DNA from: Hyaloraphidium curvatum
Lineage: Eukaryota > Monoblepharomycota > Hyaloraphidiomycetes > Hyaloraphidiales > Hyaloraphidiaceae
Length of the DNA stretch: 64,000 nt
Direction of reading: 5' to 3'
NCBI GenBank assembly: GCA_025558095.1
Contig: JAIVFI010000009.1
Coordinates: 310,001 to 374,000 of the forward strand
Part shown: positions 1 to 64,000 of the stretch, piece by piece
Position numbering within the stretch: the first letter of the stretch is position 1
How the letters are laid out: every line of letters begins with the position of its first letter
Translations under genes and position numbers: made by a program
Notes under the pieces: generated by a model
The model's input: the letters and a program-made list of their open reading frames with translations, nothing else
What the model was told of the DNA's origin: nothing
Database searches by the model: none

Positions 1-1368
1 TGGCCGAAGCCAACGCGCAGTACGCGACGGGCGTCTACTTCCGACTGACGCAGGGCGGCGTGCTTCAGCACGTGCAGCCCGGGCAGCTCACGGACCTGCT
101 GCGGCGTACGCGTCTCCCGGACCCGGTCCTGGCGACAATGTGGCAGATTGCCAACCCGAACTCGCTCCCGCTGGACAAGGACGGCATTTCTGGAGTGCTG
201 AGGCTCGTGTCATGCTTCCAAAACCAGCTGGATTGGCAGACGCTGGCGCCCAGCGAGCCCGTGCCCCTGCCTCGGATCGACGGGCGAGTCGGAGTTTCGC
301 TCGGACGGGACGACGCGTCCTTACGCGTGTTGCTACCCTAGACTTCCAGCGGAGGACATTCTGCCGGCCAGGCTGCTGACGCAAATTAGCATTCAAGGCC
401 AGGCAACGAACGTCGGAGTTCGCGTCGAGGCCAAACCGATGCTTTCGGGCCAGGGTAACGCGTCCCGGACGTCGCTCAACTCGGAAGTCGCGATGGTTTG
501 TCGCGCCGTCGCTCGCCCTGCTCTGGCTTACCTTGGGGTGCTGCAGGAGGAGGCGGACTTCCGGCTGACGCCCGCCGAGAAGTTCGAGGCCGAGTCTGCC
601 TTCCAAAAGTACTCCAACGGAACGACGCATGTCCGCGTCGGCGGGCTTGAGGAGCTGTACCTCAAGTCCGGGCTCCAACGGACGGACTGGAACAAGGTGC
701 GGCAACGTGGGGTTCATTGGGGAGCCCGAGACTCACATTCAGCCCTTCATACAGATCTGCGAGCTCATCGACTGGCAAAAACTAGGCCAGATCGACCAGA
801 ATCAGATGTCATATCTCCTTCACCTCGTGAATGAGCGTAAACGAGGCCGCAGGCTGCCGACCTCCATTCCCAGCGACGTCATCCTTGCCATCTACCTGGG
901 CGCAAATAAGGGGTCCAGTGGTAGCTCGGGTGGGTGAAAAGGTGGCGTCCGCAAAGATCGTCAGTAACGTATGCCCCGAATGCGCCAGCCGGCGCCTCCG
1001 TCAGAACCGAGATGTCAGCAAAACCGTCCCAAGCTTCCATGTCCTCCCTCAGCAGTCTCACATCGTCTTCGTTCGAGTTGTCCGCCAATCCTGCGGATAA
1101 GAAGGAGCCCGCTTTGCCGCGGGAGGACGCGGCAAAATCCCCTGCTTCGCTTCCCAAGACCACGAGGGAGACTGTTGATTCCAGCGAATCGGACTTCCGA
1201 TCATTGTTGCGCTATGCGCAGGCAGAGAAGGACCAGCTGGGCCTCCATCATCAGGCATTGGAGCGAGAGCTGAAGGGTCTCCAGACCCAGGTCGACCTCT
1301 ACAGAAAGGAGCTCCTGCCCGCAGCGGAGCGAGGAACCCGTCTGCTGGAATCCCTGGGAATCCGATGA
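1..1368 (+). CDS. EH-domain endocytic adaptor (EPS15/Ede1-like), 3' part
   Basis: The 5' end lies outside the window and the gene ends at 1368. Several short introns break the reading frame, so the exons are approximate. Three segments resemble EH domains, the calmodulin-like folds that bind NPF peptides in endocytic proteins. The first, around 75-240, contains LPDPVLATMWQIAN. The second, around 565-705, contains LTPAEKFEAESAF. The third, around 760-880, contains LIDWQKLGQIDQNQMSYLLHLVN, a degenerate EF-loop helix followed by a Pro-containing tail. The last exon, about 1010-1368, is Ser/Pro-rich and then turns into a charged heptad-like coiled coil, as in EPS15/Ede1. A role in clathrin-mediated endocytosis is inferred from the family. 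The domain family is fairly secure; orthology to EPS15, Ede1 or Pan1 cannot be settled without the N-terminal part. Confidence 0.6.
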
Positions 1369-1451
1369 CCATGTCGGTCAGCTGAAACAAATCCTTCTTG
1401 ACCGGCGGGCAACCATGGCCTGATTCGCGCGACCAAGTCAGGCTCCGCCAC

Positions 1452-2438
1452 TCATTCTTGCGCTTGCGCTGCCCGCCCTGTTCTGCGGTGCGGCTCCGTT
1501 TGACCAGCTCGGACCGGCTCTTCCTGCTCGCCGTTGTCTAAATCGGCGGGCGGCGGCGCGCCTTCGGGCTCGTCCGGCGGCGGGGGCGGGAGCAGGTCAC
1601 GAAGGCGGGAGCGTTCCTTGGCGAGTACCAGATCAAAATCTCGCCAAGCCAGATACGCCAGCGGCACGAGGACGAAGAAGGGGATCAGGTTCCCATAGAT
1701 GCAGCCGTAGGGTATGCTCGAGGAGAGAAAGAGTGTCGAATATGATGCTGTGAAGTGGGAAACCACCACCAGGGCAATGCGCGCCAGAGACCGCGTCCGA
1801 TACGCGTCAAAGGCCAGCATGGCCCACACTATGTTGAGCAGTATGAAGATGCCGGTTGTGAAGGCTGCGGTGCGACTTAGTCGCCTTACTCATGTGGGCG
1901 CGCCGGAACAACCCACCGGCGATGAACGCCATCGGCGTCTCCGGACACGGCCGAGAAAAGACGACGGCAGGTCCGATCGTGCTCACCAGAAGCGTCGTGT
2001 ATGTAACGAGGCCGTTGAACACCCCGAATCCATAGCCAGAAGTGCTGCAGCGCGTCGAACGAGGTGAGAACCTCAAGAATCAACCGAGATGACGCACGGA
2101 ACCCACAACGCGTGGACGGTTCCGTTTAGGAACGATCCCGGACCGTGGGTGGCGATGATGTTGAGCTCTCTCTCCGCCTGTCCCAGCAGCAGCCAGAAGC
2201 ACCACCTCGCGACCTCCTGGGTCGCCACTCCGGTGAAGATAGTCCACGGCTGCGAATCCCGCCAGGGTACGACCGCGAACCACAGGAGAGAAGCCAGGAG
2301 CGCGGACAAGAGCCATATGAACGCGCTGGCGAGAGTCAGGATAATGAGCGACGCGTGGCGTCCGATGTAGAAGGCCAGGATGGCGATCGACGGTCCAAAT
2401 GCGATGAGGAGATCGCCAAAGAATGAGAGGAGCGTCAT
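1452..2438 (-). CDS. APH1: Gamma-secretase subunit APH-1
   Basis: APH-1 is the multipass scaffold subunit of gamma-secretase, the presenilin intramembrane protease. The ATG at 2438 opens a hydrophobic segment starting MTLLSFFGDLLIAFGPSIAI, the characteristic APH-1 N-terminus. Further hydrophobic segments follow, with VATQEVARWCFWLLL after the second. A second exon, about 2040-1890, contains YGFGVFNGLVTYTTLL followed by GPAVVF. A third, about 1875-1452, contains the last membrane segments and a Pro/Glu-rich cytosolic tail. The family has two conserved membrane histidines. The later one is present in VVVSHFTA, but the position usually read as LLH-x-FWG is LLNIVWA here, so His is replaced by Asn. 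At least two introns are present. The family call is strong; whether the complex is active is unknown. Confidence 0.82.
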
Positions 2439-2450
2439 TGTGCCTCCTAG

Positions 2451-5380
<2,930 letters not shown>

Positions 5381-5393
5381 CCGCGCCCTCGCA

Positions 5394-7394
5394 CTACACA
5401 AGCCGCGACTTGATGTCGGCTGAAGCTCGGATTATGTCCTCCGGAGCTACCGCCGAAGGATCCTTCAGCGACTTAATGATGCGTTTTTGCTGGGCTTGGA
5501 GGAGCTTGAGCAGATCAGGGTCGACATGGCCATCGACCGAGGAGACGTGCGATAGAATTTTGGGCACGAAGCGACCCGAAGCGAGCAGGGGCTTTGTAGT
5601 CGCCCTCTGGAAAAGCAACAGAGCGGCGATGTGGAGCACGAGCGCGGGATCTTCCGCATCGTTCAGCTGTCTCTTCAGATCCGCCTCGACGTTCGCGAGC
5701 ACCGACCCCTCCGCATCGGGTCGCATACCGCCGTCGCCAAGGAGCTGGCTGCGAAGCGCCTTGAGCGCTTCCTGGTCGCCTTCCGCGATGGCTCGTCGAA
5801 GGTTGTCCGCCACCTCCGTCAGACCTGCTTCCTTCAACGACGCCGCAACCTTCTGCATGATGGGCGATTCCGACAAGACGACGAGCAGTGCAGCTCGTGT
5901 AGGCTCGTCGCGGAGCAGCATGGCTCCAGAGGCGTACATGTCCAGCTGAGTAAACGATCCCACGACCTCGGGGCTCGCGATTGCCGGCGCGCCGTCGCTG
6001 TTCCCGTGCACAACCGAGAGCGATCGAGAGGCCTCAACCGCCGCCTGCTCCAGAGCCGGCAGAAGGTGCTCCACAATGTCGTTAAGCAAGAGAACTGGCA
6101 CGGCGGGATAGAGTCCGTGCGCTGCTTCGTCCACCTGCTCCTGCTTGAGCATTTTGCCCGTGTCGGGCTTGGCTCTGCCGCCCTTTCCGCGCTGCGCGGC
6201 CCCCTTTTGCTGGCCAATCTTCGTCGCAAAGGGCTTCAAGCCTTCCGCGATCTGAGCGAGCAGCCTCGGATCCACAAGAAAGCTCCCGAGCCTCCGTCTC
6301 GATCCCAGCTTGGGGTCGCTTCCGCTCCACAGTTTTGCCAAGACGGGTTCTCGCTCGTCGGCGTCGTCCAGGACAAAAGGGCAGACTAGTGTAAGGTCGA
6401 CCCACCCCTTCTCCTCCAATGATTCATCCACTTCAGCTTGCATCCTGTCGACGAATGCCGAAGTAACGAGCGCGTTGGCCAGCATCGTCAGCTTGGCGTC
6501 CCCTGCCGCAAGGCGTTTGGCGTAATCGTGTGCCATGTAGATTGCCGACGCTTGCGGGGCTCGCAACATGTTCTGGTACTCAAGGTAGCCGATTGCTTCC
6601 AGATCGGCCACCACAGATGACTGCAGACTGGAAACCCAACGTTCCGGCACCCAAAACCCGCGGGCTACGGTGCCACCGGGTAGACCCCTCAGTTGTGCGT
6701 CGAACGCGGCTTTGGCCACGACCAAGCCTCGCTCCTCCAAACTCGATTGGAGCGCCGAAACAGCTATCGGGGTGTTCGCGTCCGACGTCAGCTGCTCGAG
6801 CAGGCGCGCCTGCTGGCCGAGTCCCGCGGCGGTGGCAATAAGTGTCTGGTCGCTTGGGTCGAGGCGCCCTACTGGAGCATCACCATCGTCCTCGGTCCCA
6901 GGCTTAAAGATGAGCCTCCCGAACAGGTCCGAAAGCGCGGAGGGTGCCAAGGTCGTGGACCGAAGGAACAGTCCGCGCGCTTGCAGCTTCTGCACGAGCT
7001 CCCCAAGCCTGAAATTGTTTGGATCCTCCTCCAGCATGTGCCTCAGCTCCTTCCGGACATTCGAAATCCAACTCGAGGACGCGACGCCGCCGGTCGAAAC
7101 GACGATCGACGGGGCGAGGGGTCCGGAGACCAGCCTGCGCAGAACCCGCTCGGAAACGCGCGTTACCGCCTCCAGCTCCTTCCAGGATGCCACACCTCGC
7201 GCATCGCGCGGCCGTGGCGCGTCTGACGCGTCGCGGATGCCCAAGTAGTTCTTCAGATCCGTCGCGAGGCATCCCACGGTGACCAGCCCCGATCCATCGA
7301 CTGTTTCAAGGAGCTGCCGCGGATCCGAAAGCGGTGCATTCGGTGGCGGCGACGCCGAGGCTAGGAGAAAGCTGGCGAGCGCGTCTTGGGCCAT
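5394..7394 (-). CDS. UFL1: E3 UFM1-protein ligase 1 homologue
   Basis: A 666-residue uninterrupted frame begins with ATG at 7394. UFL1 is the scaffold E3 ligase that transfers UFM1 to targets, notably at ER-bound ribosomes. The N-terminus (LLETVDGSGLVTVGCLATDL) resembles the winged-helix part of UFL1. The middle holds VRKELRHMLEEDPNNFRLGEL and SDLFGRLIFKPG. Around residues 270-350 the pattern ADLEAIGYLEYQNML, then VDESLEEKGWVDLTLVCPFVL, fits the family segment before its C-terminal helical repeats. A Lys/Gly-rich linker near residue 400 (QKGAAQRGKGGRAKP) precedes the all-helical C-terminal region. Length is somewhat below that of the human protein. Yeasts lack UFMylation, so its presence argues against a Dikarya host. 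The call rests on pattern recognition across a diverged protein. Confidence 0.68.
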   Translation of the reverse strand: MAQDALASFLLASASPPPNAPLSDPRQLLETVDGSGLVTVGCLATDLKNYLGIRDASDAPRPRDARGVASWKELEAVTRVSERVLRRLVSGPLAPSIVVSTGGVASSSWISNVRKELRHMLEEDPNNFRLGELVQKLQARGLFLRSTTLAPSALSDLFGRLIFKPGTEDDGDAPVGRLDPSDQTLIATAAGLGQQARLLEQLTSDANTPIAVSALQSSLEERGLVVAKAAFDAQLRGLPGGTVARGFWVPERWVSSLQSSVVADLEAIGYLEYQNMLRAPQASAIYMAHDYAKRLAAGDAKLTMLANALVTSAFVDRMQAEVDESLEEKGWVDLTLVCPFVLDDADEREPVLAKLWSGSDPKLGSRRRLGSFLVDPRLLAQIAEGLKPFATKIGQQKGAAQRGKGGRAKPDTGKMLKQEQVDEAAHGLYPAVPVLLLNDIVEHLLPALEQAAVEASRSLSVVHGNSDGAPAIASPEVVGSFTQLDMYASGAMLLRDEPTRAALLVVLSESPIMQKVAASLKEAGLTEVADNLRRAIAEGDQEALKALRSQLLGDGGMRPDAEGSVLANVEADLKRQLNDAEDPALVLHIAALLLFQRATTKPLLASGRFVPKILSHVSSVDGHVDPDLLKLLQAQQKRIIKSLKDPSAVAPEDIIRASADIKSRLV

Positions 7395-7735
7395 GTGGCG
7401 GGCGGCGGGGGATCATCATCCGACTTCGGACCATCCAAAAGACCGCTCCCGTTTCTCCCCGTTGAGAGATGGCGACGTACAACTTCGAAGACTTTATCGT
7501 CGAATGTCAGTGTTAAGGACCGACTTTCCGCTGTCGTAGACGACGGGTCGCGCAGCAGTTGCAGCGCTCTGTCTCCCGATCCTCTCTCCAGCTTCCCATG
7601 CTGGGCCCGTAGTGGATCGCGCTACCCGGCTCCCATCCGGCAATATAGCGCTTGGGAGCTTTCAGTTCTCACGGACGTGCCTCCGGGATCGCGGCGAGGC
7701 CGCCTCGCGCAACAGTTGCCGAATCAGCATCCCAG
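7395..7735. promoter_or_regulatory. Shared divergent promoter of UFL1 and the enoyl-CoA hydratase gene
   Basis: These 341 bp separate two divergent start codons. I see no convincing coding exon and no recognisable core promoter motif such as a consensus TATA box. Small open frames here lack any recognisable protein character. Confidence 0.4.
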
Positions 7736-8870
7736 ATGTTGATCACACTTTCCCGCCCAGTGGACCTTCCGAATGCCATCGGCATCGTCAAGTTGAATCG
7801 CCCGGACAGTGCAAATGCGTGGCGCAACAAAACAATCCGGGAGTTCTCGCAATGCCTGAATGCGTAGGAGCCACTCCGGAGCCACCCTGAGCACCACTTA
7901 GGCGCAGAACCCGACCGAATCAGGTTTGACAACGACGATCGGATCCGTTGCATTGTGTTTGGAGCCACGGGGAAGATCTTTAGCGCCGGGTTTGGTGCGT
8001 GTCTCGTTCGGACGCCTCCGCCCACCCCGCTCACCCCCCTTCCCCTCCCAAACTCACGCCGTAAACCTAAAACACCCAGATTTGAAGTTAGAAGGCTTCG
8101 AGCAATTGAAGGACACGCAGAACCGCACCGCAACCGAGGAGAAAGCGACGCCCTCGGTCAGCTCGTTCATCGCGGGCACGCGGAAGCCGATCGTGACTGC
8201 GTAAGTGCCCTGTGATGCGTCCTGATCATATCTTACCCTCTCCTCATCAGAATTCAAGGCGCTGCGGTGGGAATGGGTATTACAGTGCCTTGTCTGACAG
8301 ACATAAGGGTTGCTTGGGAGGACGCCAAGATCGGCTTCGTGTTTGCCCGAAGGGCCATCGTTCCCGAAGCCGCTTCATCCTACGTCGTTCCGCGCCTCAT
8401 CGGGTACTCGCGGACGATGGAGCTCTTCCTTACCGGAGAGATCATCCCTGCCAAGGACGAGCGGCTGTCGCCCATGTTCAACCGGCTCGTCAAGAGGCCG
8501 GAAGATGCCCTGCCGACGGCCATCGAGATTGCGAAAATGATCGCCCAGAACTGCCACCCGATCTCCGCTGCATTTGTCAAGGGTCTCGTCTGGCATGGTA
8601 TGTCTATAGGTCTCATGCAGAGAACCCGAGCGCTGATTGTCCGTCACCCGACCGCTGATTGTCCATCACGCAGATGCTGGTAGCGTTGTTGGGCAGACGA
8701 AGCTCGAAGGGATGGCTCTCCAGCATCTCTCGGCCCTCGGCGAGGCTGGCGAGGCTGGCCGCGCGTTCGTTGAGAAGCGCCCGCCCGTCTTCAAGGCATC
8801 CGTAGCCAAAGACATGCCTTCGTGGTTCCCTTGGTGGAATGCGGATGGCACTCCCAAGAACAAGCTGTAG
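7736..8870 (+). CDS. Enoyl-CoA hydratase/isomerase family protein
   Basis: This crotonase-fold protein probably acts in fatty-acid or amino-acid beta-oxidation, in mitochondria or peroxisomes. The ATG at 7736 starts MLITLSRPVDLPNAIGIVKL and then NRPDSANAW, the typical first strand. The second exon, about 7915-7995, has RIRCIVFGATGKIFSAGF, the first oxyanion-hole strand. An exon around 8058-8202 is a helical insert. The exon from about 8251 has IQGAAVGMGITVPCLTDIRVA followed by AKIGFVFARRAIVPEAASSY. That includes the second oxyanion-hole Gly and a Glu in the catalytic position. The C-terminal exon ends with DMPSWFPWWNADGTP at 8870. At least four short introns are present. The sequence does not distinguish hydratase from isomerase. 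No peroxisomal SKL-type signal is seen at the end (KNKL). Confidence 0.82.
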
Positions 8871-9279
8871 ACCATTTTGTAGGCAGGACTGCTCACGAGT
8901 TACCAACGCATGACCCCTCACACGAATTAACAAGTTCTAGACAAAGATTTGTAGTTCAATGGTCAAAAGCTCGTGCTGGACCATCCGTACGTTTGTAGGT
9001 AGAAAAGGAATGTTTCATGAGGAAGAGAAGCTAGACGAGAGAAAGCGGATGCTGATGCCAGGGAAGAGTTCGGAGTCGGAGTTCGGGCTGTGTGCACAGC
9101 CGCAAACTCATTCACAGCCGCAAACTCAGACCAGGAATCAACACCTTCTCACTGACGCGAAGGCGAGGCTGAGCACCGGCATCTCGCGGAGCCTGACTCC
9201 GAGAGCTGCTCAAATTCTGGCGGGCGGGGACGAGGAGGCCGGACCGGCCGGCTGCGAGCATTGACTCCCGCAGCGGAGA
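8871..9279. other. Intergenic stretch
   Basis: These 409 bp lie between two tandem plus-strand genes. I see no supported gene. A short Gln/Thr-rich open frame around 9090-9160 comes from CACAGCCGCAAACTCA-like direct repeats and does not look like a protein. The promoter of the TMEM184-like gene should lie here. Confidence 0.4.
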
Positions 9280-10545
9280 ATGGCGGAGAACTCAACGCTC
9301 GGGCGCTGCTTTGCCTCCGAGGATGGAACAGCCTTCAAACCTGACTCTCCGTTCTACGGGACCCAAATGTTTGCATGGGTGGCGACCATGCTCTTTTCGG
9401 TGGTCGCGACTGCCTTCAGTGTCCGCCTCATGCTGGACCACTTCAAACGCTACCACCGACCGGAACTCCAGAGGCACGTCATCCGCCTGGTGCTCATGGT
9501 CCCATTGTTCGCGACACTGTCGTGCATATCTTTCCGACTTCTGCGCGAGAGCGCCTACCTGGACGTCTTGCGGGATGCATACGAGGCGGTCGCTCTCTAT
9601 TCATTCTACTGCTTCATGGTGACGTGCCTTGGCCCCGACGAGGAGAGCCAACGAGCGCGTTTCGCGGGCCAGCCGAACCGAGCGTTTCCGTTCCCCTTTG
9701 GATGCATGTCATACAACCCGAGAGGCCACGCTTTCCTCGTAAACACGAAAATCCTGCTCCTTCAGTACCCGGTGTCCCGCACGGTGCTTACGGTGATAGC
9801 GTTGATCCTCCACGCTCGCGGATTCTTTTGCGAGGAGACGTTTAGTCCCCTGCGCTTTAGATTCTGGTTCGTGGTCCTCAACTTTTCTTCTAGTACGATC
9901 ACCCTCTACGCCCTCTTGGTGCTCAACAGCAATACGCACGAGACCCTGCGTGACCACAAACCGCTCTACAAGGTGATTTCCCGCCTCGGTATCCTCGTTC
10001 GCCCTGCCTGACAAAGTTTGCTCGCAGTTCTTGTCAATCAAATTCATCGTAAGAGGCGCTTTGGGCTACACGTGCCGCGGCGCACACTGAAGCTGTCCAT
10101 ATAGGTCTTCCTTTCGTACTGGCAGGCCTTCCTGCTTTCGGGGCTTGGCAGGGCGCACCTGCTCACCGGCTGGGGTTACGAGAAACCGCTGAACCTTGAG
10201 AAGAGCATCCAGAGCTTCCTCATCTGCCGCTTTCCTCCTCTCCCCCCCCCCCCTCGTCGGTGACGGCTTGCTGGATTCGCTGAACGTCCGTGATATCATC
10301 CAAGATGGCGAGTGCCTCGGCAGTTGTGCAGAAAAGGGCTGACTTTATCGACAGTGCAATCAGCGCCCGGCACGGTCCGAGACCTGGCGGCATATCGGCG
10401 CGACAAACGGGCCTACAGGGAGATCAAGGAAATCGACGAAGCCTTCGACGATGCGACGATTCAGAGATCGAACGGCGAGTTTGGATCGCTGGATGACTTT
10501 GAACTCGAGCTGCAAACCGAGGCGCAACGGCAAATCAAGTTGTAG
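9280..10545 (+). CDS. TMEM184/DUF300 family multipass membrane protein
   Basis: The family (organic solute transporter alpha-like; TMEM184 in animals, DUF300 in fungi and plants) has seven membrane segments. The ATG at 9280 begins MAENSTLGRCFASEDG. The first exon, to about 10009, shows membrane segments at residues 30-50, 68-88, 101-120, 168-185 and 200-218. The family signature appears as RLLRESAYLDVLRDAYEAVALYSFYCFM followed by a diverged acidic loop. Short exons follow an intron near 10010: IKFIVFLSYWQAFLLSGLG, then LEKSIQSFLIC, as in other members. A segment reading LLDSLNVRDIIQD matches the post-membrane tail. The last exon reads VRDLAAYRRDKRAYREIKEID and ends at 10545. A run of 12 C at about 10242-10253 interrupts the coding region near one splice junction. 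C-terminal exon borders are uncertain. The stop is 7 bp from the converging UTP30-like stop. Confidence 0.75.
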
Positions 10546-10552
10546 ATTCACA

Positions 10553-11988
10553 CTACACCTCCTTTTTCGGCTTTGCCTTTGCATCCGTCCCGCCGGACAA
10601 GCCCTTAGACAGTTTCGAGTCCTTGGTGGCCTTCTGCGGCGCTTTACTCGAGCCCGCACCAGGCTTGCCAGCCTCTGCCTCATGGATTCGCCGCTTCTTA
10701 TGCGACTTCACGTCCTTTACCCTGTCCGCTTCCACTGGCCGTTTTCCGGGTGCTTTGGCTCCCGTAGGCTTCTTCTCCTTCTTCACTTGCCGCTCCTCAA
10801 GAACAATGGGCGGCAGGGAGATATCCTCGTCCTCGTCCGAAAACTCTTCGTCCCCGGAGTCGCTCGCCCCGTCGACATCCGCCGCAGCTTCCAAAGCGTC
10901 GTCATTCCGCTTCATCTCGTCCTGCTGCTCATCCACGGCCTTCCGCTTCTTCTTGTCGGTGGCAATGTTGTCGGGGAGGGAGTGGTAAAGAGGGATGGCC
11001 ACAGACTCGGTCGTCTTCAAGTGAATCGACTGGATGTTCTTCCATTTCCGCGGGATCTTGGCAATGGCCTCGGGAATGCCGCTCATGACGTTATCCACAA
11101 TCTCCTCTGCAGACTGAGCCGTGTTGGCGATCTTGATCGCGCTGGGTATAGAAATAAGGGCCCAATCGACATGGCAACGAGCTCAATAAGGGTTCACCTC
11201 GACGAACCCTTGCCGAAAAAGAGGTAGGTGGCGTCGCGGGCCGCCGTGATCTCCTTGACGAGATCCGGCTTCGTCAGATCGACCGAGACGGGTTGCCTAG
11301 GCACAGCTAGTGTGAGATGGTCGCGACTCTCACGAACGAGGCAAGCCTTCACTTCTTCTTCTCGAAGAACGTCTTGCCCAAGAGCGGAGGCAGGAGCGGG
11401 ATCACGCGGTCGTCGGAAAGAAACAGGTCATACGACTTGCAAAGCAGCCGCTTGGCTTCGTACGGCTTGAATTTTGCCCTCAGCTTCGAAACCCCTAGGA
11501 CCTGCATCGCCAGAGAGTTGGCCCCATCGCTAGGAAAGCTGGAGCTCCTCACCTTGTGGACGAGCTGCCGCGCACCCTTCGCTTCCAGCAGGTCCTTGTA
11601 TTCCCTCTGAGGATCCTTGGTGATGAGGCAGATTTCGGCATCCTCCTTTATGAAGGGGTGTTCCACGGGTCTAGAAGGGGGGGATCAGCAGGTCGTTCCC
11701 GCAGCCCCAGAACGTGCCCACATCTGAATAGGCTTGACGTTGGCCTTGTCCGGAATCTTCTTCAGCGCAAGAATGACAAAGACAAAGTCGGCCTCGGGCA
11801 GTAGCTCGTTCACGTCTTTCTCCTTGGACCGCCTCTCGACAAAGGCGAGGAGGGCCTTGACCGCTTTCCTGACCTGCCGACGCCCGGTCTGAGCCACCGC
11901 AGCGTCCACATCGCCGGTTCCAGTCACGAACCTGCTGTCCGTCCAGCGGGTTCTCCGCCGCAGCCGCCGGAGGAGCTGCGTTGGCCAT
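10553..11988 (-). CDS. Ribosomal L1-domain ribosome biogenesis protein (UTP30/RSL1D1-like)
   Basis: The protein carries a ribosomal L1-like domain and is expected in the nucleolus, in pre-rRNA processing particles. The ATG at 11988 (MANAAPPAAAAENPLDGQQ) is joined by an intron to VRKAVKALLAFVERRSKEKD. The exon around 11666-11349 holds the core: EDAEICLITKDPQREYKDLLEA, then LRAKFKPYEAKRLLCKSYDLFLSDDRVIPLLPPLLGKTF. These line up with the human RSL1D1 pattern of a KDEP-like loop followed by the L-xx-YEAK helix. The last exon reads IPEAIAKIPRKWKNIQSIHLKT and VAIPLYHSLP, then an acidic and Lys-rich tail (KEKKPTGAKAPGKRP) ending at 10553. At least three introns are present. The start is 74 bp from the divergent POL5-like gene, another ribosome-assembly factor. 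Confidence 0.82.
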
Positions 11989-12062
11989 TGTTTGTTGGTT
12001 TCCAATCAAGTGGCATCGTGCGAAAACAATAACAACGGATAGCGTCGCTTCCTTTTCCCGCC
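11989..12062. promoter_or_regulatory. Bidirectional promoter of two ribosome-biogenesis genes
   Basis: Only 74 bp separate the start codons of the UTP30-like (minus) and POL5-like (plus) genes. The stretch is AT-richer than its surroundings, with a GAAAACAATAACAACGG segment around 12019-12036. Co-regulation is inferred from the geometry; no known motif is claimed. Confidence 0.5.
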
Positions 12063-15000
12063 ATGACGACCGGCGAGGAGGGCGAACGCCCGGCGACGAT
12101 CTTGGAGCTCTTTTGGGACCTCGCCTCGTTGGATGCCGCGGTCCGTTTGGCCGCCGCGGAGAAGCTGGTGACCGCCCTCGACGGTTTCCAGCAGGACTTT
12201 GAGCCGGCCGAACCCTCGGACGACGAGTCCGAGGAAGAAAGCGGCGCTGATGCGGTGGCCAAGGCCAAGAAGGCCGAACGGACCTTGGACGCGCTGTGCG
12301 CCCCGGACGTCTCCTACTCGGTCAAGCGGCTGATCCGCGGCCTCCCCTCCTCGCGCGAAGGTGCGAGGCAGGGATTCGCCGTGGCCCTCACAGAGCTGCT
12401 GGCCAAGCTCCCATATCTCTCTCTTGGCACTGTTCTGGACCTGTTGGCAAAGTACACGGCCACGACGGGTGCCATGAAAGGCCAGGAGGAGAAGGAAATG
12501 CTCCTCGGCCGCCTGTTCTGTGCCATGGCCATCGTGGAGGCTCGGGTTCCCGGACGGCGTGACACGAGCGAGGCCGACATTGTCCGCCTCGTCGAGCTCC
12601 TCCTTGCCTGCGCCAGTGCGAAGAGCTACCTGATCGAGCCTGCCTACGCCGTTCTCGTGATGCTCCTGGATCAGATGAAGGCGAGGGGCGATTCGTCGAC
12701 GGAGCTCGCGGACAAGGTGGTCCGCACGGTGCTGAAGGACGGTTTGCCCACATTCGAAGACGTTTGGTTCGCCGTCGAGGCCCAGCGGACGTTTCCAGAC
12801 CTTGACTGGCCTGGGATCATTCCCACCCTGAAAAAGGGCAGGCCTCTCCACCCTGCCAGCCTTTCTCAGGTCATCGACATCTTTATGGAGTCTTCGCACG
12901 TCCATCCGCGCCTGCATAGGGGATGGGAGACCATCTTGGACCTTGTTTTGGCGGCGGGATCGGTTGCGGGCGAGGACTCGTCGCCCAGGAAGGAAAAGAA
13001 GTCCAAGGGCAAGGTGATCGGCCTCGACGAGTTTTGGAACCAGCTCGTTGAAGGTGTGATCCCTGGGTTTCTGTGATTTCGGAGTTCGTGCTCACCCCTT
13101 GCTTCCAGAGCGCCTGTTCAACTCCTCACACGAGCGCAAGTTCCTGGCCCTCCGTCTCTTTGAGAAGCTCCTCCCGCGCCTGACCCCGGAGCAGATCCCG
13201 CGCGTGTTCACCCCCAACTTCCTCCGCACGCTCGCCAACAACATGGGCGACGCCTCCAACTACCTCCACAAGGCCGCGCACCACGCGGTACGGGCCGTGC
13301 TGGAGGCCACCAAGGAGCGCCGCCACCTGGCAGTGCCCTTTGCCACGCGGCTGCTCTCAGCCAACCCCTCGTTCGACCGTAAGAGCCGGAGCAAGACGGC
13401 TGAGGCGCTCGTGGCGGCCATGGACCCCGAGGGCTCGGCCGAGTTCGCGGGCTACCTCAGGCGGGACTTCCTGCGCCCGCCCGAGGGCGGGTTGGGCACG
13501 GACGCGCACAGGCGGTGGTGTGCGGACCAAATGGCCGCGCTCGTGCGGGCCAGGCGGGCGGCGCTGCCGCGCGAGGCGGCCGCCGCGACGCTGCGGTTCT
13601 TGTTTGCCTGCGGGCTGGTCGAGACGGACGATCTCCCCGCCGAGACGGCCGAGGAACTGCTTGGCGATGCCGAGGGCCCGGAACCCGCCCTTTCGGCAGA
13701 TTCGAGGGCCGCGAGCAGGGACCGGTTCCTCGCCGCGCTCTCGGAGCTGTGTACCCCGCAGCACACGGGCGGCAAGGGTCCCGCCGCTGACCCCGCTGAG
13801 GATGCGGGCCCCGCGGAAGAGAGGCCCGCGGCCTACTGGGCTCGGGAGATGTGCGCCTTTGCTGCGGACATCGAGGCCCGCGAGGGCGTCGAGCTGCTCC
13901 GCCCGCTGTCCGAAGCCGCAGCCGAGGCGCGCAAGCGCGGCACCAAGCTTGTCAAACGAATCCGCGAGCGCCTCGCGGCCGGCCCGGGCAAGGCCGAGGC
14001 TTCGCAGCTAGCCGCGCTCGAGATGCTGGTGCTGCACATGGTCCTGCAGCTCTACTTTGAGCCCAAGGAGGCGCAGGACCTGCTCGGCGAGCTGGAGGAA
14101 TGCTTCCAGAAGGGCTTGTCGGACAAGGCGGTCCCGCGCAAGCGCAAGTCGGCCGAGATGGAGGACGGGGCCGACGGCGCCTCGCCGCAGTCTGTGGAGG
14201 TGATCGTCGACATTGTTCTCAGCCTGCTCTCGCGGCCTTCGGCCTTGCTGCGCAACGTGGCCGAGCAGGCCTTCCGCGCGTTTTCGGCGGGGCTTACCCC
14301 GGCGGCGGTGGACCTGGTGCTGGCGGTGTTGGAGGCCAAGGATGGCGCCGCAGATGGCGTCGTGGAGTTGACGGACGACGAGGATGAGGAGGATGGGGGC
14401 GAGGAGGACGACATGGAAGTGGACGAGGAAGATGGGGCGTCGGAGTCCGGATCGTCTTCGGGCGGATCTGAAGTGGACAGCAATGACGAAGAAGAAGGGG
14501 ACGGCGAGGAGAACGGGGTGCTGGACCAGGAGCTACAGCAGCTGCGCGCGGACCTCGCCAAGGCCATGGACGCCGAGGATCTGATCGCTTCCGGCGACGA
14601 GGGCTCGGACGCCGAGAGCGAGGACATGGACGACGATCAGATGGCGGCGTTCGACGAGAAGCTGGCCGAGGTGTTCCGCAACCGCAAGAGCGCCAAGGGC
14701 GAGCGCCAGAGTGGGTCATCCGCGGGCCAGGGATCCTCGCATTTGGCTGACGCATGCCTGCAACAGACGCCAAGAAGCAGCTCGTCCACTTCAAGCTCCG
14801 CGCCCTGGACCTCCTCGACATCCACTTCCGCCGCACCCCCGACTCCCCTCTGGCGCTGCGCTGCGCCGTCTCCCTCCTCGAATCCCTCCGCCGCACCCCC
14901 ACGGACGCCGCCTCGGCACCCCTGCGGGACAAGCTCTCCTCCCTCCTCCGCAACCGCGTCCTCAAGGCCAAACCCGCGCGCGACCCCACCCTCGCTTCGG

Positions 15001-15737
15001 ACGCCGAGTCGGCCCTCTCGCGCGCCCTCGAGCTGGCGTCCCGCGCGCCCGACGCCCCCTTCGCCTCGCTCTGCTCCTCCGCCTGCCTCCTCGCCCTTCG
15101 GCAGTGCGATCCCGCCGCCGGCGCCCGCGCCTACGCGGGCGCGCTGGCCGCATTTGTTTCGGGCAAGGGCGGATACCGCGCCGCGCTGTTCCTCAACCTC
15201 GCGGAGCGCAACCCGCCCGCGGCGTGGGCGGTGCTCAGGGAGGCGGCGGGGGGATTGGGGAGGGGGAAGGGGTATCCCCTCGCGCAGGCGTACGGGTTCG
15301 CGGCGGCGGCGTTCCAGAGGCTGCCCAAGGAGGTGGGCTGCGCTGCGCTCGGAGGGCGATCGGGTGCTGATCGGTTGCCGCAGGCGTCCGAGGAGGAGAA
15401 GGAGGCAGCCATCGGAGTGCTGCGGGAGCTGGCCGGTGCCGCGGCCGAGGCGTTTTCGGGTGGCCAGAAGGGGAAGGAAGCGGCGGGCAAAAAGGACAAG
15501 AAGGACAAGAAGGCGAAAAAGGCCGCGGACGCCGAGTCGCCCGCGGTCCCCGCGCTGCCCGCCGAGCGGCGCAAGGAGATACTCAAGCACCTCCTTGCCA
15601 TGGCGCGGCGGGCGCGCAACCTGCTCGGCGACGGGTGGGAGGCGGCCAAGGGGTCGCTTGGGCTGGACAAAGCCGCGGCGGCGGCGGGATCGGAGGACAA
15701 GGTGCGGGGGCTGGCGGGGCAGCTGGCCGGGCTGTGA
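12063..15737 (+). CDS. POL5: POL5 / MYBBP1A (DNA polymerase phi) homologue
   Basis: POL5/MYBBP1A is a nucleolar HEAT-repeat protein that supports rRNA transcription and 60S assembly, despite its polymerase name. The ATG at 12063 starts MTTGEEGERPATILELFWDLAS, followed by the family pattern DAAVRLAAAEKLVTAL. Exon 1 carries YSVKRLIRGLPSSREGARQGFAVALTELL, the most conserved segment. It ends near 13066, where an intron of about 43 nt joins it to ERLFNSSHERKFLALRLFEKLL. Exon 2 runs to about 14710 and has a long acidic stretch (EDEEDGGEEDDMEVDEEDG) near 14380. Exon 3 starts near 14768 (DAKKQLVHFKLRALDLLDI), probably has one more intron near 15335-15390, and ends with a Lys-rich KKDKKDKKAKKA stretch. 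Total length is around 1190 residues, typical for the family. Confidence 0.85.
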
Positions 15738-15920
15738 GGGCCGTCCGAGGCTCGGGATGTGTATGGGTGAACGCTCAATTGATGACTAGAAATCCAGCAT
15801 AAAGTCCGAGTCCGGCCGCCAAAGTATGTACAAGATGCCAAATCGACGATCCCGCGCGTCAATGTCGTGTGAATGTACAGGTGGAGTTGTGGGGGCGAGC
15901 TTGGCCGCGCCCGCGCGTTG

Positions 15921-16498
15921 TCATGCGACGTCGCAGAGCAGGTTCCGTTCCTGGGCACCGCGTAGGACGAGGTCAGTCGCTCGACGGATGGACGAGCTAC
16001 GCCCGGCTCCCACCATGATGAACCGCCCCTCCTTGTACCGCTGGCTGCTCTCGCTGGCGTGCAGGTACTTCCAGCCGAGGATGGTGCAGCACGACTTGCA
16101 CAGGATGTCGCAGACGACGTGCGGGCCGGTGGTCATGATGCGCTCCGCGGGGGGACCTTCCAGCACGTTGTACACCCTGTCGAAGAGCCAGGCGCGGCCG
16201 TGGTGTCCTGTTCCGATGGAATCGGAGAGGTGGGGGATCGATCCATCAGTGCTGTTCGGCGGCGCGGGGGCGGCCACGGCCCACCCTGGAAGCTCTTCGA
16301 GATGACGTGGTGGTGCAGCGACAGGTGGATCCCGCAGGACGAGCAGGCGAGGATGCGGTGCTCGGGGTGGTAGTGGTGGCCGGGGAATGCGCGCGAGGGC
16401 GAGCCGAGGGGGGATGCGGGGTCGTCGTCGATCGATGCCCGCGAGTCCGAGTCCGAGTCGGACGGCGGGTCGAGGTACACGCGCTGTATGATGCCCAT
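15921..16498 (-). CDS. Yippee-like zinc-binding protein (MOH1/YPEL)
   Basis: Yippee proteins are small zinc-binding beta proteins with a conserved pair of CxxC motifs; the yeast member is MOH1. The ATG at 16498 reads MGIIQRVYLDPPSDSDSDSR, a Ser/Asp-rich leader. It is followed by the Yippee core: HRILACSSCGIHLSLHHHVISKSFQG. An intron around 16230-16285 leads to HHGRAWLFDRVYNVLEGPP, then GPHVVCDILCKSCCTILGWKYLHASE and SQRYKEGRFIMVGA. CSSC and CKSC are the two zinc knuckles. The last residues extend past the usual core and end at 15921. The family identification is very firm; the cellular role of Yippee proteins is poorly defined (E3 ligase-associated in yeast and animals). Confidence 0.92.
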
Positions 16499-16750
16499 CT
16501 GTGTTTCTGGGGTGTGGGCCGGTGCCGGGTGGCGGGGCTCCGGGATGTGGCTTCGGGCGCGGGCGGGGGCGGGGCGACAGGACGCCGCCCGGGATCGGCA
16601 GCCCGCGATGTGTGCGATCGGGGTGCCGCTCCCGGCGGCGGAAAAGGGGCGGACCGGGGGTGTCGTGACCTATCGGCTGCACACGGAGCTTGCGCCGGTG
16701 CGCTGCTGGCTGATCGCCTTCTGATCGGTTTCGTCGCGCAGGTGCGTCCG

Positions 16751-19661
16751 ATGTTCGGGGTGCGGCGCGGCGTGTGCCCGCGGCGGCCCCGGGCAGCCGA
16801 TGCGCGGCTCGCGGCGGCGACGTTTGTCGCGGCGGGCGGCGACGGCGCGGGGCAGCCGCCCGCGGCGCGCGTGTTCGGGCGGCTGCGCGGCCTGCTGGCG
16901 CTGCGGCACCCGCACGTCGCGCGGCTCGTCGACGCCGCAAAGGGCCGCCGCGACAGGCTGTACGCCGTGAGCGAGCACTGCGCGGACGACGCGGCGCGGT
17001 GGCGCGCCGCCTTCTCGGGCCACGCGCCGCTGCCCGCCGTGCGCGCCGCCGCATTCGAGCTGCTCGCCGCGCTCGTCTTCCTGCACGACAACGCCATCGC
17101 CGTCGGCAACCTGTCGGCACGCAACGTGCTGCTGGCCGGCGGCCCGGGCGCCGTCGACGCGTTCCCGCACCGCGTCAAGCTGGCGGCCTGGGCGCTCTGC
17201 CACGCTTCGGCCGGCGGCGCGGACGTGGCATTCCCCGTCACGGACCCATTCACGGTGCCGCCAGAGGCCGTCGCGGACCCGGGACACGTGCCGGACGCCG
17301 CGGCGGACGTGTGGGCCTTTGGCGTGCTGCTCGTCGAGCTGTGGACAGGCACCTTGCCGCTCTTTGCGCCCCCGGCGGCGCCGGATGAGGGACCCGACGC
17401 GTTCCTGGAGCGCATTCGCGCGTCGTTGGCCGCGGTGGCCGATTTGGCCGACGTGCCGGACCCGTCGGGCCCGCGCGCGGGCGGCCACCCGGCGCTGGAC
17501 GACTTTTTCGCCGACGCGTCGGTGGACCTGCAGCTGCGCGACCTCGCGGCGTCCTGCCTGCGGTGCGACCCCGCATCGCGCCCGTCTTCCGCGGAGCTCT
17601 TTTCCCACCCCTTTTTCGACGCGCACCCGGCACCGCGGGGCGTGCGCGACCCCGAGGATGCCGAGGCCTTTTCGGACCTGCTCGAGGACGACTTCCTCGA
17701 CGCCCCTCCCGCCGCCCCGCCGGACCCCGTGGCATGCCTGGACCTCGCCACGCTGTACCACCTGTGGCGCCTGGCCGGAGGCGACCTCGACGCCGAGCTC
17801 TCGCGGCAGGGCGCGCTGGCGTTCCACCCCGCCGTCGCCCGGGTGCCGCGGCTGGCGAGGCTGGCGGCGCAGCCCGAGGATGCGGCGGCGGACGCGGGCA
17901 TGTCCGATCCGGCGAGGGCGTTCTGCGACCGCGCGGCGGTGCTGGACACTTCGAGGCTCGAGGAGCGGCTGCGGCAAGCCGTCCCCGCGGCCAACGGGCC
18001 GGCGAAACCCCCGCGACGGACAGCGGAGCAGCGGGGCAGCTCGCCCTTCTATTGGGACGATCCGTTGCTGCTTGACAGATCGGGCGCGGGGAGGACGACG
18101 ACGGAGCTGGAGCGGGATCCGGTGCACCAGATGGCCAAGCTCGAGGAGTGGAGGGACCTGCTGCTCGCCTGGCCCGCAAACGCGGACGATATCGCCGCGG
18201 CTGCAAAGGGCGGCATCCCTCCGGTATGTCTGTCCCTCCTATCGCGCTTCTACCCACACGCTGACCTTCCCATCACGCAGCTCCTCCGAGGCCGCATCTG
18301 GGCCGCACTCCTGGGCATCCGCGGCGACCCCTCCGTCGCCTACGGCTTCCACGACCTCGCCGCCGACTCGGACGCCGACCGCCAGCTGGACCTCGACATC
18401 CCGCGCTGCCACCAGTACGACGACGCCATGGCCACGCCGCAGGGCCACGCGGCGCTGCGGAGGCTGCTCAAGGGGCTGCTGGCCGCCGAGAGGGGGAGGG
18501 TGGTGTACTGGCAGGGCATGGACTCGCTGGCGGCCACGTTCCTGTCCGTGAGCTGGGAAGACGAGGCGCTGGCCTTCTGCTGCTTCAGGGCGTTCGTGGA
18601 GAGGTACCTGGCGAGGTTCTTTGTGCACGACAATTCGACGACCATCCAGGAGTGGGTGGCGCGCGGGCAAGCCGCCGGCGGCGTGGCTTCTGACGCTCGT
18701 CCGGTACTGTTTCTAACCCACAGGTACATGATCTCGTTCCGGCACATCCTGTCGTACCACGACCCCGAGCTCTCCACTTACGCCGACCGCATCGGCCTGC
18801 AGCCGGACCTGTTTGCAATCCCCTGGTTCATGACGCTGTTTGCCCACGTCTTTTCGCTGGGCAAGGTTCACCATCTCTACGACAAGGTTCTCGTTGGGCC
18901 GCCGGGGCTGCCGCTCTTTGTCGGGGTGGGCGTGCTCAGGCAGATGCGTGACAAGCTGCTGGTGCGGGACTTCAACGACGTGCGTTCCACTTTGTCGCTC
19001 TTTGGCTCTCTGCTGACGTGCCGCACAGTGCATGCTCCTCTTTGCCGACCTCCCCGACACCATCGAAATCGACGCCTGCCTAGACGACTCCCTGCGCATG
19101 CTCCGCTGCACCCCGCCCACCCTCCTCCCCCCGGACCTCGCCCCCCGCAACCCGGACCCGACCGACCCCGCGTCGGTCGACCCGCTGCAGCGCAAGCGCG
19201 AGCTCGCAGGGCGCATCTCCCTCCCCGACGCCGCCGCGCAGCGGCAGCACGCGCTGCTCCTGGACGTCCGCGGGGAGGACAGCTGGACCACGGCGCACGC
19301 GCTCGGCTCCGTGGGGGTGTTCCCGCCGCGGCCGCAGGGGATCAGGGGGTGGCTGCACGCGGTCGGGGAGGCGTACGGCTACATCACGGTCGTAGGGGAC
19401 GAGGAGAACGACGGGATGGCGGTGGGTCGGCGGGCGTTCGCTTCGGTGGATGCTGCGTGCTGACGGCGTTCGTATGGACAGTTCTGCGAGGCGCTCGTCC
19501 GCGCGGGCTTTTCGCGCGTCGCGCTTCTTAATGCCCCCTTCGACGAGGTTGGAGCGAGGGGCGAGCTCCCCCTGTGCCCGTGCGAGGGCGCGGCGGAGGT
19601 CTACGGCTCGGGGGCCGAGCGGACTGTCGTTTTGAGGTGCCAAGGGGTCAATGTCCAGTAG
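16751..19661 (+). CDS. TBCK: TBCK: pseudokinase + TBC (Rab-GAP) + rhodanese-like protein
   Basis: TBCK joins a kinase-like domain, a TBC Rab-GAP domain and a rhodanese-like domain; it acts on membrane trafficking and growth signalling. The ATG at 16751 begins MFGVRRGVCPRR. The kinase-like part (about residues 40-300) has VGNLSARNVLL where kinases have HRD-x-K-xx-N, and KLAAWAL in place of DFG. It is therefore a pseudokinase, as in animal TBCK. Next come LATLYHLWRLAGGDLDAEL and the TBC domain, with LLRGRIWAALLGIRG, LDIPRCHQYDD, VYWQGMDSLAATFL and AIPWFMTLFAHVFSLGK. The rhodanese-like part starts near 19240 (HALLLDVRGEDSW) and ends at 19661 after a final short exon. Introns are near 18222, 18690, 18980 and 19425. 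The stop is 29 bp from that of the converging phosphorylase gene. Confidence 0.9.
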
Positions 19662-19690
19662 CTGATCCATTCCCGCCCGAGATGGCACAA

Positions 19691-22600
19691 TTAAACACTA
19701 GAGATACCCAAACAAAAGCTTACGTCACCGGGCACTGCGGAGGGGCAGCGATGAGCGAGGATCCGCGGATCAGTGACCTGACCGAAACGTACGGGCTCGA
19801 TGTGCCAGATCTCCCGGGCATAGTCCTCGATCGAGCGGTCCGAAGTGAATTTGCCCATTCCGGCGGTGCAGAGGAGCGACTTCTTGGCCCACGACGTCTT
19901 GTCCTTGTACGCCTCGCGCACGTGCTTGTGCGCCTCGAGGTACGAGTCAAAGTCGGCGTTGACGAGGTAGTAGTCGTTCTTCGGCTCGATCGTGTCTGGA
20001 GAACAGCGCGTTTAGAAGCCAGCCTGAGCAGGCGACCGAGGAAGCCCACTGAGCAGGGGGTCGAAGACGCGGCCGTCGCCGAAGGTGCCGTGGCGGATGA
20101 CATCGCAGACCTTGGCCACCTTGGGGTTCATCTGGTTCTGGCCGTTCCTGTTGGCCTGGCGGATGCCCTCGACCTCGGGCGTGAGCACGCCAAAGAAGAA
20201 GATGTTGTCTGCAGGGGAGGGTAGAAGCTCAGCACCTCCACGAAATACCAGCCCGGATGAATCCCACCCTTGCCGACCTCCTCGCCAATCTCAATGTTGG
20301 CGCCGTCGACGGTGCCGAGGATGATGCCGCCGTTGAGCACGAACTTCATGTTGGACGTGCCCGAGGCCTCGGTGCCGGCCGTCGAGATGTGTTGCGAGAT
20401 GTCGTTGGCCGGGATGATGACCTCGGCGAACGAGACGTTGTAGTTGGGCAGGAAAACGCACTTCATCACCGAGCTGACGTCGGGGTCGTTGTTGACCACG
20501 TTGGCGACCGAGTTGATGAGCTTGATGACGAGCTTGGCGATGAAGTAGCCCGGCGCGGCCTTGCCGCCCAGCATGACCACGTGCGGCGTCTCCTTGGCGC
20601 GCTCTTCCGGGGTCATGGCCTTGATCTCGAGATAGCGGTGGATGACGCCGAGGATGTTCATGAACTGGCGCTTGTACTCGTGGAGCCGCTTGACTTGGAT
20701 GTCGAACATGAAGGTCGGGTCCACCTCGACCCCGGTGGCCTGCTTGACGAACTCGGCGAGGCGGATCTTGTTGACGTGCTTGATGTCCATGATCGTCTTG
20801 AGCACCTCGGGATCGTCGGCGTACTTGCGGAGCTCGGCGAGCTTGTTGAGGTGCTTGAGCCAGTCGTCGTTGCCGAGCTTGGAGGTGATGAAGGACGAGA
20901 GCTTGGGGTTGCACTGGTTGAGCCAGCGGCGGGGGGTGACGCCGTTGGTCACGTTGACGAACTTGCCATCCCCGTAGAACTCGACAAAGTCCTTGAAGAT
21001 CTGCGGGGGCGAAGGATGCGTCAGCTCACCCTACACACTACTGCTCGTTTGACGGAGCCCACGGTGGTCTTGATCAGCTCAGAGTGGAGAGCCGCGACGC
21101 CGTTGACCTTGTGGGAGCCGACAATGGCCAGGTAGGCCATGCGGACGTACTGAGGGTAGCCCTCCTGGATCAGCGACATCCGGGCAAGGCGGTCGTTGTC
21201 GCCGGGGTAGCGCTTGCGGATCTCCTCGACAAAGTACTGGGGAGGATGATCAGCGAATGATGCGGCATCGCGAAGCAATCAGCCCACGTAGTTGATGTCG
21301 TAGATCAGCATCATGTGGCGCGGCAGCAAATCGGCAATCAGGGGCACGGCCCAGCGTTCCAGCGCCTCGGGCAACACGGTGTGGTTCGTGTAGGAGTAGG
21401 TGCTCGTCCTGTGGCGGGGTCCGTCACCGCGATGGCCGCTGCCTCCGGCTTCCCGTTACCCACACAATCTCCCAGGCCTCCTGGAACTCCAGACCCTCCT
21501 CGTCCACGAGAATCCTCTGCAGCTCCACCACGCCGATAACGGGGTGGGTGTCGTTGAGCTGGATCGACACCTGCGACGGGAAGTCCGACCACGGGCGGTT
21601 GGTCTTCTTAAAGCGGCGGATGATGTCCTGGAGCGACGCGCAGACGAAGAAGTACTGCTGCTTCAGGCGAAGAATCTTGCCCAGCATGAAGTTGTCGTTG
21701 GGGTACAGCACTGGTAGGTGGCGGACAGCGCTTAAGCAACGGGAAGCGAACGGCACGGTGGCGCTCACCGGCGGAGATGTTCTCGGCCGACTTCTGCTCC
21801 TCCACGGCACGGTCGTAGTTGCCCTCGTTGAACGACGAGAAGTCGAACTCCTTCTGGGGCTTGGCGCCCCACAGCCGGATGTTGATGCAGTTCTTGGTGT
21901 GGAACCCGGGGATAGGCACGTCGTAGGCCACGGCCAGCACACGCTCGCCGCCCTCCCAGTAGTGCTTGTCGTCCTCCTTCCGGACCCAGCCGCGGAACCG
22001 GACGTCGTATGTGACATCGGTACGCTCAATCTCGAAGGGGTTCCCGTAGGCGAGCCAGTAGTCGGGGACCTCGACCTGGTAGCCGTCGATGATCTTCTGC
22101 TTGAAGATTCCGTACTCGTACCGGATGCCGTAGCCCCAAGCGGCGTAGTCCAGCGTAGCAAGGGAATCTGAAGTCGACGATCGAAGGCAAGTCGAACACA
22201 AACCAATGACGCGTCAGCACCCCTCCCGGCACGTTGCCCGGACAAAACCCACCCATGTAGCAAGCAGCAAGGCGGCCGAGACCTCCGTTCCCGAGCGCCG
22301 CGTCCACCTCGTCGTTGATCAGGTCCTCGATCGTGAACCCGAGCTGGTCCAGTGCCTCCCTGAACTGCTCCTTAGCGCCCAGGTTCAGCATCGCGTTGTC
22401 GAAGAAGCGGCCCATGAGGAACTCGAGGGAGAGATAGTAGACACGCTTCGGGTCCTGGGAGGTGTGGAACTGCGGGTCGACGCGTCGGAAACACGCGGAT
22501 CAGTGGACGGCTTATGGCACAGATTGCGGGGCGCGGCGACCAACCTGCTGCGTCGCGTTCCAGCGGTCCACCAGACGGTCACGGACCGAAAACGCGGCAG

Positions 22601-23053
22601 CCTGGTAGGCCGCAAACTCGTCCATGTTGTACGCTTGGCGGGCCTGTTTGGGATCGGCGGGGATCGGCGTCAGCGCCCCGTGCAGCATGCTGATTGCCTG
22701 AGGCGACACCCACCAGGGTCTTGACGACATGGAAGCAGAACGACTTCTGGATGGCGTCGATACCTGCGGGGGGGCGCGATTCGCAGCGGGGCGGGCGGGC
22801 GGGGTTTCGGGGTGTTGGGAAGGTACGGCCAGACTCGTCAGGGCCAATCCCGACGCGAACCGCGCGTCGGCCCACTGTTGTCCTCGGGCGTGGTCCACTT
22901 CTGCCACAGCGGGAACGAGGCCTGCGGCGGCGTCCACCTGCTGGCCATGGTGGGCAGCACGCCGGTGAAGGAGCGCTTGAGGTCGCCCTTCGCGGACTTG
23001 CGCGAGACGGGGCCCGCGCCGGGGCCGCCGAGCGGCGACACGGGCGACGACAT
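19691..23053 (-). CDS. GPH1: Glycogen phosphorylase
   Basis: This cytosolic PLP enzyme releases glucose 1-phosphate from glycogen. The ATG at 23053 starts [20 protein letters not shown]. Exons follow with [40 protein letters not shown] with [16 protein letters not shown], and [21 protein letters not shown]. Further exons carry [36 protein letters not shown], and [15 protein letters not shown] followed by [22 protein letters not shown]. The cofactor site is [16 protein letters not shown], in which the Lys carries PLP, followed by [10 protein letters not shown]. The last exons include [22 protein letters not shown] and [17 protein letters not shown], ending at 19691. At least nine short introns can be seen. 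A Ser-rich leader ([18 protein letters not shown]) could be a regulatory phosphorylation region, as in fungal and animal enzymes. Confidence 0.93.
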
Positions 23054-23338
23054 GGCCTGCGGGGGCGGAGAGGCGCGGCGCGCGAGATGTCGCGGGGCCC
23101 GCGGGGTGGCGCGTCAGTTGCGATTCGCCCCGCATGCAAATGCCGCGCGCCCGCAGCCCGGGATCACGCACGGCGCTGGCTCCGGCGACAAATGAAAGTC
23201 GCTAGGCGGCGGGGGCGCGCGAGATGCGGCGGGGATGGCCCGGGAAACCGCGTTCCTGGTGTCACAGGGTCCGGCCACAACTTGGGCCACAACAGAGACC
23301 TGATGTGCGCGAACTCCCGCACCAACCCAGCCCAGACC

Positions 23339-23695
23339 ATGACGTGGAGCCCGTTCCCGATCCCCACCGCGCCGGTGGACTTCGTGGACGGCCTGCGCAC
23401 GATCGCCGGGTCCGGCGATCCCGTCAGCCGCACCGGGCTCGCGATCCATGTCTACCTCTGCAACCGCTCGATGAAGGACCGGGCGTTCTATTCCGCGGAC
23501 GGGAACATGCTCATCCTGCCCCAACAAGGGACGTGGTGGTCCAGACCGAGCACGGGATGATGAGCGGGGCCGTCAACGAGTTCTGCGTTGTGCAGCGCGG
23601 GGGATCAAGTTCCGTGCCATGCTGAGGGGAGGCCTGCGAGGGGCTTTGTCTTCGAGTGCTACGAAGCTCATTACTCATTGCCTGATCTTGGGGTA
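23339..23695 (+). pseudogene. Truncated duplicate of homogentisate 1,2-dioxygenase exon 2
   Basis: This block nearly matches 37405-37764 of the complete homogentisate dioxygenase gene in the same window, in the same orientation. The first ~190 bases are identical by eye. The copy then has a 1-base deletion near 23532, a 2-base insertion near 23600 and a 4-base loss near 23625, giving several frame breaks. Only an internal piece of one exon is present, without start, active-site end or introns. It stops at the bases GGGGTA, which in the parent straddle the exon 2 donor. It lies behind the glycogen phosphorylase promoter. It is a non-functional fragment. Confidence 0.9.
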
Positions 23696-23734
23696 GGTTC
23701 GACCGGCCGGAATGCGCTGTCGAATATCTCATTT

Positions 23735-25711
23735 TCAATCAAGACATGAAGAGATCCTTCGCCTCTTTGCCTGCGACTGGGATGCAGAGGTGCGAGATCG
23801 TGTAGATCGACGTTGACCTGAGTTGCTCGGCAACGATGCCTGGGTCTCACGGGTACGAGACTTTGCGATGCCAAGTTGGCTTCTGTCTGCACCCGATCTG
23901 CGACGCTTCGAACCCTTCCAAGTCCGCTTCACTTCGTCAACCTCAATCTCCACGATCAATTCGATGTCATGCCGCGGCTGCAGCCACCGGTGCCGCGGCA
24001 AACGTTCCCAAGCGGCGTCCGAGTTTGGTTCGGCTGGCAAAACAGCCACGCGTCCGGGGGGAGCCGTAAACTGGGTCTCGGGGACAAAGTTCTCCTCCGG
24101 GTCCGAAGAAGGGACGTGCATATCGACGTCCCAAGCACAAAGACGCGGAGGGGATGATCGGCGGCGGCGGTCGGCAGGATCCAACTTATCAGAGAGCAAC
24201 CGATCACCCCACCACGGAGGCAATCCAGCAACGGAGCCTGCGCCATCATCGTCCTCAATCGAAGGAGGCACCATGTTGTGGGCTTCGAAAACTGCCGACC
24301 AACCGTCCTCAATTTGGCTGCCCAGGGGTACGGTGTGGATACCGGTCCCAACAGCTGGCGTCACCGGCGTGGCAGCAGAACTCGGGCCGGAGGCCGCCGC
24401 GCTCTTGACACCTCCGGGCGTACAGTGGTCCGCGATTGGTGGTGGTAGAGCGGCACGCGAGAAATGACGGGGAGGGAGTGAGTCCGGAACCACATCCTGA
24501 GAAACATCCAAGACAGGCATTATCAACACCGAGCTTGAAGGATTCGGCATGTCCTCTTGCGAAAGGCCGTTCGTCATCAGGTCGCGAAGCCCGGGAATCC
24601 GACCGCTTTCGGCATCACTGTCAGGAAAGGGTGCAGGATCTTCCTCCTGGAGCTGGGGCAAACTGTGCTGCGGAGACCAAGGCTCGCGGTCCTGAGGCTG
24701 CTGACCGGGCTCCATCCGGGACGAAGCCGCCGGGGAGCACGTCTGCTTCAGAGAATCGTCTGCCAACTGGGAAGCCACTGCTGCACAAGACTTTGCCTCC
24801 GGCACCACCGACGCCTGGCTTGCCGACTCGACGTCGGCGACCAGCTTCAAGGGCACGGAGGAAAACATGCAGTCCACGATATCGGCGTCGCCCGCGCGAG
24901 ACTTTGGGCTGGAAGGAATCACTCGCGAACTCTGCGTCTTGGGCGCTCCGCTTGATGTTCGCTTCGGCATCTGCCACACCCTCACGGGGGTCCGACTCGG
25001 TGGCGTTCTCTCGACGAAATGCACCGGAACTTGGGACAGTATCGGCGGCGGGCTCGAGGGCTCGCCGCGAGGCGCGAGGTTTTGGGTCTCGAAAAGCCCC
25101 TCCAATTCCGGTCCGTACTCCAGGCTCGGACCGTAGTCGCTCGAGGCTGCTTGAGATGCGCGGTGCCGGGCCTGGAAATCGATGGGCGCGTGTTGATCAC
25201 TGAGCCGAAAAGCCGTGGTCGCGAAGGTGAACGCGCCGCCTGGTGCTGCCGTCGCCCAGCCGGTCGAAGCCGAGTCCACGATGGACTCTTCGGCTGGGAC
25301 GGGCAGCGCGACACCGGGTGGACGCCGGGGGACGATGGAAGTGAGCGGAACGAGCCGCGCGGGGGAAACGGCTCCCGCTGCCGTAGTGAGCGTCGTCGCG
25401 GTGTGAAACGTCGCCGACGCCGCAGCGGTCCGAAAGGTACTGGCGCCGCCGTCATCGTCAGCTCCCGGAAAGAGTCCCGGCCGACTGGCGCCGTCCCATC
25501 GCGCCTCCGGCATCGGTTTCGCGCCGACCATTGAGCGGTTGAGACCCTCATTGAAGACCATGCGGCGGGCCGCGAAGCCGCGACGTCCCTTCCCGGCAAT
25601 TGGCGAGCGATGAAGGCTGATGCCACCGGGAGTAGGGAGAGAGCGCGGATGGCCCGCGTGGTTCGCGAGAATGGGGTCGTTGATTGGGTACGCCGGTCCC
25701 CGCCCGATCAT
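23735..25711 (-). CDS. Unknown long, Ser/Pro-rich, probably disordered protein
   Basis: A 658-codon uninterrupted frame starts with ATG at 25711. I recognise no domain. The sequence is dominated by Ser, Pro, Ala, Asp and Arg, with short motifs such as FATTAFRLSDQHAPIDFQA, SSVPLKLVADVESASQ and TPVTPAVGTGIHTVP. The C-terminal region has a more ordered stretch near residues 580-610 (RHDIELIVEIEVDEVKRTWKG). It is followed by basic clusters SKRRRSG and QAKRRRISS that look like nuclear localisation signals. The opposite strand also holds shorter open frames over part of this region, so the coding strand is inferred mainly from length and continuity. A nuclear role is a guess from the basic clusters. 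It is tandem with calaxin (79 bp gap). Confidence 0.5.
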   Translation of the reverse strand: MIGRGPAYPINDPILANHAGHPRSLPTPGGISLHRSPIAGKGRRGFAARRMVFNEGLNRSMVGAKPMPEARWDGASRPGLFPGADDDGGASTFRTAAASATFHTATTLTTAAGAVSPARLVPLTSIVPRRPPGVALPVPAEESIVDSASTGWATAAPGGAFTFATTAFRLSDQHAPIDFQARHRASQAASSDYGPSLEYGPELEGLFETQNLAPRGEPSSPPPILSQVPVHFVERTPPSRTPVRVWQMPKRTSSGAPKTQSSRVIPSSPKSRAGDADIVDCMFSSVPLKLVADVESASQASVVPEAKSCAAVASQLADDSLKQTCSPAASSRMEPGQQPQDREPWSPQHSLPQLQEEDPAPFPDSDAESGRIPGLRDLMTNGLSQEDMPNPSSSVLIMPVLDVSQDVVPDSLPPRHFSRAALPPPIADHCTPGGVKSAAASGPSSAATPVTPAVGTGIHTVPLGSQIEDGWSAVFEAHNMVPPSIEDDDGAGSVAGLPPWWGDRLLSDKLDPADRRRRSSPPRLCAWDVDMHVPSSDPEENFVPETQFTAPPGRVAVLPAEPNSDAAWERLPRHRWLQPRHDIELIVEIEVDEVKRTWKGSKRRRSGADRSQLGIAKSRTRETQASLPSNSGQRRSTRSRTSASQSQAKRRRISSCLD

Positions 25712-25789
25712 GGTCCCGGCTCGAACGTAACTCTAGCTTTCTACCGCGAGCACTCGAGGTCCTAGTACGCGCTGCATCTACCATTCAGA

Positions 25790-26576
25790 TCACCGCGGCT
25801 TGGCGGGCTGCAGATCACCACCTGCGAGGAACAGCTCCAGGCTCTTCCTCGTTGGGAGGCAAGCCCCCAAGCACTGCATGAGCAGCGGCTCGCGGGTGAC
25901 TGCGCTCGTAAAGTCTGACAGAGAGACCTTTCCGTCCCTATCGTGATCCAGACGTCTGTGGACGAGGTCGACGAGCTCCCGAACGGCATCGTCCGCATCC
26001 TCCTGGCCGCCTCCTGGAGCCGGCAGGCTCGTCCGAAGGAGCGCAATCATCTCATCTTTCGAGAGGAAGCCATCTGCGTTCAGGTCGTATACGCGGAAGC
26101 AGAACCGGGGCTGTTCTGAAGGGCTCGTGAAGACCGCGAGCCCTCGAAGAGCTTCCTCCCAGCTGAGCAACCCATCCAAGTCGACGTCAAAAACCCGAAA
26201 CATCCGCTCCAAGATCAGAGTCTCCGATATTGGTGGGAAAGCATCGAGGAGAAGCTCTCTGAGGAGTGCCGTTCGCACGGCAACGTCCGTGGCGGCCAGG
26301 GGGCACATTCAACGGTCAGGCTCAGTCCGACAAGCTGCGGCTTAGACTTACCGGAACTTGACTCGCTCCATCTTCTGCGAGTTCGTCGAAAGACAGTCCA
26401 TGAATTTCTGTCTGAAGACTGCCTGTTGGTCCGTCGTGACTGCCGGGACACGGTTCACACGAGTTGGCAAGGTCCTTGCGACCGACATGTCGGACGACAA
26501 CCCCGGCAGCAATCTCACATGGAAGAGGAAGATCTGGAAATGCAGCCAGAGCCGCCTTGGCGCTTCCGGCGGCCAT
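25790..26576 (-). CDS. Calaxin (EFCAB1)-like flagellar EF-hand protein
   Basis: Calaxin is a neuronal-calcium-sensor-type protein that binds outer-arm dynein and its docking complex in motile flagella. The main exon, from about 26290 to 25790, gives ILERMFRVFDVDLDGLLSWEE (EF loop DVDLDG), FRVYDLNADGFLSKDEM (DLNADG) and HRRLDHDRDGKVSLSDF (DHDRDG). The calaxin-type tail ACLPTRKSLELF follows. An upstream exon with ATG at 26576 ends at a GTAAGT donor next to 26350. It encodes AVFRQKFMDCL in one frame, so another short intron may lie inside that exon. The N-terminal model is uncertain; the EF-hand body is firm. The start lies 57 bp from the end of the palindromic element. Confidence 0.8.
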
Positions 26577-26709
26577 GGTTTGCTGGGAATTGTGGGCAGA
26601 GTTCTGAGATAGAAGTTGGCCGCTCCTCATAATATGTGTGTTTTAAATGTCACGTTAGATCACCCATGTCACCCCGCGCGCGCGCCTAACCCGGCTATCA
26701 AAAATACGG

Positions 26710-26785
26710 GTGACTTTCCCAAACTATACTGCCGGCTGGCAGAGGTGACTTTCCAGAGCTATACCGTATAGCTCCGAAAAGTCAC
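26710..26785. promoter_or_regulatory. Candidate recombinase site, left end: 41-bp palindrome plus half-site
   Basis: Bases 26745-26785 form an imperfect 41-bp palindrome. The core GAGCTATAC-C-GTATAGCTC is a perfect 9+1+9 palindrome, flanked by GTGACTTTCCA on the left and CGAAAAGTCAC on the right. A third, related half-site (GTGACTTTCCC followed by AAACTATAC) lies in direct orientation at 26710-26729. Serine recombinases bind short dyad sites of this size, so I read this as a crossover or accessory site; that is inference. Confidence 0.6.
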
Positions 26786-27672
26786 GCGGCAGTTCACCTC
26801 ATAGGCCGACAAGGTCGGCGACCCCGTGCGCGTCCCACTCTCCGCCCGGCCGCGCGCCGGCCCGCGCAGCGTCGCAGCAAGTACCGCCGCACGTGCCGGT
26901 GGGCGCGGCGGACGCGCTCGGCTGGGGACCTTGTGTGTGAGCGGCACCCCGGGCCTCGAGGGGCCCTGCGGTGTTCCTCGTGGAATGCCCCTCGCCGAGC
27001 TCGGCTGGCTCGGCGGCAACTTTGGCTACGCCGTTTTCTACGGGGATGCCGGGCCCATTGTTTCCTGGAGCTGTTTGTGGAGCCGGGCCGTGGACCTTCG
27101 CGGTGGCGGCGAGTCCGAGGCACTTCCTCGGCTTCGCATGCCTATTTGGAGGCAGGCGTCGCCGCATGCATCTCGCGAGGAACATATTCTCTAGGATTGC
27201 GCGGCTGGATCCGCCCTTGGAGGCCGCTGTACGGGGTTCGCTGCCGGTCCCCGCCGCGGCCCTGGATGTCGGCCCCCACGCTCTCCGCTGGGCGAGGACT
27301 GGCCAGGGAATCAGGGGTAGCAGACCTTCATGGTGCTGGCCAATGCCGTTGGCTAGAAGGATCGCGGCTCCGAGGTTCCTGGCGACAGCTGGGGCACTTT
27401 CGTTGTTTCGGACGCGTTGCTCCCTCACCCCTGGCCGTTACCTCCGACAAGCCAAGATTGGACCTTTGAGAAAGTTCGGCAATCAAAAGAAGCATTGCCC
27501 TCTTGTTTGCCAGAGGTCCTACAGGCCGCAACCCTGTTGCGTACGGGGGGACCCGCACGGGCGCGTATCAGCTTCTTTGCATCTGCCAGAACGCGGCTGC
27601 CGGGGTAACGGGGCCGGGATATGGGTATTTGAAGATGGATAATAGAACGAATTGCGTTCCGATGGACGCTTC

Positions 27673-28767
27673 CTACATGCCCGGCCCCTTCCACGCCGCC
27701 AGCACGCGCCCCGCGAACCTCTCCTTCCCCTCCCGCTCAGTCAGGTACTTGACGGCCTTTGCAACATTGCGAGCAAGCGAGGAGGCATCCAGGTACCCTC
27801 GCTGAACCCCTTTTGGCGCGATGATCAATGTCCTTTCCTCGCTCCCGTAGGACACCGAGCAAGAATGCCGGCGACGACCCATGACGCACTTCCTGAGGGT
27901 CTTGCTCCCCGTCAAGCTTGGTCAGGTAAGGCGCAAGAATCGCAGCTTGCTCGGCCTCGGGCTCGTGGATCACAAGCTCGGGCGGTGCGCGCTTCGTTCC
28001 GTGGTACTCCCGGCCGGCGAGCTCACCCGACTCCACCGCCTCGCGAACCTCTCCTCCAGGGAACCGAGCTCGGAAGCGGGTCCCAAAGGGTGAGAACCTG
28101 GACTGACCGATGTTGCGCGTTGATCTCTGCTTCGCCGAGTCGGCAGTACGTGCGGCAATCTTGTCGGGCGGAGGTGGGTGCCTTCGGGGTCAGAGACTGC
28201 GCTGACATCGCTGTCACCCTGCAGATGCACTCACAGAGGAGCGCTCAGTGTGCGCCGTTAGGGCTCCTAGTACGAGGAACATGTAGGCCATGTTGGAAGT
28301 TGGATTCAAGGGCCCGTGCACAAGTCCTTGAAACTCGACGCTGGCAAAGTTCTTGCCCATGCGATTCAGCTCCTCCACGTCCGCCAGGATGAAAGCAGCG
28401 TTCCTGCCGAGCCTATCAACCCGGGCAACGGCCAGGCCCACGATCGTTGCGTCGTGAGAGAGCCTCCTGAATGCTTCCTCAAGTCCGGGCCGCTGCTTCC
28501 TCCCGTCACCACGCGGGTAGGTGCCGCTGAGAACGTCGCTGTAGACAACTACTATCTTCCCTCTACTATCTCCCTCTTGTTGTCTGTCGCCCAGCGCCGC
28601 ACCAGTCCCTCCTGGTCCTGCAGCGAGATGTTGTTCACATTGTCGTCCTTCGACTTGCGCACGTATGCGATCCAGCGCCCATCCCTCGGCCGAGGATTCG
28701 CGAGGGCCACCAACGACTCCAGCGCCTCTTCGACTGCCTTCAGCGCCGGCTTTTCCCGGGCGGCCAT
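27673..28767 (-). pseudogene. Serine recombinase, left copy (frameshifted)
   Basis: This mirrors the right copy, with the ATG at 28767 and the stop at 27673-27675. A partial tandem duplication of about 14 bases near 28550-28570 (repeated CTACTATCTYCC) breaks the frame between the first and second parts of the catalytic domain. One extra A in a run near 27812 breaks it again late in the gene. The region that is broken in the right copy (near 28026) is intact here: VESGELAGREYHGTKRAPP runs on into VIHEPEAEQAAILAPYL. The catalytic Ser lies before the first break. As read, this copy cannot make the full protein. Confidence 0.75.
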
Positions 28768-28952
28768 GACCGGCAGCCCCTCCAATGGCAAGTGATTCGT
28801 GCTCGGAGCGGAGTGGTCCCGACGTGACTTTTCCGCCGGCAGCTGCCCCGCGGAGAGTCCCACGGTTCCAGTGCCCCACGAGGCGATGGCGACGGCTCAG
28901 GAGAGCCGCGTTAAGGCCTCTAACTGGCCGTCACGAGGTCGCGAGTGAGAGA

Positions 28953-28987
28953 CCTGCTCGGGTGACAGTCACACAAACTCGGCCAAT
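28953..28987. other. Central spacer of the palindrome
   Basis: This 35-base unique spacer joins the two arms. Inside it, 28962-28972 reads GTGACAGTCAC, a perfect 5+1+5 palindrome that reuses the GTGAC motif seen at the ends of the 41-bp sites. It may be the junction at which two monomers were joined. Confidence 0.5.
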
Positions 28988-29172
28988 TCTCTCACTCGCG
29001 ACCTCGTGACGGCCAGTTAGAGGCCTTAACGCGGCTCTCCTGAGCCGTCGCCATCGCCTCGTGGGGCACTGGAACCGTGGGACTCTCCGCGGGGCAGCTG
29101 CCGGCGGAAAAGTCACGTCGGGACCACTCCGCTCCGAGCACGAATCACTTGCCATTGGAGGGGCTGCCGGTC

Positions 29173-30251
29173 ATGGCCGCCCGGGAAAAGCCGGCGCTGA
29201 AGGCAGTCGAAGAGGCGCTGGAGTCGTTGGTGGCCCTCGCGAATCCTCGGCCGAGGGATGGGCGCTGGATCGCATACGTGCGCAAGTCGAAGGACGACAA
29301 TGTGAACAACATCTCGCTGCAGGACCAGGAGGGACTGGTGCGGCGCTGGGCGACAGACAACAAGAGGGAGATAGTAGCTGTCTACAGCGACGTTCTCAGC
29401 GGCACCTACCCGCGTGGTGACGGGAGGAAGCAGCGGCCCGGACTTGAGGAAGCATTCAGGAGGCTCTCTCACGACGCAACGATCGTGGGCCTGGCCGTTG
29501 CCCGGGTTGATAGGCTCGGCAGGAACGCTGCTTTCATCCTGGCGGACGTGGAGGAGCTGAATCGCATGGGCAAGAACTTTGCCAGCGTCGAGTTTCAAGG
29601 ACTTGTGCACGGGCCCTTGAATCCAACTTCCAACATGGCCTACATGTTCCTCGTACTAGGAGCCCTAACGGCGCACACTGAGCGCTCCTCTGTGAGTGCA
29701 TCTGCAGGGTGACAGCGATGTCAGCGCAGTCTCTGACCCCGAAGGCACCCACCTCCGCCCGACAAGATTGCCGCACGTACTGCCGACTCGGCGAAGCAGA
29801 GATCAACGCGCAACATCGGCCAGTCCAGGTCTTCCCCCTTCGGGACCCGCTTTCGAGCTCGGTTCCCTGGAGGAGAGGTTCGCGAGGCGGTGGAGTCGGG
29901 TGAGCTTGTCGGCCGGAGTACCACGGAACGAAGCGCGCACCGCTCGACCTTGTGATCCACGAGCCCGAGGCCGAGCAAGCTGCGATTCTTGCACCGTACC
30001 TGACCAAGCTTGACGGGGAGCCAGACCCTCAGGAAGTGCGTCACGGGCCGTCGCCGTCATTCTTGCTCGGTGTCCTGCGGGAGCGAGGAAAGGACATTGA
30101 TCATCGCGCCAAAGGGGTTCAACGAGGGTACCTGGATGCCTCCTCGCTTGCTCGCAATGTTGCAAAGGCCGTGAAGTACCTGACAGAGCGGGAGGGGAAG
30201 GAGAGGTTCGCGGGGCGCGTGCTGGCGGCGTGGAAGGGGTCGGGCATGTAG
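29173..30251 (+). CDS. Serine recombinase (resolvase/invertase family), right copy; one frameshift
   Basis: The enzyme cuts and rejoins DNA through a serine nucleophile. The ATG at 29173 starts MAAREKPALKAVEEALESL. The catalytic domain begins WIAYVRKSKDD, where Ser in YVRKS is the expected nucleophile. ISLQDQEGLVRRWA, PGLEEAFRRL and VGLAVARVDRLGRNAAFIL follow; the last is the conserved R-x-DRLGR block. Next is FASVEFQGLV, then LGALTAHTERSS. A GT..AG intron at 29692-29766 (75 nt) removes two in-frame stops and joins ERSS to IAARTADSAKQRSTRN, restoring the usual start of the long helix. A single missing base near 29913 shifts the frame before LVIHEPEAEQAAI, and the C-terminus ends at 30251. There is no long zinc-ribbon or coiled-coil region typical of large integrases, so the DNA-binding part is short or diverged. 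Confidence 0.82.
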
Positions 30252-30493
30252 GAAGCGTCCAGCGGAACGCAATTCGTTCTATTCTCCATCTTCAAACACG
30301 ATATCCCGGCCCCGTTACCCCGACAGTCGCGTTCTGGCAGATGCAGAGAAGCTGATACGCGCATGGGCGGGTTCGCCGTATGCAACAGGGTTGAGGCCTG
30401 TGGGACCTCTGGCAAACAAGAGGGCAATGCTTCCTTTGATTGCCGAATTTTCTCAGTGGTCCAATCTTGGCTTATCGGAGGTAACAGCCAGGT

Positions 30494-31165
30494 GTGAAGG
30501 AGCAACGCTTCCGAATCAAAGAAAGTGCCCCAACTGTCGCCAGGAACCTCGGAGCCGCGATCCTTCTAGCCAACGGCATTGGCCAGCACCATGAAGGTCT
30601 GCTACCCCTGATTCCCTGGCCAGTCCTCGCCCAGCGGAGAGCGTGGGGGCCGACATCCAGGGCCGCGGCGGGGACCGGCAGCGAACCCCGTACAGCGGCC
30701 TCCAAGGGCGGATCCAGCCGCGCAATCCTAGAGAATATGTTCCTCACGAGATGCATGCGGCGCCGTCTGCCTCCAAATAGGCATGCGAAGCCGAGGAAGT
30801 GCCTCGGACTCGCAGCCGCCGCGAAGGTCCACGACCCGGCTCCACAAACAGCTCCAGGAAACAATGGGCCCGGCATCCCCGTAGAAAATGGCGTAGCCAA
30901 AGTTGTCGCTGAGCCAGCCGAGCTCGGCGAGGGGCATTCCACGAGGAACACCGCGGGGCCCTTCGAGACCCGGCAGGTGCCGCTCACACACAAGGTCCCC
31001 GGCCGAGCGCGTCCGCCGGGCCCACCGGCACGTGCGGCGGTACTTGCTGCGACGCTGCGCGGGCCGGCGCGCGGCCGGGCGGAGAGTGGGACGCGCACGG
31101 GGTCGCCGACCTTGCCGGCCTATGAGGTGAACTGCCGCGTGACTTTTCGGAGCTATACGGTATAG
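30494..31165 (+). other. Conserved open stretch in the outer part of each arm
   Basis: The outer 0.9 kb of both arms (26799-27428 on the left, mirrored here) stays open for about 210 codons in the recombinase direction, and also in the opposite direction. Plus-direction text such as VARNLGAAILLANGIGQHHEG competes with opposite-strand text such as MPLAELGWLGGNFGYAVFYGDAG on the left arm. High GC makes such open frames common. I cannot decide whether a second gene is encoded or on which strand, and I recognise no family. Confidence 0.25.
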
Positions 31166-31214
31166 CTCTGGAAAGTCACCTCTGCCAGCCGGCAGTATAG
31201 TTTGGGAAAGTCAC
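31139..31214. promoter_or_regulatory. Candidate recombinase site, right end: 41-bp palindrome plus half-site
   Basis: Bases 31139-31179 repeat the 41-bp palindrome of the left end in inverted orientation, with the same GAGCTATAC-type core. The extra half-site is at 31195-31214. Both arms preserve the dyad. Confidence 0.6.
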
Positions 31215-31321
31215 CCGAATTTTTGATAGGCGGGTTAGACACGCGCGTGGGGTGACTTGGGTGATCTAACGTGACATTTAAAACACACATGGCCGCGCGC
31301 GGCTGAGGACGAAGAATCGCA

Positions 31322-34148
31322 ATGGCCTCCGCGCTCAGTCGCGTTAGCGCGATTGCGATGGAGGCGTCGCGAGAGCTTCGTGCGGCTCGCGGAGCGCCGC
31401 GGCCGGGAGGGGAGGCGGCCGAGCTCCGCCAGCTGCTGGACTCTCGGTGGGCAACCCCGCCGACTGAGGGGTAGAACGCGCTCTGACGCGTCTTGCAGCT
31501 TCGAGGCCGAGAAGCTAGATGCTATGAAACGCCTGGTCAACGTGGGCACGTGGACGCCGCGCGTCGGCGACGTGGATCTGCTGACGCGTCTGGCTGGGGA
31601 ACGCGCTTCCAGCTCATGAGCCGGGGCCGCGATTGCGCCGAGTTCTTCCCGGCAGTGGTGAAGAACGTGGCTTCGCCATCGGCAGAGGTCCGTCGCCTCG
31701 TCAGGATCTTCATTCAGCGATACGCGGAGCGGGAGCCGGACATTGCGCTTCTCTCTGTCAACAGCTTCCAGGTGACCATTCGTGCCTGGGAAACTGTCCT
31801 GATCATTGGATAACAGTCGAGCAACGTGTTTTACAGAAAGACTTGACGGACAAGAACCCCACCATGAGGGCCACAGCTCTGCGCGCCATGTCTTCCATCA
31901 AAGGTTCGCCGAGGGACCGGGCGCAGCACAGTCCAGCCCTGAAACCGCCTTCATTGCAGTTCCCGTCATTGTCCCGATCGTCATGCTGGCCATCAAGAAG
32001 GCCCTCACGGACCTATCGCCGTACGTGCGAAAGGCAGCGGCCGCAGCCGTCGCCAAATGCCACGGGTTGGTGGTTCCGTGCCTGGGAACGAACATCCAAT
32101 AACGGGGTTTTCAGGCTCGACTCTAGCCAGGAGGAGTCTCTTGTTGAGCTACTGGTACAATGCCTCGGCGACCTGTCCCCAATTGTCGTCGGGACCGCTG
32201 TGGCATCCTTCAACTCCGTGTGCCCGGACAAGATGGAACTCCTGCACAAGCTTTACCGACGGTACTGCAAGATGCTGCTCGACGTGGACGAGTGGGGCCA
32301 ATTGGAAATGCTGGACGCCCTCCATCGCTACGGTGCGTTTCCTCTTGTCTGTGTCCGTCTACGTTCTCAGACCGTCATTTCAGTGCGGTCCAACTTCTCG
32401 GATCCCGCTGCCGCGGCGACGGAGGACGTCGACATCACCCTCCTGCTGAACTCCACCGCGGTCCTCTTTCTCTCCCGCAACCCCGCCGTCGTTCTCCGGG
32501 CGGTTGCTCTCTACACCGACCTCGCGCCTCAGGCAAAATGGACAAAGGTCGTTCCGCCACTCCTACGGCTGGCAAAAGCCGAACGGGAGCAGCAGTTCCT
32601 GGCTCTGCGCGCCATCCTCTCCCTCGCGTTCCGCGCCCCGGGCCTGTTTTCCGATCGCCTGCGCCATTTCGTCGTGTTCCCCCTGGAGAACCGGCCCGTG
32701 CGGGACCTGAAGCTGCGAATCATGGTCGCGGCGGCTTCCGAGGCCAACGTGGCGGACGTGTGGAGGGAGCTGCAAGCCTACATGAGGAGCCCTGAGAGGG
32801 AGCTTGTCCTCGCTGCCGTCAAAGCGGTCGGGGATCTGGCTGCGAAGCTGCCCGACATGGCCGAGATCTTTGCCAACGGGCTCATGGGGTTGATATCCAA
32901 GCGAAACGGTGGGTTGCGCCATTCGGACGTACCTTCGGCAGCTCATTCCGGGTTCGGTCCAGAGAGCCTGCTGCCGGACATTCTGCTCACCCTGCGCGTG
33001 CTACTCCAGCTCAAACCTTCGGCCCCGTCGATTGCGCGGCTCACGAAGCTTTTGGATCTTGTTTCTTCGCCCACCGCCAAGACCAGCATCCTGTGGCTGG
33101 TCGGTGAGTACTGCGCGCTCATCCCCGACGTCGCGCCCGACGTCGTACGACGGTGTGCGAAGGAGTTCAAGGAGCTGGAAGGCCTGGAGAACGTGGGGTT
33201 GAAGCTACAGATCTTGACGGCGGCGTGCAAAGTGTACGTCGAGCTCGCACGGCCAGAGGAAGGCGCGACGGCCGGGAAACGGCTGGAGGGTGCCGCGGCA
33301 GGGCGAATGGAGGCGATCCTCCGCTATCTGCTGGAGATGGCGCGGTTTGATATGGACTACGACGTGCGGGATCGTGCGAGATTCCTGCGCGCCTTGGTTT
33401 TGGAGGGCGAGGGAACGGAAGCTCTGCGTAGGGGGGCGCGGGACGTGCTGATCGGGAAGAAGAAGGTCGGCTCAAGAATCGACGCTGACGGTGAGTTCCG
33501 CATTTCAGGTTCCCACCGCCCAGCACTTACGTCGCCGGCCGTGCAGCACATTTGGACTTTCCGCTCTCGACCCTTTCCCACCTCCTAGGCCATGCCGTTC
33601 GGGGCTACCGGCCATTGCCGGACTGGTCGGCAAGTCCGACGGATCCCTCTGTACGCACCGTTGAGGGCGACGACCCATGGACGAGGACAATGGCGCCATC
33701 TCCGGTCGCGGACCGCACCAGCCGGATGGGAAGTCCCGTGCGGCCGTCGTCGGCTGTACGGAATACGCCGCCTCCCACCGTTAAGGTGAAGAAGAGGGTC
33801 GTGAACCTGGACAACTGGTTCGATGAGAGCGCATCTGACGACGATGCCGCGGAGGGAGCGGAGCAAGAGGGAAGCGGCGAGGAAAGCGGGGAAGATAACG
33901 ATGCCGGTGGGACGGGAGAGGAGGAAACTGAGGAAGAAAGCGGCGAGGAGAGCGGTGACGAAGCGTCGTCGGATGAGGACGACGCGGATGCCGCAAAGTC
34001 GCTGCGATCGCGACAGGATGCTGCCCAGGACGGCGCGGAACCGATCGCGAACCTGTCGGCCACCACGGCACGCGGTCCCGAGGAAACCGTGGACGATACG
34101 GACGAGGAGGACGAGGCAGTGCCGATACGGCAGGGGAGCAAATCATGA
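31322..34148 (+). CDS. APL6: AP-3 complex beta subunit (beta-adaptin)
   Basis: Beta-3 adaptin is a large subunit of the AP-3 coat, which carries cargo from endosome or Golgi to lysosome or vacuole. The ATG at 31322 starts [20 protein letters not shown], then ELRQLLDSR. After an intron comes [14 protein letters not shown], then [64 protein letters not shown] and [25 protein letters not shown]. Next come [27 protein letters not shown] and many HEAT repeats to about 33490. The hinge from about 33780 is strongly acidic and Ser-rich ([21 protein letters not shown]), the typical AP-3 hinge that separates it from AP-1/AP-2 beta. The gene ends at 34148 after the hinge, so no ear domain is seen. At least seven introns are present. 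The start lies 31 bp from the palindromic element. Confidence 0.88.
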
Positions 34149-34194
34149 TGCCAATGCAGCTGCAGTTCCAGTGCCACCGAGTTCCTAGCTTCCG

Positions 34195-34706
34195 CTATCG
34201 CCTGGCCCCACGGATGACTGCACCCAGCAGTATCGCCCCCAGCGCCACCCCGCCGCCGACGAGCCCCAGCCCGATGAGTCCGTCCCGCTTGACGCGGTCG
34301 TCGATGAGCTCCCGCAAGCTCTGGGCCTGCATGTTCTTGGGCTCTGAGCGGAGGAGCTCGTCCACGTACTTGCGCGCCTCGCTGTAGTTGGCTGCCAACA
34401 AACGGGGGTCAGAGTTCAGAAGAAGATGGAGTTTGGCCATCGAGGCCCACCAAGCTTGAACTCTCCCAAGGCAAGATAATACAGCGCCTCCCGGGTCATC
34501 GAAGGCTCATCCTTGTACACTTGATACATCATCCTGACCCCGGACTCCTGGTCCTCCCTCCTCGAGGAGCGTATGAGACCCCAGGCGAAGGAGAACTTGG
34601 TCGAGGGCGACGGGTTCGGGAGCTCCTCTTCGAACTGCGCCCGCAACGTGCGGAGCTCCTCGGGGGACAGCGAGACCTCGGCTTCGATGGCGTAGGACGA
34701 CGACAT
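34195..34706 (-). CDS. FIS1: Mitochondrial fission protein FIS1
   Basis: FIS1 is a tail-anchored outer-membrane protein of mitochondria and peroxisomes with a TPR-like bundle that recruits the fission machinery. The ATG at 34706 starts [21 protein letters not shown]. It contains [28 protein letters not shown] and [17 protein letters not shown], which match the FIS1 repeats. An intron of about 57 nt ends near 34397 and leads to [25 protein letters not shown]. The C-terminus is a single membrane anchor ([20 protein letters not shown]) followed by a basic RGARR tail, the usual tail-anchor arrangement. Total length of about 150 residues is normal. The stop is 46 bp from that of the converging AP-3 beta gene. 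Confidence 0.93.
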
Positions 34707-34888
34707 GGCCAAGCGTTGCTTAGAGCGATGGCGCCGGGGGTGAAGTGAGTCGCTGGTGCTGGGCCCTGGCTTTGAGACACGCCAAATAGCCACGCCACGA
34801 TCAGCGACCTTGTCGATCTCTTGCTAATGCCTTCTTTCGTGGTATCATACAATTGAGGGTATCGCGGCTTCCTACTCCATCTTCCACC

Positions 34889-35585
34889 TCATGTTCGCGA
34901 CGGAGGCGACACCAAAATGACGCCGTCCCCGCGTACCTAAACAGTGCAGCGCCGTAAGTCACGGGCTCTCCAGTCATCGAAAGAGCTGGTACTCACAAAC
35001 AGCATCTCATGCTTTCGCTTCACGGTCTGTGGAGTGGGACCGGGATAAGCCGCCGAACAAACGCGAGGCCAACGATTCCGCGGGGACCCACCTTGAACGA
35101 CTGCTCCATCGTATCCTCGTTGACGTCCACCTGCAGGATCGTCTCCTCGACGTCGCCCAGCACCATGTTCAGATGTCTGGAACACAGAATATGCTGCTCA
35201 GCGTCCGATTCCTCCACAAGGTTCCCAAAGCACACCCACTGGTCATATGCCTAGTGATATGCCGTCCGAGTTTCGCAGAAAAGATAGTATCGAGCCACCA
35301 GATCGCCATCAGGGAGGGGGAAGGGAAAGAGACGAACACCGGTCACGTTCAGCGACCGAACGTGCCGAGACGCGCCGAATCGCGCCACGCACGTGCAGCG
35401 TCCCGCGCAGCTCCCGCTCGTTGCGCAGTTTGACCAGGATGCGCTCGTCCAGCGACAGTTTCACGAGGTCCAGCGGTTCTGGGGAGCGCGACGCGAAGGG
35501 CGCGACGACGCGTCAGCGGGCGCGAATCCCGACGGCGGGGGCAGCGCGCACCGGCGACGGCGGCCTGCGCGCGCGAATCGCCCAT
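34889..35585 (-). CDS. LSM3: U6 snRNA-associated Sm-like protein LSm3
   Basis: LSm3 is one subunit of the LSm1-7 (mRNA decay) and LSm2-8 (U6 snRNP) rings. The ATG at 35585 opens a tiny first exon of 34 nt ([11 protein letters not shown]). It is spliced to [29 protein letters not shown], the Sm1 motif. After a longer intron comes [28 protein letters not shown]. Another exon gives KHEMLFV, and the last gives [15 protein letters not shown], ending at 34889. These match the Sm fold and the LSm3-specific GDVEET text. Four introns split a protein of about 95 residues. Confidence 0.92.
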
Positions 35586-35793
35586 CGCGGCAGGCGGAGG
35601 GCGGGAAAGGCGGGGTGTGTGTGGAGTGCTTGACTGCACGGCCCCGCGACAACGCGACGCGGCCGATCCGGCCGCGCCTCCTCCACGCCTCCTCACCGCC
35701 TCCTCACCGCCTCCTCACGGCACGCGCGGCTCCAACGCGCTCCCACGTTGAGTGCGACCTGCTGTCTCGCCGTGTACCTTCCGCGGCACCGGA

Positions 35794-36595
35794 ATGGCGG
35801 AGGCGGAATTCGCGAGCGAGCTCGGAGCCGAGGAGGGCGCGGCAGCCGAAGCCGGCGGTTCCGGCTCCGGCGTTGGCTCCGGCGTGCTTGCCACTTCTAC
35901 TGCGCTGCTGTCGCACGCGCAACCGCTATGGACTTCCATAAAAACTGCGTTGGCGGAGTCCGAGAATCCGTACCTCACTGTCGGAGGCCTCATCTGCGCG
36001 ACCTTCTCCGTCGTCAATGCCGTCGCTGGAGAACTCTGGATACTCCAACCGCTCATGCGCGCGACGGCAAACGCCCTGCTGGACAGCGCGGAGGAGAAGG
36101 CCAATAACGGATCTTCTTCTTCGTCGGGCTCCATGTTCAGTCTGGGCCTGTCCTCGTCAAAGGGAGACAAGGCCCAGCCCGCGACGGCTGTCTCGGCCCG
36201 TCGCTCCGTGATACTGCTCGAGAGGAACGCCCGCACGATCCGAGTGGTGGGCTGACTCGGTTTCGCGCTCTCATTCCGATGCTGAATTGCTGCCTTTCCT
36301 GGTCTTCAAGGCGTATCACTGCTTCGGTGCCCTATTGGGTGGGATCGGCGGCGCTTTGATCGTCCTAGGTCGGCCTCCGGGGCAGGGATCGACGCGCGAC
36401 GCGAACAAGGAGAGGGATCTGCTGAAGGTGCTGACGGGGACGTTCACCACTTGCGCAATTATCGTCACCTTTCTAGGGACCGGGCACGGGAGCACGTTCA
36501 AGGCGCCGGCGTTTCCAACGCTTGGACCGCTGGCCGTGCTCATGGCACTGGGCCTCGCTCGGTTCGATCGCAAGGCACACGCGGTAACCGATTGA
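35794..36595 (+). CDS. Unknown membrane protein
   Basis: The ATG at 35794 starts MAEAEFASELGAEEGAAAEAG. A 67-nt intron at 36244-36310 joins LLERNARTIR to AYHCFGALLGGIGGALIVLG. The predicted protein is about 245 residues. An acidic, Gly/Ser-rich N-terminus precedes a first membrane segment (NPYLTVGGLICATFSVVNAVAG). A Ser-rich loop (SSSSSGSMFSLGLSSSKGD) follows, then three more hydrophobic segments: LLGGIGGALIVLG, LTGTFTTCAIIVTFLG and TLGPLAVLMALGLA. I do not recognise the family. The splice and the alternating hydrophobic pattern support a real gene. It is divergent from LSM3 (208 bp between starts). Confidence 0.6.
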
Positions 36596-36598
36596 GGA

Positions 36599-37012
36599 TG
36601 GTTTGAGAGTGCCGGTAGAGCGCATGCGATCGGCGGCAGGCGGAAGCCGCGGCAGTAAAGGAAAGATTGTGTTCGAGGCTGAATCGAGATTGCAGTAAGA
36701 GAAGAGGGAGGCAGGGTTGTTGACTCGATCGGGCCGTCCAAAATCCCGAGCGGGACTTGGCGCGTCGTTGTCCCTCGCCTGGCCCTCCGACGCGTCTCTT
36801 GCTCTCGCGAACTGTTAATCGCGTTAGGCGCTTTGCGGCTTGTGGGCCCGTAGTCCGTGGAGCTCGGTCTCCCGCATTGGCCCCCCGTCACTTGCACCAC
36901 GCCGCGGCCTCCCTTCGCCGGACCTACGGCGCGTCTGTTCCGCTCGCGGGGTGATCGATCGCATCGGTGGCCTTGCCACTAAGCCAGGACAGTGCTCCGC
37001 GGGCGCCTCGTC
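36599..37012. other. Intergenic stretch before the homogentisate dioxygenase gene
   Basis: These 414 bp lie between two tandem plus-strand genes. Only short unsupported frames are present. The promoter of the dioxygenase gene should lie here; no motif is recognised. Confidence 0.4.
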
Positions 37013-38920
37013 ATGGCCACGCCGCCTCATCTCCTCGGTCCCGTCGAGCCCGACGTCAAATCCAACGTGAACGATCCCTACTCGTATCTCACCGGATTCG
37101 GCAACAACCACGAGTCTGAAGCCGTGAAGGGCGCGCTCCCCGTGGGTAGGAACAATCCGCAAATCTCCCCGTACCGGCTCTACGCGGAAAGGTGAGCCAG
37201 TCTCCAGGAGAGGTAGGAAAACCTTCTGACTCTCTGTTGTGTAGCATCTCCGGCACGCCGTTCACGGTACCCCGTTCTACGAACCAGAACCAAAAGGTCT
37301 GGCTCTACCGCCTCCGACCGTCGACGTCGCAAGGAGCTTTCCGGCCCTATGACAAGCCTGGCGGTCCCATTCTGAGCACGGATTTCCAGCCCCGCCCTAA
37401 CGCGATGACGTGGAGCCCGTTCCCGATCCCCACCGCGCCGGTGGACTTCGTGGACGGCCTGCGCACGATCGCCGGGTCCGGCGATCCCGTCAGCCGCACC
37501 GGGCTCGCGATCCATGTCTACCTCTGCAACCGCTCGATGAAGGACCGGGCGTTCTATTCCGCGGACGGGAACATGCTCATCCTGCCCCAACAAGGGACGC
37601 TGGTGGTCCAGACCGAGCACGGGATGATGAGCGTGGCCGTCAACGAGTTCTGCGTCGTGCAGCGCGGGATCAAGTTCCGTGTCATGCTGGAGAAGGAGGG
37701 GCCTGCGAGGGGCTTTGTCTTCGAGTGCTACGGAGCTCACTACTCATTGCCTGATCTTGGGGTACGCTTGGTCGGGCGACCACAATTGACCTTTCGCTCA
37801 CTTTGAGTTCACAGCCGCTGGGAGCCAACGGCATGGCCAACGCGCAGGATTTCCAACATCCCACAGCACATTTTGAGGACGATCGACGGCCCTGGGAGCT
37901 GCTTTGCAAGTTTGCAGGAAAGGTTTGTGAACCGTGCAGTCAAGTGCGGTCTGTGGTGCTCATTCTTGAGGAATTGCTCGCCTTGCTCCGCTTTTGACAG
38001 ATGCACACCGCCCAGCTCGAGCACAGCCCCTTCGACGTTGTCGCATGGCGCGGAAACTACGCTCCCTATAAGTTTGACTTCGTTCGGTTCCACTGCATGG
38101 GCTCCGTCACCTACGACCACCCCGATCCGAGCATTTTCACGGTCTTAACGGTCCCCACGCCCGTGCCGGGCGTTGCACTCATCGACTTCTGCACGATCAT
38201 TCCTCCGCGGTGGAACGTCATGACAGGTGCGTCTAGTGACGGCGCTGGTCCCCCACGCTACACACCGTAATCACTCCTGCTGCCCCCAGGGCTTCGTATT
38301 CCCTACGTGAGTCCGCTTGCGTGGACCAGCGCGCCGTTCGAGTTTTGAGCACGTTATCTGACATCCTTCCCCACATTGTAGTACCACAGGAACACCATGA
38401 CCGAGTTTGCTGCCAGCATCTTCGCTCCCATCCCTCAGGCAGTGTTGGACAACCCTCCACCCTCGGCTAAAGATGGACTGTGGCCAGGAGGTGCGTCGAA
38501 CTGTTGCCTGTCTGGGTTGGGTCTCGCTCAAACTTGATTGCTGCCGAATACGCATGATTTGCTGCCGAATCTGCATAGGCGCTCTTTTGAATTCGGTAAT
38601 GACACCTCACGGTGCCGACGCCAAGACGATCGAGGCGGAGATGGCAAAGGAGTACAAGCCGGAGCGGGAGGCGGATGGTGCCCTGGCAGTGCTGCTCGAG
38701 ACGAACCTTCTCGTGGTGAGTGATGATCACCGCTCGCACGCCAGCGGTGGGCAGAAATCTCACATTCCGGCAGGGCGTGACGGAGTGGAGCCTTCAGTAC
38801 ACGAACCTGGACCGCTCCGATCGGTCCGGCAAGGGTTACAGGGTGCTCTTCGACCCTACGTTCACCAAGGGCGGCTCCGAGGCGGGCAAGGGCGGATCGA
38901 AGCCCGGACCGAAGATCTGA
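37013..38920 (+). CDS. HGD: Homogentisate 1,2-dioxygenase
   Basis: This iron enzyme opens the ring of homogentisate to maleylacetoacetate in Phe/Tyr breakdown. The ATG at 37013 begins [13 protein letters not shown], then [17 protein letters not shown]. Exon 2 (about 37253-37761) carries [33 protein letters not shown] and [14 protein letters not shown], the cupin core. Later exons have [41 protein letters not shown] and [29 protein letters not shown] (metal-site His region) and [16 protein letters not shown], with its active-site His, follow. Then comes [16 protein letters not shown]. The last exon, [14 protein letters not shown], ends at 38920. At least seven introns are present. A broken duplicate of exon 2 lies at 23339-23695. 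Confidence 0.93.
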
Positions 38921-39185
38921 TGTGTTGCTGCCGCTATCTCGATTGTTTGAAAGATAGATCGTTCGTCTTTGCGAAGGTGAAACAAGGTTCGGCATTGATC
39001 GCCAGTCCAGTTCCCTAGGTTTCCGTGTGAATTCACGGTGAGGAGTCTGTACGATTGCTCACGTTCATCAAACGACTTCGTGCTGCAAGTGGGGACGCCT
39101 CGAGGCGGACGATGGAAGCCGGCGGTGATGCCTTGGGGAGCGGACAAACAAACACAAACAGGCCCCGAAACTGCTCGCTTCCGCA

Positions 39186-41888
39186 ATGGACGACGATGGG
39201 GGCATGCTGCTCAACTTTGCCCCGGTGTCAAATGGCGGCACTGGTCGGCCTGGAGTACCTGGAGGCCGTCCTGCAAAGAGGAAGGCCGTGCACGACGTCG
39301 CTTCCCACCTGAAGGGCTCTTGGAAGCGCAGGAGGATTGCGGCGCGCAAGATCGTCTCTCTGGACAAGAAAAAGACGAAAGCTGCCTTGGAGGAGCAGCA
39401 GAGCACTCCGGCCGGGACATCTGGCGCCGAAGCGCGTTTGGAGGCGGCAGCGACCTCTCGGCGACAGCAGGCCTTTTCACCGGAACGGACCGAGGACGGA
39501 AGCGCGGAACGTGGCGTGCAGAACGGTCGGGCACCGAAGAAAGGCTCTTGGGGAGGGACTGCGACCGAAGGTGGACAGCGAAGCGGGCCGATTTCGCCTC
39601 CGGGAGAAGCGAAGGCGGCTCCCCGGCAGTGGGTCACCTCCCTGTTCTCGGCCAACCCTACCGTGGAGCTGCCACCCGCTGCTGAAAAATCGTTCGAAGA
39701 CGTAAAGGAGGCGTCTCCGGAGCCCGTTTTTGACAGCAGCACCTTTTCGGGGCTGGGGATGGACCGTTTCTTGGCCACGCACCTGGCGGGCCAACTGCAC
39801 ATGAAGCGCCCGACTTCGATACAGGCGGCTTCCATCCCACACCTCATCGGCGCGCGAAAGTCATCGGACGCCATCATTCAGGCCCAGACGGGCTCGGGCA
39901 AGACCCTTACGTACCTCCTTCCGATCCTTAACTGCCTGCTGAGCATCGACGACCGCGGGGCATCGCGGCGGAGCGGATGCTTTGCCATCATTCTCGCACC
40001 GACACGCGAGCTTGCGAGGCAGATTTACGGGGTCTTGGAGTCGCTGCTCAACTTTTCGAGCAAATCTACCCGCAAGGACGGCGATTCGGACGGTTCCGAC
40101 AGCGACTCGGACGAGGACTCGTCCGATTCCGACGAGGACGTACCGACGGAAAGGAGACCCCGTTGGATCGTGCCAGGCCTCGTAGTGGGCGGCGACAGCA
40201 AGAAGTCGGAAAAGGCCCGCATCAGGAAGGGTATCAACATCCTGGTGTCGACACCCGGCCGGCTCCTGGACCATCTGCAGAACACGAAGGCACTCAATGT
40301 GTCGAAGGTGCGCTGGCTAGTTTTGGACGAGGCGGACCGGCTCATGGATCTCGGGTTCGAGGAGACGATCAAGGAGATCCTCGGTTGCCTGAAGCGGGAA
40401 GGGAGGGCCTGCAACTTTACGGAGAGCTGGCAAGAGGTCATGCCGGAGCGCAGGGTCACCTGGCTTTGTTCTGCCACCATGAAGGACCACGGCGGAATGG
40501 AGAGGCTGCAGAACATGTCGGTGGAGAACCCTCTTGTCGTAGTGGACAAGTCCATCGGCGAGGCGGACGGTGACGATCGCTCGGGCGACTCCGAATCGTC
40601 GTCCGAGGACGGCTCGAGTGGGAAAGCTGCCGCGGCGGATCTGGCAGCGACCGAGGAGGAGCTGCAGCATTCGAGGATCTCCGTTCCGAACCAACTACGC
40701 CAAACGTACCTCGTGGTTCCGGCCAAGCAACGCTTGGTCGTCCTCATCTCGCTGCTCAAGACCGAGGCGGCTGGTTCCGGTGCCAAGGTCATCGTTTTTG
40801 TTTCGTGCCAGGACAGCGTGGACTTTCTCTTTGATCTCTTCGGAAAGCTGAAACCGGAAAGCAGCAAGGGAGCTTCAACAGACCAGGAGACCAGAGGGAA
40901 GAAGGCCAAGGCATTGGATCATGCTGCGGACGCGCCGGATTTGCTTGGCTTGGCTGCCGAAGAACCTGCTGTTGGCGTTGGGAAAGGGAAAGGTCAGAAG
41001 GACAAAGACCCCATCTCCGTTGACGCGGAGTTGTTCTCCGGAACCCCGGTGTTCAGGCTGCACGGCAATATGCCACAGCATTTGCGGACACAGACGTTCC
41101 AGCAGTTTACGCGGTGCGAGCGCGGCATCCTTCTCTGCACGGACGTGGCGGCCCGGGGCTTGGACCTTCCGAACGTGTCGGCAATCGTGCAGTACGATCC
41201 GCCCAGCGACTTCAAGGACTACGTGCATCGAGCGGGCAGGACGGCGCGACTCGGCAAGGCCGGCAGGGCCGTCATCCTGCTGCTGCCCAGCGAGATCGAG
41301 TACGTAGATCTGCTTTCGAAGGAGGGGTTCAGTCTGCACGGAGAAAAGACGGATCTGGTCCTGGAGAACCTGGCCAAGGCAGGCCGGACCGGAGCGGCAA
41401 AGTGGAAGAAGGTGGCACGGGAGGAGATGGAGAGAAAAGCGACGGATCTTCAGATGAGTGCAGAGAGATGGGTACTGTCCGATCCCAAGGTTGGTCGGCT
41501 TTGTGCATCGTTGCGCCACCGCATCCGGTGATCTGTTCCCCCGCAGAACACGGACCTAGCCCGTCGCGCCTTCACATCTCATGTGCGGGCGTATGCGACG
41601 CACAGCGCCTCGGAGAAGCACATCTTCCATCTCCGGAAGCTGCACTTGGGTCATTTGGCCAAGAGTTTCGGCCTCCGGGACGCCCCGTCCGTCGCAGGCT
41701 CCGTGCCCGGTGTCGGGAAAGGTTCCGGAAAGAAAGACGGGCACGCCAAGGCGAAAGCTGCCGCCATGCATCGTGGGGCCGAGGGGCAGCAGAAGAGGAG
41801 GCAGCAGATGAACCTTGAGTTCGGGGATGGAGGCATCGCCTCTGGCAAACTGTCGCGGGGCCCGACTGTGAAGAAGAAGCGGAGATAG
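39186..41888 (+). CDS. DBP7: DEAD-box RNA helicase DDX31/DBP7
   Basis: DBP7/DDX31 is a nucleolar helicase for 60S subunit assembly. The ATG at 39186 opens a long exon. A Lys-rich N-terminus precedes [29 protein letters not shown] (Q motif). [14 protein letters not shown] (motif I), [10 protein letters not shown] (Ia), [10 protein letters not shown] (Ib), [14 protein letters not shown] (DEAD, II) and CSATMKDHG (SAT, III) follow. Helicase half two has [17 protein letters not shown] (IV), [13 protein letters not shown] (V) and [10 protein letters not shown] (VI). A Ser/Asp-rich acidic insert lies between Ia and Ib ([18 protein letters not shown]), with another after motif III. A 57-nt intron near 41491-41547 precedes the last exon, [20 protein letters not shown]. 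That exon is the DDX31-type C-terminal extension, ending in KKKRR. The stop is 3 bp from that of the converging VTC4 gene. Confidence 0.93.
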
Positions 41889-41891
41889 GAT

Positions 41892-44465
41892 TCACGAATA
41901 CACCAGAACGACATTGATGGCAACAGCAATTGTCAGAACAAGCACCAGCATTGTAGGCCCGACGCGTTCATCGTACGGTCCGGGTTCCTTCCGCCTCAAC
42001 CGGCCGGCCCGTGTGATGAAGATGAGAAGAGCGTAGACCATGGTCAGCAGAGCAATGCCCGTGAAGATAAGCCCGGCAATCTGCCCGGTGTGGCTGCCGA
42101 AGTTCAAAAGTCCCATGGAGAGGCCACCAAGAGTCACGGACTGCGAGGCGGTCAGTGAGCCAGACGAACTGTGTCACCCGCCGAACACTCACGAAACCCA
42201 ACCAGCTGAGGAAGGTCCGCTCGTTGGCAAAATAAGATTTCGGCTCGACCTTCATGTTGGCTTCCGGCAGTTTGCTGTAGGGCCAACATGCGTCGAACCA
42301 CGTCCCGAGCGGGTTCTGCTGCGGCTCCGCACGAAGTGAGAAGCCGCTTCCGCGGGGCGATAGCAGAGGCGTCCGTTCGCTGCCGTTCTCCTCCGACCAC
42401 TGGCTCAACGAAGTGGGTCTCCTCCGCGTTTGCTCTCTCCGGGGCTGGAGCTGCGGGCTCATAACCGCGGCATTGGTAAGGATCGGATCAAGGCGCAGTG
42501 TTGCCGGCAGTTGATCCGGGGGCGGGGCGGGTTTCCGGATGTCCTTCGACATCTGCGGCAACCAGAAGGGCAGGAGCTGCACGTGTCCGTCCAGCAGCGT
42601 CGAAACGCCGTGGATGAATTTGGAAAACTTCGGCACTTCCTCCACCAGGTGGGAAGCAACCAAGTCGCGGATCCATTTCGGCGACTCCTGGCCAAACTGC
42701 GTCTGCAGCTTAACCTCGAGCACGGCGTACGGGAAACTGGAAAGATCGAGCTTAGCCCCAAAATGCGGCACCGCAGGAGAGAACGCACATGATGTAGTCT
42801 TCCTTCGGCAGGTACTTGAAAGGGAAGTCGGTGCCGACGTCCTGCCGTCGCCACGAGTCCCCCGCTCTGGTCCTGCCGAAATCATCCTCCCGTATCATGG
42901 TGAGCTCCGTGTCCAGGGAAATGCGCACCCTCGCGTCTCCGGGCAACTGAAACGCGGTGCGGTTGTAGAAGGTCCGGATCATTGGCCGAAGCTTCCTGCC
43001 GAGGACGGCGGCCTGGACCTCGTTGGCAATGGCCTCGTTGGACTGCAGCTCCTTCTCGTCCTTGGTGCCTTTGGTCCGCATTTTCTCGGTGTATTCCGCA
43101 TACTTGTACTTGCCGTGAATGTAGTCGTTCATCTGGAATGCGGCAAAGGTGAATCACGACGAGGAGACCCGTAGAAGCCAACAAGTCCTCACGTGAGTTT
43201 CCTTTATGGGCACCCGCTGCTTCACGCTCGGCTCTCCGGTCCAATCCTCGTGGTGGGTTTTCCGCTCGATGAACACCTCCGACGCTTTCTCCGACCTGCC
43301 GTACCACCGAAAACGGATCGCCTGCGCGCCTTCGGTCTTCTCCAAGCGACCGAGATAGAGCTCGAAAGACTCGTTGTCGAAGTAGACCGAGGAGATAGCG
43401 GGGTCGGGCTCCTGCGAGCCCTTCGCAAAGACAAGGACCGGAAGGTGCTTCAAGATGATGCACTTGACTTCCATGACGTTGTCTGGCGACGAACCATGAG
43501 GGAACACACCCTGACGACGCCAAGAGTGAACGAACCAGGGTGAATCCAGTACTTGACCGTCTTTCGGACAAAGTCCTGCTGCTTGCCACCGGCCGTGCTC
43601 AGCTCCTCGTTCCGCTTGGTACCGTGCCTCGCCGCATCGTACAGCTTGGACAGCTTGATGATCATAGGATCAAAGGGGAAGGAATAGAAAGGATGCTTCT
43701 GGATTTCGAGGTCAAAGATGGGCTTGAAGTGCCGGCCGGTGAACTTGTCGTGCTTCTTCAGCATCTGCGGCCACAGGCATGAGACGAGGACAACATACGG
43801 ACTGTCATTTCAAACCTTCTGGAAGCCCGAGTAGTTGAGGCGGTTGTACCTGCTCATCTGGTTCACCTCGTTGGAGATCTTGTCCATCTGGGAACCGACG
43901 ATCTCGCATGCGCCCTTCACACCCCGCCCACGACACAGGACCGCACCTCCTTGAGCACAGCGTCCGTTTTCCGCTTCCGCTCCTCCTCCGAAGACGTGGG
44001 GTCCGCCAGGATGCCCTCGACCTCGGCCTCGGCGTCCCCGATCCTCCTCCTCAGCTCGTCGGTCTTGAGCCTGTGGAACGCGACCACCTTCTCCAGCTCC
44101 CGCCGCATCTCCGTCTGGAACCGCGCCTCGTCCTCGTCCGTGATGGGCTTCACGGCCGGCGCGGAACCGGGGGTCGCCTCCCCTGCCGGAGCTTCGTTCG
44201 AGCTGGTCATGCTCTTCAGGAGGCGCTTTAGGCCCAGATAATCCATGTAGTAGTACTGTGCCACGAGAAATGAAAGTTTCCATAGGCCCAGATCGAAGCG
44301 TAGCGTGGGAACCGGGACCGGGAGTGAGGCAGCTTCAGGCGGCGTCGGGGACGCGTTCCCACCTTCCATTCCGCGTATTCCGCGGCCTGGACCAAGAGAC
44401 ACGTCAGAATGAACACCATCGCCCTGCTGCGCATCGCGAACCTGGAGCTCCTGGCCGAACTTCAT
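41892..44465 (-). CDS. VTC4: Vacuolar transporter chaperone VTC4 (polyphosphate polymerase)
   Basis: VTC4 is the catalytic subunit that makes polyphosphate from ATP and passes it into acidocalcisomes or the vacuole. The ATG at 44465 starts MKFGQELQ, spliced to a 24-nt micro-exon (44363-44386, AAEYAEWK) and then [15 protein letters not shown]. This builds the SPX inositol-pyrophosphate sensor, continuing to [13 protein letters not shown]. The catalytic tunnel domain has [54 protein letters not shown] and [36 protein letters not shown] and [17 protein letters not shown] follow, keeping the basic and acidic residues expected in the tunnel. The C-terminal DUF202 membrane domain starts [15 protein letters not shown] and has three hydrophobic helices. 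At least eight introns are visible. Confidence 0.95.
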
Positions 44466-44617
44466 GCCTGCGAGGTTGTTGCTCACACGCTGGTCAGATG
44501 TGGAGGCGCCCTGCCGATCAAAGCATCAACTTCTCTGCAGATGTACGGAGAGATTACAGCGAGAGCTTGACTAATAGCAACACCAAACAGCCCACGGGCA
44601 AAGCCACCAAGTGACAG

Positions 44618-45597
44618 CTATTGACCCTCTATCGAAAGGTCGGTCCTCAGTTTAGGGACGTCCATGTAACCGCCGAACTCCTTGGAAAAGGTGGCGGCGG
44701 GAGGCGGGTCGGCTTCGGCCGCCTTCTTGGCCTTCTTCCCCCGAGCCGGCTTTGCCGGGACCGCGAATTCGGGAGCGGCAGCCAGCGGATCGGGCGAGTC
44801 GGCCGCGGGCTCGACCACCACCTCGTGATCCTGCTCCCCAAGCGACTGGACCTCCTGTGCTTCCTCCTCTTCGTCTTCGTTGAGCGCGGCGGCCTGGAGC
44901 AGCGCCGCCATCGACCCACTCTGCGCGGGGCCTTCCTCGCCGCCCTGCGCTTCGGTGTCGTAGTAGCCGATCTCGGCGCCGCCGTAGCCCTCGGCGTAGC
45001 CGACCTCCTCCTCGGCGTACTCGGCCTCGTGGACCTCCTCCCCGCCGGGGACAAAGTCGCCCGGCCCCATGCCGTACGGGTAGACGGTCCAGCCGGCCCG
45101 GGCGTTGGTGTGGTACGTGGTCTTGCAGTGCTTGAGGAAGTTGGAGAGCGTGGTGAATCCCTGGCCGCAGCACACGCAGCGGTAGTGGTTCGAGGGGCAG
45201 ATCTCGTGCTGCCGGACCGTCAGTGCCGTCGGTGCCCGACGGCGCGCGATCTACCCACGCATTGGGCGTTGAACTTGGTCGAGAAGGTCCGGTTGCACCG
45301 CGTGCAGGTCATGCCGTCGGGGCCGAGCATGGTGTTGCGGAACCTGCAGTGGTTCTGCCCGTGCTTGACCTCCTGCTGCTCGACGATGCTGACGGTGAGC
45401 GGCGCCACCTCCTGGACGAAGTAGGCCCTGCGGTCCTCGCGGTTCTGCGGCTCGTCGATGATTGTGTGCTCGGGGCACGGCTCGGCGCCGGTGTGGCAGT
45501 TTGTCTTCATCTGGTTGCGCGGGGGCGCGAGCGGGTCGGCGACCCTGCGGGGGGCCTTTTTCGTCGGCGACGCCTTGGGTTTCGCGGCCCTGGGCAT
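44618..45597 (-). CDS. Putative zinc-finger protein, function unknown
   Basis: The ATG at 45597 starts MPRAAKPKASPTKKAPRRVAD, a basic leader. Two cysteine-based modules follow. The first, MTCTRCNRTFSTKFNAQC, includes CTRC. After an intron near 45205-45255, the second reads YRCVCCGQGFTTLSNFLKHCKTTYH, close to a C2H2 finger (C-xx-C, then H and H). The rest is Tyr/Glu-rich and acidic (EAEYAEEEVGYAEGYGGAEIGY), then EDEEEEAQEVQ, then the basic ARGKKAKKAAE, ending at 44618. I recognise the finger type but not an orthologous family. A nuclear DNA- or RNA-binding role is inferred. It is divergent from TRM8 (331 bp between starts). Confidence 0.6.
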
Positions 45598-45928
45598 GCT
45601 TGCGGCGGCGTGCGGCGACTTCAGAGGGTAAAAGGACTCGGAATCCGGCGGGCGCTGCGGGGGGCGGCGCGGATCCGCGGTGTGAGCGAGGCGGAAACGG
45701 GACGGCCGTGCGCAGCCGGGCGGGCGCCTTGCGTGCCCGCCGCCGGCCGCCCGCCGTGGCGCACCTTGAAAGCGATCCGCGGCTCGGATTCTTCCTGCGC
45801 CGGGCGGAGGATCCACGGGACGGCGGCGGCAGAGAGCTCCCAGACAGACTTCGTCTCAACGCGCGTGATGGCGAGGACGTGCCGTCCAACCATCAAAAAC
45901 AGCGCCTCGAAATCGCCCATTCACCGCG

Positions 45929-46913
45929 ATGTCCTCCTCCGAGCCTCCATCGGCTCCCGTATCCCTGCCCCAGAAGCGCTTCTTCCGGCAGCGCGCCCAC
46001 GTCAACGTCCTCTCGGACCACTTCCTCCGCTACCCCCGCACCCCCCGCGACGGCGACTGGGCCGAGATGTACCCCGCCTTTGTCCGGGGCACCAAGCGGC
46101 CCGCAGCGGACGACGAGGAGGGCGGGAGGAAGAGGGCGAAGAGCGCGGAGGAGGGGGCGGTGGAGGTGCCGGCCGAGACGGTGGAGGTGCTGGATGTGGA
46201 CGAGGAGGAGGAGCGCGAGCGGGTCTGGAAGGCGGCGAAAAAGGTCGAATTCGCGGACATTGGGTGCGGCTACGGCGGTCTGATGAGTGGGTTTCCTTGC
46301 CATGGATCCTCTTCCTTCCGCTGAGCTTCTTTCGCAGTCGAGCTGTCGCCGCTCTTTCCCGACACGCTCATGCTCGGCATGGAGATTCGGCACAAGGTCT
46401 GCGCATACGTGGACCAGCGGATCAAGGCACTGCGCGCCAAGGCGAAGGAAGAGGGCGGGCAGGCGTACGAAAACATCGCCGTGGTGCGGGGCAACGCCAT
46501 GAAGTACATGGCCAACTTTTTCGAGAAGGGACAGGTCGGTCGCCATAGCGGCCGACGGGATGAACACAAGCTGACCATTCCATTAGCTAAAGAAGATCTT
46601 TTTCCTCTACCCGGACCCGAACTTCAAGCGCCGCACGCACAGCCGCCGCATCATCTCCCCCAACCTCCTCTCCGAGTACGCGTACCACCTCGCCGTCGGC
46701 GGCCTGCTGTACACGTGTACGGACGTGCTGGCGCTGCACGAGTGGATGGTGGACAAGCTGGGGCGGCACCCGCTGTACGAGCGGCTGAGCGAGGAGGAGG
46801 TGCAGGCGGATCCGTGCAGGGAGGCGGTGTGGGGCGGGACCGAGGAGGGGAAGAAGGTGGAGCGGAACGGCGGCGGCAAGTGGATGTCGATCTGGAGGAG
46901 GATCGAGGCGTAG
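45929..46913 (+). CDS. TRM8: tRNA (guanine-N7-)-methyltransferase catalytic subunit (TRM8/METTL1)
   Basis: TRM8 with TRM82/WDR4 methylates G46 of tRNA using S-adenosylmethionine. The ATG at 45929 reads MSSSEPPSAPVSLPQKRFFRQRAH, containing the family QKRFFRQRAH signature, followed by NVLSDHFLRYP. An acidic/Lys insert (residues 55-95) is longer than usual. FADIGCGYGGLM is the SAM-binding motif I, followed by an intron and ELSPLFPDTLMLGMEIRHKVC. The next exon starts KIFFLYPDPNFKRRTHSRRII, where most homologues have FPDPHFK. It ends with LLYTCTDVLALHEWMV, then HPLYERLS, at 46913. Two introns are present. The stop is 43 bp from that of the converging ALKBH7-like gene. Confidence 0.93.
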
Positions 46914-46956
46914 TTTTCGCAGCGACAACATGCCATGACAACCGCCCAGCCCAGGG

Positions 46957-47769
46957 CTAACCTCCCAGGGCATCCCGGAACAAGACCGTTATCCGCCGGT
47001 CCCCGGCGATGCGCTCGCCCCTGAACGTCCGTTCCAGCGGTATCTCGTGCGTGTAGTCGTACCGCAGCTTCCCGACCTGCGCGTAGAAGGTCCGCGGCCG
47101 GAGCAGCACCCGCACCTCCCTTTCCGGCTCGCCCACGGGCCTGAACACGGCCACCGCCCCCGCGCCCAGGCACACGGCGCACACGATGCCTCCGCTCGCG
47201 TTGACGTTGTCCACGTGCGGGCCGATCTCCCCGTCGCCCTCGCGCAGGTCCAGCACGTGCGGGGGGAGCCACGGCGTCCGAGCGGGAAAGAGCGAGTACA
47301 CGCGGCGGAATATGGCCAGCGTGGTCGGGTCCTCTTCGTCCAGCGGGTGCCTTTTCGCGGGGTCGCAGAGGTCCGACCCGCGCCCCGAACCCCACGAGCT
47401 GATGCTGCACTCGCGGTAGTGCCTGATGACGCCGTCAAAATGGCCGTCCTCGTAGCGGCGGCCGGCGATGCGGCGGATCTTGGCCGCCGCGGCGGCAAAC
47501 AGGTGGTCGTGCTCGTCCTGCGAGACAAAGTCCGGGATGACGAGGAGGTCCGAGGCGTCGAAGGACCGGGGGGCCAAGGAGAGGTCGACGAGGTCGGCCA
47601 GGGCCGCGCGGGACGTCGAGACCAGCGGCTTGGTGAGCACGCGGGGGGTCGGAGGGGTGTCCGGGGCCGGCGAGCCGGCGGGTTGGGCGGCGCCGTACGC
47701 GACGGCGCGTCGCGGGGTTCGGGGCAACCGGGCGGCCAGCCGGGCCCGCAGCACCGCGGCCGCCGACAT
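46957..47769 (-). CDS. AlkB-family dioxygenase, ALKBH7-like
   Basis: This is a 2-oxoglutarate/Fe(II) dioxygenase of the AlkB superfamily. The ATG at 47769 starts MSAAAVLRARLAARLPRTPRRAV, an Arg-rich, Ala-rich leader compatible with mitochondrial import, as in ALKBH7. The body reads LLVIPDFVSQDEHDHLFAAA, YEDGHFDGVIRHYRECSIS and GEIGPHVDNVNASGGIVCAV, where H-x-D supplies two iron ligands. VRVLLRPRTFYAQVGKLRYDYTHEIP follows, with H the third ligand. RRITVLFRD supplies the Arg residues that hold 2-oxoglutarate. It is a single exon of 271 residues, close to the usual length plus leader. ALKBH7 is the best subfamily match by the YTHEI and leader features; the substrate is not shown by the sequence. 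Confidence 0.85.
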   Translation of the reverse strand: MSAAAVLRARLAARLPRTPRRAVAYGAAQPAGSPAPDTPPTPRVLTKPLVSTSRAALADLVDLSLAPRSFDASDLLVIPDFVSQDEHDHLFAAAAAKIRRIAGRRYEDGHFDGVIRHYRECSISSWGSGRGSDLCDPAKRHPLDEEDPTTLAIFRRVYSLFPARTPWLPPHVLDLREGDGEIGPHVDNVNASGGIVCAVCLGAGAVAVFRPVGEPEREVRVLLRPRTFYAQVGKLRYDYTHEIPLERTFRGERIAGDRRITVLFRDALGG

Positions 47770-47909
47770 CTCCACCCAACAGCTTAAGCAGAGCTCAGAA
47801 AAGGTAGCTAGAGCCTGCCAGGCGCCCCAGTCGCGAGTGGTGCCGCGCGCGGGTTGAAAACCTCTCAGAAGCCAGGGAGGAGTGTACTTTTACTGTTCCA
47901 CAACTAGAA

Positions 47910-49628
47910 ATGCTTGCCAGTGCCGCGATGGACGAGACTGCCGAGGGCGACGCAGGCGACGGCTCGTACTACGAGTTTGCGGGCGACCCGGGCGAGCTCG
48001 TCACGGCGGCGTTCGGGCCGCCGGCGACCCACGCGGCCGCGCACTTCTTCAACGCGCGCGACGCCGACATCGCGTGGGGCGACGCCGGCGGCTGGGGGGC
48101 CGCAGCAGGCGCCACGTCATCGGTGCACTTCCGCGCCGGCGCGCTGCCGACTCCGCGCGCGCTGCTTTTCGACGTGGCCGGCGGCTTCGGCCGCGCGGGC
48201 AGGCACGGCGGGCTCGGCGTCACAGACGACCCGGACGCCGTCAACAGCAGCCTGCCGGCCTGGGACGGCGGCGTCGCCACGTTCGCCGCGCAGCGCATCG
48301 GCGACACCGCCTACTCGCGGCACCTGGCCGCCCTGGGCGCCCCCGGCTACGAGCCGCCGGCCCGCTCGGACTTTGCACTCGACGCCTCCGCGTCCTGGGC
48401 GGACTACGCGCGCACCTACTTCCACCCGCGCTCGCTGGTCGCCGCGCCGCTGGACCCCGCCGGGCTGTCGGCAACAGGCGCCGCCGAGATGTGGTCCGCA
48501 GCGTCCTACTCGGACTGGGCCGACGACGCCTTCGACGCCCTGCGGCGGCTGGCCGAAGAGTGCGGCCGCATGCAGGGCATCCAGGTCCTGTGCACCGCGG
48601 GCGGCTGGGGCGGCCTGGCAGCGGGATTCGCCGAGCGCGCGGCGGACGAGATCGGGCGGAACGACATCGTGGCGCTGCCGATCGACTGCGCGCCGCTGGC
48701 CGAGGTCGGCGGCCGCACCGTGCACGACTTGACTGCAGCGCAGCCTTTCCGCGCGGTCGAGGTCATCAAGACGGCGCAGATGCTGTACGAGCCGTGCTCG
48801 CTCGTTCTGCCCGTCACGCTGCCGCGCGCCCTGGCACCGCGTTCTTGGTCGCGCCACGCCTCCAAGCTGGACCTATCTCTGCCCTACCACACCGGCTTCC
48901 TGGTCGCTTCTGCGCTGGACACGATCGGCCTGCCCTGGCGCACCCCCGGACGGGGCCTGCGCGAGGCGATCGACGGGGTGCGGGCCATGCCAGGAGCGCG
49001 GATCGCCGGCCTGGCTTCCGCGTGGCCGCTCCCCCTGTACGACACCGGCGACTTTGCCGGCATCCGCCGCGGGCTGAGCGAGCTGATGGGCGTGCAGTAC
49101 GATGCCTCAGGCCGCGCCGCACCGTCGTCCTCCCCATCGACCATGCTGGACCTCCTCCGCGGGCAGCCCGGCGCCTCCGCCGCGGCATTCCTTTTTCTCC
49201 CGGGCTCCTCCTCGCCGCCCGCGGTGCACCCCGACGTCTCGCACCGCCTTGTCCTCCGCGGCCTCCCTGCCTCCCATGCCGCCGCCTCCGCAGACCTCCT
49301 CCAGGGCGCCTGGGGCGTCCCCCCCCTCTCCACGGACATCTTTTCTGCCCCCGACCCCGCCACGCAGCCCGACTCGGCGCCGGACATCTTCTCCCCCTCC
49401 ATCTCGGACCGCGGCTGGGCTTCGGGGTCGCCGCGCACCGAGCACGCGGCCTCGTTCCCGCACGCCACGAGGATTTACTCCTCCGCGTCGATCGGAGCGT
49501 GGATGCGGGGGGAGGCGGCGGCGGCGGGGAGGGAGCGGAGGGCGGCGAAGGAGGCGGACGGGGCGTGGGAGGAGGTCAGGGAGGCGTGGGATGCGGTCGC
49601 GGGCGTGTACGAGGACATGGAGGCGTGA
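47910..49628 (+). CDS. DML1: Misato/DML1 tubulin-like protein
   Basis: Misato/DML1 proteins combine a tubulin-like GTPase fold with mitochondrial inheritance functions; the human homologue also affects spindle and CCT-tubulin work. The ATG at 47910 (or 47928) leads into ELVTAAFGPPATHAAAHFFNARDA, matching the tubulin-like N-terminus. PRALLFDVAGGFG, ASWADYARTYFHPRSLVAA, MQGIQVLCTAGGWGGLAAGF (Gly-rich loop) and YHTGFLVASALDTIGLPWR follow. A C-terminal segment ends in a coiled-coil-like RERRAAKEADGAWEEVREA. It is a single exon of about 570 residues. The family signature WxDYxRTYxHPRS is the best evidence. It is divergent from the ALKBH7-like gene (140 bp). Confidence 0.85.
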   Translation: MLASAAMDETAEGDAGDGSYYEFAGDPGELVTAAFGPPATHAAAHFFNARDADIAWGDAGGWGAAAGATSSVHFRAGALPTPRALLFDVAGGFGRAGRHGGLGVTDDPDAVNSSLPAWDGGVATFAAQRIGDTAYSRHLAALGAPGYEPPARSDFALDASASWADYARTYFHPRSLVAAPLDPAGLSATGAAEMWSAASYSDWADDAFDALRRLAEECGRMQGIQVLCTAGGWGGLAAGFAERAADEIGRNDIVALPIDCAPLAEVGGRTVHDLTAAQPFRAVEVIKTAQMLYEPCSLVLPVTLPRALAPRSWSRHASKLDLSLPYHTGFLVASALDTIGLPWRTPGRGLREAIDGVRAMPGARIAGLASAWPLPLYDTGDFAGIRRGLSELMGVQYDASGRAAPSSSPSTMLDLLRGQPGASAAAFLFLPGSSSPPAVHPDVSHRLVLRGLPASHAAASADLLQGAWGVPPLSTDIFSAPDPATQPDSAPDIFSPSISDRGWASGSPRTEHAASFPHATRIYSSASIGAWMRGEAAAAGRERRAAKEADGAWEEVREAWDAVAGVYEDMEA

Positions 49629-49824
49629 TCGATTGGGAATGCGGGGACGCAACTGGCCGTGCATCATGGATTCGGGATTACTGCATGCTATCCACGATCT
49701 GGAATGGTCGCCGTCGCCAATATTCGGTTCACGAGCATTTGACGTCAGATGTGGCGAAGCTCGAGGCTCGGGACCACGAATCCTGAAGGTGACTCGCCAT
49801 CCTCATCCCAAATCCAACAATGCC

Positions 49825-52140
49825 ATGGGCGCAAAATCATTCGGATCTCGAACAATATCGCCTCCGCATGCCCGTGAGGCTGCGTCCTCGGCCCGCCTGG
49901 CCGCGCTGCTCTTCCTCTCTCTCGCCGCGGCGCTTCTGCTCCCCGCGACCGGAGCCCCGCTCGCGCCCCGCCAGCTGGCGACCACCGCCCCGCCGACCGC
50001 CGCCAACTTCACCGTGACGGTCTGGCGGCCGGGGCAGTACCGCCGCGGCGCCGCGACGACGGTGTGGGCGCGCAACTGGGGCGCCGACAGGCGGGGCGAC
50101 TCGACGGTGCAGCTGCAGCGGGCGGTCGACGAGTGCGCGCGGCGGGTCAGGGATCCTGCCGTGAAGATGTGCACGCTGCAGCTGACGAGGGGGAGGACAT
50201 GTGGGTTCGGAGCCGGGGCCTCTGTCCGCGGATCCTGACATCGCTGATGAGGACAGACAATGTCACGGCCCTCCGTGTCTCGGGCATGCACGACTTTCTC
50301 CTCGAGGGCAACGGCGCGACGCTGTTCTACACGCGGGACGGGTACGATCGCTGCTTCCCCGAGGCCCCGGACGAGGACGGGGTCTGCCCGCCCTATTTCG
50401 ACGTGCGCAACTGCACGCGGTGCCAGTTCCGCGGCCTGTCGTTGGATTGGAACTGGCTCCGCTGGCGGATCGCCTCCATCGGCAGGCTGGTCTCGCGGCA
50501 GCACGACCCGGTGACCAACGTCTCTCGGTGGAACTTCAAGATCGAGGCGCCGCCCACTCCGCGCGGCGGGCTCGACACAAGCACCATCTACGCCTTCCAG
50601 TCGCTGCACCCGCTGGACCCCAAGTCGCTGTCGGTCGGAGTGCGCGCGAAGTTCGAGTACTACCTGACCGGGGCCACGGGCGTGTGGGGCGGCGGCCTGC
50701 GGAAGCGGAACCACGTCGCCGAGGCCGTGGGACCGCGGCCGTTCGGCCTTGCCCCGGGGATGCTCGGGGACCCCAACGCCGTGGTCATGCACGTGGACAG
50801 GGTCGAGGTGTCGGGCGAAGGGGGCGGAAGCGCGGGCGGGACGGTGCCCAACATCATCACCACCTCGCCCAACGTGGCAATCGTGCTCACCCGCACCATC
50901 AACGACTTTGGGCCCATCGACAGCAGGGGTCCCACGCCCGTCGGATCGCTGTGGCTGATGAAGCACCTTGCCTACGAGGTGCACGGCTTCCGGCTGCGGG
51001 ACTCGGCGCACGTCACCCTCTCCGACCTGACGATCCGCTCGGTGCCGGGAAAGACCGTGATCGTCGACTACCTTACGCACCACGTCGAGATCCACGGGCT
51101 CTCGGTGGCGATGGCCGCCCCGCCCAAGCTCGGCGGCCCGCGCATGCTCTCGTCCGCGTCGGACGGGATCTGGGCGGGCCAGACGTCGGGCGACCTGCTC
51201 ATCCGCGACTCGAACTTTTCCTTCATCGGCGACGACGCCATCAACGTCAACACGCCGACCTCGATGCACAACATCACCTACGCCAACGGCACGGCCGAGG
51301 GCCTGCCGGACTACGGCACCCTCGTCGTCTCGCGCAGCCCCAAGTGGCGCATCCACTTTGCCACGGGCGACACGCTCATGTTCCTGGACGCCCGGACCAT
51401 CGCCCCGCTGGGCATCAACCGCACCGTCGTCTCGGCCACCTACGATCCGAAGGCCGGCGAAGGCACTTGGACCGTGGTCTTGGACCGGCCCCTCGATCCC
51501 GCCGAGCACCCGCTGCTGGCTTCCCCTCCCTTGGACCTCGGCCTGGTCAACGCCCGCCTGATCCCGTCCCGGGTGATCGTCCGCAACGTGCGGACGGACC
51601 ACCACCGCGCGCGCGGGGTGCTCCTGCAGGTCCGATCCGCCGTCGTGGAGGGCTGCCGCTTCGAGCGGGTGCAGCAGTCTGCTCTTTTGGTCCGCGCCTG
51701 TGCGGCGAGCCAGGAGGGCACCGGCGCGTCGGACGTGGTGCTCTCGCGGAACGAGATCGTGACGGCGGATGCGACGGGGTGGAACCGCGCCGTGGCGGTG
51801 GATGTTATGGCGAAGAGTTGGGAGAGGGTCGAGGCCAGGGGGAGGCATGTGGGGTTGCGGGTGCTGGACAACAGGGTGCTGCTCGCGCCGTCGTGGGTGT
51901 TTCGGGCGTGCCGTCGGGCGGATGGATGGCTGACGCGCTCCTTCCCGCCCCGGATACAGGCTGGCGGTCGCCATCGAGTCGGCGAAGGACGTCGTGGTCG
52001 CGCGGACCCGGAGCACGGCGGACCCGGCGCCGGCGGACTCGGAGGCAGGCCGGGTAAAGGCCCGGTACTCGGACAACGTGACCATGACGGGGAACTACCT
52101 GTGCACCGCGAAGGGTTGGTGCAGGCGGTCCGAGGTCTGA
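49825..52140 (+). CDS. Secreted right-handed beta-helix protein
   Basis: The ATG at 49825 leads into a signal peptide (LAALLFLSLAAALLLPATGAPL). The protein then reads FTVTVWRPGQYRRG and DSTVQLQRAVDECARRV. An intron at about 50200-50255 joins LTRGRT to NVTALRVSGMHDFLLEGNGATLF, typical of a parallel beta-helix coil. Repeats such as VHGFRLRDSAHVTLSDLTIRS, VDYLTHHVEIHGLSVAM, DLLIRDSNFSFIGDDAINVNTP and NVRTDHHRARGVLLQ fit a right-handed helix with Asn/Asp turns. The IGDDAINV text resembles fungal glycoside hydrolases and related beta-helix proteins. A late intron, about 51897-51959, leads to AVAIESAKDVVVART and the Cys-bearing end (NYLCTAKGWCRRSEV) at 52140. A polysaccharide substrate is inferred. 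Confidence 0.78.
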
Positions 52141-53414
52141 GTCGGTGGTGGTCTTTTGGGCATGGGGAATGGCGGGCCGTTGTCGTTTACCGATACCCCG
52201 TGGAGAGCTCCGTTGAGTGCAATGCGATGTACAGAGATGGAAGCAGCTGCTGATTCGGACGATTCGGCGGTTGAGGGCGCCCCATGACCGAACGCCGGGA
52301 ACGGCAGGACCCGACGCCGCGGGCCCGCCATCCCCGCCTTGGCATTCGCCCTTCGAGGTCTTTGAGCCGCCATCGGCCCTCCTGAAGTGCGGAAGCCCCC
52401 CTGATTATAAGCCACCATCCGATCCGGCCGATCCGACCGTCCGTGAGGAGAGTCAGATGGGTTTGCACAGCCGACCAGGCGGGCCGAGCGGCGTCGTGCG
52501 GATCTCGCGCGTCGTGCCGAACCAGAAGCGCTGGCGGATGCGCGTCGCCTCGGTGCGGAAGGCCTCCCGGCGGCTTCAGGGGTGGCCCGTGCGTCCGGCC
52601 AAAGTCGCTGGCCGGGGGGCCGGTCGGCCTCGGGGCTTTATGGGCCGATCCAATGAAGTGGAAAGGAGCTTGAAGGATGCGGAAGGCGTTGGGTGTCACT
52701 GTTGTCTGCCATCGCATCGGTATTTATGGCCCCTGGGATGGCGATCCTCGATTGGCCACCGATCCCCAAGCTGCGTGTGACCGGGGGATCGGTGACGTTC
52801 AGGGGCCTTCTGGCCAATAAATGCCTCCGGAATCACCATCAGTGCTTGCGTCCTACGTTCTGGTAAGACGCGAGTGGCGGTAGGCGTCGCTCGCCCGTCT
52901 GGATGGGCTTCAACGGCCGGCGAGAGGGATAGGGGACCAACACAGGCAGAGGCACTCCGTTTGGGCCGGCAGCCGTTGATTCTGCTGAATCGCTAGATTC
53001 AGATGAAGCGGCCGCATCGGGTGGTCTGTCCGATTGGCGGGACACATTGGCCTGTTTCAGACGATGGACGCGGTCGTTCCGGCAAATTTTGGACCCGGAA
53101 GGGGCTTGGTGCGGCCTCCGAATCGGCGGGCAGGGGCGGGTGCGGGGCGCCTCGACTCGCCGCCAACCGATATCTCGTACAGTCATTAGCGTGCCTGCGC
53201 ATCGTGGTTGCTCGCGATGCTCGGTTGGGTCGGGCCGGTCGGGTCCAATCAGATCGTGGCCCAAGCGGTCGCGGGGGGCGGCTGGTTTCCGCCGGCCCGG
53301 GCGCACGGAACCACATCGAAACAACTTCGTGCCACCGACCCTGGCCACGAGCGAGACCGCGACACCGTCCCCGCCGTTCCCCGCCGCTCCCTCCGCCCCT
53401 TCCCGCTTCCCGCC
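52141..53414. other. 1.27-kb intergenic stretch
   Basis: I see no supported gene. Open frames exist on both strands but have no recognisable protein character. The stretch has repeated GATCC/CCGATC-type tetranucleotide clusters near 52420-52445. It separates the beta-helix gene from the cyclin gene and may hold long untranslated and promoter regions. Confidence 0.4.
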
Positions 53415-54323
53415 ATGAGCACCGTCGTGTGGGGCCGCGGCCGCATGCCGACCCCCCCGTCCCCCCGCACGGCGCGCACCGACCTGCGCGCAGAGGGCGC
53501 GCCCGCCCCCGCCGCCGCCGCCTGCCAGCGCGGCCCCGCCCCCGCGCCCGCGGCGCCGTACGCCGTGCCGTACGCGTCGCCCGTCTCGGTCGGCAACCTC
53601 CGCTTCGACTCGGACTCCTCGGACGACGAGCGCGCCCCGCAGCCCCGGCTCGCGCACCCCGCAGACCCCGGCCCCCGCCCAGGCTCCCCCGACGACGGCT
53701 ACGCCTCGGACGCAGACGCCGCCCCCGCACCGCCGCCGCCCGAACCCCTGGCCATATCCCACCTGCTGCCCCTGGCGCAGCTGCTCCTCACCTCGCTCTT
53801 CCCGCCCTCGCAATCGTCGGCGCTGTACCCGCTGAACGGCTTCATCAAGGAGATGGTCACCCGCTCGGGCACCGCACCAGAGACCCTGGCGCTCGGCCTG
53901 CTCTACCTGTGGCGGTGCCGCGACCGCATCGCTCGCAACCGCAGCATCGCCAGCGCCTCCCTCGCCGCAGTGCAGGCCATCCCGCACCCGTCGCTGTGCG
54001 CGCGCCGCATGTTCCTGTCGGCCCTCGTCGTGGCATGGAAGTTCCTCTCGGACAGGACCTACACCAACTCGGCCTGGTCCAAAATCTCGGGCCTGCGCTG
54101 CGAGGAGGTCAACTCCAACGAGCGCGTGCTGCTCGGCATGCTCGGCTGGACGCTCGACGTCAAGCCCGCAGAGTGGGAGGGCTGGCGGGCGTGGATCCAG
54201 GACATGAAGGGGCAGGTCTCGCGCATCGCGGCCGACGCGGCGCAGCGGACGGCCTCGGGAACCGTTGCCCGGGACACGGAGGACGAGGCGCTGGCCGCCA
54301 CGGCGGTCCAGTGCGTCGCATAG
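53415..54323 (+). CDS. PHO80-type cyclin (PCL family)
   Basis: This family provides regulatory partners of a PHO85-type CDK, used in phosphate, glycogen and cell-cycle control. The ATG at 53415 starts MSTVVWGRGRMPTPPSPRTA. A Pro/Ala-rich low-complexity half with a DSDSSDDE cluster covers residues 1-110. The cyclin domain begins HLLPLAQLLLTSLFP and contains NGFIKEMVTRSGTAPETLALGLLYLWR, CARRMFLSALVVAWKFLSDRTYTN and WSKISGLRCEEVNSNERVLLGMLGW. The last two segments are the diagnostic KFLxDxTYxNxxW and ExNxxExxxLxxxxW patterns of the PHO80 family. It is a single exon of 302 residues. The match is to PCL1/PCL2-like members rather than PHO80 itself by size, but subfamily is uncertain. Confidence 0.87.
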   Translation: MSTVVWGRGRMPTPPSPRTARTDLRAEGAPAPAAAACQRGPAPAPAAPYAVPYASPVSVGNLRFDSDSSDDERAPQPRLAHPADPGPRPGSPDDGYASDADAAPAPPPPEPLAISHLLPLAQLLLTSLFPPSQSSALYPLNGFIKEMVTRSGTAPETLALGLLYLWRCRDRIARNRSIASASLAAVQAIPHPSLCARRMFLSALVVAWKFLSDRTYTNSAWSKISGLRCEEVNSNERVLLGMLGWTLDVKPAEWEGWRAWIQDMKGQVSRIAADAAQRTASGTVARDTEDEALAATAVQCVA

Positions 54324-54953
54324 CCGGCCGATCGGCTCGGACACGCTTGTGCACGGTTGCTTGGAAGGGGAAAACGTACGGAGGGTAATGCCGGGCAGAC
54401 TGTCTCGAGACCTTCTAAAGTGTATTGCGGGCTACTTCCGCCTAATCAGCACGCTTTTCTCCACTCCGATCCGCTTTCTCACCCGGTCCGTCTCCCGATT
54501 CGGGGTGTCCCCGCCGGCCAAAAAATTGGTGTTGCGTTTCGGTGGCAAGAGGGCCCGGACCTTCGGTCGCCGCCGCCAACGCCCGCCCGCCGCCGGTCTG
54601 GCCCCGACATCGGTCTCCGCACGCACCGCCATCGCCGTGCTCGAGATCGGGAGACACTGGCGGGCCCTGTGAACTGCAGCGCAGCTGGGATGCGCAGTGC
54701 GATTGAATCGGCCGGCCGAATCCCGCCCGCGCGCGCGATCGCGGGGCATCGCTGCACTCCAGCCGACCCGATCGCGTCCACCACTCCCTGTCGGCATCGC
54801 AGCGGGGTAGCTTTGTGAGGCCGGGCGAGCTTCGCGCCCACCGATGGCCGCAGTCTCGCGCGGTGCACCGCCGAGGGAGGCATCCCGCGCCGATCTGTCC
54901 GATCCGCCCCGCAAACCGTGGGAAAGAAATTCACCGTCGTTTCTGCGCGTAAA
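54324..54953. other. Intergenic stretch
   Basis: 630 bp with no supported gene. It carries GATC- and GCCGCC-rich stretches and unsupported small frames. Confidence 0.35.
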
Positions 54954-56627
54954 ATGGGCAGATCGGAGCGCCGCAACTGCGTGCAGGGACCGTTATCTGG
55001 GGCAGAGGTCGGCCCGCGATCGGGCCGTGACAGCGTCCCCGCCAAACAACAACGCCCCCGGAAAGGGGCCATGGAGGGCGCCGCTGCTGTTTCCGGCAGC
55101 TCTGGCGGGCCACATTATGCCGTTTCGCCGCCCGCGGAGCCGGCGCGGCCTGTGCCGGACGGGATGCGCGCCCCGCCGCCCGCGCCCTCTATCTTGCGGC
55201 TGCCCGTCGAGCTCCTGGAAAAGATCGTCGTGCGCGTCGAGCCGCTGCACCGTGCACCGCCGGGACTGCCGCAGATCCTCGTGCTCGGCTCCCTCTCGCG
55301 GCTGTTCCGCGACGTGACCCTCTCGCGCCATCCCTTCTGGCGCAAGGCCGGCCTGTGGACCGAGCTGCTCGGCCGCTCGTGGGGCGGCCGGTCAAAGTGG
55401 AACATATCCTCCGATACGCCGTACGTCGTCCCGGCCGAGTTCCTCGCCCTCTTTGCCCGCGAGCCCGCCCGCGTCGCGGCCGCGCTGTCGCTGGACGTGC
55501 CGGGCGGCAGGATCCTGCTCCCCGCCTCGCTGCTGGAGCTCCTGGCCGCCTTCCGGGACCTGCCGCCCGGCCACCGCGCCCGGCTGGAGCACCTCACCGT
55601 GCCGAGCCTCAAGGCCGCCAAGCTCGACTCGGCGCTCCTCCTCGCCCTCGCCGATTCCCTCGGTCCGTCCAACCTCGCCCGCCTGCGATCCTTCAACCTG
55701 CAGAACGGGACCAAGTTCGGGCGGCACATGGACCTCGCCCCATCCAAGATCCCCTCGCGCCCCTTTATCCGCGGGGACGGCATCGCGGCTTTTGCTTCCT
55801 CCTTGGGCCCGCGCATGGTGCGCCTCGGCCTCGCGGGGCTGTCGCAGTGCCCGTGGTCGGACCTCCTGGCCACGCTGGCGCGGTGCACGTCGCTGCGGGA
55901 GCTGGACATCGTGGGGTCGTGCTTCTCGATCCACGTCGAGGTGGCGCCCGAGGACGGGTCGGTGCCGCCCGTGGACCTGGCGGCGCTCGCGGCCGCGCTA
56001 CCGGGGCTAAAATCGCTGGCCATCGGCGGCGCGTCGATACTGTACTCGGGCGGGCTGGGCGGGTTCGAGGGGCTGGACGAGGTGCTGTTTGCGCCGCCGC
56101 TGGCGTTCGCGGCGGCCGGTGCGGGGCTCGAGGAGGAGGAGCCGACGGGGCCGGCGGTGCGGGCGCTGCTCGCGTCGATCCCCGAGGGCAGGCGGTGCCT
56201 GCGCCGGCTCAAGTTCGGGTACGGGGACTCGCTGGGGCCGTGGGTCGAGCTGCTGCCCGGGTTCCCGTGCCTCGAGGAGATTTGGAACGCGGCGTACAGC
56301 GACCACAACCTCGGCCTCCGGCCCTTGGCCGACCTCGCGCTCTTCACCGCCGACCCGGATCCCGACGACCCCGAGGACGCGGAAAAGGCCGTCAGCCGGC
56401 TGCGCCGCCTCTCGGTCGTCCTCGGCGAGCGCGTGGCCCTCGTGCAGGCGGACATGGAGGCCGCGTGCCGTCCGCTCGCGCGGCTGCGCGAGCTGGTGAT
56501 CCGGCGCGACCTCACCGCGGCGTGGGTCGCGCTGGGCAACTACCAGGCCAACCTGAACCAGCTGGACCTGGAGGCACTTGGGCGGGTGCTGCCGCCGGGG
56601 TGCAGCGTCGTGGTGGCCGATGCCTGA
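54954..56627 (+). CDS. F-box/leucine-rich-repeat-like protein
   Basis: An uninterrupted frame starts with ATG at 54954 (MGRSERRNCV); 55071 (MEGAAAVSG) is an equally plausible start. The N-terminus is Pro/Ala-rich. Around residues 80-130, ILRLPVELLEKIVVRV followed by LGSLSRLFRDVTLSRHPFWRKAG looks like an F-box (L-P-xE-L-L-xx-I, then LS-xx-FR-x-W). The rest has Leu-rich periodic segments such as ARLEHLTVPSL, LARLRSFNLQN, LRELDIVGS, LPGLKSLAIGG and LRRLKFGYG, typical of irregular leucine-rich repeats. F-box/LRR proteins are usually substrate adaptors of SCF ubiquitin ligases. The family assignment is by motif only and no orthologue is named. Confidence 0.6.
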   Translation: MGRSERRNCVQGPLSGAEVGPRSGRDSVPAKQQRPRKGAMEGAAAVSGSSGGPHYAVSPPAEPARPVPDGMRAPPPAPSILRLPVELLEKIVVRVEPLHRAPPGLPQILVLGSLSRLFRDVTLSRHPFWRKAGLWTELLGRSWGGRSKWNISSDTPYVVPAEFLALFAREPARVAAALSLDVPGGRILLPASLLELLAAFRDLPPGHRARLEHLTVPSLKAAKLDSALLLALADSLGPSNLARLRSFNLQNGTKFGRHMDLAPSKIPSRPFIRGDGIAAFASSLGPRMVRLGLAGLSQCPWSDLLATLARCTSLRELDIVGSCFSIHVEVAPEDGSVPPVDLAALAAALPGLKSLAIGGASILYSGGLGGFEGLDEVLFAPPLAFAAAGAGLEEEEPTGPAVRALLASIPEGRRCLRRLKFGYGDSLGPWVELLPGFPCLEEIWNAAYSDHNLGLRPLADLALFTADPDPDDPEDAEKAVSRLRRLSVVLGERVALVQADMEAACRPLARLRELVIRRDLTAAWVALGNYQANLNQLDLEALGRVLPPGCSVVVADA

Positions 56628-56715
56628 TATCCTCGGCTGCCTCCGAGTGCTGCGATGTAGCCGGCTCGTCTTGGAAGGAGCCCGGAATGGAGCGCCCGCG
56701 AATCCTTGGAGCAGG

Positions 56716-57405
56716 CTAAGCGTCCTCCGTGTCCGCGACGTGCTTCCGCTTCCGCTGGTCATCCAGGTAGTCCCTGAGGTTCACCCAGCCGGGGTCCACG
56801 GGCGCGACGGACGCCGCAACGGGGTCCTTGTTCCTGCCCAGCCTGTCGGTGCGCTGCGGGGCCAGCTTGAAGTGGAAGGTGTGCGAGAGCAGCAGCGCCG
56901 TGGTCAGGGCCATGATTGTGGGGTACAGCTCGGCGTTGAGCTTGGCGTAGCCGCGGTCGTCGATCTGGATTGACCGGGGTGAGGGATGCGAAGTCGAGAA
57001 GGCGCGGTTCCCCCACGTGGGCAAACTCGGCGGCCGAAATGCCCAGCAGCTTGTGTGCCGCCTGGTCGTAGACCAGCACGCCGTGGATCTCGCCCTCGTG
57101 CAGCACCCCGAGCTGAGAAGTGGGGTGAGCGGCAATCAAGGGGACGGGGGCCGGCGTGCCACCTGCAGCACGAACTGCCACTTGACCTCGACCACGCGGC
57201 CGCACTGCGAGCACAGCATCTCGTACGTGCGCTGCACGGGCATTCCCGGCCTGGGGCGCACCGAGCGCGCGAGCGTCGCCTTGATCGCGTCCTCGCGCTT
57301 GAGGCACACGCGGCAGTGCGCGCCGACCATCGGCCGCGCGGCGACGAGCGCGACGTCGCCGACAAACTCCGGCGGGAGCGTTGCCGCCGCCTTCGCCTCC
57401 GCCAT
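56716..57405 (-). CDS. Zinc-ribbon / OB-like protein, family uncertain
   Basis: The ATG at 57405 starts MAEAKAAATLPPEFVGDVA, though the frame stays open upstream to about 57760. The protein has CRVCLKREDA and MLCSQCGRVVEVKWQFVLQ, two C-xx-C knuckles around a short loop. An intron near 57117-57166 joins this to LGVLHEGEIHGVLVYDQAAHKLLGISAAEFA, then LLDFASL. The last exon (about 56970-56716) has RGYAKLNAELYPTIMALTTALL and FHFKLAP, and ends with a basic KRKH tail. A zinc ribbon followed by a strand-rich half with an A-x-x-LLGISA helix is reminiscent of the third OB domain of RPA70 and its relatives (MEIOB, SHLD2-type). I cannot name an orthologue. It is divergent from GPI1 (211 bp between proposed starts). 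Confidence 0.45.
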
Positions 57406-57616
57406 CCCAACTGCCGACTCGAGGAAAGTGTTGCGGGACAACCGTCCCCGTGCCGCCGCCCACTTGATGTGGGTGCCCGCTCTCGCGGCGCTCGCAGCAC
57501 TGTGGGCCCTCCTTGTGGCGCTGCTCGACCGCATCGCGCTGGGCGCCTCCTCGATGGGCGCCGCGGTCCGCCGCACCTCCGCCCGCGACCAGCTGCGGCG
57601 GCGCGGGAGCTTCTGA

Positions 57617-60138
57617 ATGATGCCGCGCGACTTTGGCGTGCCCGCGCTCGCCGTGTTCTGGAACGCCCGCGTGGACGAGGCCGCGGTGCGGCGCGGGAGA
57701 ACGCTCCTCGTCGGCTGGCAGCTGTCGGACTCGTGCTTCTGCGTGTGCGGCGCTGCCGACATCGCGAAAGTGGGCTAATCGAGGCAGGACCTGGCGATGT
57801 CTGACAGTCCTGGTGGCCCGTAGTGGACTCGGGATGCGCTCGAGGACGCGCTCGTCCACGTGCATGGCCTGTCTGCCGGGCTGCCCAGGCCGCACGTCCT
57901 CGGGACGGTCCGCGCCAAGCTCCTCGACGACGCGAATGACCGGCCACCGACATCTAACGGCACCAAGGCCGCTCATGGCGACGTGCATCTGCAATTCAGC
58001 GTCTCCGGAAAGCTGCCCCAGCTGGAGTGGGTTGCCCCCTCGTGTTCGGACACGCCTCTCCCTCATCAAGCCACGCAGACACTACCTCCTCGACTCGCGG
58101 CCCGTTCGCGTCGGCGCGGTACAAGTGATCCTCTTTTCCGAGCCCGACGTCCGACACGGGCAGTTCTTTTCCCTCGAGCCCATGGTCCTCGACCTCTCGC
58201 GTTACGCCGTCTCGGACCTGCAGTCCGCCACGAGCATCTCGCACCTCCCGCCGTCAAAGGCGGACCTCTTCCACCCCGCCATCCGCGACCTGTCGAGCCT
58301 GGCGGCGCTGCAGGACGATGCGGTGCCGTTCGAGCTTGCCGTTGACTTGGTGAGTGTTCGCGGCTCGGATTCGGCTTCCGCTAAACCCTCTGACCCCACT
58401 TCCACGTCGTCAGATGAACTCGGCGCACGCCGTCCACAAGCAGATCGTTCCTACGCTGGATTCCCGTTCCGCTGCCTCTCCCGCTGCCCTGCTCCAGGGG
58501 CTAGTCCGCGGCCTGGTCGCCCTCACCTACCCCGTCCGTCTCCTCCTCTATGCCGTCCTCGCGGCCTCCAAGCCCGCCTCGGACGCCCTCATCGCGGCCC
58601 TCCGCTACCCGGTGCCTCTCGGCGCCGCGCAGCCCGTCAAGGCGCTCGACTTTTCCGTGGCCTGCCAGCAGGTCGAGCTCCGCGTGCAGCAGGCTTCCTT
58701 CTGGCACACGCAGATCGCGCACTTGTGGGACTCTGGCGCGCGCGATCTCGCCAAGAGGCACGCCGAGTACATCAAGTCGGTCCCTCGCCCATTGCTTGAT
58801 CGGATCCGCGTTCTGACGCGTTCCCCAGCTTCAACAACACGCTGTGGCTGATTGCGAACGATGTCATCTTCGGATTTGCCCTCGGAGGGATCCTGGTCGC
58901 CAACGCCGACTCGATCGCCGCGCTGCTGGATGGATGGTTTACGGTTCGTGTCCCCGATCGAGCGCTCGAAGACACCTCACATCGGCTCCGCAGGGGTTCG
59001 GCCTGGATTACTTCCGCGGCATGACGGTCTGGCTGATGGGTTGGCCGGCGGGCCTGAAGCTCAACGCCCCGCTGAGCCGCTTCATGGGCGAGCTGTTCCT
59101 GTGGCTCCTCGGCATGTGGGAAGGTGCGAGGACGCTCTTCTCCGCACGCCAACCCGGCTAACGGCCCACATGCAGCCCTCGCCGCCGCCGCCAGGCCCCA
59201 CCTCGTCGACGCCGTCGTCTTCCTCGGGTCCTCGGGCGTGTTTGGCGCGACCATGGTGCTCTCCCTTCTCGCGGACCTCATCGCCCTCTCGACGCTCCAC
59301 ATCAACCTCTTCTACCGCGTCGCGGCCAAGATCTACCACTGGCAGTTCTCGGCCCTCGTGTCCCTATTCTACCTCTTCCAAGGTGCGCCGGTGCGCCCGA
59401 AGGGGCGATCGCACGCCCCAGCTGCTGACGTCCCGCGGACAGGTCGCAAGAGGAACGTCCTCCGAGGGCGCGTCGACCTGCAGGACTACCCCTTGGAGCA
59501 GCTGGTCATCGGCACCATGCTCTTCACCGTGCTCATGTTCCTGTTCCCCACGACGTTTGTGTACTACCTCTTGTTCACAACGGTCAGTATGCGGACAAGG
59601 TCGCTCAGCACTGACAGCAGACTAACGGACCCGCAATCCACAGGCCAGGATCGTGGTCGTGGCGGTCCAAGTGGCTCTGGAGGTGGCGCTCGCGGTTCTG
59701 AACCATTTCCCGCTGTTTGCGGTGACGCTGCGAGCCAAGAACGGCTCGCGGATACCGGGTAAGCTGCAAGTAGCGTTGCACGATTGGCGGATCTCTGATT
59801 GCGTGGCCAAGGAGGGCTCAGGTTGAAGGCGACGCCTGCGCCGTCCGGTGTCCATTCCCCTGATATCCCGACCGTACATCTCTCCGTAGCCGTAGGTTGC
59901 CAAGGGTACAGCTGCGCGTCCGTTGACATTTGTTGGCCAGAACGTGCCCATGTCCCTGGGAAGCCTCTTCTTCCAGACCTCGCAGATCATGGGCCAGCTT
60001 TCCGACTTCTACCTCGGCCCCGCGACGCTCGTCGGCCTCCTCACCGGGGTCCCGCTGCAGCAGGTCGGCCGCCTGCGCTACCTGTTCCTCCCGGGCGGAA
60101 CGTGGGGCCATGTCACGGAGCTTCGCGGCACCAGCTGA
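57617..60138 (+). CDS. GPI1: GPI-GlcNAc transferase subunit GPI1/PIG-Q
   Basis: GPI1/PIG-Q is a membrane subunit of the complex that starts GPI-anchor synthesis at the ER by adding GlcNAc to phosphatidylinositol. The ATG at 57617 starts MMPRDFGVPALAVFWNARVD, then TLLVGWQLSDSCFCV, as in the GPI1 N-terminus. After an intron near 57765-57835, later exons carry VQVILFSEPDVRHGQFFSLEP, NSAHAVHKQIVPTL and LVALTYPVRLLLYAVLAASKP. FNNTLWLIANDVIFGFALGGIL, YFRGMTVWLMGWPAGLKLNAPLSRF and SALVSLFYLFQ follow. The final region has YPLEQLVIGTMLFTVLMFLFPTTFVYYLL and MSLGSLFFQTSQIMGQLSDFYLG, ending at 60138. Many hydrophobic helices and the KLN-x-x-LSRFMGELF text fit the family. At least eight short introns are present. 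Confidence 0.88.
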
Positions 60139-60215
60139 CCTCTCCTCCGCAGGCTGAGCGCGGCACAGTACCGTCGGAAAATGTGGCGCCTCCTCGGGCT
60201 AGGCACTTGATGTCG

Positions 60216-62770
60216 CTAGGACGCCTCTCGCTTCCGGCGGAGCTCGTCGATCCGGGACACGACTTGCTCGATCAGGAGCAGGTTCATGAGGCGGTCCGTG
60301 AGAGTCTGCATGGAGGATCGCTTCGTGAGCTTCCATCACCGCGGGCACCTCGAGGACGGACCTGCTTCTCCTCAGCGTTGGGTGCAGGTTTCGCGGCGAG
60401 CGCGACCTCGGTCTCCGCTTTCATGCGCTCGCTTTCCTTGCGGAGCGGACCCACGAAATCCCGTTCCACGGCGGCCAGATTGTGCGCGTTCCACACGCCT
60501 GTCTCTCGCAAGGGTCAGCGTCAACGTGGGAGGCGCGGCTCGGGATACCCACTCTGTTCTCGGCATCCCTCAGCAAGAAGTAGAGATAGAGGTTCAAGAC
60601 GTGCATGACCACTGCGTGTCTCTCCGTGAAAGCTTGCATCGACAAGCCCGCCGACTGCGCGGGGGAGGAAGTGCCGTCCCCGCCAAAGGCCTTGTAGATG
60701 TCGCCATCCAACTTGAATAGCACGTTCAGCGCAACGCGCAGCACAACCTCGGTCGAAAAGATCCCCGGGTGCTGGGCTGGGAATGAGGTGCGCCTGCGGT
60801 CCACTGCGGTTGCGAGCTTACCGCCGACGGATTGTCAAACGCCACCTGCACGCTCTTCTTGAGGATCGTGATGCCCGCGACGGTGACTCCGACGTAAGGA
60901 CTCGGCTGCAGGAGCTGTCCGATGAAGTGCAGCCGCGCTTCGTCGTCGAGGCACGACATGGCGAAGCGCTCCAGTTCGCGGAAGCACGCTGTGCGGATGA
61001 ATGGCGATGGAGTGGTAGTCATGCACACGCACGCGCTCTGCGGATCATCGAGGAAGTTAGACTGACGTCGCACATTGGTTCCGAGACACGATCGTACCTG
61101 GATCATCTGCCACAAAGGTCCCAGCTCGGCATCTTCGAAAAGGGCCTGCCTGCCCAATGGCCTGACGCGCTGAACATCGACGATCGCTCGGAAGAGCGAG
61201 CAGGCCTTGTCGGCCACTTCGACCGTGGCATCGGATCCTCTGTCGTAACGAGCTCAACTGCATCGTCCGGGCGGCTTGCGCAGCATACGTACCCGAGGGA
61301 CAACAGCACATGGCACAGCTCCACAGAAGTGCCCACCGCGTCCTCCTTCTTCGACTCAAGTGCCCACCGGATTCCATCGAATATCGGGCGCCCGGTGGGG
61401 CCTGACGTTGCAATGCTGGCGAGGACCGCAATGCCCGAAACCATCCCGGCCGGAGATACATCATCTCCTTCGCTGTTCGCCTCTCCTAGTGAGTGGCTGT
61501 AAAGGTCGTCGACGTCTATCCCGAAAGGTTTGGCATTCGACTGGAAAAGACCGTGCGCCACAACCGGTTAGCTATGCGTGCGCCATCGGGTCCGTGAAAT
61601 GCCCAACCAGTAGATTCGATGCGAATGTGCGACTGTGCTCGACAAGAATCCCTGGTTTTCCGCTTAAGGAGAGGGGCATCCGCGATACCACCCGGCCCAT
61701 GGTAGACAAGAGGACGTGGAACAGCAGAACTCTACATTGGAGACGATCCTCGACGGCACCCTGGTCCTGTGGGGTATCTGTAGGTGGTGGATAGCTCCCA
61801 CAATCAGACAGGCCCACCTCGGGTTGCAGCGAGGCAATCAGCTTGAATAAATCTTCAATAGTGCCCAGTGCGTGGACGACGACAGAATCCACGTCCAAGG
61901 GCCCCACTACCGCGCTGCAGGCGAGTAAAGGAAACGCATGCGAAAGGCGTGCCTGCACTCGGCTCACCTTGCTGCACCTTTTAGTGACTTCGCCCGGTAC
62001 TCATTCTGGACAGACTCATCCGCCACCGAGGCATAGTAGCCTGCCAATGCATCCAATAGCGGCAAAATGGCGGACCAGGCGTTTGCCGCGAAGCTCAAGA
62101 AAGCTTTTCCTCTCCGAATTCTGCGTGTGGCTGCGGAAGGGAGTTGGCGGAGCTTGGAGCTGACGGGTGAACCGGGCCAACCTCGTAGGGTCATCTCGGA
62201 GACCACGAGAAACTCGTTGAGCATCCCTCGATTGGCCGCCCAGTCTGTCGCCTCAATTTCCGATACGGGCAGCATAGAGAGCCTCTCCAATCCGATCATG
62301 TGGATCTCCCTTGCGTTGCATTGGTCACCGATCGCCAGCAGGACGTCTTCGGCCGCCGAGGCGGATCCCCGGACGGCCGCATCCGACTCGAATGAGCAAG
62401 CCGTATAGGGAGCAAGGAGGTGGACAATGTCCCAGCCTATCTGGTGCAGCAACGAGTCGCTCGTCTTCGAGCGGCGCGGCGTCAACAACCGTCCAAACGG
62501 AAGTGCTCCGACAGGCACCTGTGACGCAGAATGCACGTCGAGCAACAGCTCGTCCCGGATCGCGGTGACCACGATCTGGCCCTCTCCGGGCGAAGTCCTT
62601 GTCCAGCGGTCGACATCCTCCAACGTGTTCACAACGCACGCCTTCGCGGCCGCCAGACGCGTTTCCACGAGGTCACTCTGGTCTTCATGGTTGGTTCGTA
62701 CGGCATCGCGGTACTCTTGGCACGCTCCTCGTAGCTCGGCCACCAAGTCGGCAGGGAGACGCGTCGTCAT
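60216..62770 (-). CDS. Glomulin/YBP-like helical-repeat protein
   Basis: The ATG at 62770 starts MTTRLPADLVAELRGACQEYRD. The protein is largely alpha-helical. The first exon, to about 61964, has LLHQIGWDIVHLLAPYTA and CNAREIHMIGLERLSMLP. Later exons carry RVLLFHVLLSTMGRVVSRMPL, AGMVSGIAVLASIATSG, VGTSVELCHVLLSLGYVCCAS and RFAMSCLDDEARLHFIGQLLQPSPYVGV. The last leads to TVAGITILKKSVQVAF. A C-terminal exon reads WNAHNLAAVERDFVGPLRK and ends with RIDELRRKREAS at 60216. The SPYxxVxxAxIxxLKK pattern and helical layout match glomulin (ALF4 in plants, a cullin-RING inhibitor) and the fungal YAP1-binding protein family. The assignment is by pattern over a diverged sequence. At least four introns are present. 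Confidence 0.55.
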
Positions 62771-62900
62771 TTGTTTGGTCGTTGAGTGACCACCAACTCC
62801 GACTCACCCTCAATTCTGGGGCGGTGCTCCGCATAGCAGGCCGTGAGCAGCGCAAAGCATTTGCAGAGTCCGCGGCTTGCAAAGGCCAGCGGATCCCGCA

Positions 62901-64000
62901 ATGCGGCCGCAGTGGTCGGACGGGCGCAAGCTTCGCAAGTCTGTTGTCTCGCCGCGGGAGCGGCAGGAGCCGAAGGTCCCGGTATCTTCGCCCACGCGCC
63001 GGCAACCTCCGAGCAGCGACAGTGCCGGAGGAGCTGGGCGGACGGAGGTTCTTGGGCCTCAACGGACCGGCTCACGGAACCTGAGGGACTCTGCAAAGTC
63101 GACGTCTTCGGCACGGCCATCGTCCGCAACCATCGTGCTCGATGCTTCGGCCATACTTCGGATCCAGGCTAGCTTTGTCTTCGTTGGCAGGTCACCCCTG
63201 ACTCTGACGGATCTTCGCATCAGGAGGCCGCCACGGTGCTTTCCGAAGACGAGGTCGAGTCCCGTCGCCGTTCGCAACGCGACGAATGGTTCAGGGGCCT
63301 GGAGGAGCAGCAGAGCAAAGCTGGGGAAGAAGGTCGACGGCGGGTTGCCGCAGCACGTGCGCAGTTACAGGAGGAGTGCTCGCACCTCGCCGAAGAACAG
63401 CTACGCGAACGCGAGGCCATCGTGCAGAGAGCCGAGCAGCTTCGCGAGGATGAGATCGACGAGGTCAAGAAAATGAACCAATTGGTCAACTACGCAATTG
63501 TTGCCACCATTCGGAGCCAGCAGATGGAAGAGAGGGTGTGTTCAAGTCCCTCCGAAGGGTCGCACGGCAGCTCACGATAAATCGATGCAGGATTGGCTGC
63601 AGCTTGCGAAAGAAGCCGAGGAAGAAGCCCAAAACAGGGAGCTGGAGCGGGTTCGAATCGAATCGGCGCGGCAGCTGGCGGAAAGGGAAGAGCTTCGCAG
63701 GAAAGGTGAGCGACTTCATGGCTACCGTCGGTGGCCGGATCCGTGCTGAATCGTCACAAGTGCTCCGCGAGGGTGCGACGCTCATCAGGCAGCAAATGGC
63801 GGAAAGGGAGGAACAGAGGCAGGTTGCAAAAGCCCGCCACGACGAGGAGGTCAAGGCCACGGTGGAGCGCATACGGGAGCTGCAGAATCTGGAGCGCGCC
63901 GAGAGGGAAGAACGTCAGCGTGCCCAGCACGCCCTCCTCGAAGAGATATCAAGGATCAATGCGGCTGCGGTCGAGGCCAAGAAGCGGGCTCGCGCCCAGG
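62901..64000 (+). CDS. CFAP45 (CCDC19)-like flagellar microtubule inner protein, 5' part
   Basis: CFAP45 lies inside the A-tubule of doublet microtubules in motile flagella. The ATG at 62901 (MRPQWSDGRKLRKS) is the best start, though short introns near here make it uncertain. The next conserved text is ATIVLDASAILRIQ, joined after an intron near 63177-63223 to AATVLSEDEVESRRRSQRDEW, matching the family's first helix. LREDEIDEVKKMNQLVNYAIVATIRSQQ then matches the most diagnostic CFAP45 segment (DEIKxMNQLxLxAKC). After introns near 63535-63589 and 63705-63759 come QLAEREELRRK and ATLIRQQMAEREEQRQVAKARHDEEV. These highly charged, long helices continue to the window edge, where the gene is cut. 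Confidence 0.72.

What the first reader, a model, noticed from the sequence alone, without database searches (positions are those of the whole stretch)
26634..31290. Palindromic 4.66-kb element with two mirror-image serine recombinases in a eukaryote
Two 2.3-kb arms are inverted copies around a 35-base spacer, and each carries a serine recombinase gene with the catalytic YVRKS and R-x-DRLGR motifs. Serine recombinase elements are well known in bacteria, but the well-known recombinase-based eukaryotic transposons (Cryptons, Starships) use tyrosine recombinases. This could be an undescribed class of eukaryotic element, possibly a head-to-head dimer whose inverted arms help it transpose.
Basis: partly seen in the sequence, partly recalled or inferred. 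Interest (0 to 1): 0.9.

Follow-up and report, generated by a model that had tools for sequence, protein, structure and literature searches.

The report
Two-recombinase Crypton-like transposon, inverted half-copies
The mirror-image sequence is real, but it is two broken right-hand halves of a larger jumping gene in a non-bacterial (eukaryotic) genome; the whole element unusually carries both a tyrosine recombinase and an intron-containing serine recombinase, and the mirror shape itself is a later rearrangement.

Summary
Window 26634-31290 is an imperfect palindrome: two 2.3-kb arms, 96% identical, around a 35-nt spacer, each with a resolvase-type serine recombinase (SR) gene. The reading changes. 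The palindrome is not an element in its own right. Single copies elsewhere in the same 32-Mb eukaryotic genome show that each arm is the right-hand 2.3 kb of a ~6.15-kb Crypton-like transposon (C22:417580-423731), whose left part encodes a tyrosine recombinase (NDC10_II/GCR1_C) and whose right part encodes the SR. Both arms lack the left part, end outward with the same element terminus, and carry frameshifted SR genes. No second palindromic copy was found. Site patterns show that the outer halves of the arms come from two element lineages while the inner ~0.57-0.87 kb is shared, so it is a secondary rearrangement, not a fold-back artefact. The real interest is the SR: it has an intron at the same codon boundary in two SR families (34% identical) riding in two unrelated transposons, is under purifying selection (dN/dS 0.17), and matches neither IS607, large-integrase nor classical resolvase architecture. 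Inferred role: accessory resolvase at a 32-41-bp dyad found in both elements.

The parts
26634..28952 (-). Left arm: right-hand ~2.3 kb of a Crypton-like element, 5'-truncated; its element 3' terminus is at 26634 (reads ...TTTAAAACACACAT on the - strand)
   Evidence: Homologous to L006:3930-6239 at 96.6%; same terminus in C22, C14 and right arm with different flanks
28953..28987 (.). 35-nt spacer; from about 28955 it is element sequence belonging to the right arm (TGCTCGGGTGACAGTCACACAAACTCGGCCAAT)
   Evidence: Matches L006 and L007 continuing upstream of the left-arm breakpoint
28988..31290 (+). Right arm: right-hand ~2.3 kb of a Crypton-like element, 5'-truncated; element 3' terminus at about 31290
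   Evidence: 94.8% to L006:3897-6232
29173..29691 (+). SR exon 1, right arm (173 codons, open; catalytic domain with YVRKS, SLQDQ, RVDRLGR)
   Evidence: Pfam Resolvase E=1.2e-15
29692..29766 (+). SR intron (75 nt, GT-AG), right arm
   Evidence: Splice sites conserved in C22 and C2 copies; same codon boundary as the intron of SR family 2
29767..30251 (+). SR exon 2, right arm: C-terminal domain without known motif, frameshifted by a 1-nt deletion
28235..28767 (-). SR exon 1, left arm, frameshifted by a 14-nt insertion
28160..28234 (-). SR intron, left arm
   Evidence: no difference from the right-arm intron
27673..28159 (-). SR exon 2, left arm, frameshifted by a 1-nt insertion
31139..31179 (.). 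41-bp dyad GTGACTTTTCGGAGCTATAC-G-GTATAGCTCTGGAAAGTCAC; candidate recombinase site (inferred)
   Evidence: Strongest dyad of the element; half-site found in the genome almost only in copies of this element, 15 matches against 0 for the reversed control
26745..26785 (.). The same 41-bp dyad in the left arm
31195..31215 (-). Third copy of the dyad half-site (GGTGACTTTCCCAAACTATAC), right arm
   Evidence: motif scan
26709..26729 (+). Third copy of the dyad half-site, left arm
   Evidence: motif scan

Best explanation
What it is (shown): each arm is a 5'-truncated copy of a ~6.15-kb Crypton-like DNA transposon that encodes two site-specific recombinases in tandem: a tyrosine recombinase (YR, with NDC10_II-like and GCR1_C domains) on the left and a two-exon serine recombinase (SR) on the right. 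The palindrome is two such right-hand halves placed head to head, with the YR half missing from both. How the palindrome arose (inferred): two inverted copies, or one truncated copy plus a second lineage, were joined during break repair. Fold-back copying of the inner ~0.57-0.87 kb followed by a switch onto, or gene conversion with, a C22-like copy fits the near-symmetrical inner breakpoints, the shared inner mutations and the different outer halves. The window locus is now inactive as an SR source because both genes are frameshifted. How the intact element most likely works (inferred): the YR excises and integrates the element through a circle, as proposed for Cryptons. The SR is an accessory resolvase/invertase-type enzyme acting at the element's own 41-bp dyad near the right end, for example to resolve dimers or tandem copies. 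The same arrangement of SR plus one strong dyad inside a larger mobile element recurs in an unrelated 8.4-kb element of this genome that carries SR family 2.
For: Arms continue into a YR gene in single copies: L006 (C22) and L007 (C2) keep homology upstream of the arms' inner ends. GCR1_C E=2.4e-8 and NDC10_II E=0.0019 in that gene; Resolvase E=5.1e-17 in the spliced SR. Same YR-then-SR order in C22 and C2. Shared 3' terminus with unrelated flanks in C22, C14 and both arms; 5' terminus matched by a solo 38-bp copy on C10. Mosaic test: inner 9:0 sites join L+R, outer 16:1 sites join L with C22, Fisher P=3.2e-6. Broken SR frames in both arms, open exons in C22. dN/dS of SR C22 vs C2 = 0.17. Intron at the same phase-0 codon boundary in two SR families (ERSS|IAART, EREQ|VRERT) that are 34% identical; joining at that intron raises the family-2 Resolvase score from 51.7 to 63.8 bits. 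Dyads in both SR-bearing elements, few or none in shuffles; half-site essentially confined to these elements.
Against: No experiment or expression data. The YR of the C22 copy has at least one in-frame stop and uncertain splice structure, so no fully intact two-recombinase copy was seen. NDC10_II in YR1 is below Pfam's cut-off (17.7 against 26.3 bits). The 41-bp dyad has an odd (1-bp) centre, which is not ideal for an SR crossover with a 2-bp stagger; it could instead be a YR core (17-bp arms around 7 bp). Only one copy (C22) spans the whole element, so the link rests on two loci (C22, C2).
Confidence: 0.72

Rival explanations
1. The palindrome is itself a mobile element: a self-contained serine-recombinase transposon whose two identical outer ends act as long terminal inverted repeats.
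For: Both outer ends stop exactly at the same element terminus with single-copy flanks, as a mobilised unit would; it sits in a short intergenic gap between two divergently oriented genes, as one insertion might.
Against: No second palindromic copy: the arm query matched the window locus, single C22 and C2 copies and truncated fragments. Both SR genes are frameshifted. No target site duplication is visible at the two ends. The arms' outer halves come from different lineages.
Confidence: 0.08
2. The SR is the real or an alternative transposase of the 2.3-kb half, which inserted next to a Crypton once; the YR-SR pairing is accidental nesting that later spread as a unit.
For: 5'-truncated copies keep the SR side or the 3' end (R, L, C14). 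SR is under purifying selection and occurs in a second element without a detected YR.
Against: No copy shows a clean boundary at the arms' inner end. Single copies read through into YR sequence, and the two window arms stop 35 nt apart rather than at a common terminus.
Confidence: 0.15
3. Assembly chimera or fold-back sequencing artefact.
For: Near-perfect palindromes are common long-read artefacts; reads could not be inspected.
Against: Arms differ at 72 aligned bases plus several indels, flanks differ, and outer arm halves have different nearest relatives.
Confidence: 0.04
4. Bacterial contamination.
For: Resolvase domains are typical of bacteria; best outside matches are phage invertases and plasmid recombinases.
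Against: Those matches are only about 33% identical over 150 aa. Conserved intron, copies on several contigs, eukaryotic neighbouring genes.
Confidence: 0.01

Closest known systems
CryptonF transposons of fungi and oomycetes (Kojima and Jurka 2011, PMC3212892)
   Same: One long YR protein with an NDC10/Crypton-type recombinase region followed by a GCR1_C DNA-binding domain; HxxR...W...Y arrangement; no clear target site duplication
   Different: Carries a second, serine recombinase gene; ~6.15 kb; subterminal 41-bp dyad. That paper describes accessory C48 peptidase genes and a Mariner fusion (MarCry-1_FO), but no SR
IS607-like elements with Fanzor2 in eukaryotes and giant viruses (Bao and Jurka 2013, PMC3627910)
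   Same: Eukaryotic mobile elements that encode a serine recombinase
   Different: IS607 TnpA has its DNA-binding domain N-terminal; here the catalytic domain starts at residue ~33 and an unknown ~145-aa domain follows. The IS607 model scores 13.7 bits against a cut-off of 110
Bacterial resolvases and invertases (gamma-delta, Gin/Hin)
   Same: Catalytic domain with E-helix ERxxIxxRT motif; ~33% identity to phage invertases; a dyad site within the element
   Different: C-terminal domain is ~145 aa with no HTH_7; carried inside eukaryotic transposons; contains a spliceosomal intron
Tn3-type organisation (transposase plus serine resolvase plus res site)
   Same: Functional analogy: a mobility enzyme and an accessory SR with a dyad site in the same element
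   Different: The mobility enzyme here is a YR (family 1) or an unassigned protein (family 2), not TnpA

Membership tests
CryptonF | GCR1_C domain downstream of the recombinase | tested here: met
   PF12550 E=2.4e-8, 34.6 bits, cut-off 23; also in the C2 copy
CryptonF | Crypton/NDC10-type tyrosine recombinase domain with R, HxxR, W/H, Y | tested here: inconclusive
   NDC10_II 17.7 bits, below cut-off 26.3; its relative YR2 in the same genome passes (41.5 bits), and R, THxxR, W and Y align between the two
CryptonF | 4-6-bp terminal direct repeats, no TSD | tested here: inconclusive
   3' end ...ACACAT fixed by four copies; 5' end ATACAG by two; only a 2-bp AT in common
CryptonF | Excised circular intermediate | not testable with these tools
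   needs reads or PCR
IS607 / Fanzor2 elements | N-terminal HTH followed by catalytic domain (TnpA) | tested here: not met
   NCBIfam transpos_IS607 13.7 bits of 110 needed; catalytic domain at residues 33-185 with the extra domain C-terminal
IS607 / Fanzor2 elements | TnpB/Fanzor partner gene | not tested
   no specific search made; none of the Pfam scans of element ORFs reported one
Large serine integrases | PF07508 Recombinase domain after the catalytic domain | tested here: not met
   only PF00239 found in the full spliced protein at E<=1
Small serine resolvases/invertases | Catalytic domain PF00239 | tested here: met
   E=5.1e-17
Small serine resolvases/invertases | C-terminal HTH_7 DNA-binding domain | tested here: not met
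   no HTH family at E<=1
Small serine resolvases/invertases | Recombination at a dyad site | not testable with these tools
   dyads present in both SR elements; activity needs an assay
Starship | DUF3435 captain YR | tested here: not met
   Pfam scan of the YR gives GCR1_C and NDC10_II only

The most novel reading that the evidence does not exclude
A previously undescribed eukaryotic lineage of intron-containing serine recombinases serves as a portable accessory module for transposons of different mobility classes (a Crypton-type YR element and an unrelated 8.4-kb element), giving eukaryotes a two-recombinase transposon comparable to bacterial Tn3, with the SR acting at a dedicated dyad site.
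Probability: 0.4. Interest if true: 0.75.

Novelty: new variant of a known kind. Interest (0 to 1): 0.6.

Why it matters
Serine recombinases in eukaryotic transposons are known mainly from IS607-like elements. Here a different architecture, already carrying a spliceosomal intron and selected at the protein level, is shared by two unrelated transposons, one of which also has a tyrosine recombinase. If the SR is functional, eukaryotes have resolvase-assisted transposons, and the enzyme would be a serine recombinase already adapted to eukaryotic nuclei.

Tried and rejected
Palindrome as an element: no second palindromic copy, SR genes broken. Contamination and chimera: rejected on intron, flanks and arm divergence. 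SR relatives by degenerate-pattern scans of IMG/VR and GTDB contigs: none; YR scan of IMG/VR: none. Rfam on the window: no hit. AlphaFold2 of SR exon 1 from a single sequence: pLDDT 44, uninformative, no fold search made. Family-2 putative transposase: no Pfam match, so its DDE nature is not claimed. Codon-position test for a hidden gene in the ~0.9 kb after the SR: no periodicity. Telomere-resolvase/hairpin origin of the palindrome (suggested by reading PMC13236599): rejected because the palindrome centre is not the dyad. The organism was not identified; no chlorophyll-binding genes were found.
Full report
Observation. The stretch 26634-31290 is an imperfect palindrome of two ~2.3-kb arms around a 35-nt spacer. 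The arms are 96.1% identical with six gap openings. Each carries a resolvase-type catalytic domain. Flanks on both sides are single-copy and the neighbours are eukaryotic genes: an EF-hand gene on the left and an adaptin gene on the right, with DNA polymerase phi and UFL1 further out. The window lies in a 32-Mb, 55-contig assembly in which no chlorophyll-binding genes were found.

Single copies. A DNA search of the same genome with the inner SR part found one complete copy on contig C22 and one on C2. The outer part found further truncated copies on C14, C13, C21, C8 and C2. None of these is palindromic. In C22 and C2 the homology continues upstream of the arms' inner ends, 87% identical over another 1.37 kb plus a 366-bp block at 97.5%. 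That upstream DNA encodes a protein with GCR1_C (E=2.4e-8) and a sub-threshold NDC10_II match, the domain pair of CryptonF tyrosine recombinases (GCR1_C: PMC3212892). The 3' terminus (...TTTAAAACACACAT) is shared by both arms, C22 and C14, and with one base changed by C8 (ACACGT), each with different flanking DNA. The 5' terminus is placed at ATACAGTATAAATGGG because a solo 38-bp copy begins there on C10. The complete unit is therefore about C22:417580-423731, 6.15 kb, with YR then SR in the same orientation. The window arms are its right-hand 2.3 kb only.

The SR gene. It has two exons separated by a 75-91-nt GT-AG intron; the spliced protein is 334 aa and scores Resolvase E=5.1e-17. In C22 both exons are open; in the window both arms are frameshifted. 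C22 versus C2 gives dS 0.215, dN 0.037, ratio 0.17, so the protein was selected while the family was spreading. A second SR family, 34% identical, sits in an unrelated ~8.2-8.4-kb repeat on C4, C34, C46 and C9:539 kb; the C4 copy is flanked by a 7-bp GGTCCGG repeat. Its gene has an intron (55 nt, GC-AG) at the same codon boundary, phase 0: EREQ|VRERT against ERSS|IAART. Joining there raises its Resolvase score from 51.7 to 63.8 bits. An intron shared by proteins this divergent implies a long eukaryotic history. Outside this genome the best matches are phage invertases and plasmid recombinases at about 33% over the catalytic domain only. The C-terminal ~145 aa match no family, and the IS607, large-integrase and HTH_7 signatures are absent.

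Candidate site. The strongest dyad in the 6.15-kb element is a 41-bp inverted repeat ~110-150 bp from the 3' end, followed by a third half-site. With up to two mismatches the half-site occurs 15 times in the genome, all but one in copies of this element; the reversed control gives 0. The 8.4-kb element also has one outstanding dyad, 32 bp with a 2-bp AG centre, about 0.6 kb upstream of its SR. That these are SR sites is inference; the odd centre of the 41-bp dyad would also suit a YR core.

Origin of the palindrome. Four-way site patterns (R, L, C22, C2) change along the arms: in the inner part nine sites unite L and R and none unite L with C22; in the outer part sixteen unite L with C22 and one unites L with R, Fisher P=3.2e-6. 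The switch lies between alignment columns 567 and 879. So the outer halves are different element lineages and the inner part was homogenised or copied. The two arms break within 35 nt of each other, which suits fold-back copying during break repair followed by a switch to a second copy or by gene conversion. A sequencing fold-back would give identical arms and identical flanks and is therefore unlikely. The order of events cannot be settled without an empty site.

Mechanism. Shown: composition of the element, two-exon structure conserved in two SR families (splicing itself is predicted, no RNA data), selection on the SR, broken SR genes in the window, mosaic arms. Inferred: YR-driven excision and integration through a circle (established proposal for Cryptons); SR as accessory resolvase or invertase at the dyad. 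Related YR2 elements without SR form head-to-tail arrays at 5.4-kb spacing on C21 and C49, the kind of product a resolvase could reduce; this is suggestive only.

Novelty. Searches of the open literature library found no Crypton with an SR; the nearest are MarCry-1_FO (Crypton plus Mariner) and IS607-Fanzor2 elements (PMC3627910). Subscription literature, Repbase and eukaryotic assemblies could not be searched. I rate it a new variant of a known kind.

Noticed in passing
G000:C21:156540-171400, C49:7580-17030, C22:612000-616040, C2:558926-572400 (loci L052-L067): A second Crypton family (YR2, NDC10_II 41.5 bits) lies in head-to-tail arrays with 5.42-kb spacing on C21 (three copies) and C49 (two), nearly identical and so recent; it carries no detectable SR.
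   Followed up: partly
L068+L028+L069 (C4:366968-375135) and L029, L030, L031: An ~8.2-8.4-kb repeat with SR family 2, a zinc-finger-like ORF and an unassigned, possibly transposase ORF (MARNKGDDAAKHG...); copies on C4 and C34 are about 99-100% identical; 7-bp flanking repeat GGTCCGG at C4; a ~278-nt insertion/deletion and a varying number of 14-nt half-sites between copies.
   Followed up: partly
window 26577-26633 and 31291-31322: The palindrome sits in a very short intergenic gap between two divergently oriented genes (EF-hand gene on -, adaptin gene on +), apparently within some tens of bases of both start regions.
   Followed up: no
L006:5194-6075 (arms' outer ~0.9 kb): The non-coding stretch after the SR differs by only 5.9% between C22 and C2 while SR synonymous sites differ by 21% and the intron by 18%; no codon periodicity, so it may be a functional non-coding region.
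   Followed up: partly
L006 flanks (C22:417300-417500 and 423732-424900): The full-length C22 element is flanked by pieces of what looks like a LINE reverse-transcriptase gene in opposite orientations, so that locus is rearranged too.
   Followed up: no
L028:4856-5626 (C4), - strand: An ORF next to the C4 copy of the 8.4-kb element resembles phage tail collar/fibre proteins by eye (GTVVAYAG...CDGRAL); no family search was completed on it.
   Followed up: no
window 13000-20000 and 45000-58500: Blocks of 65-76% GC contrast with about 60-62% elsewhere in the window and hold long overlapping ORFs; two of those at 47.9-52.1 kb have no Pfam match.
   Followed up: no
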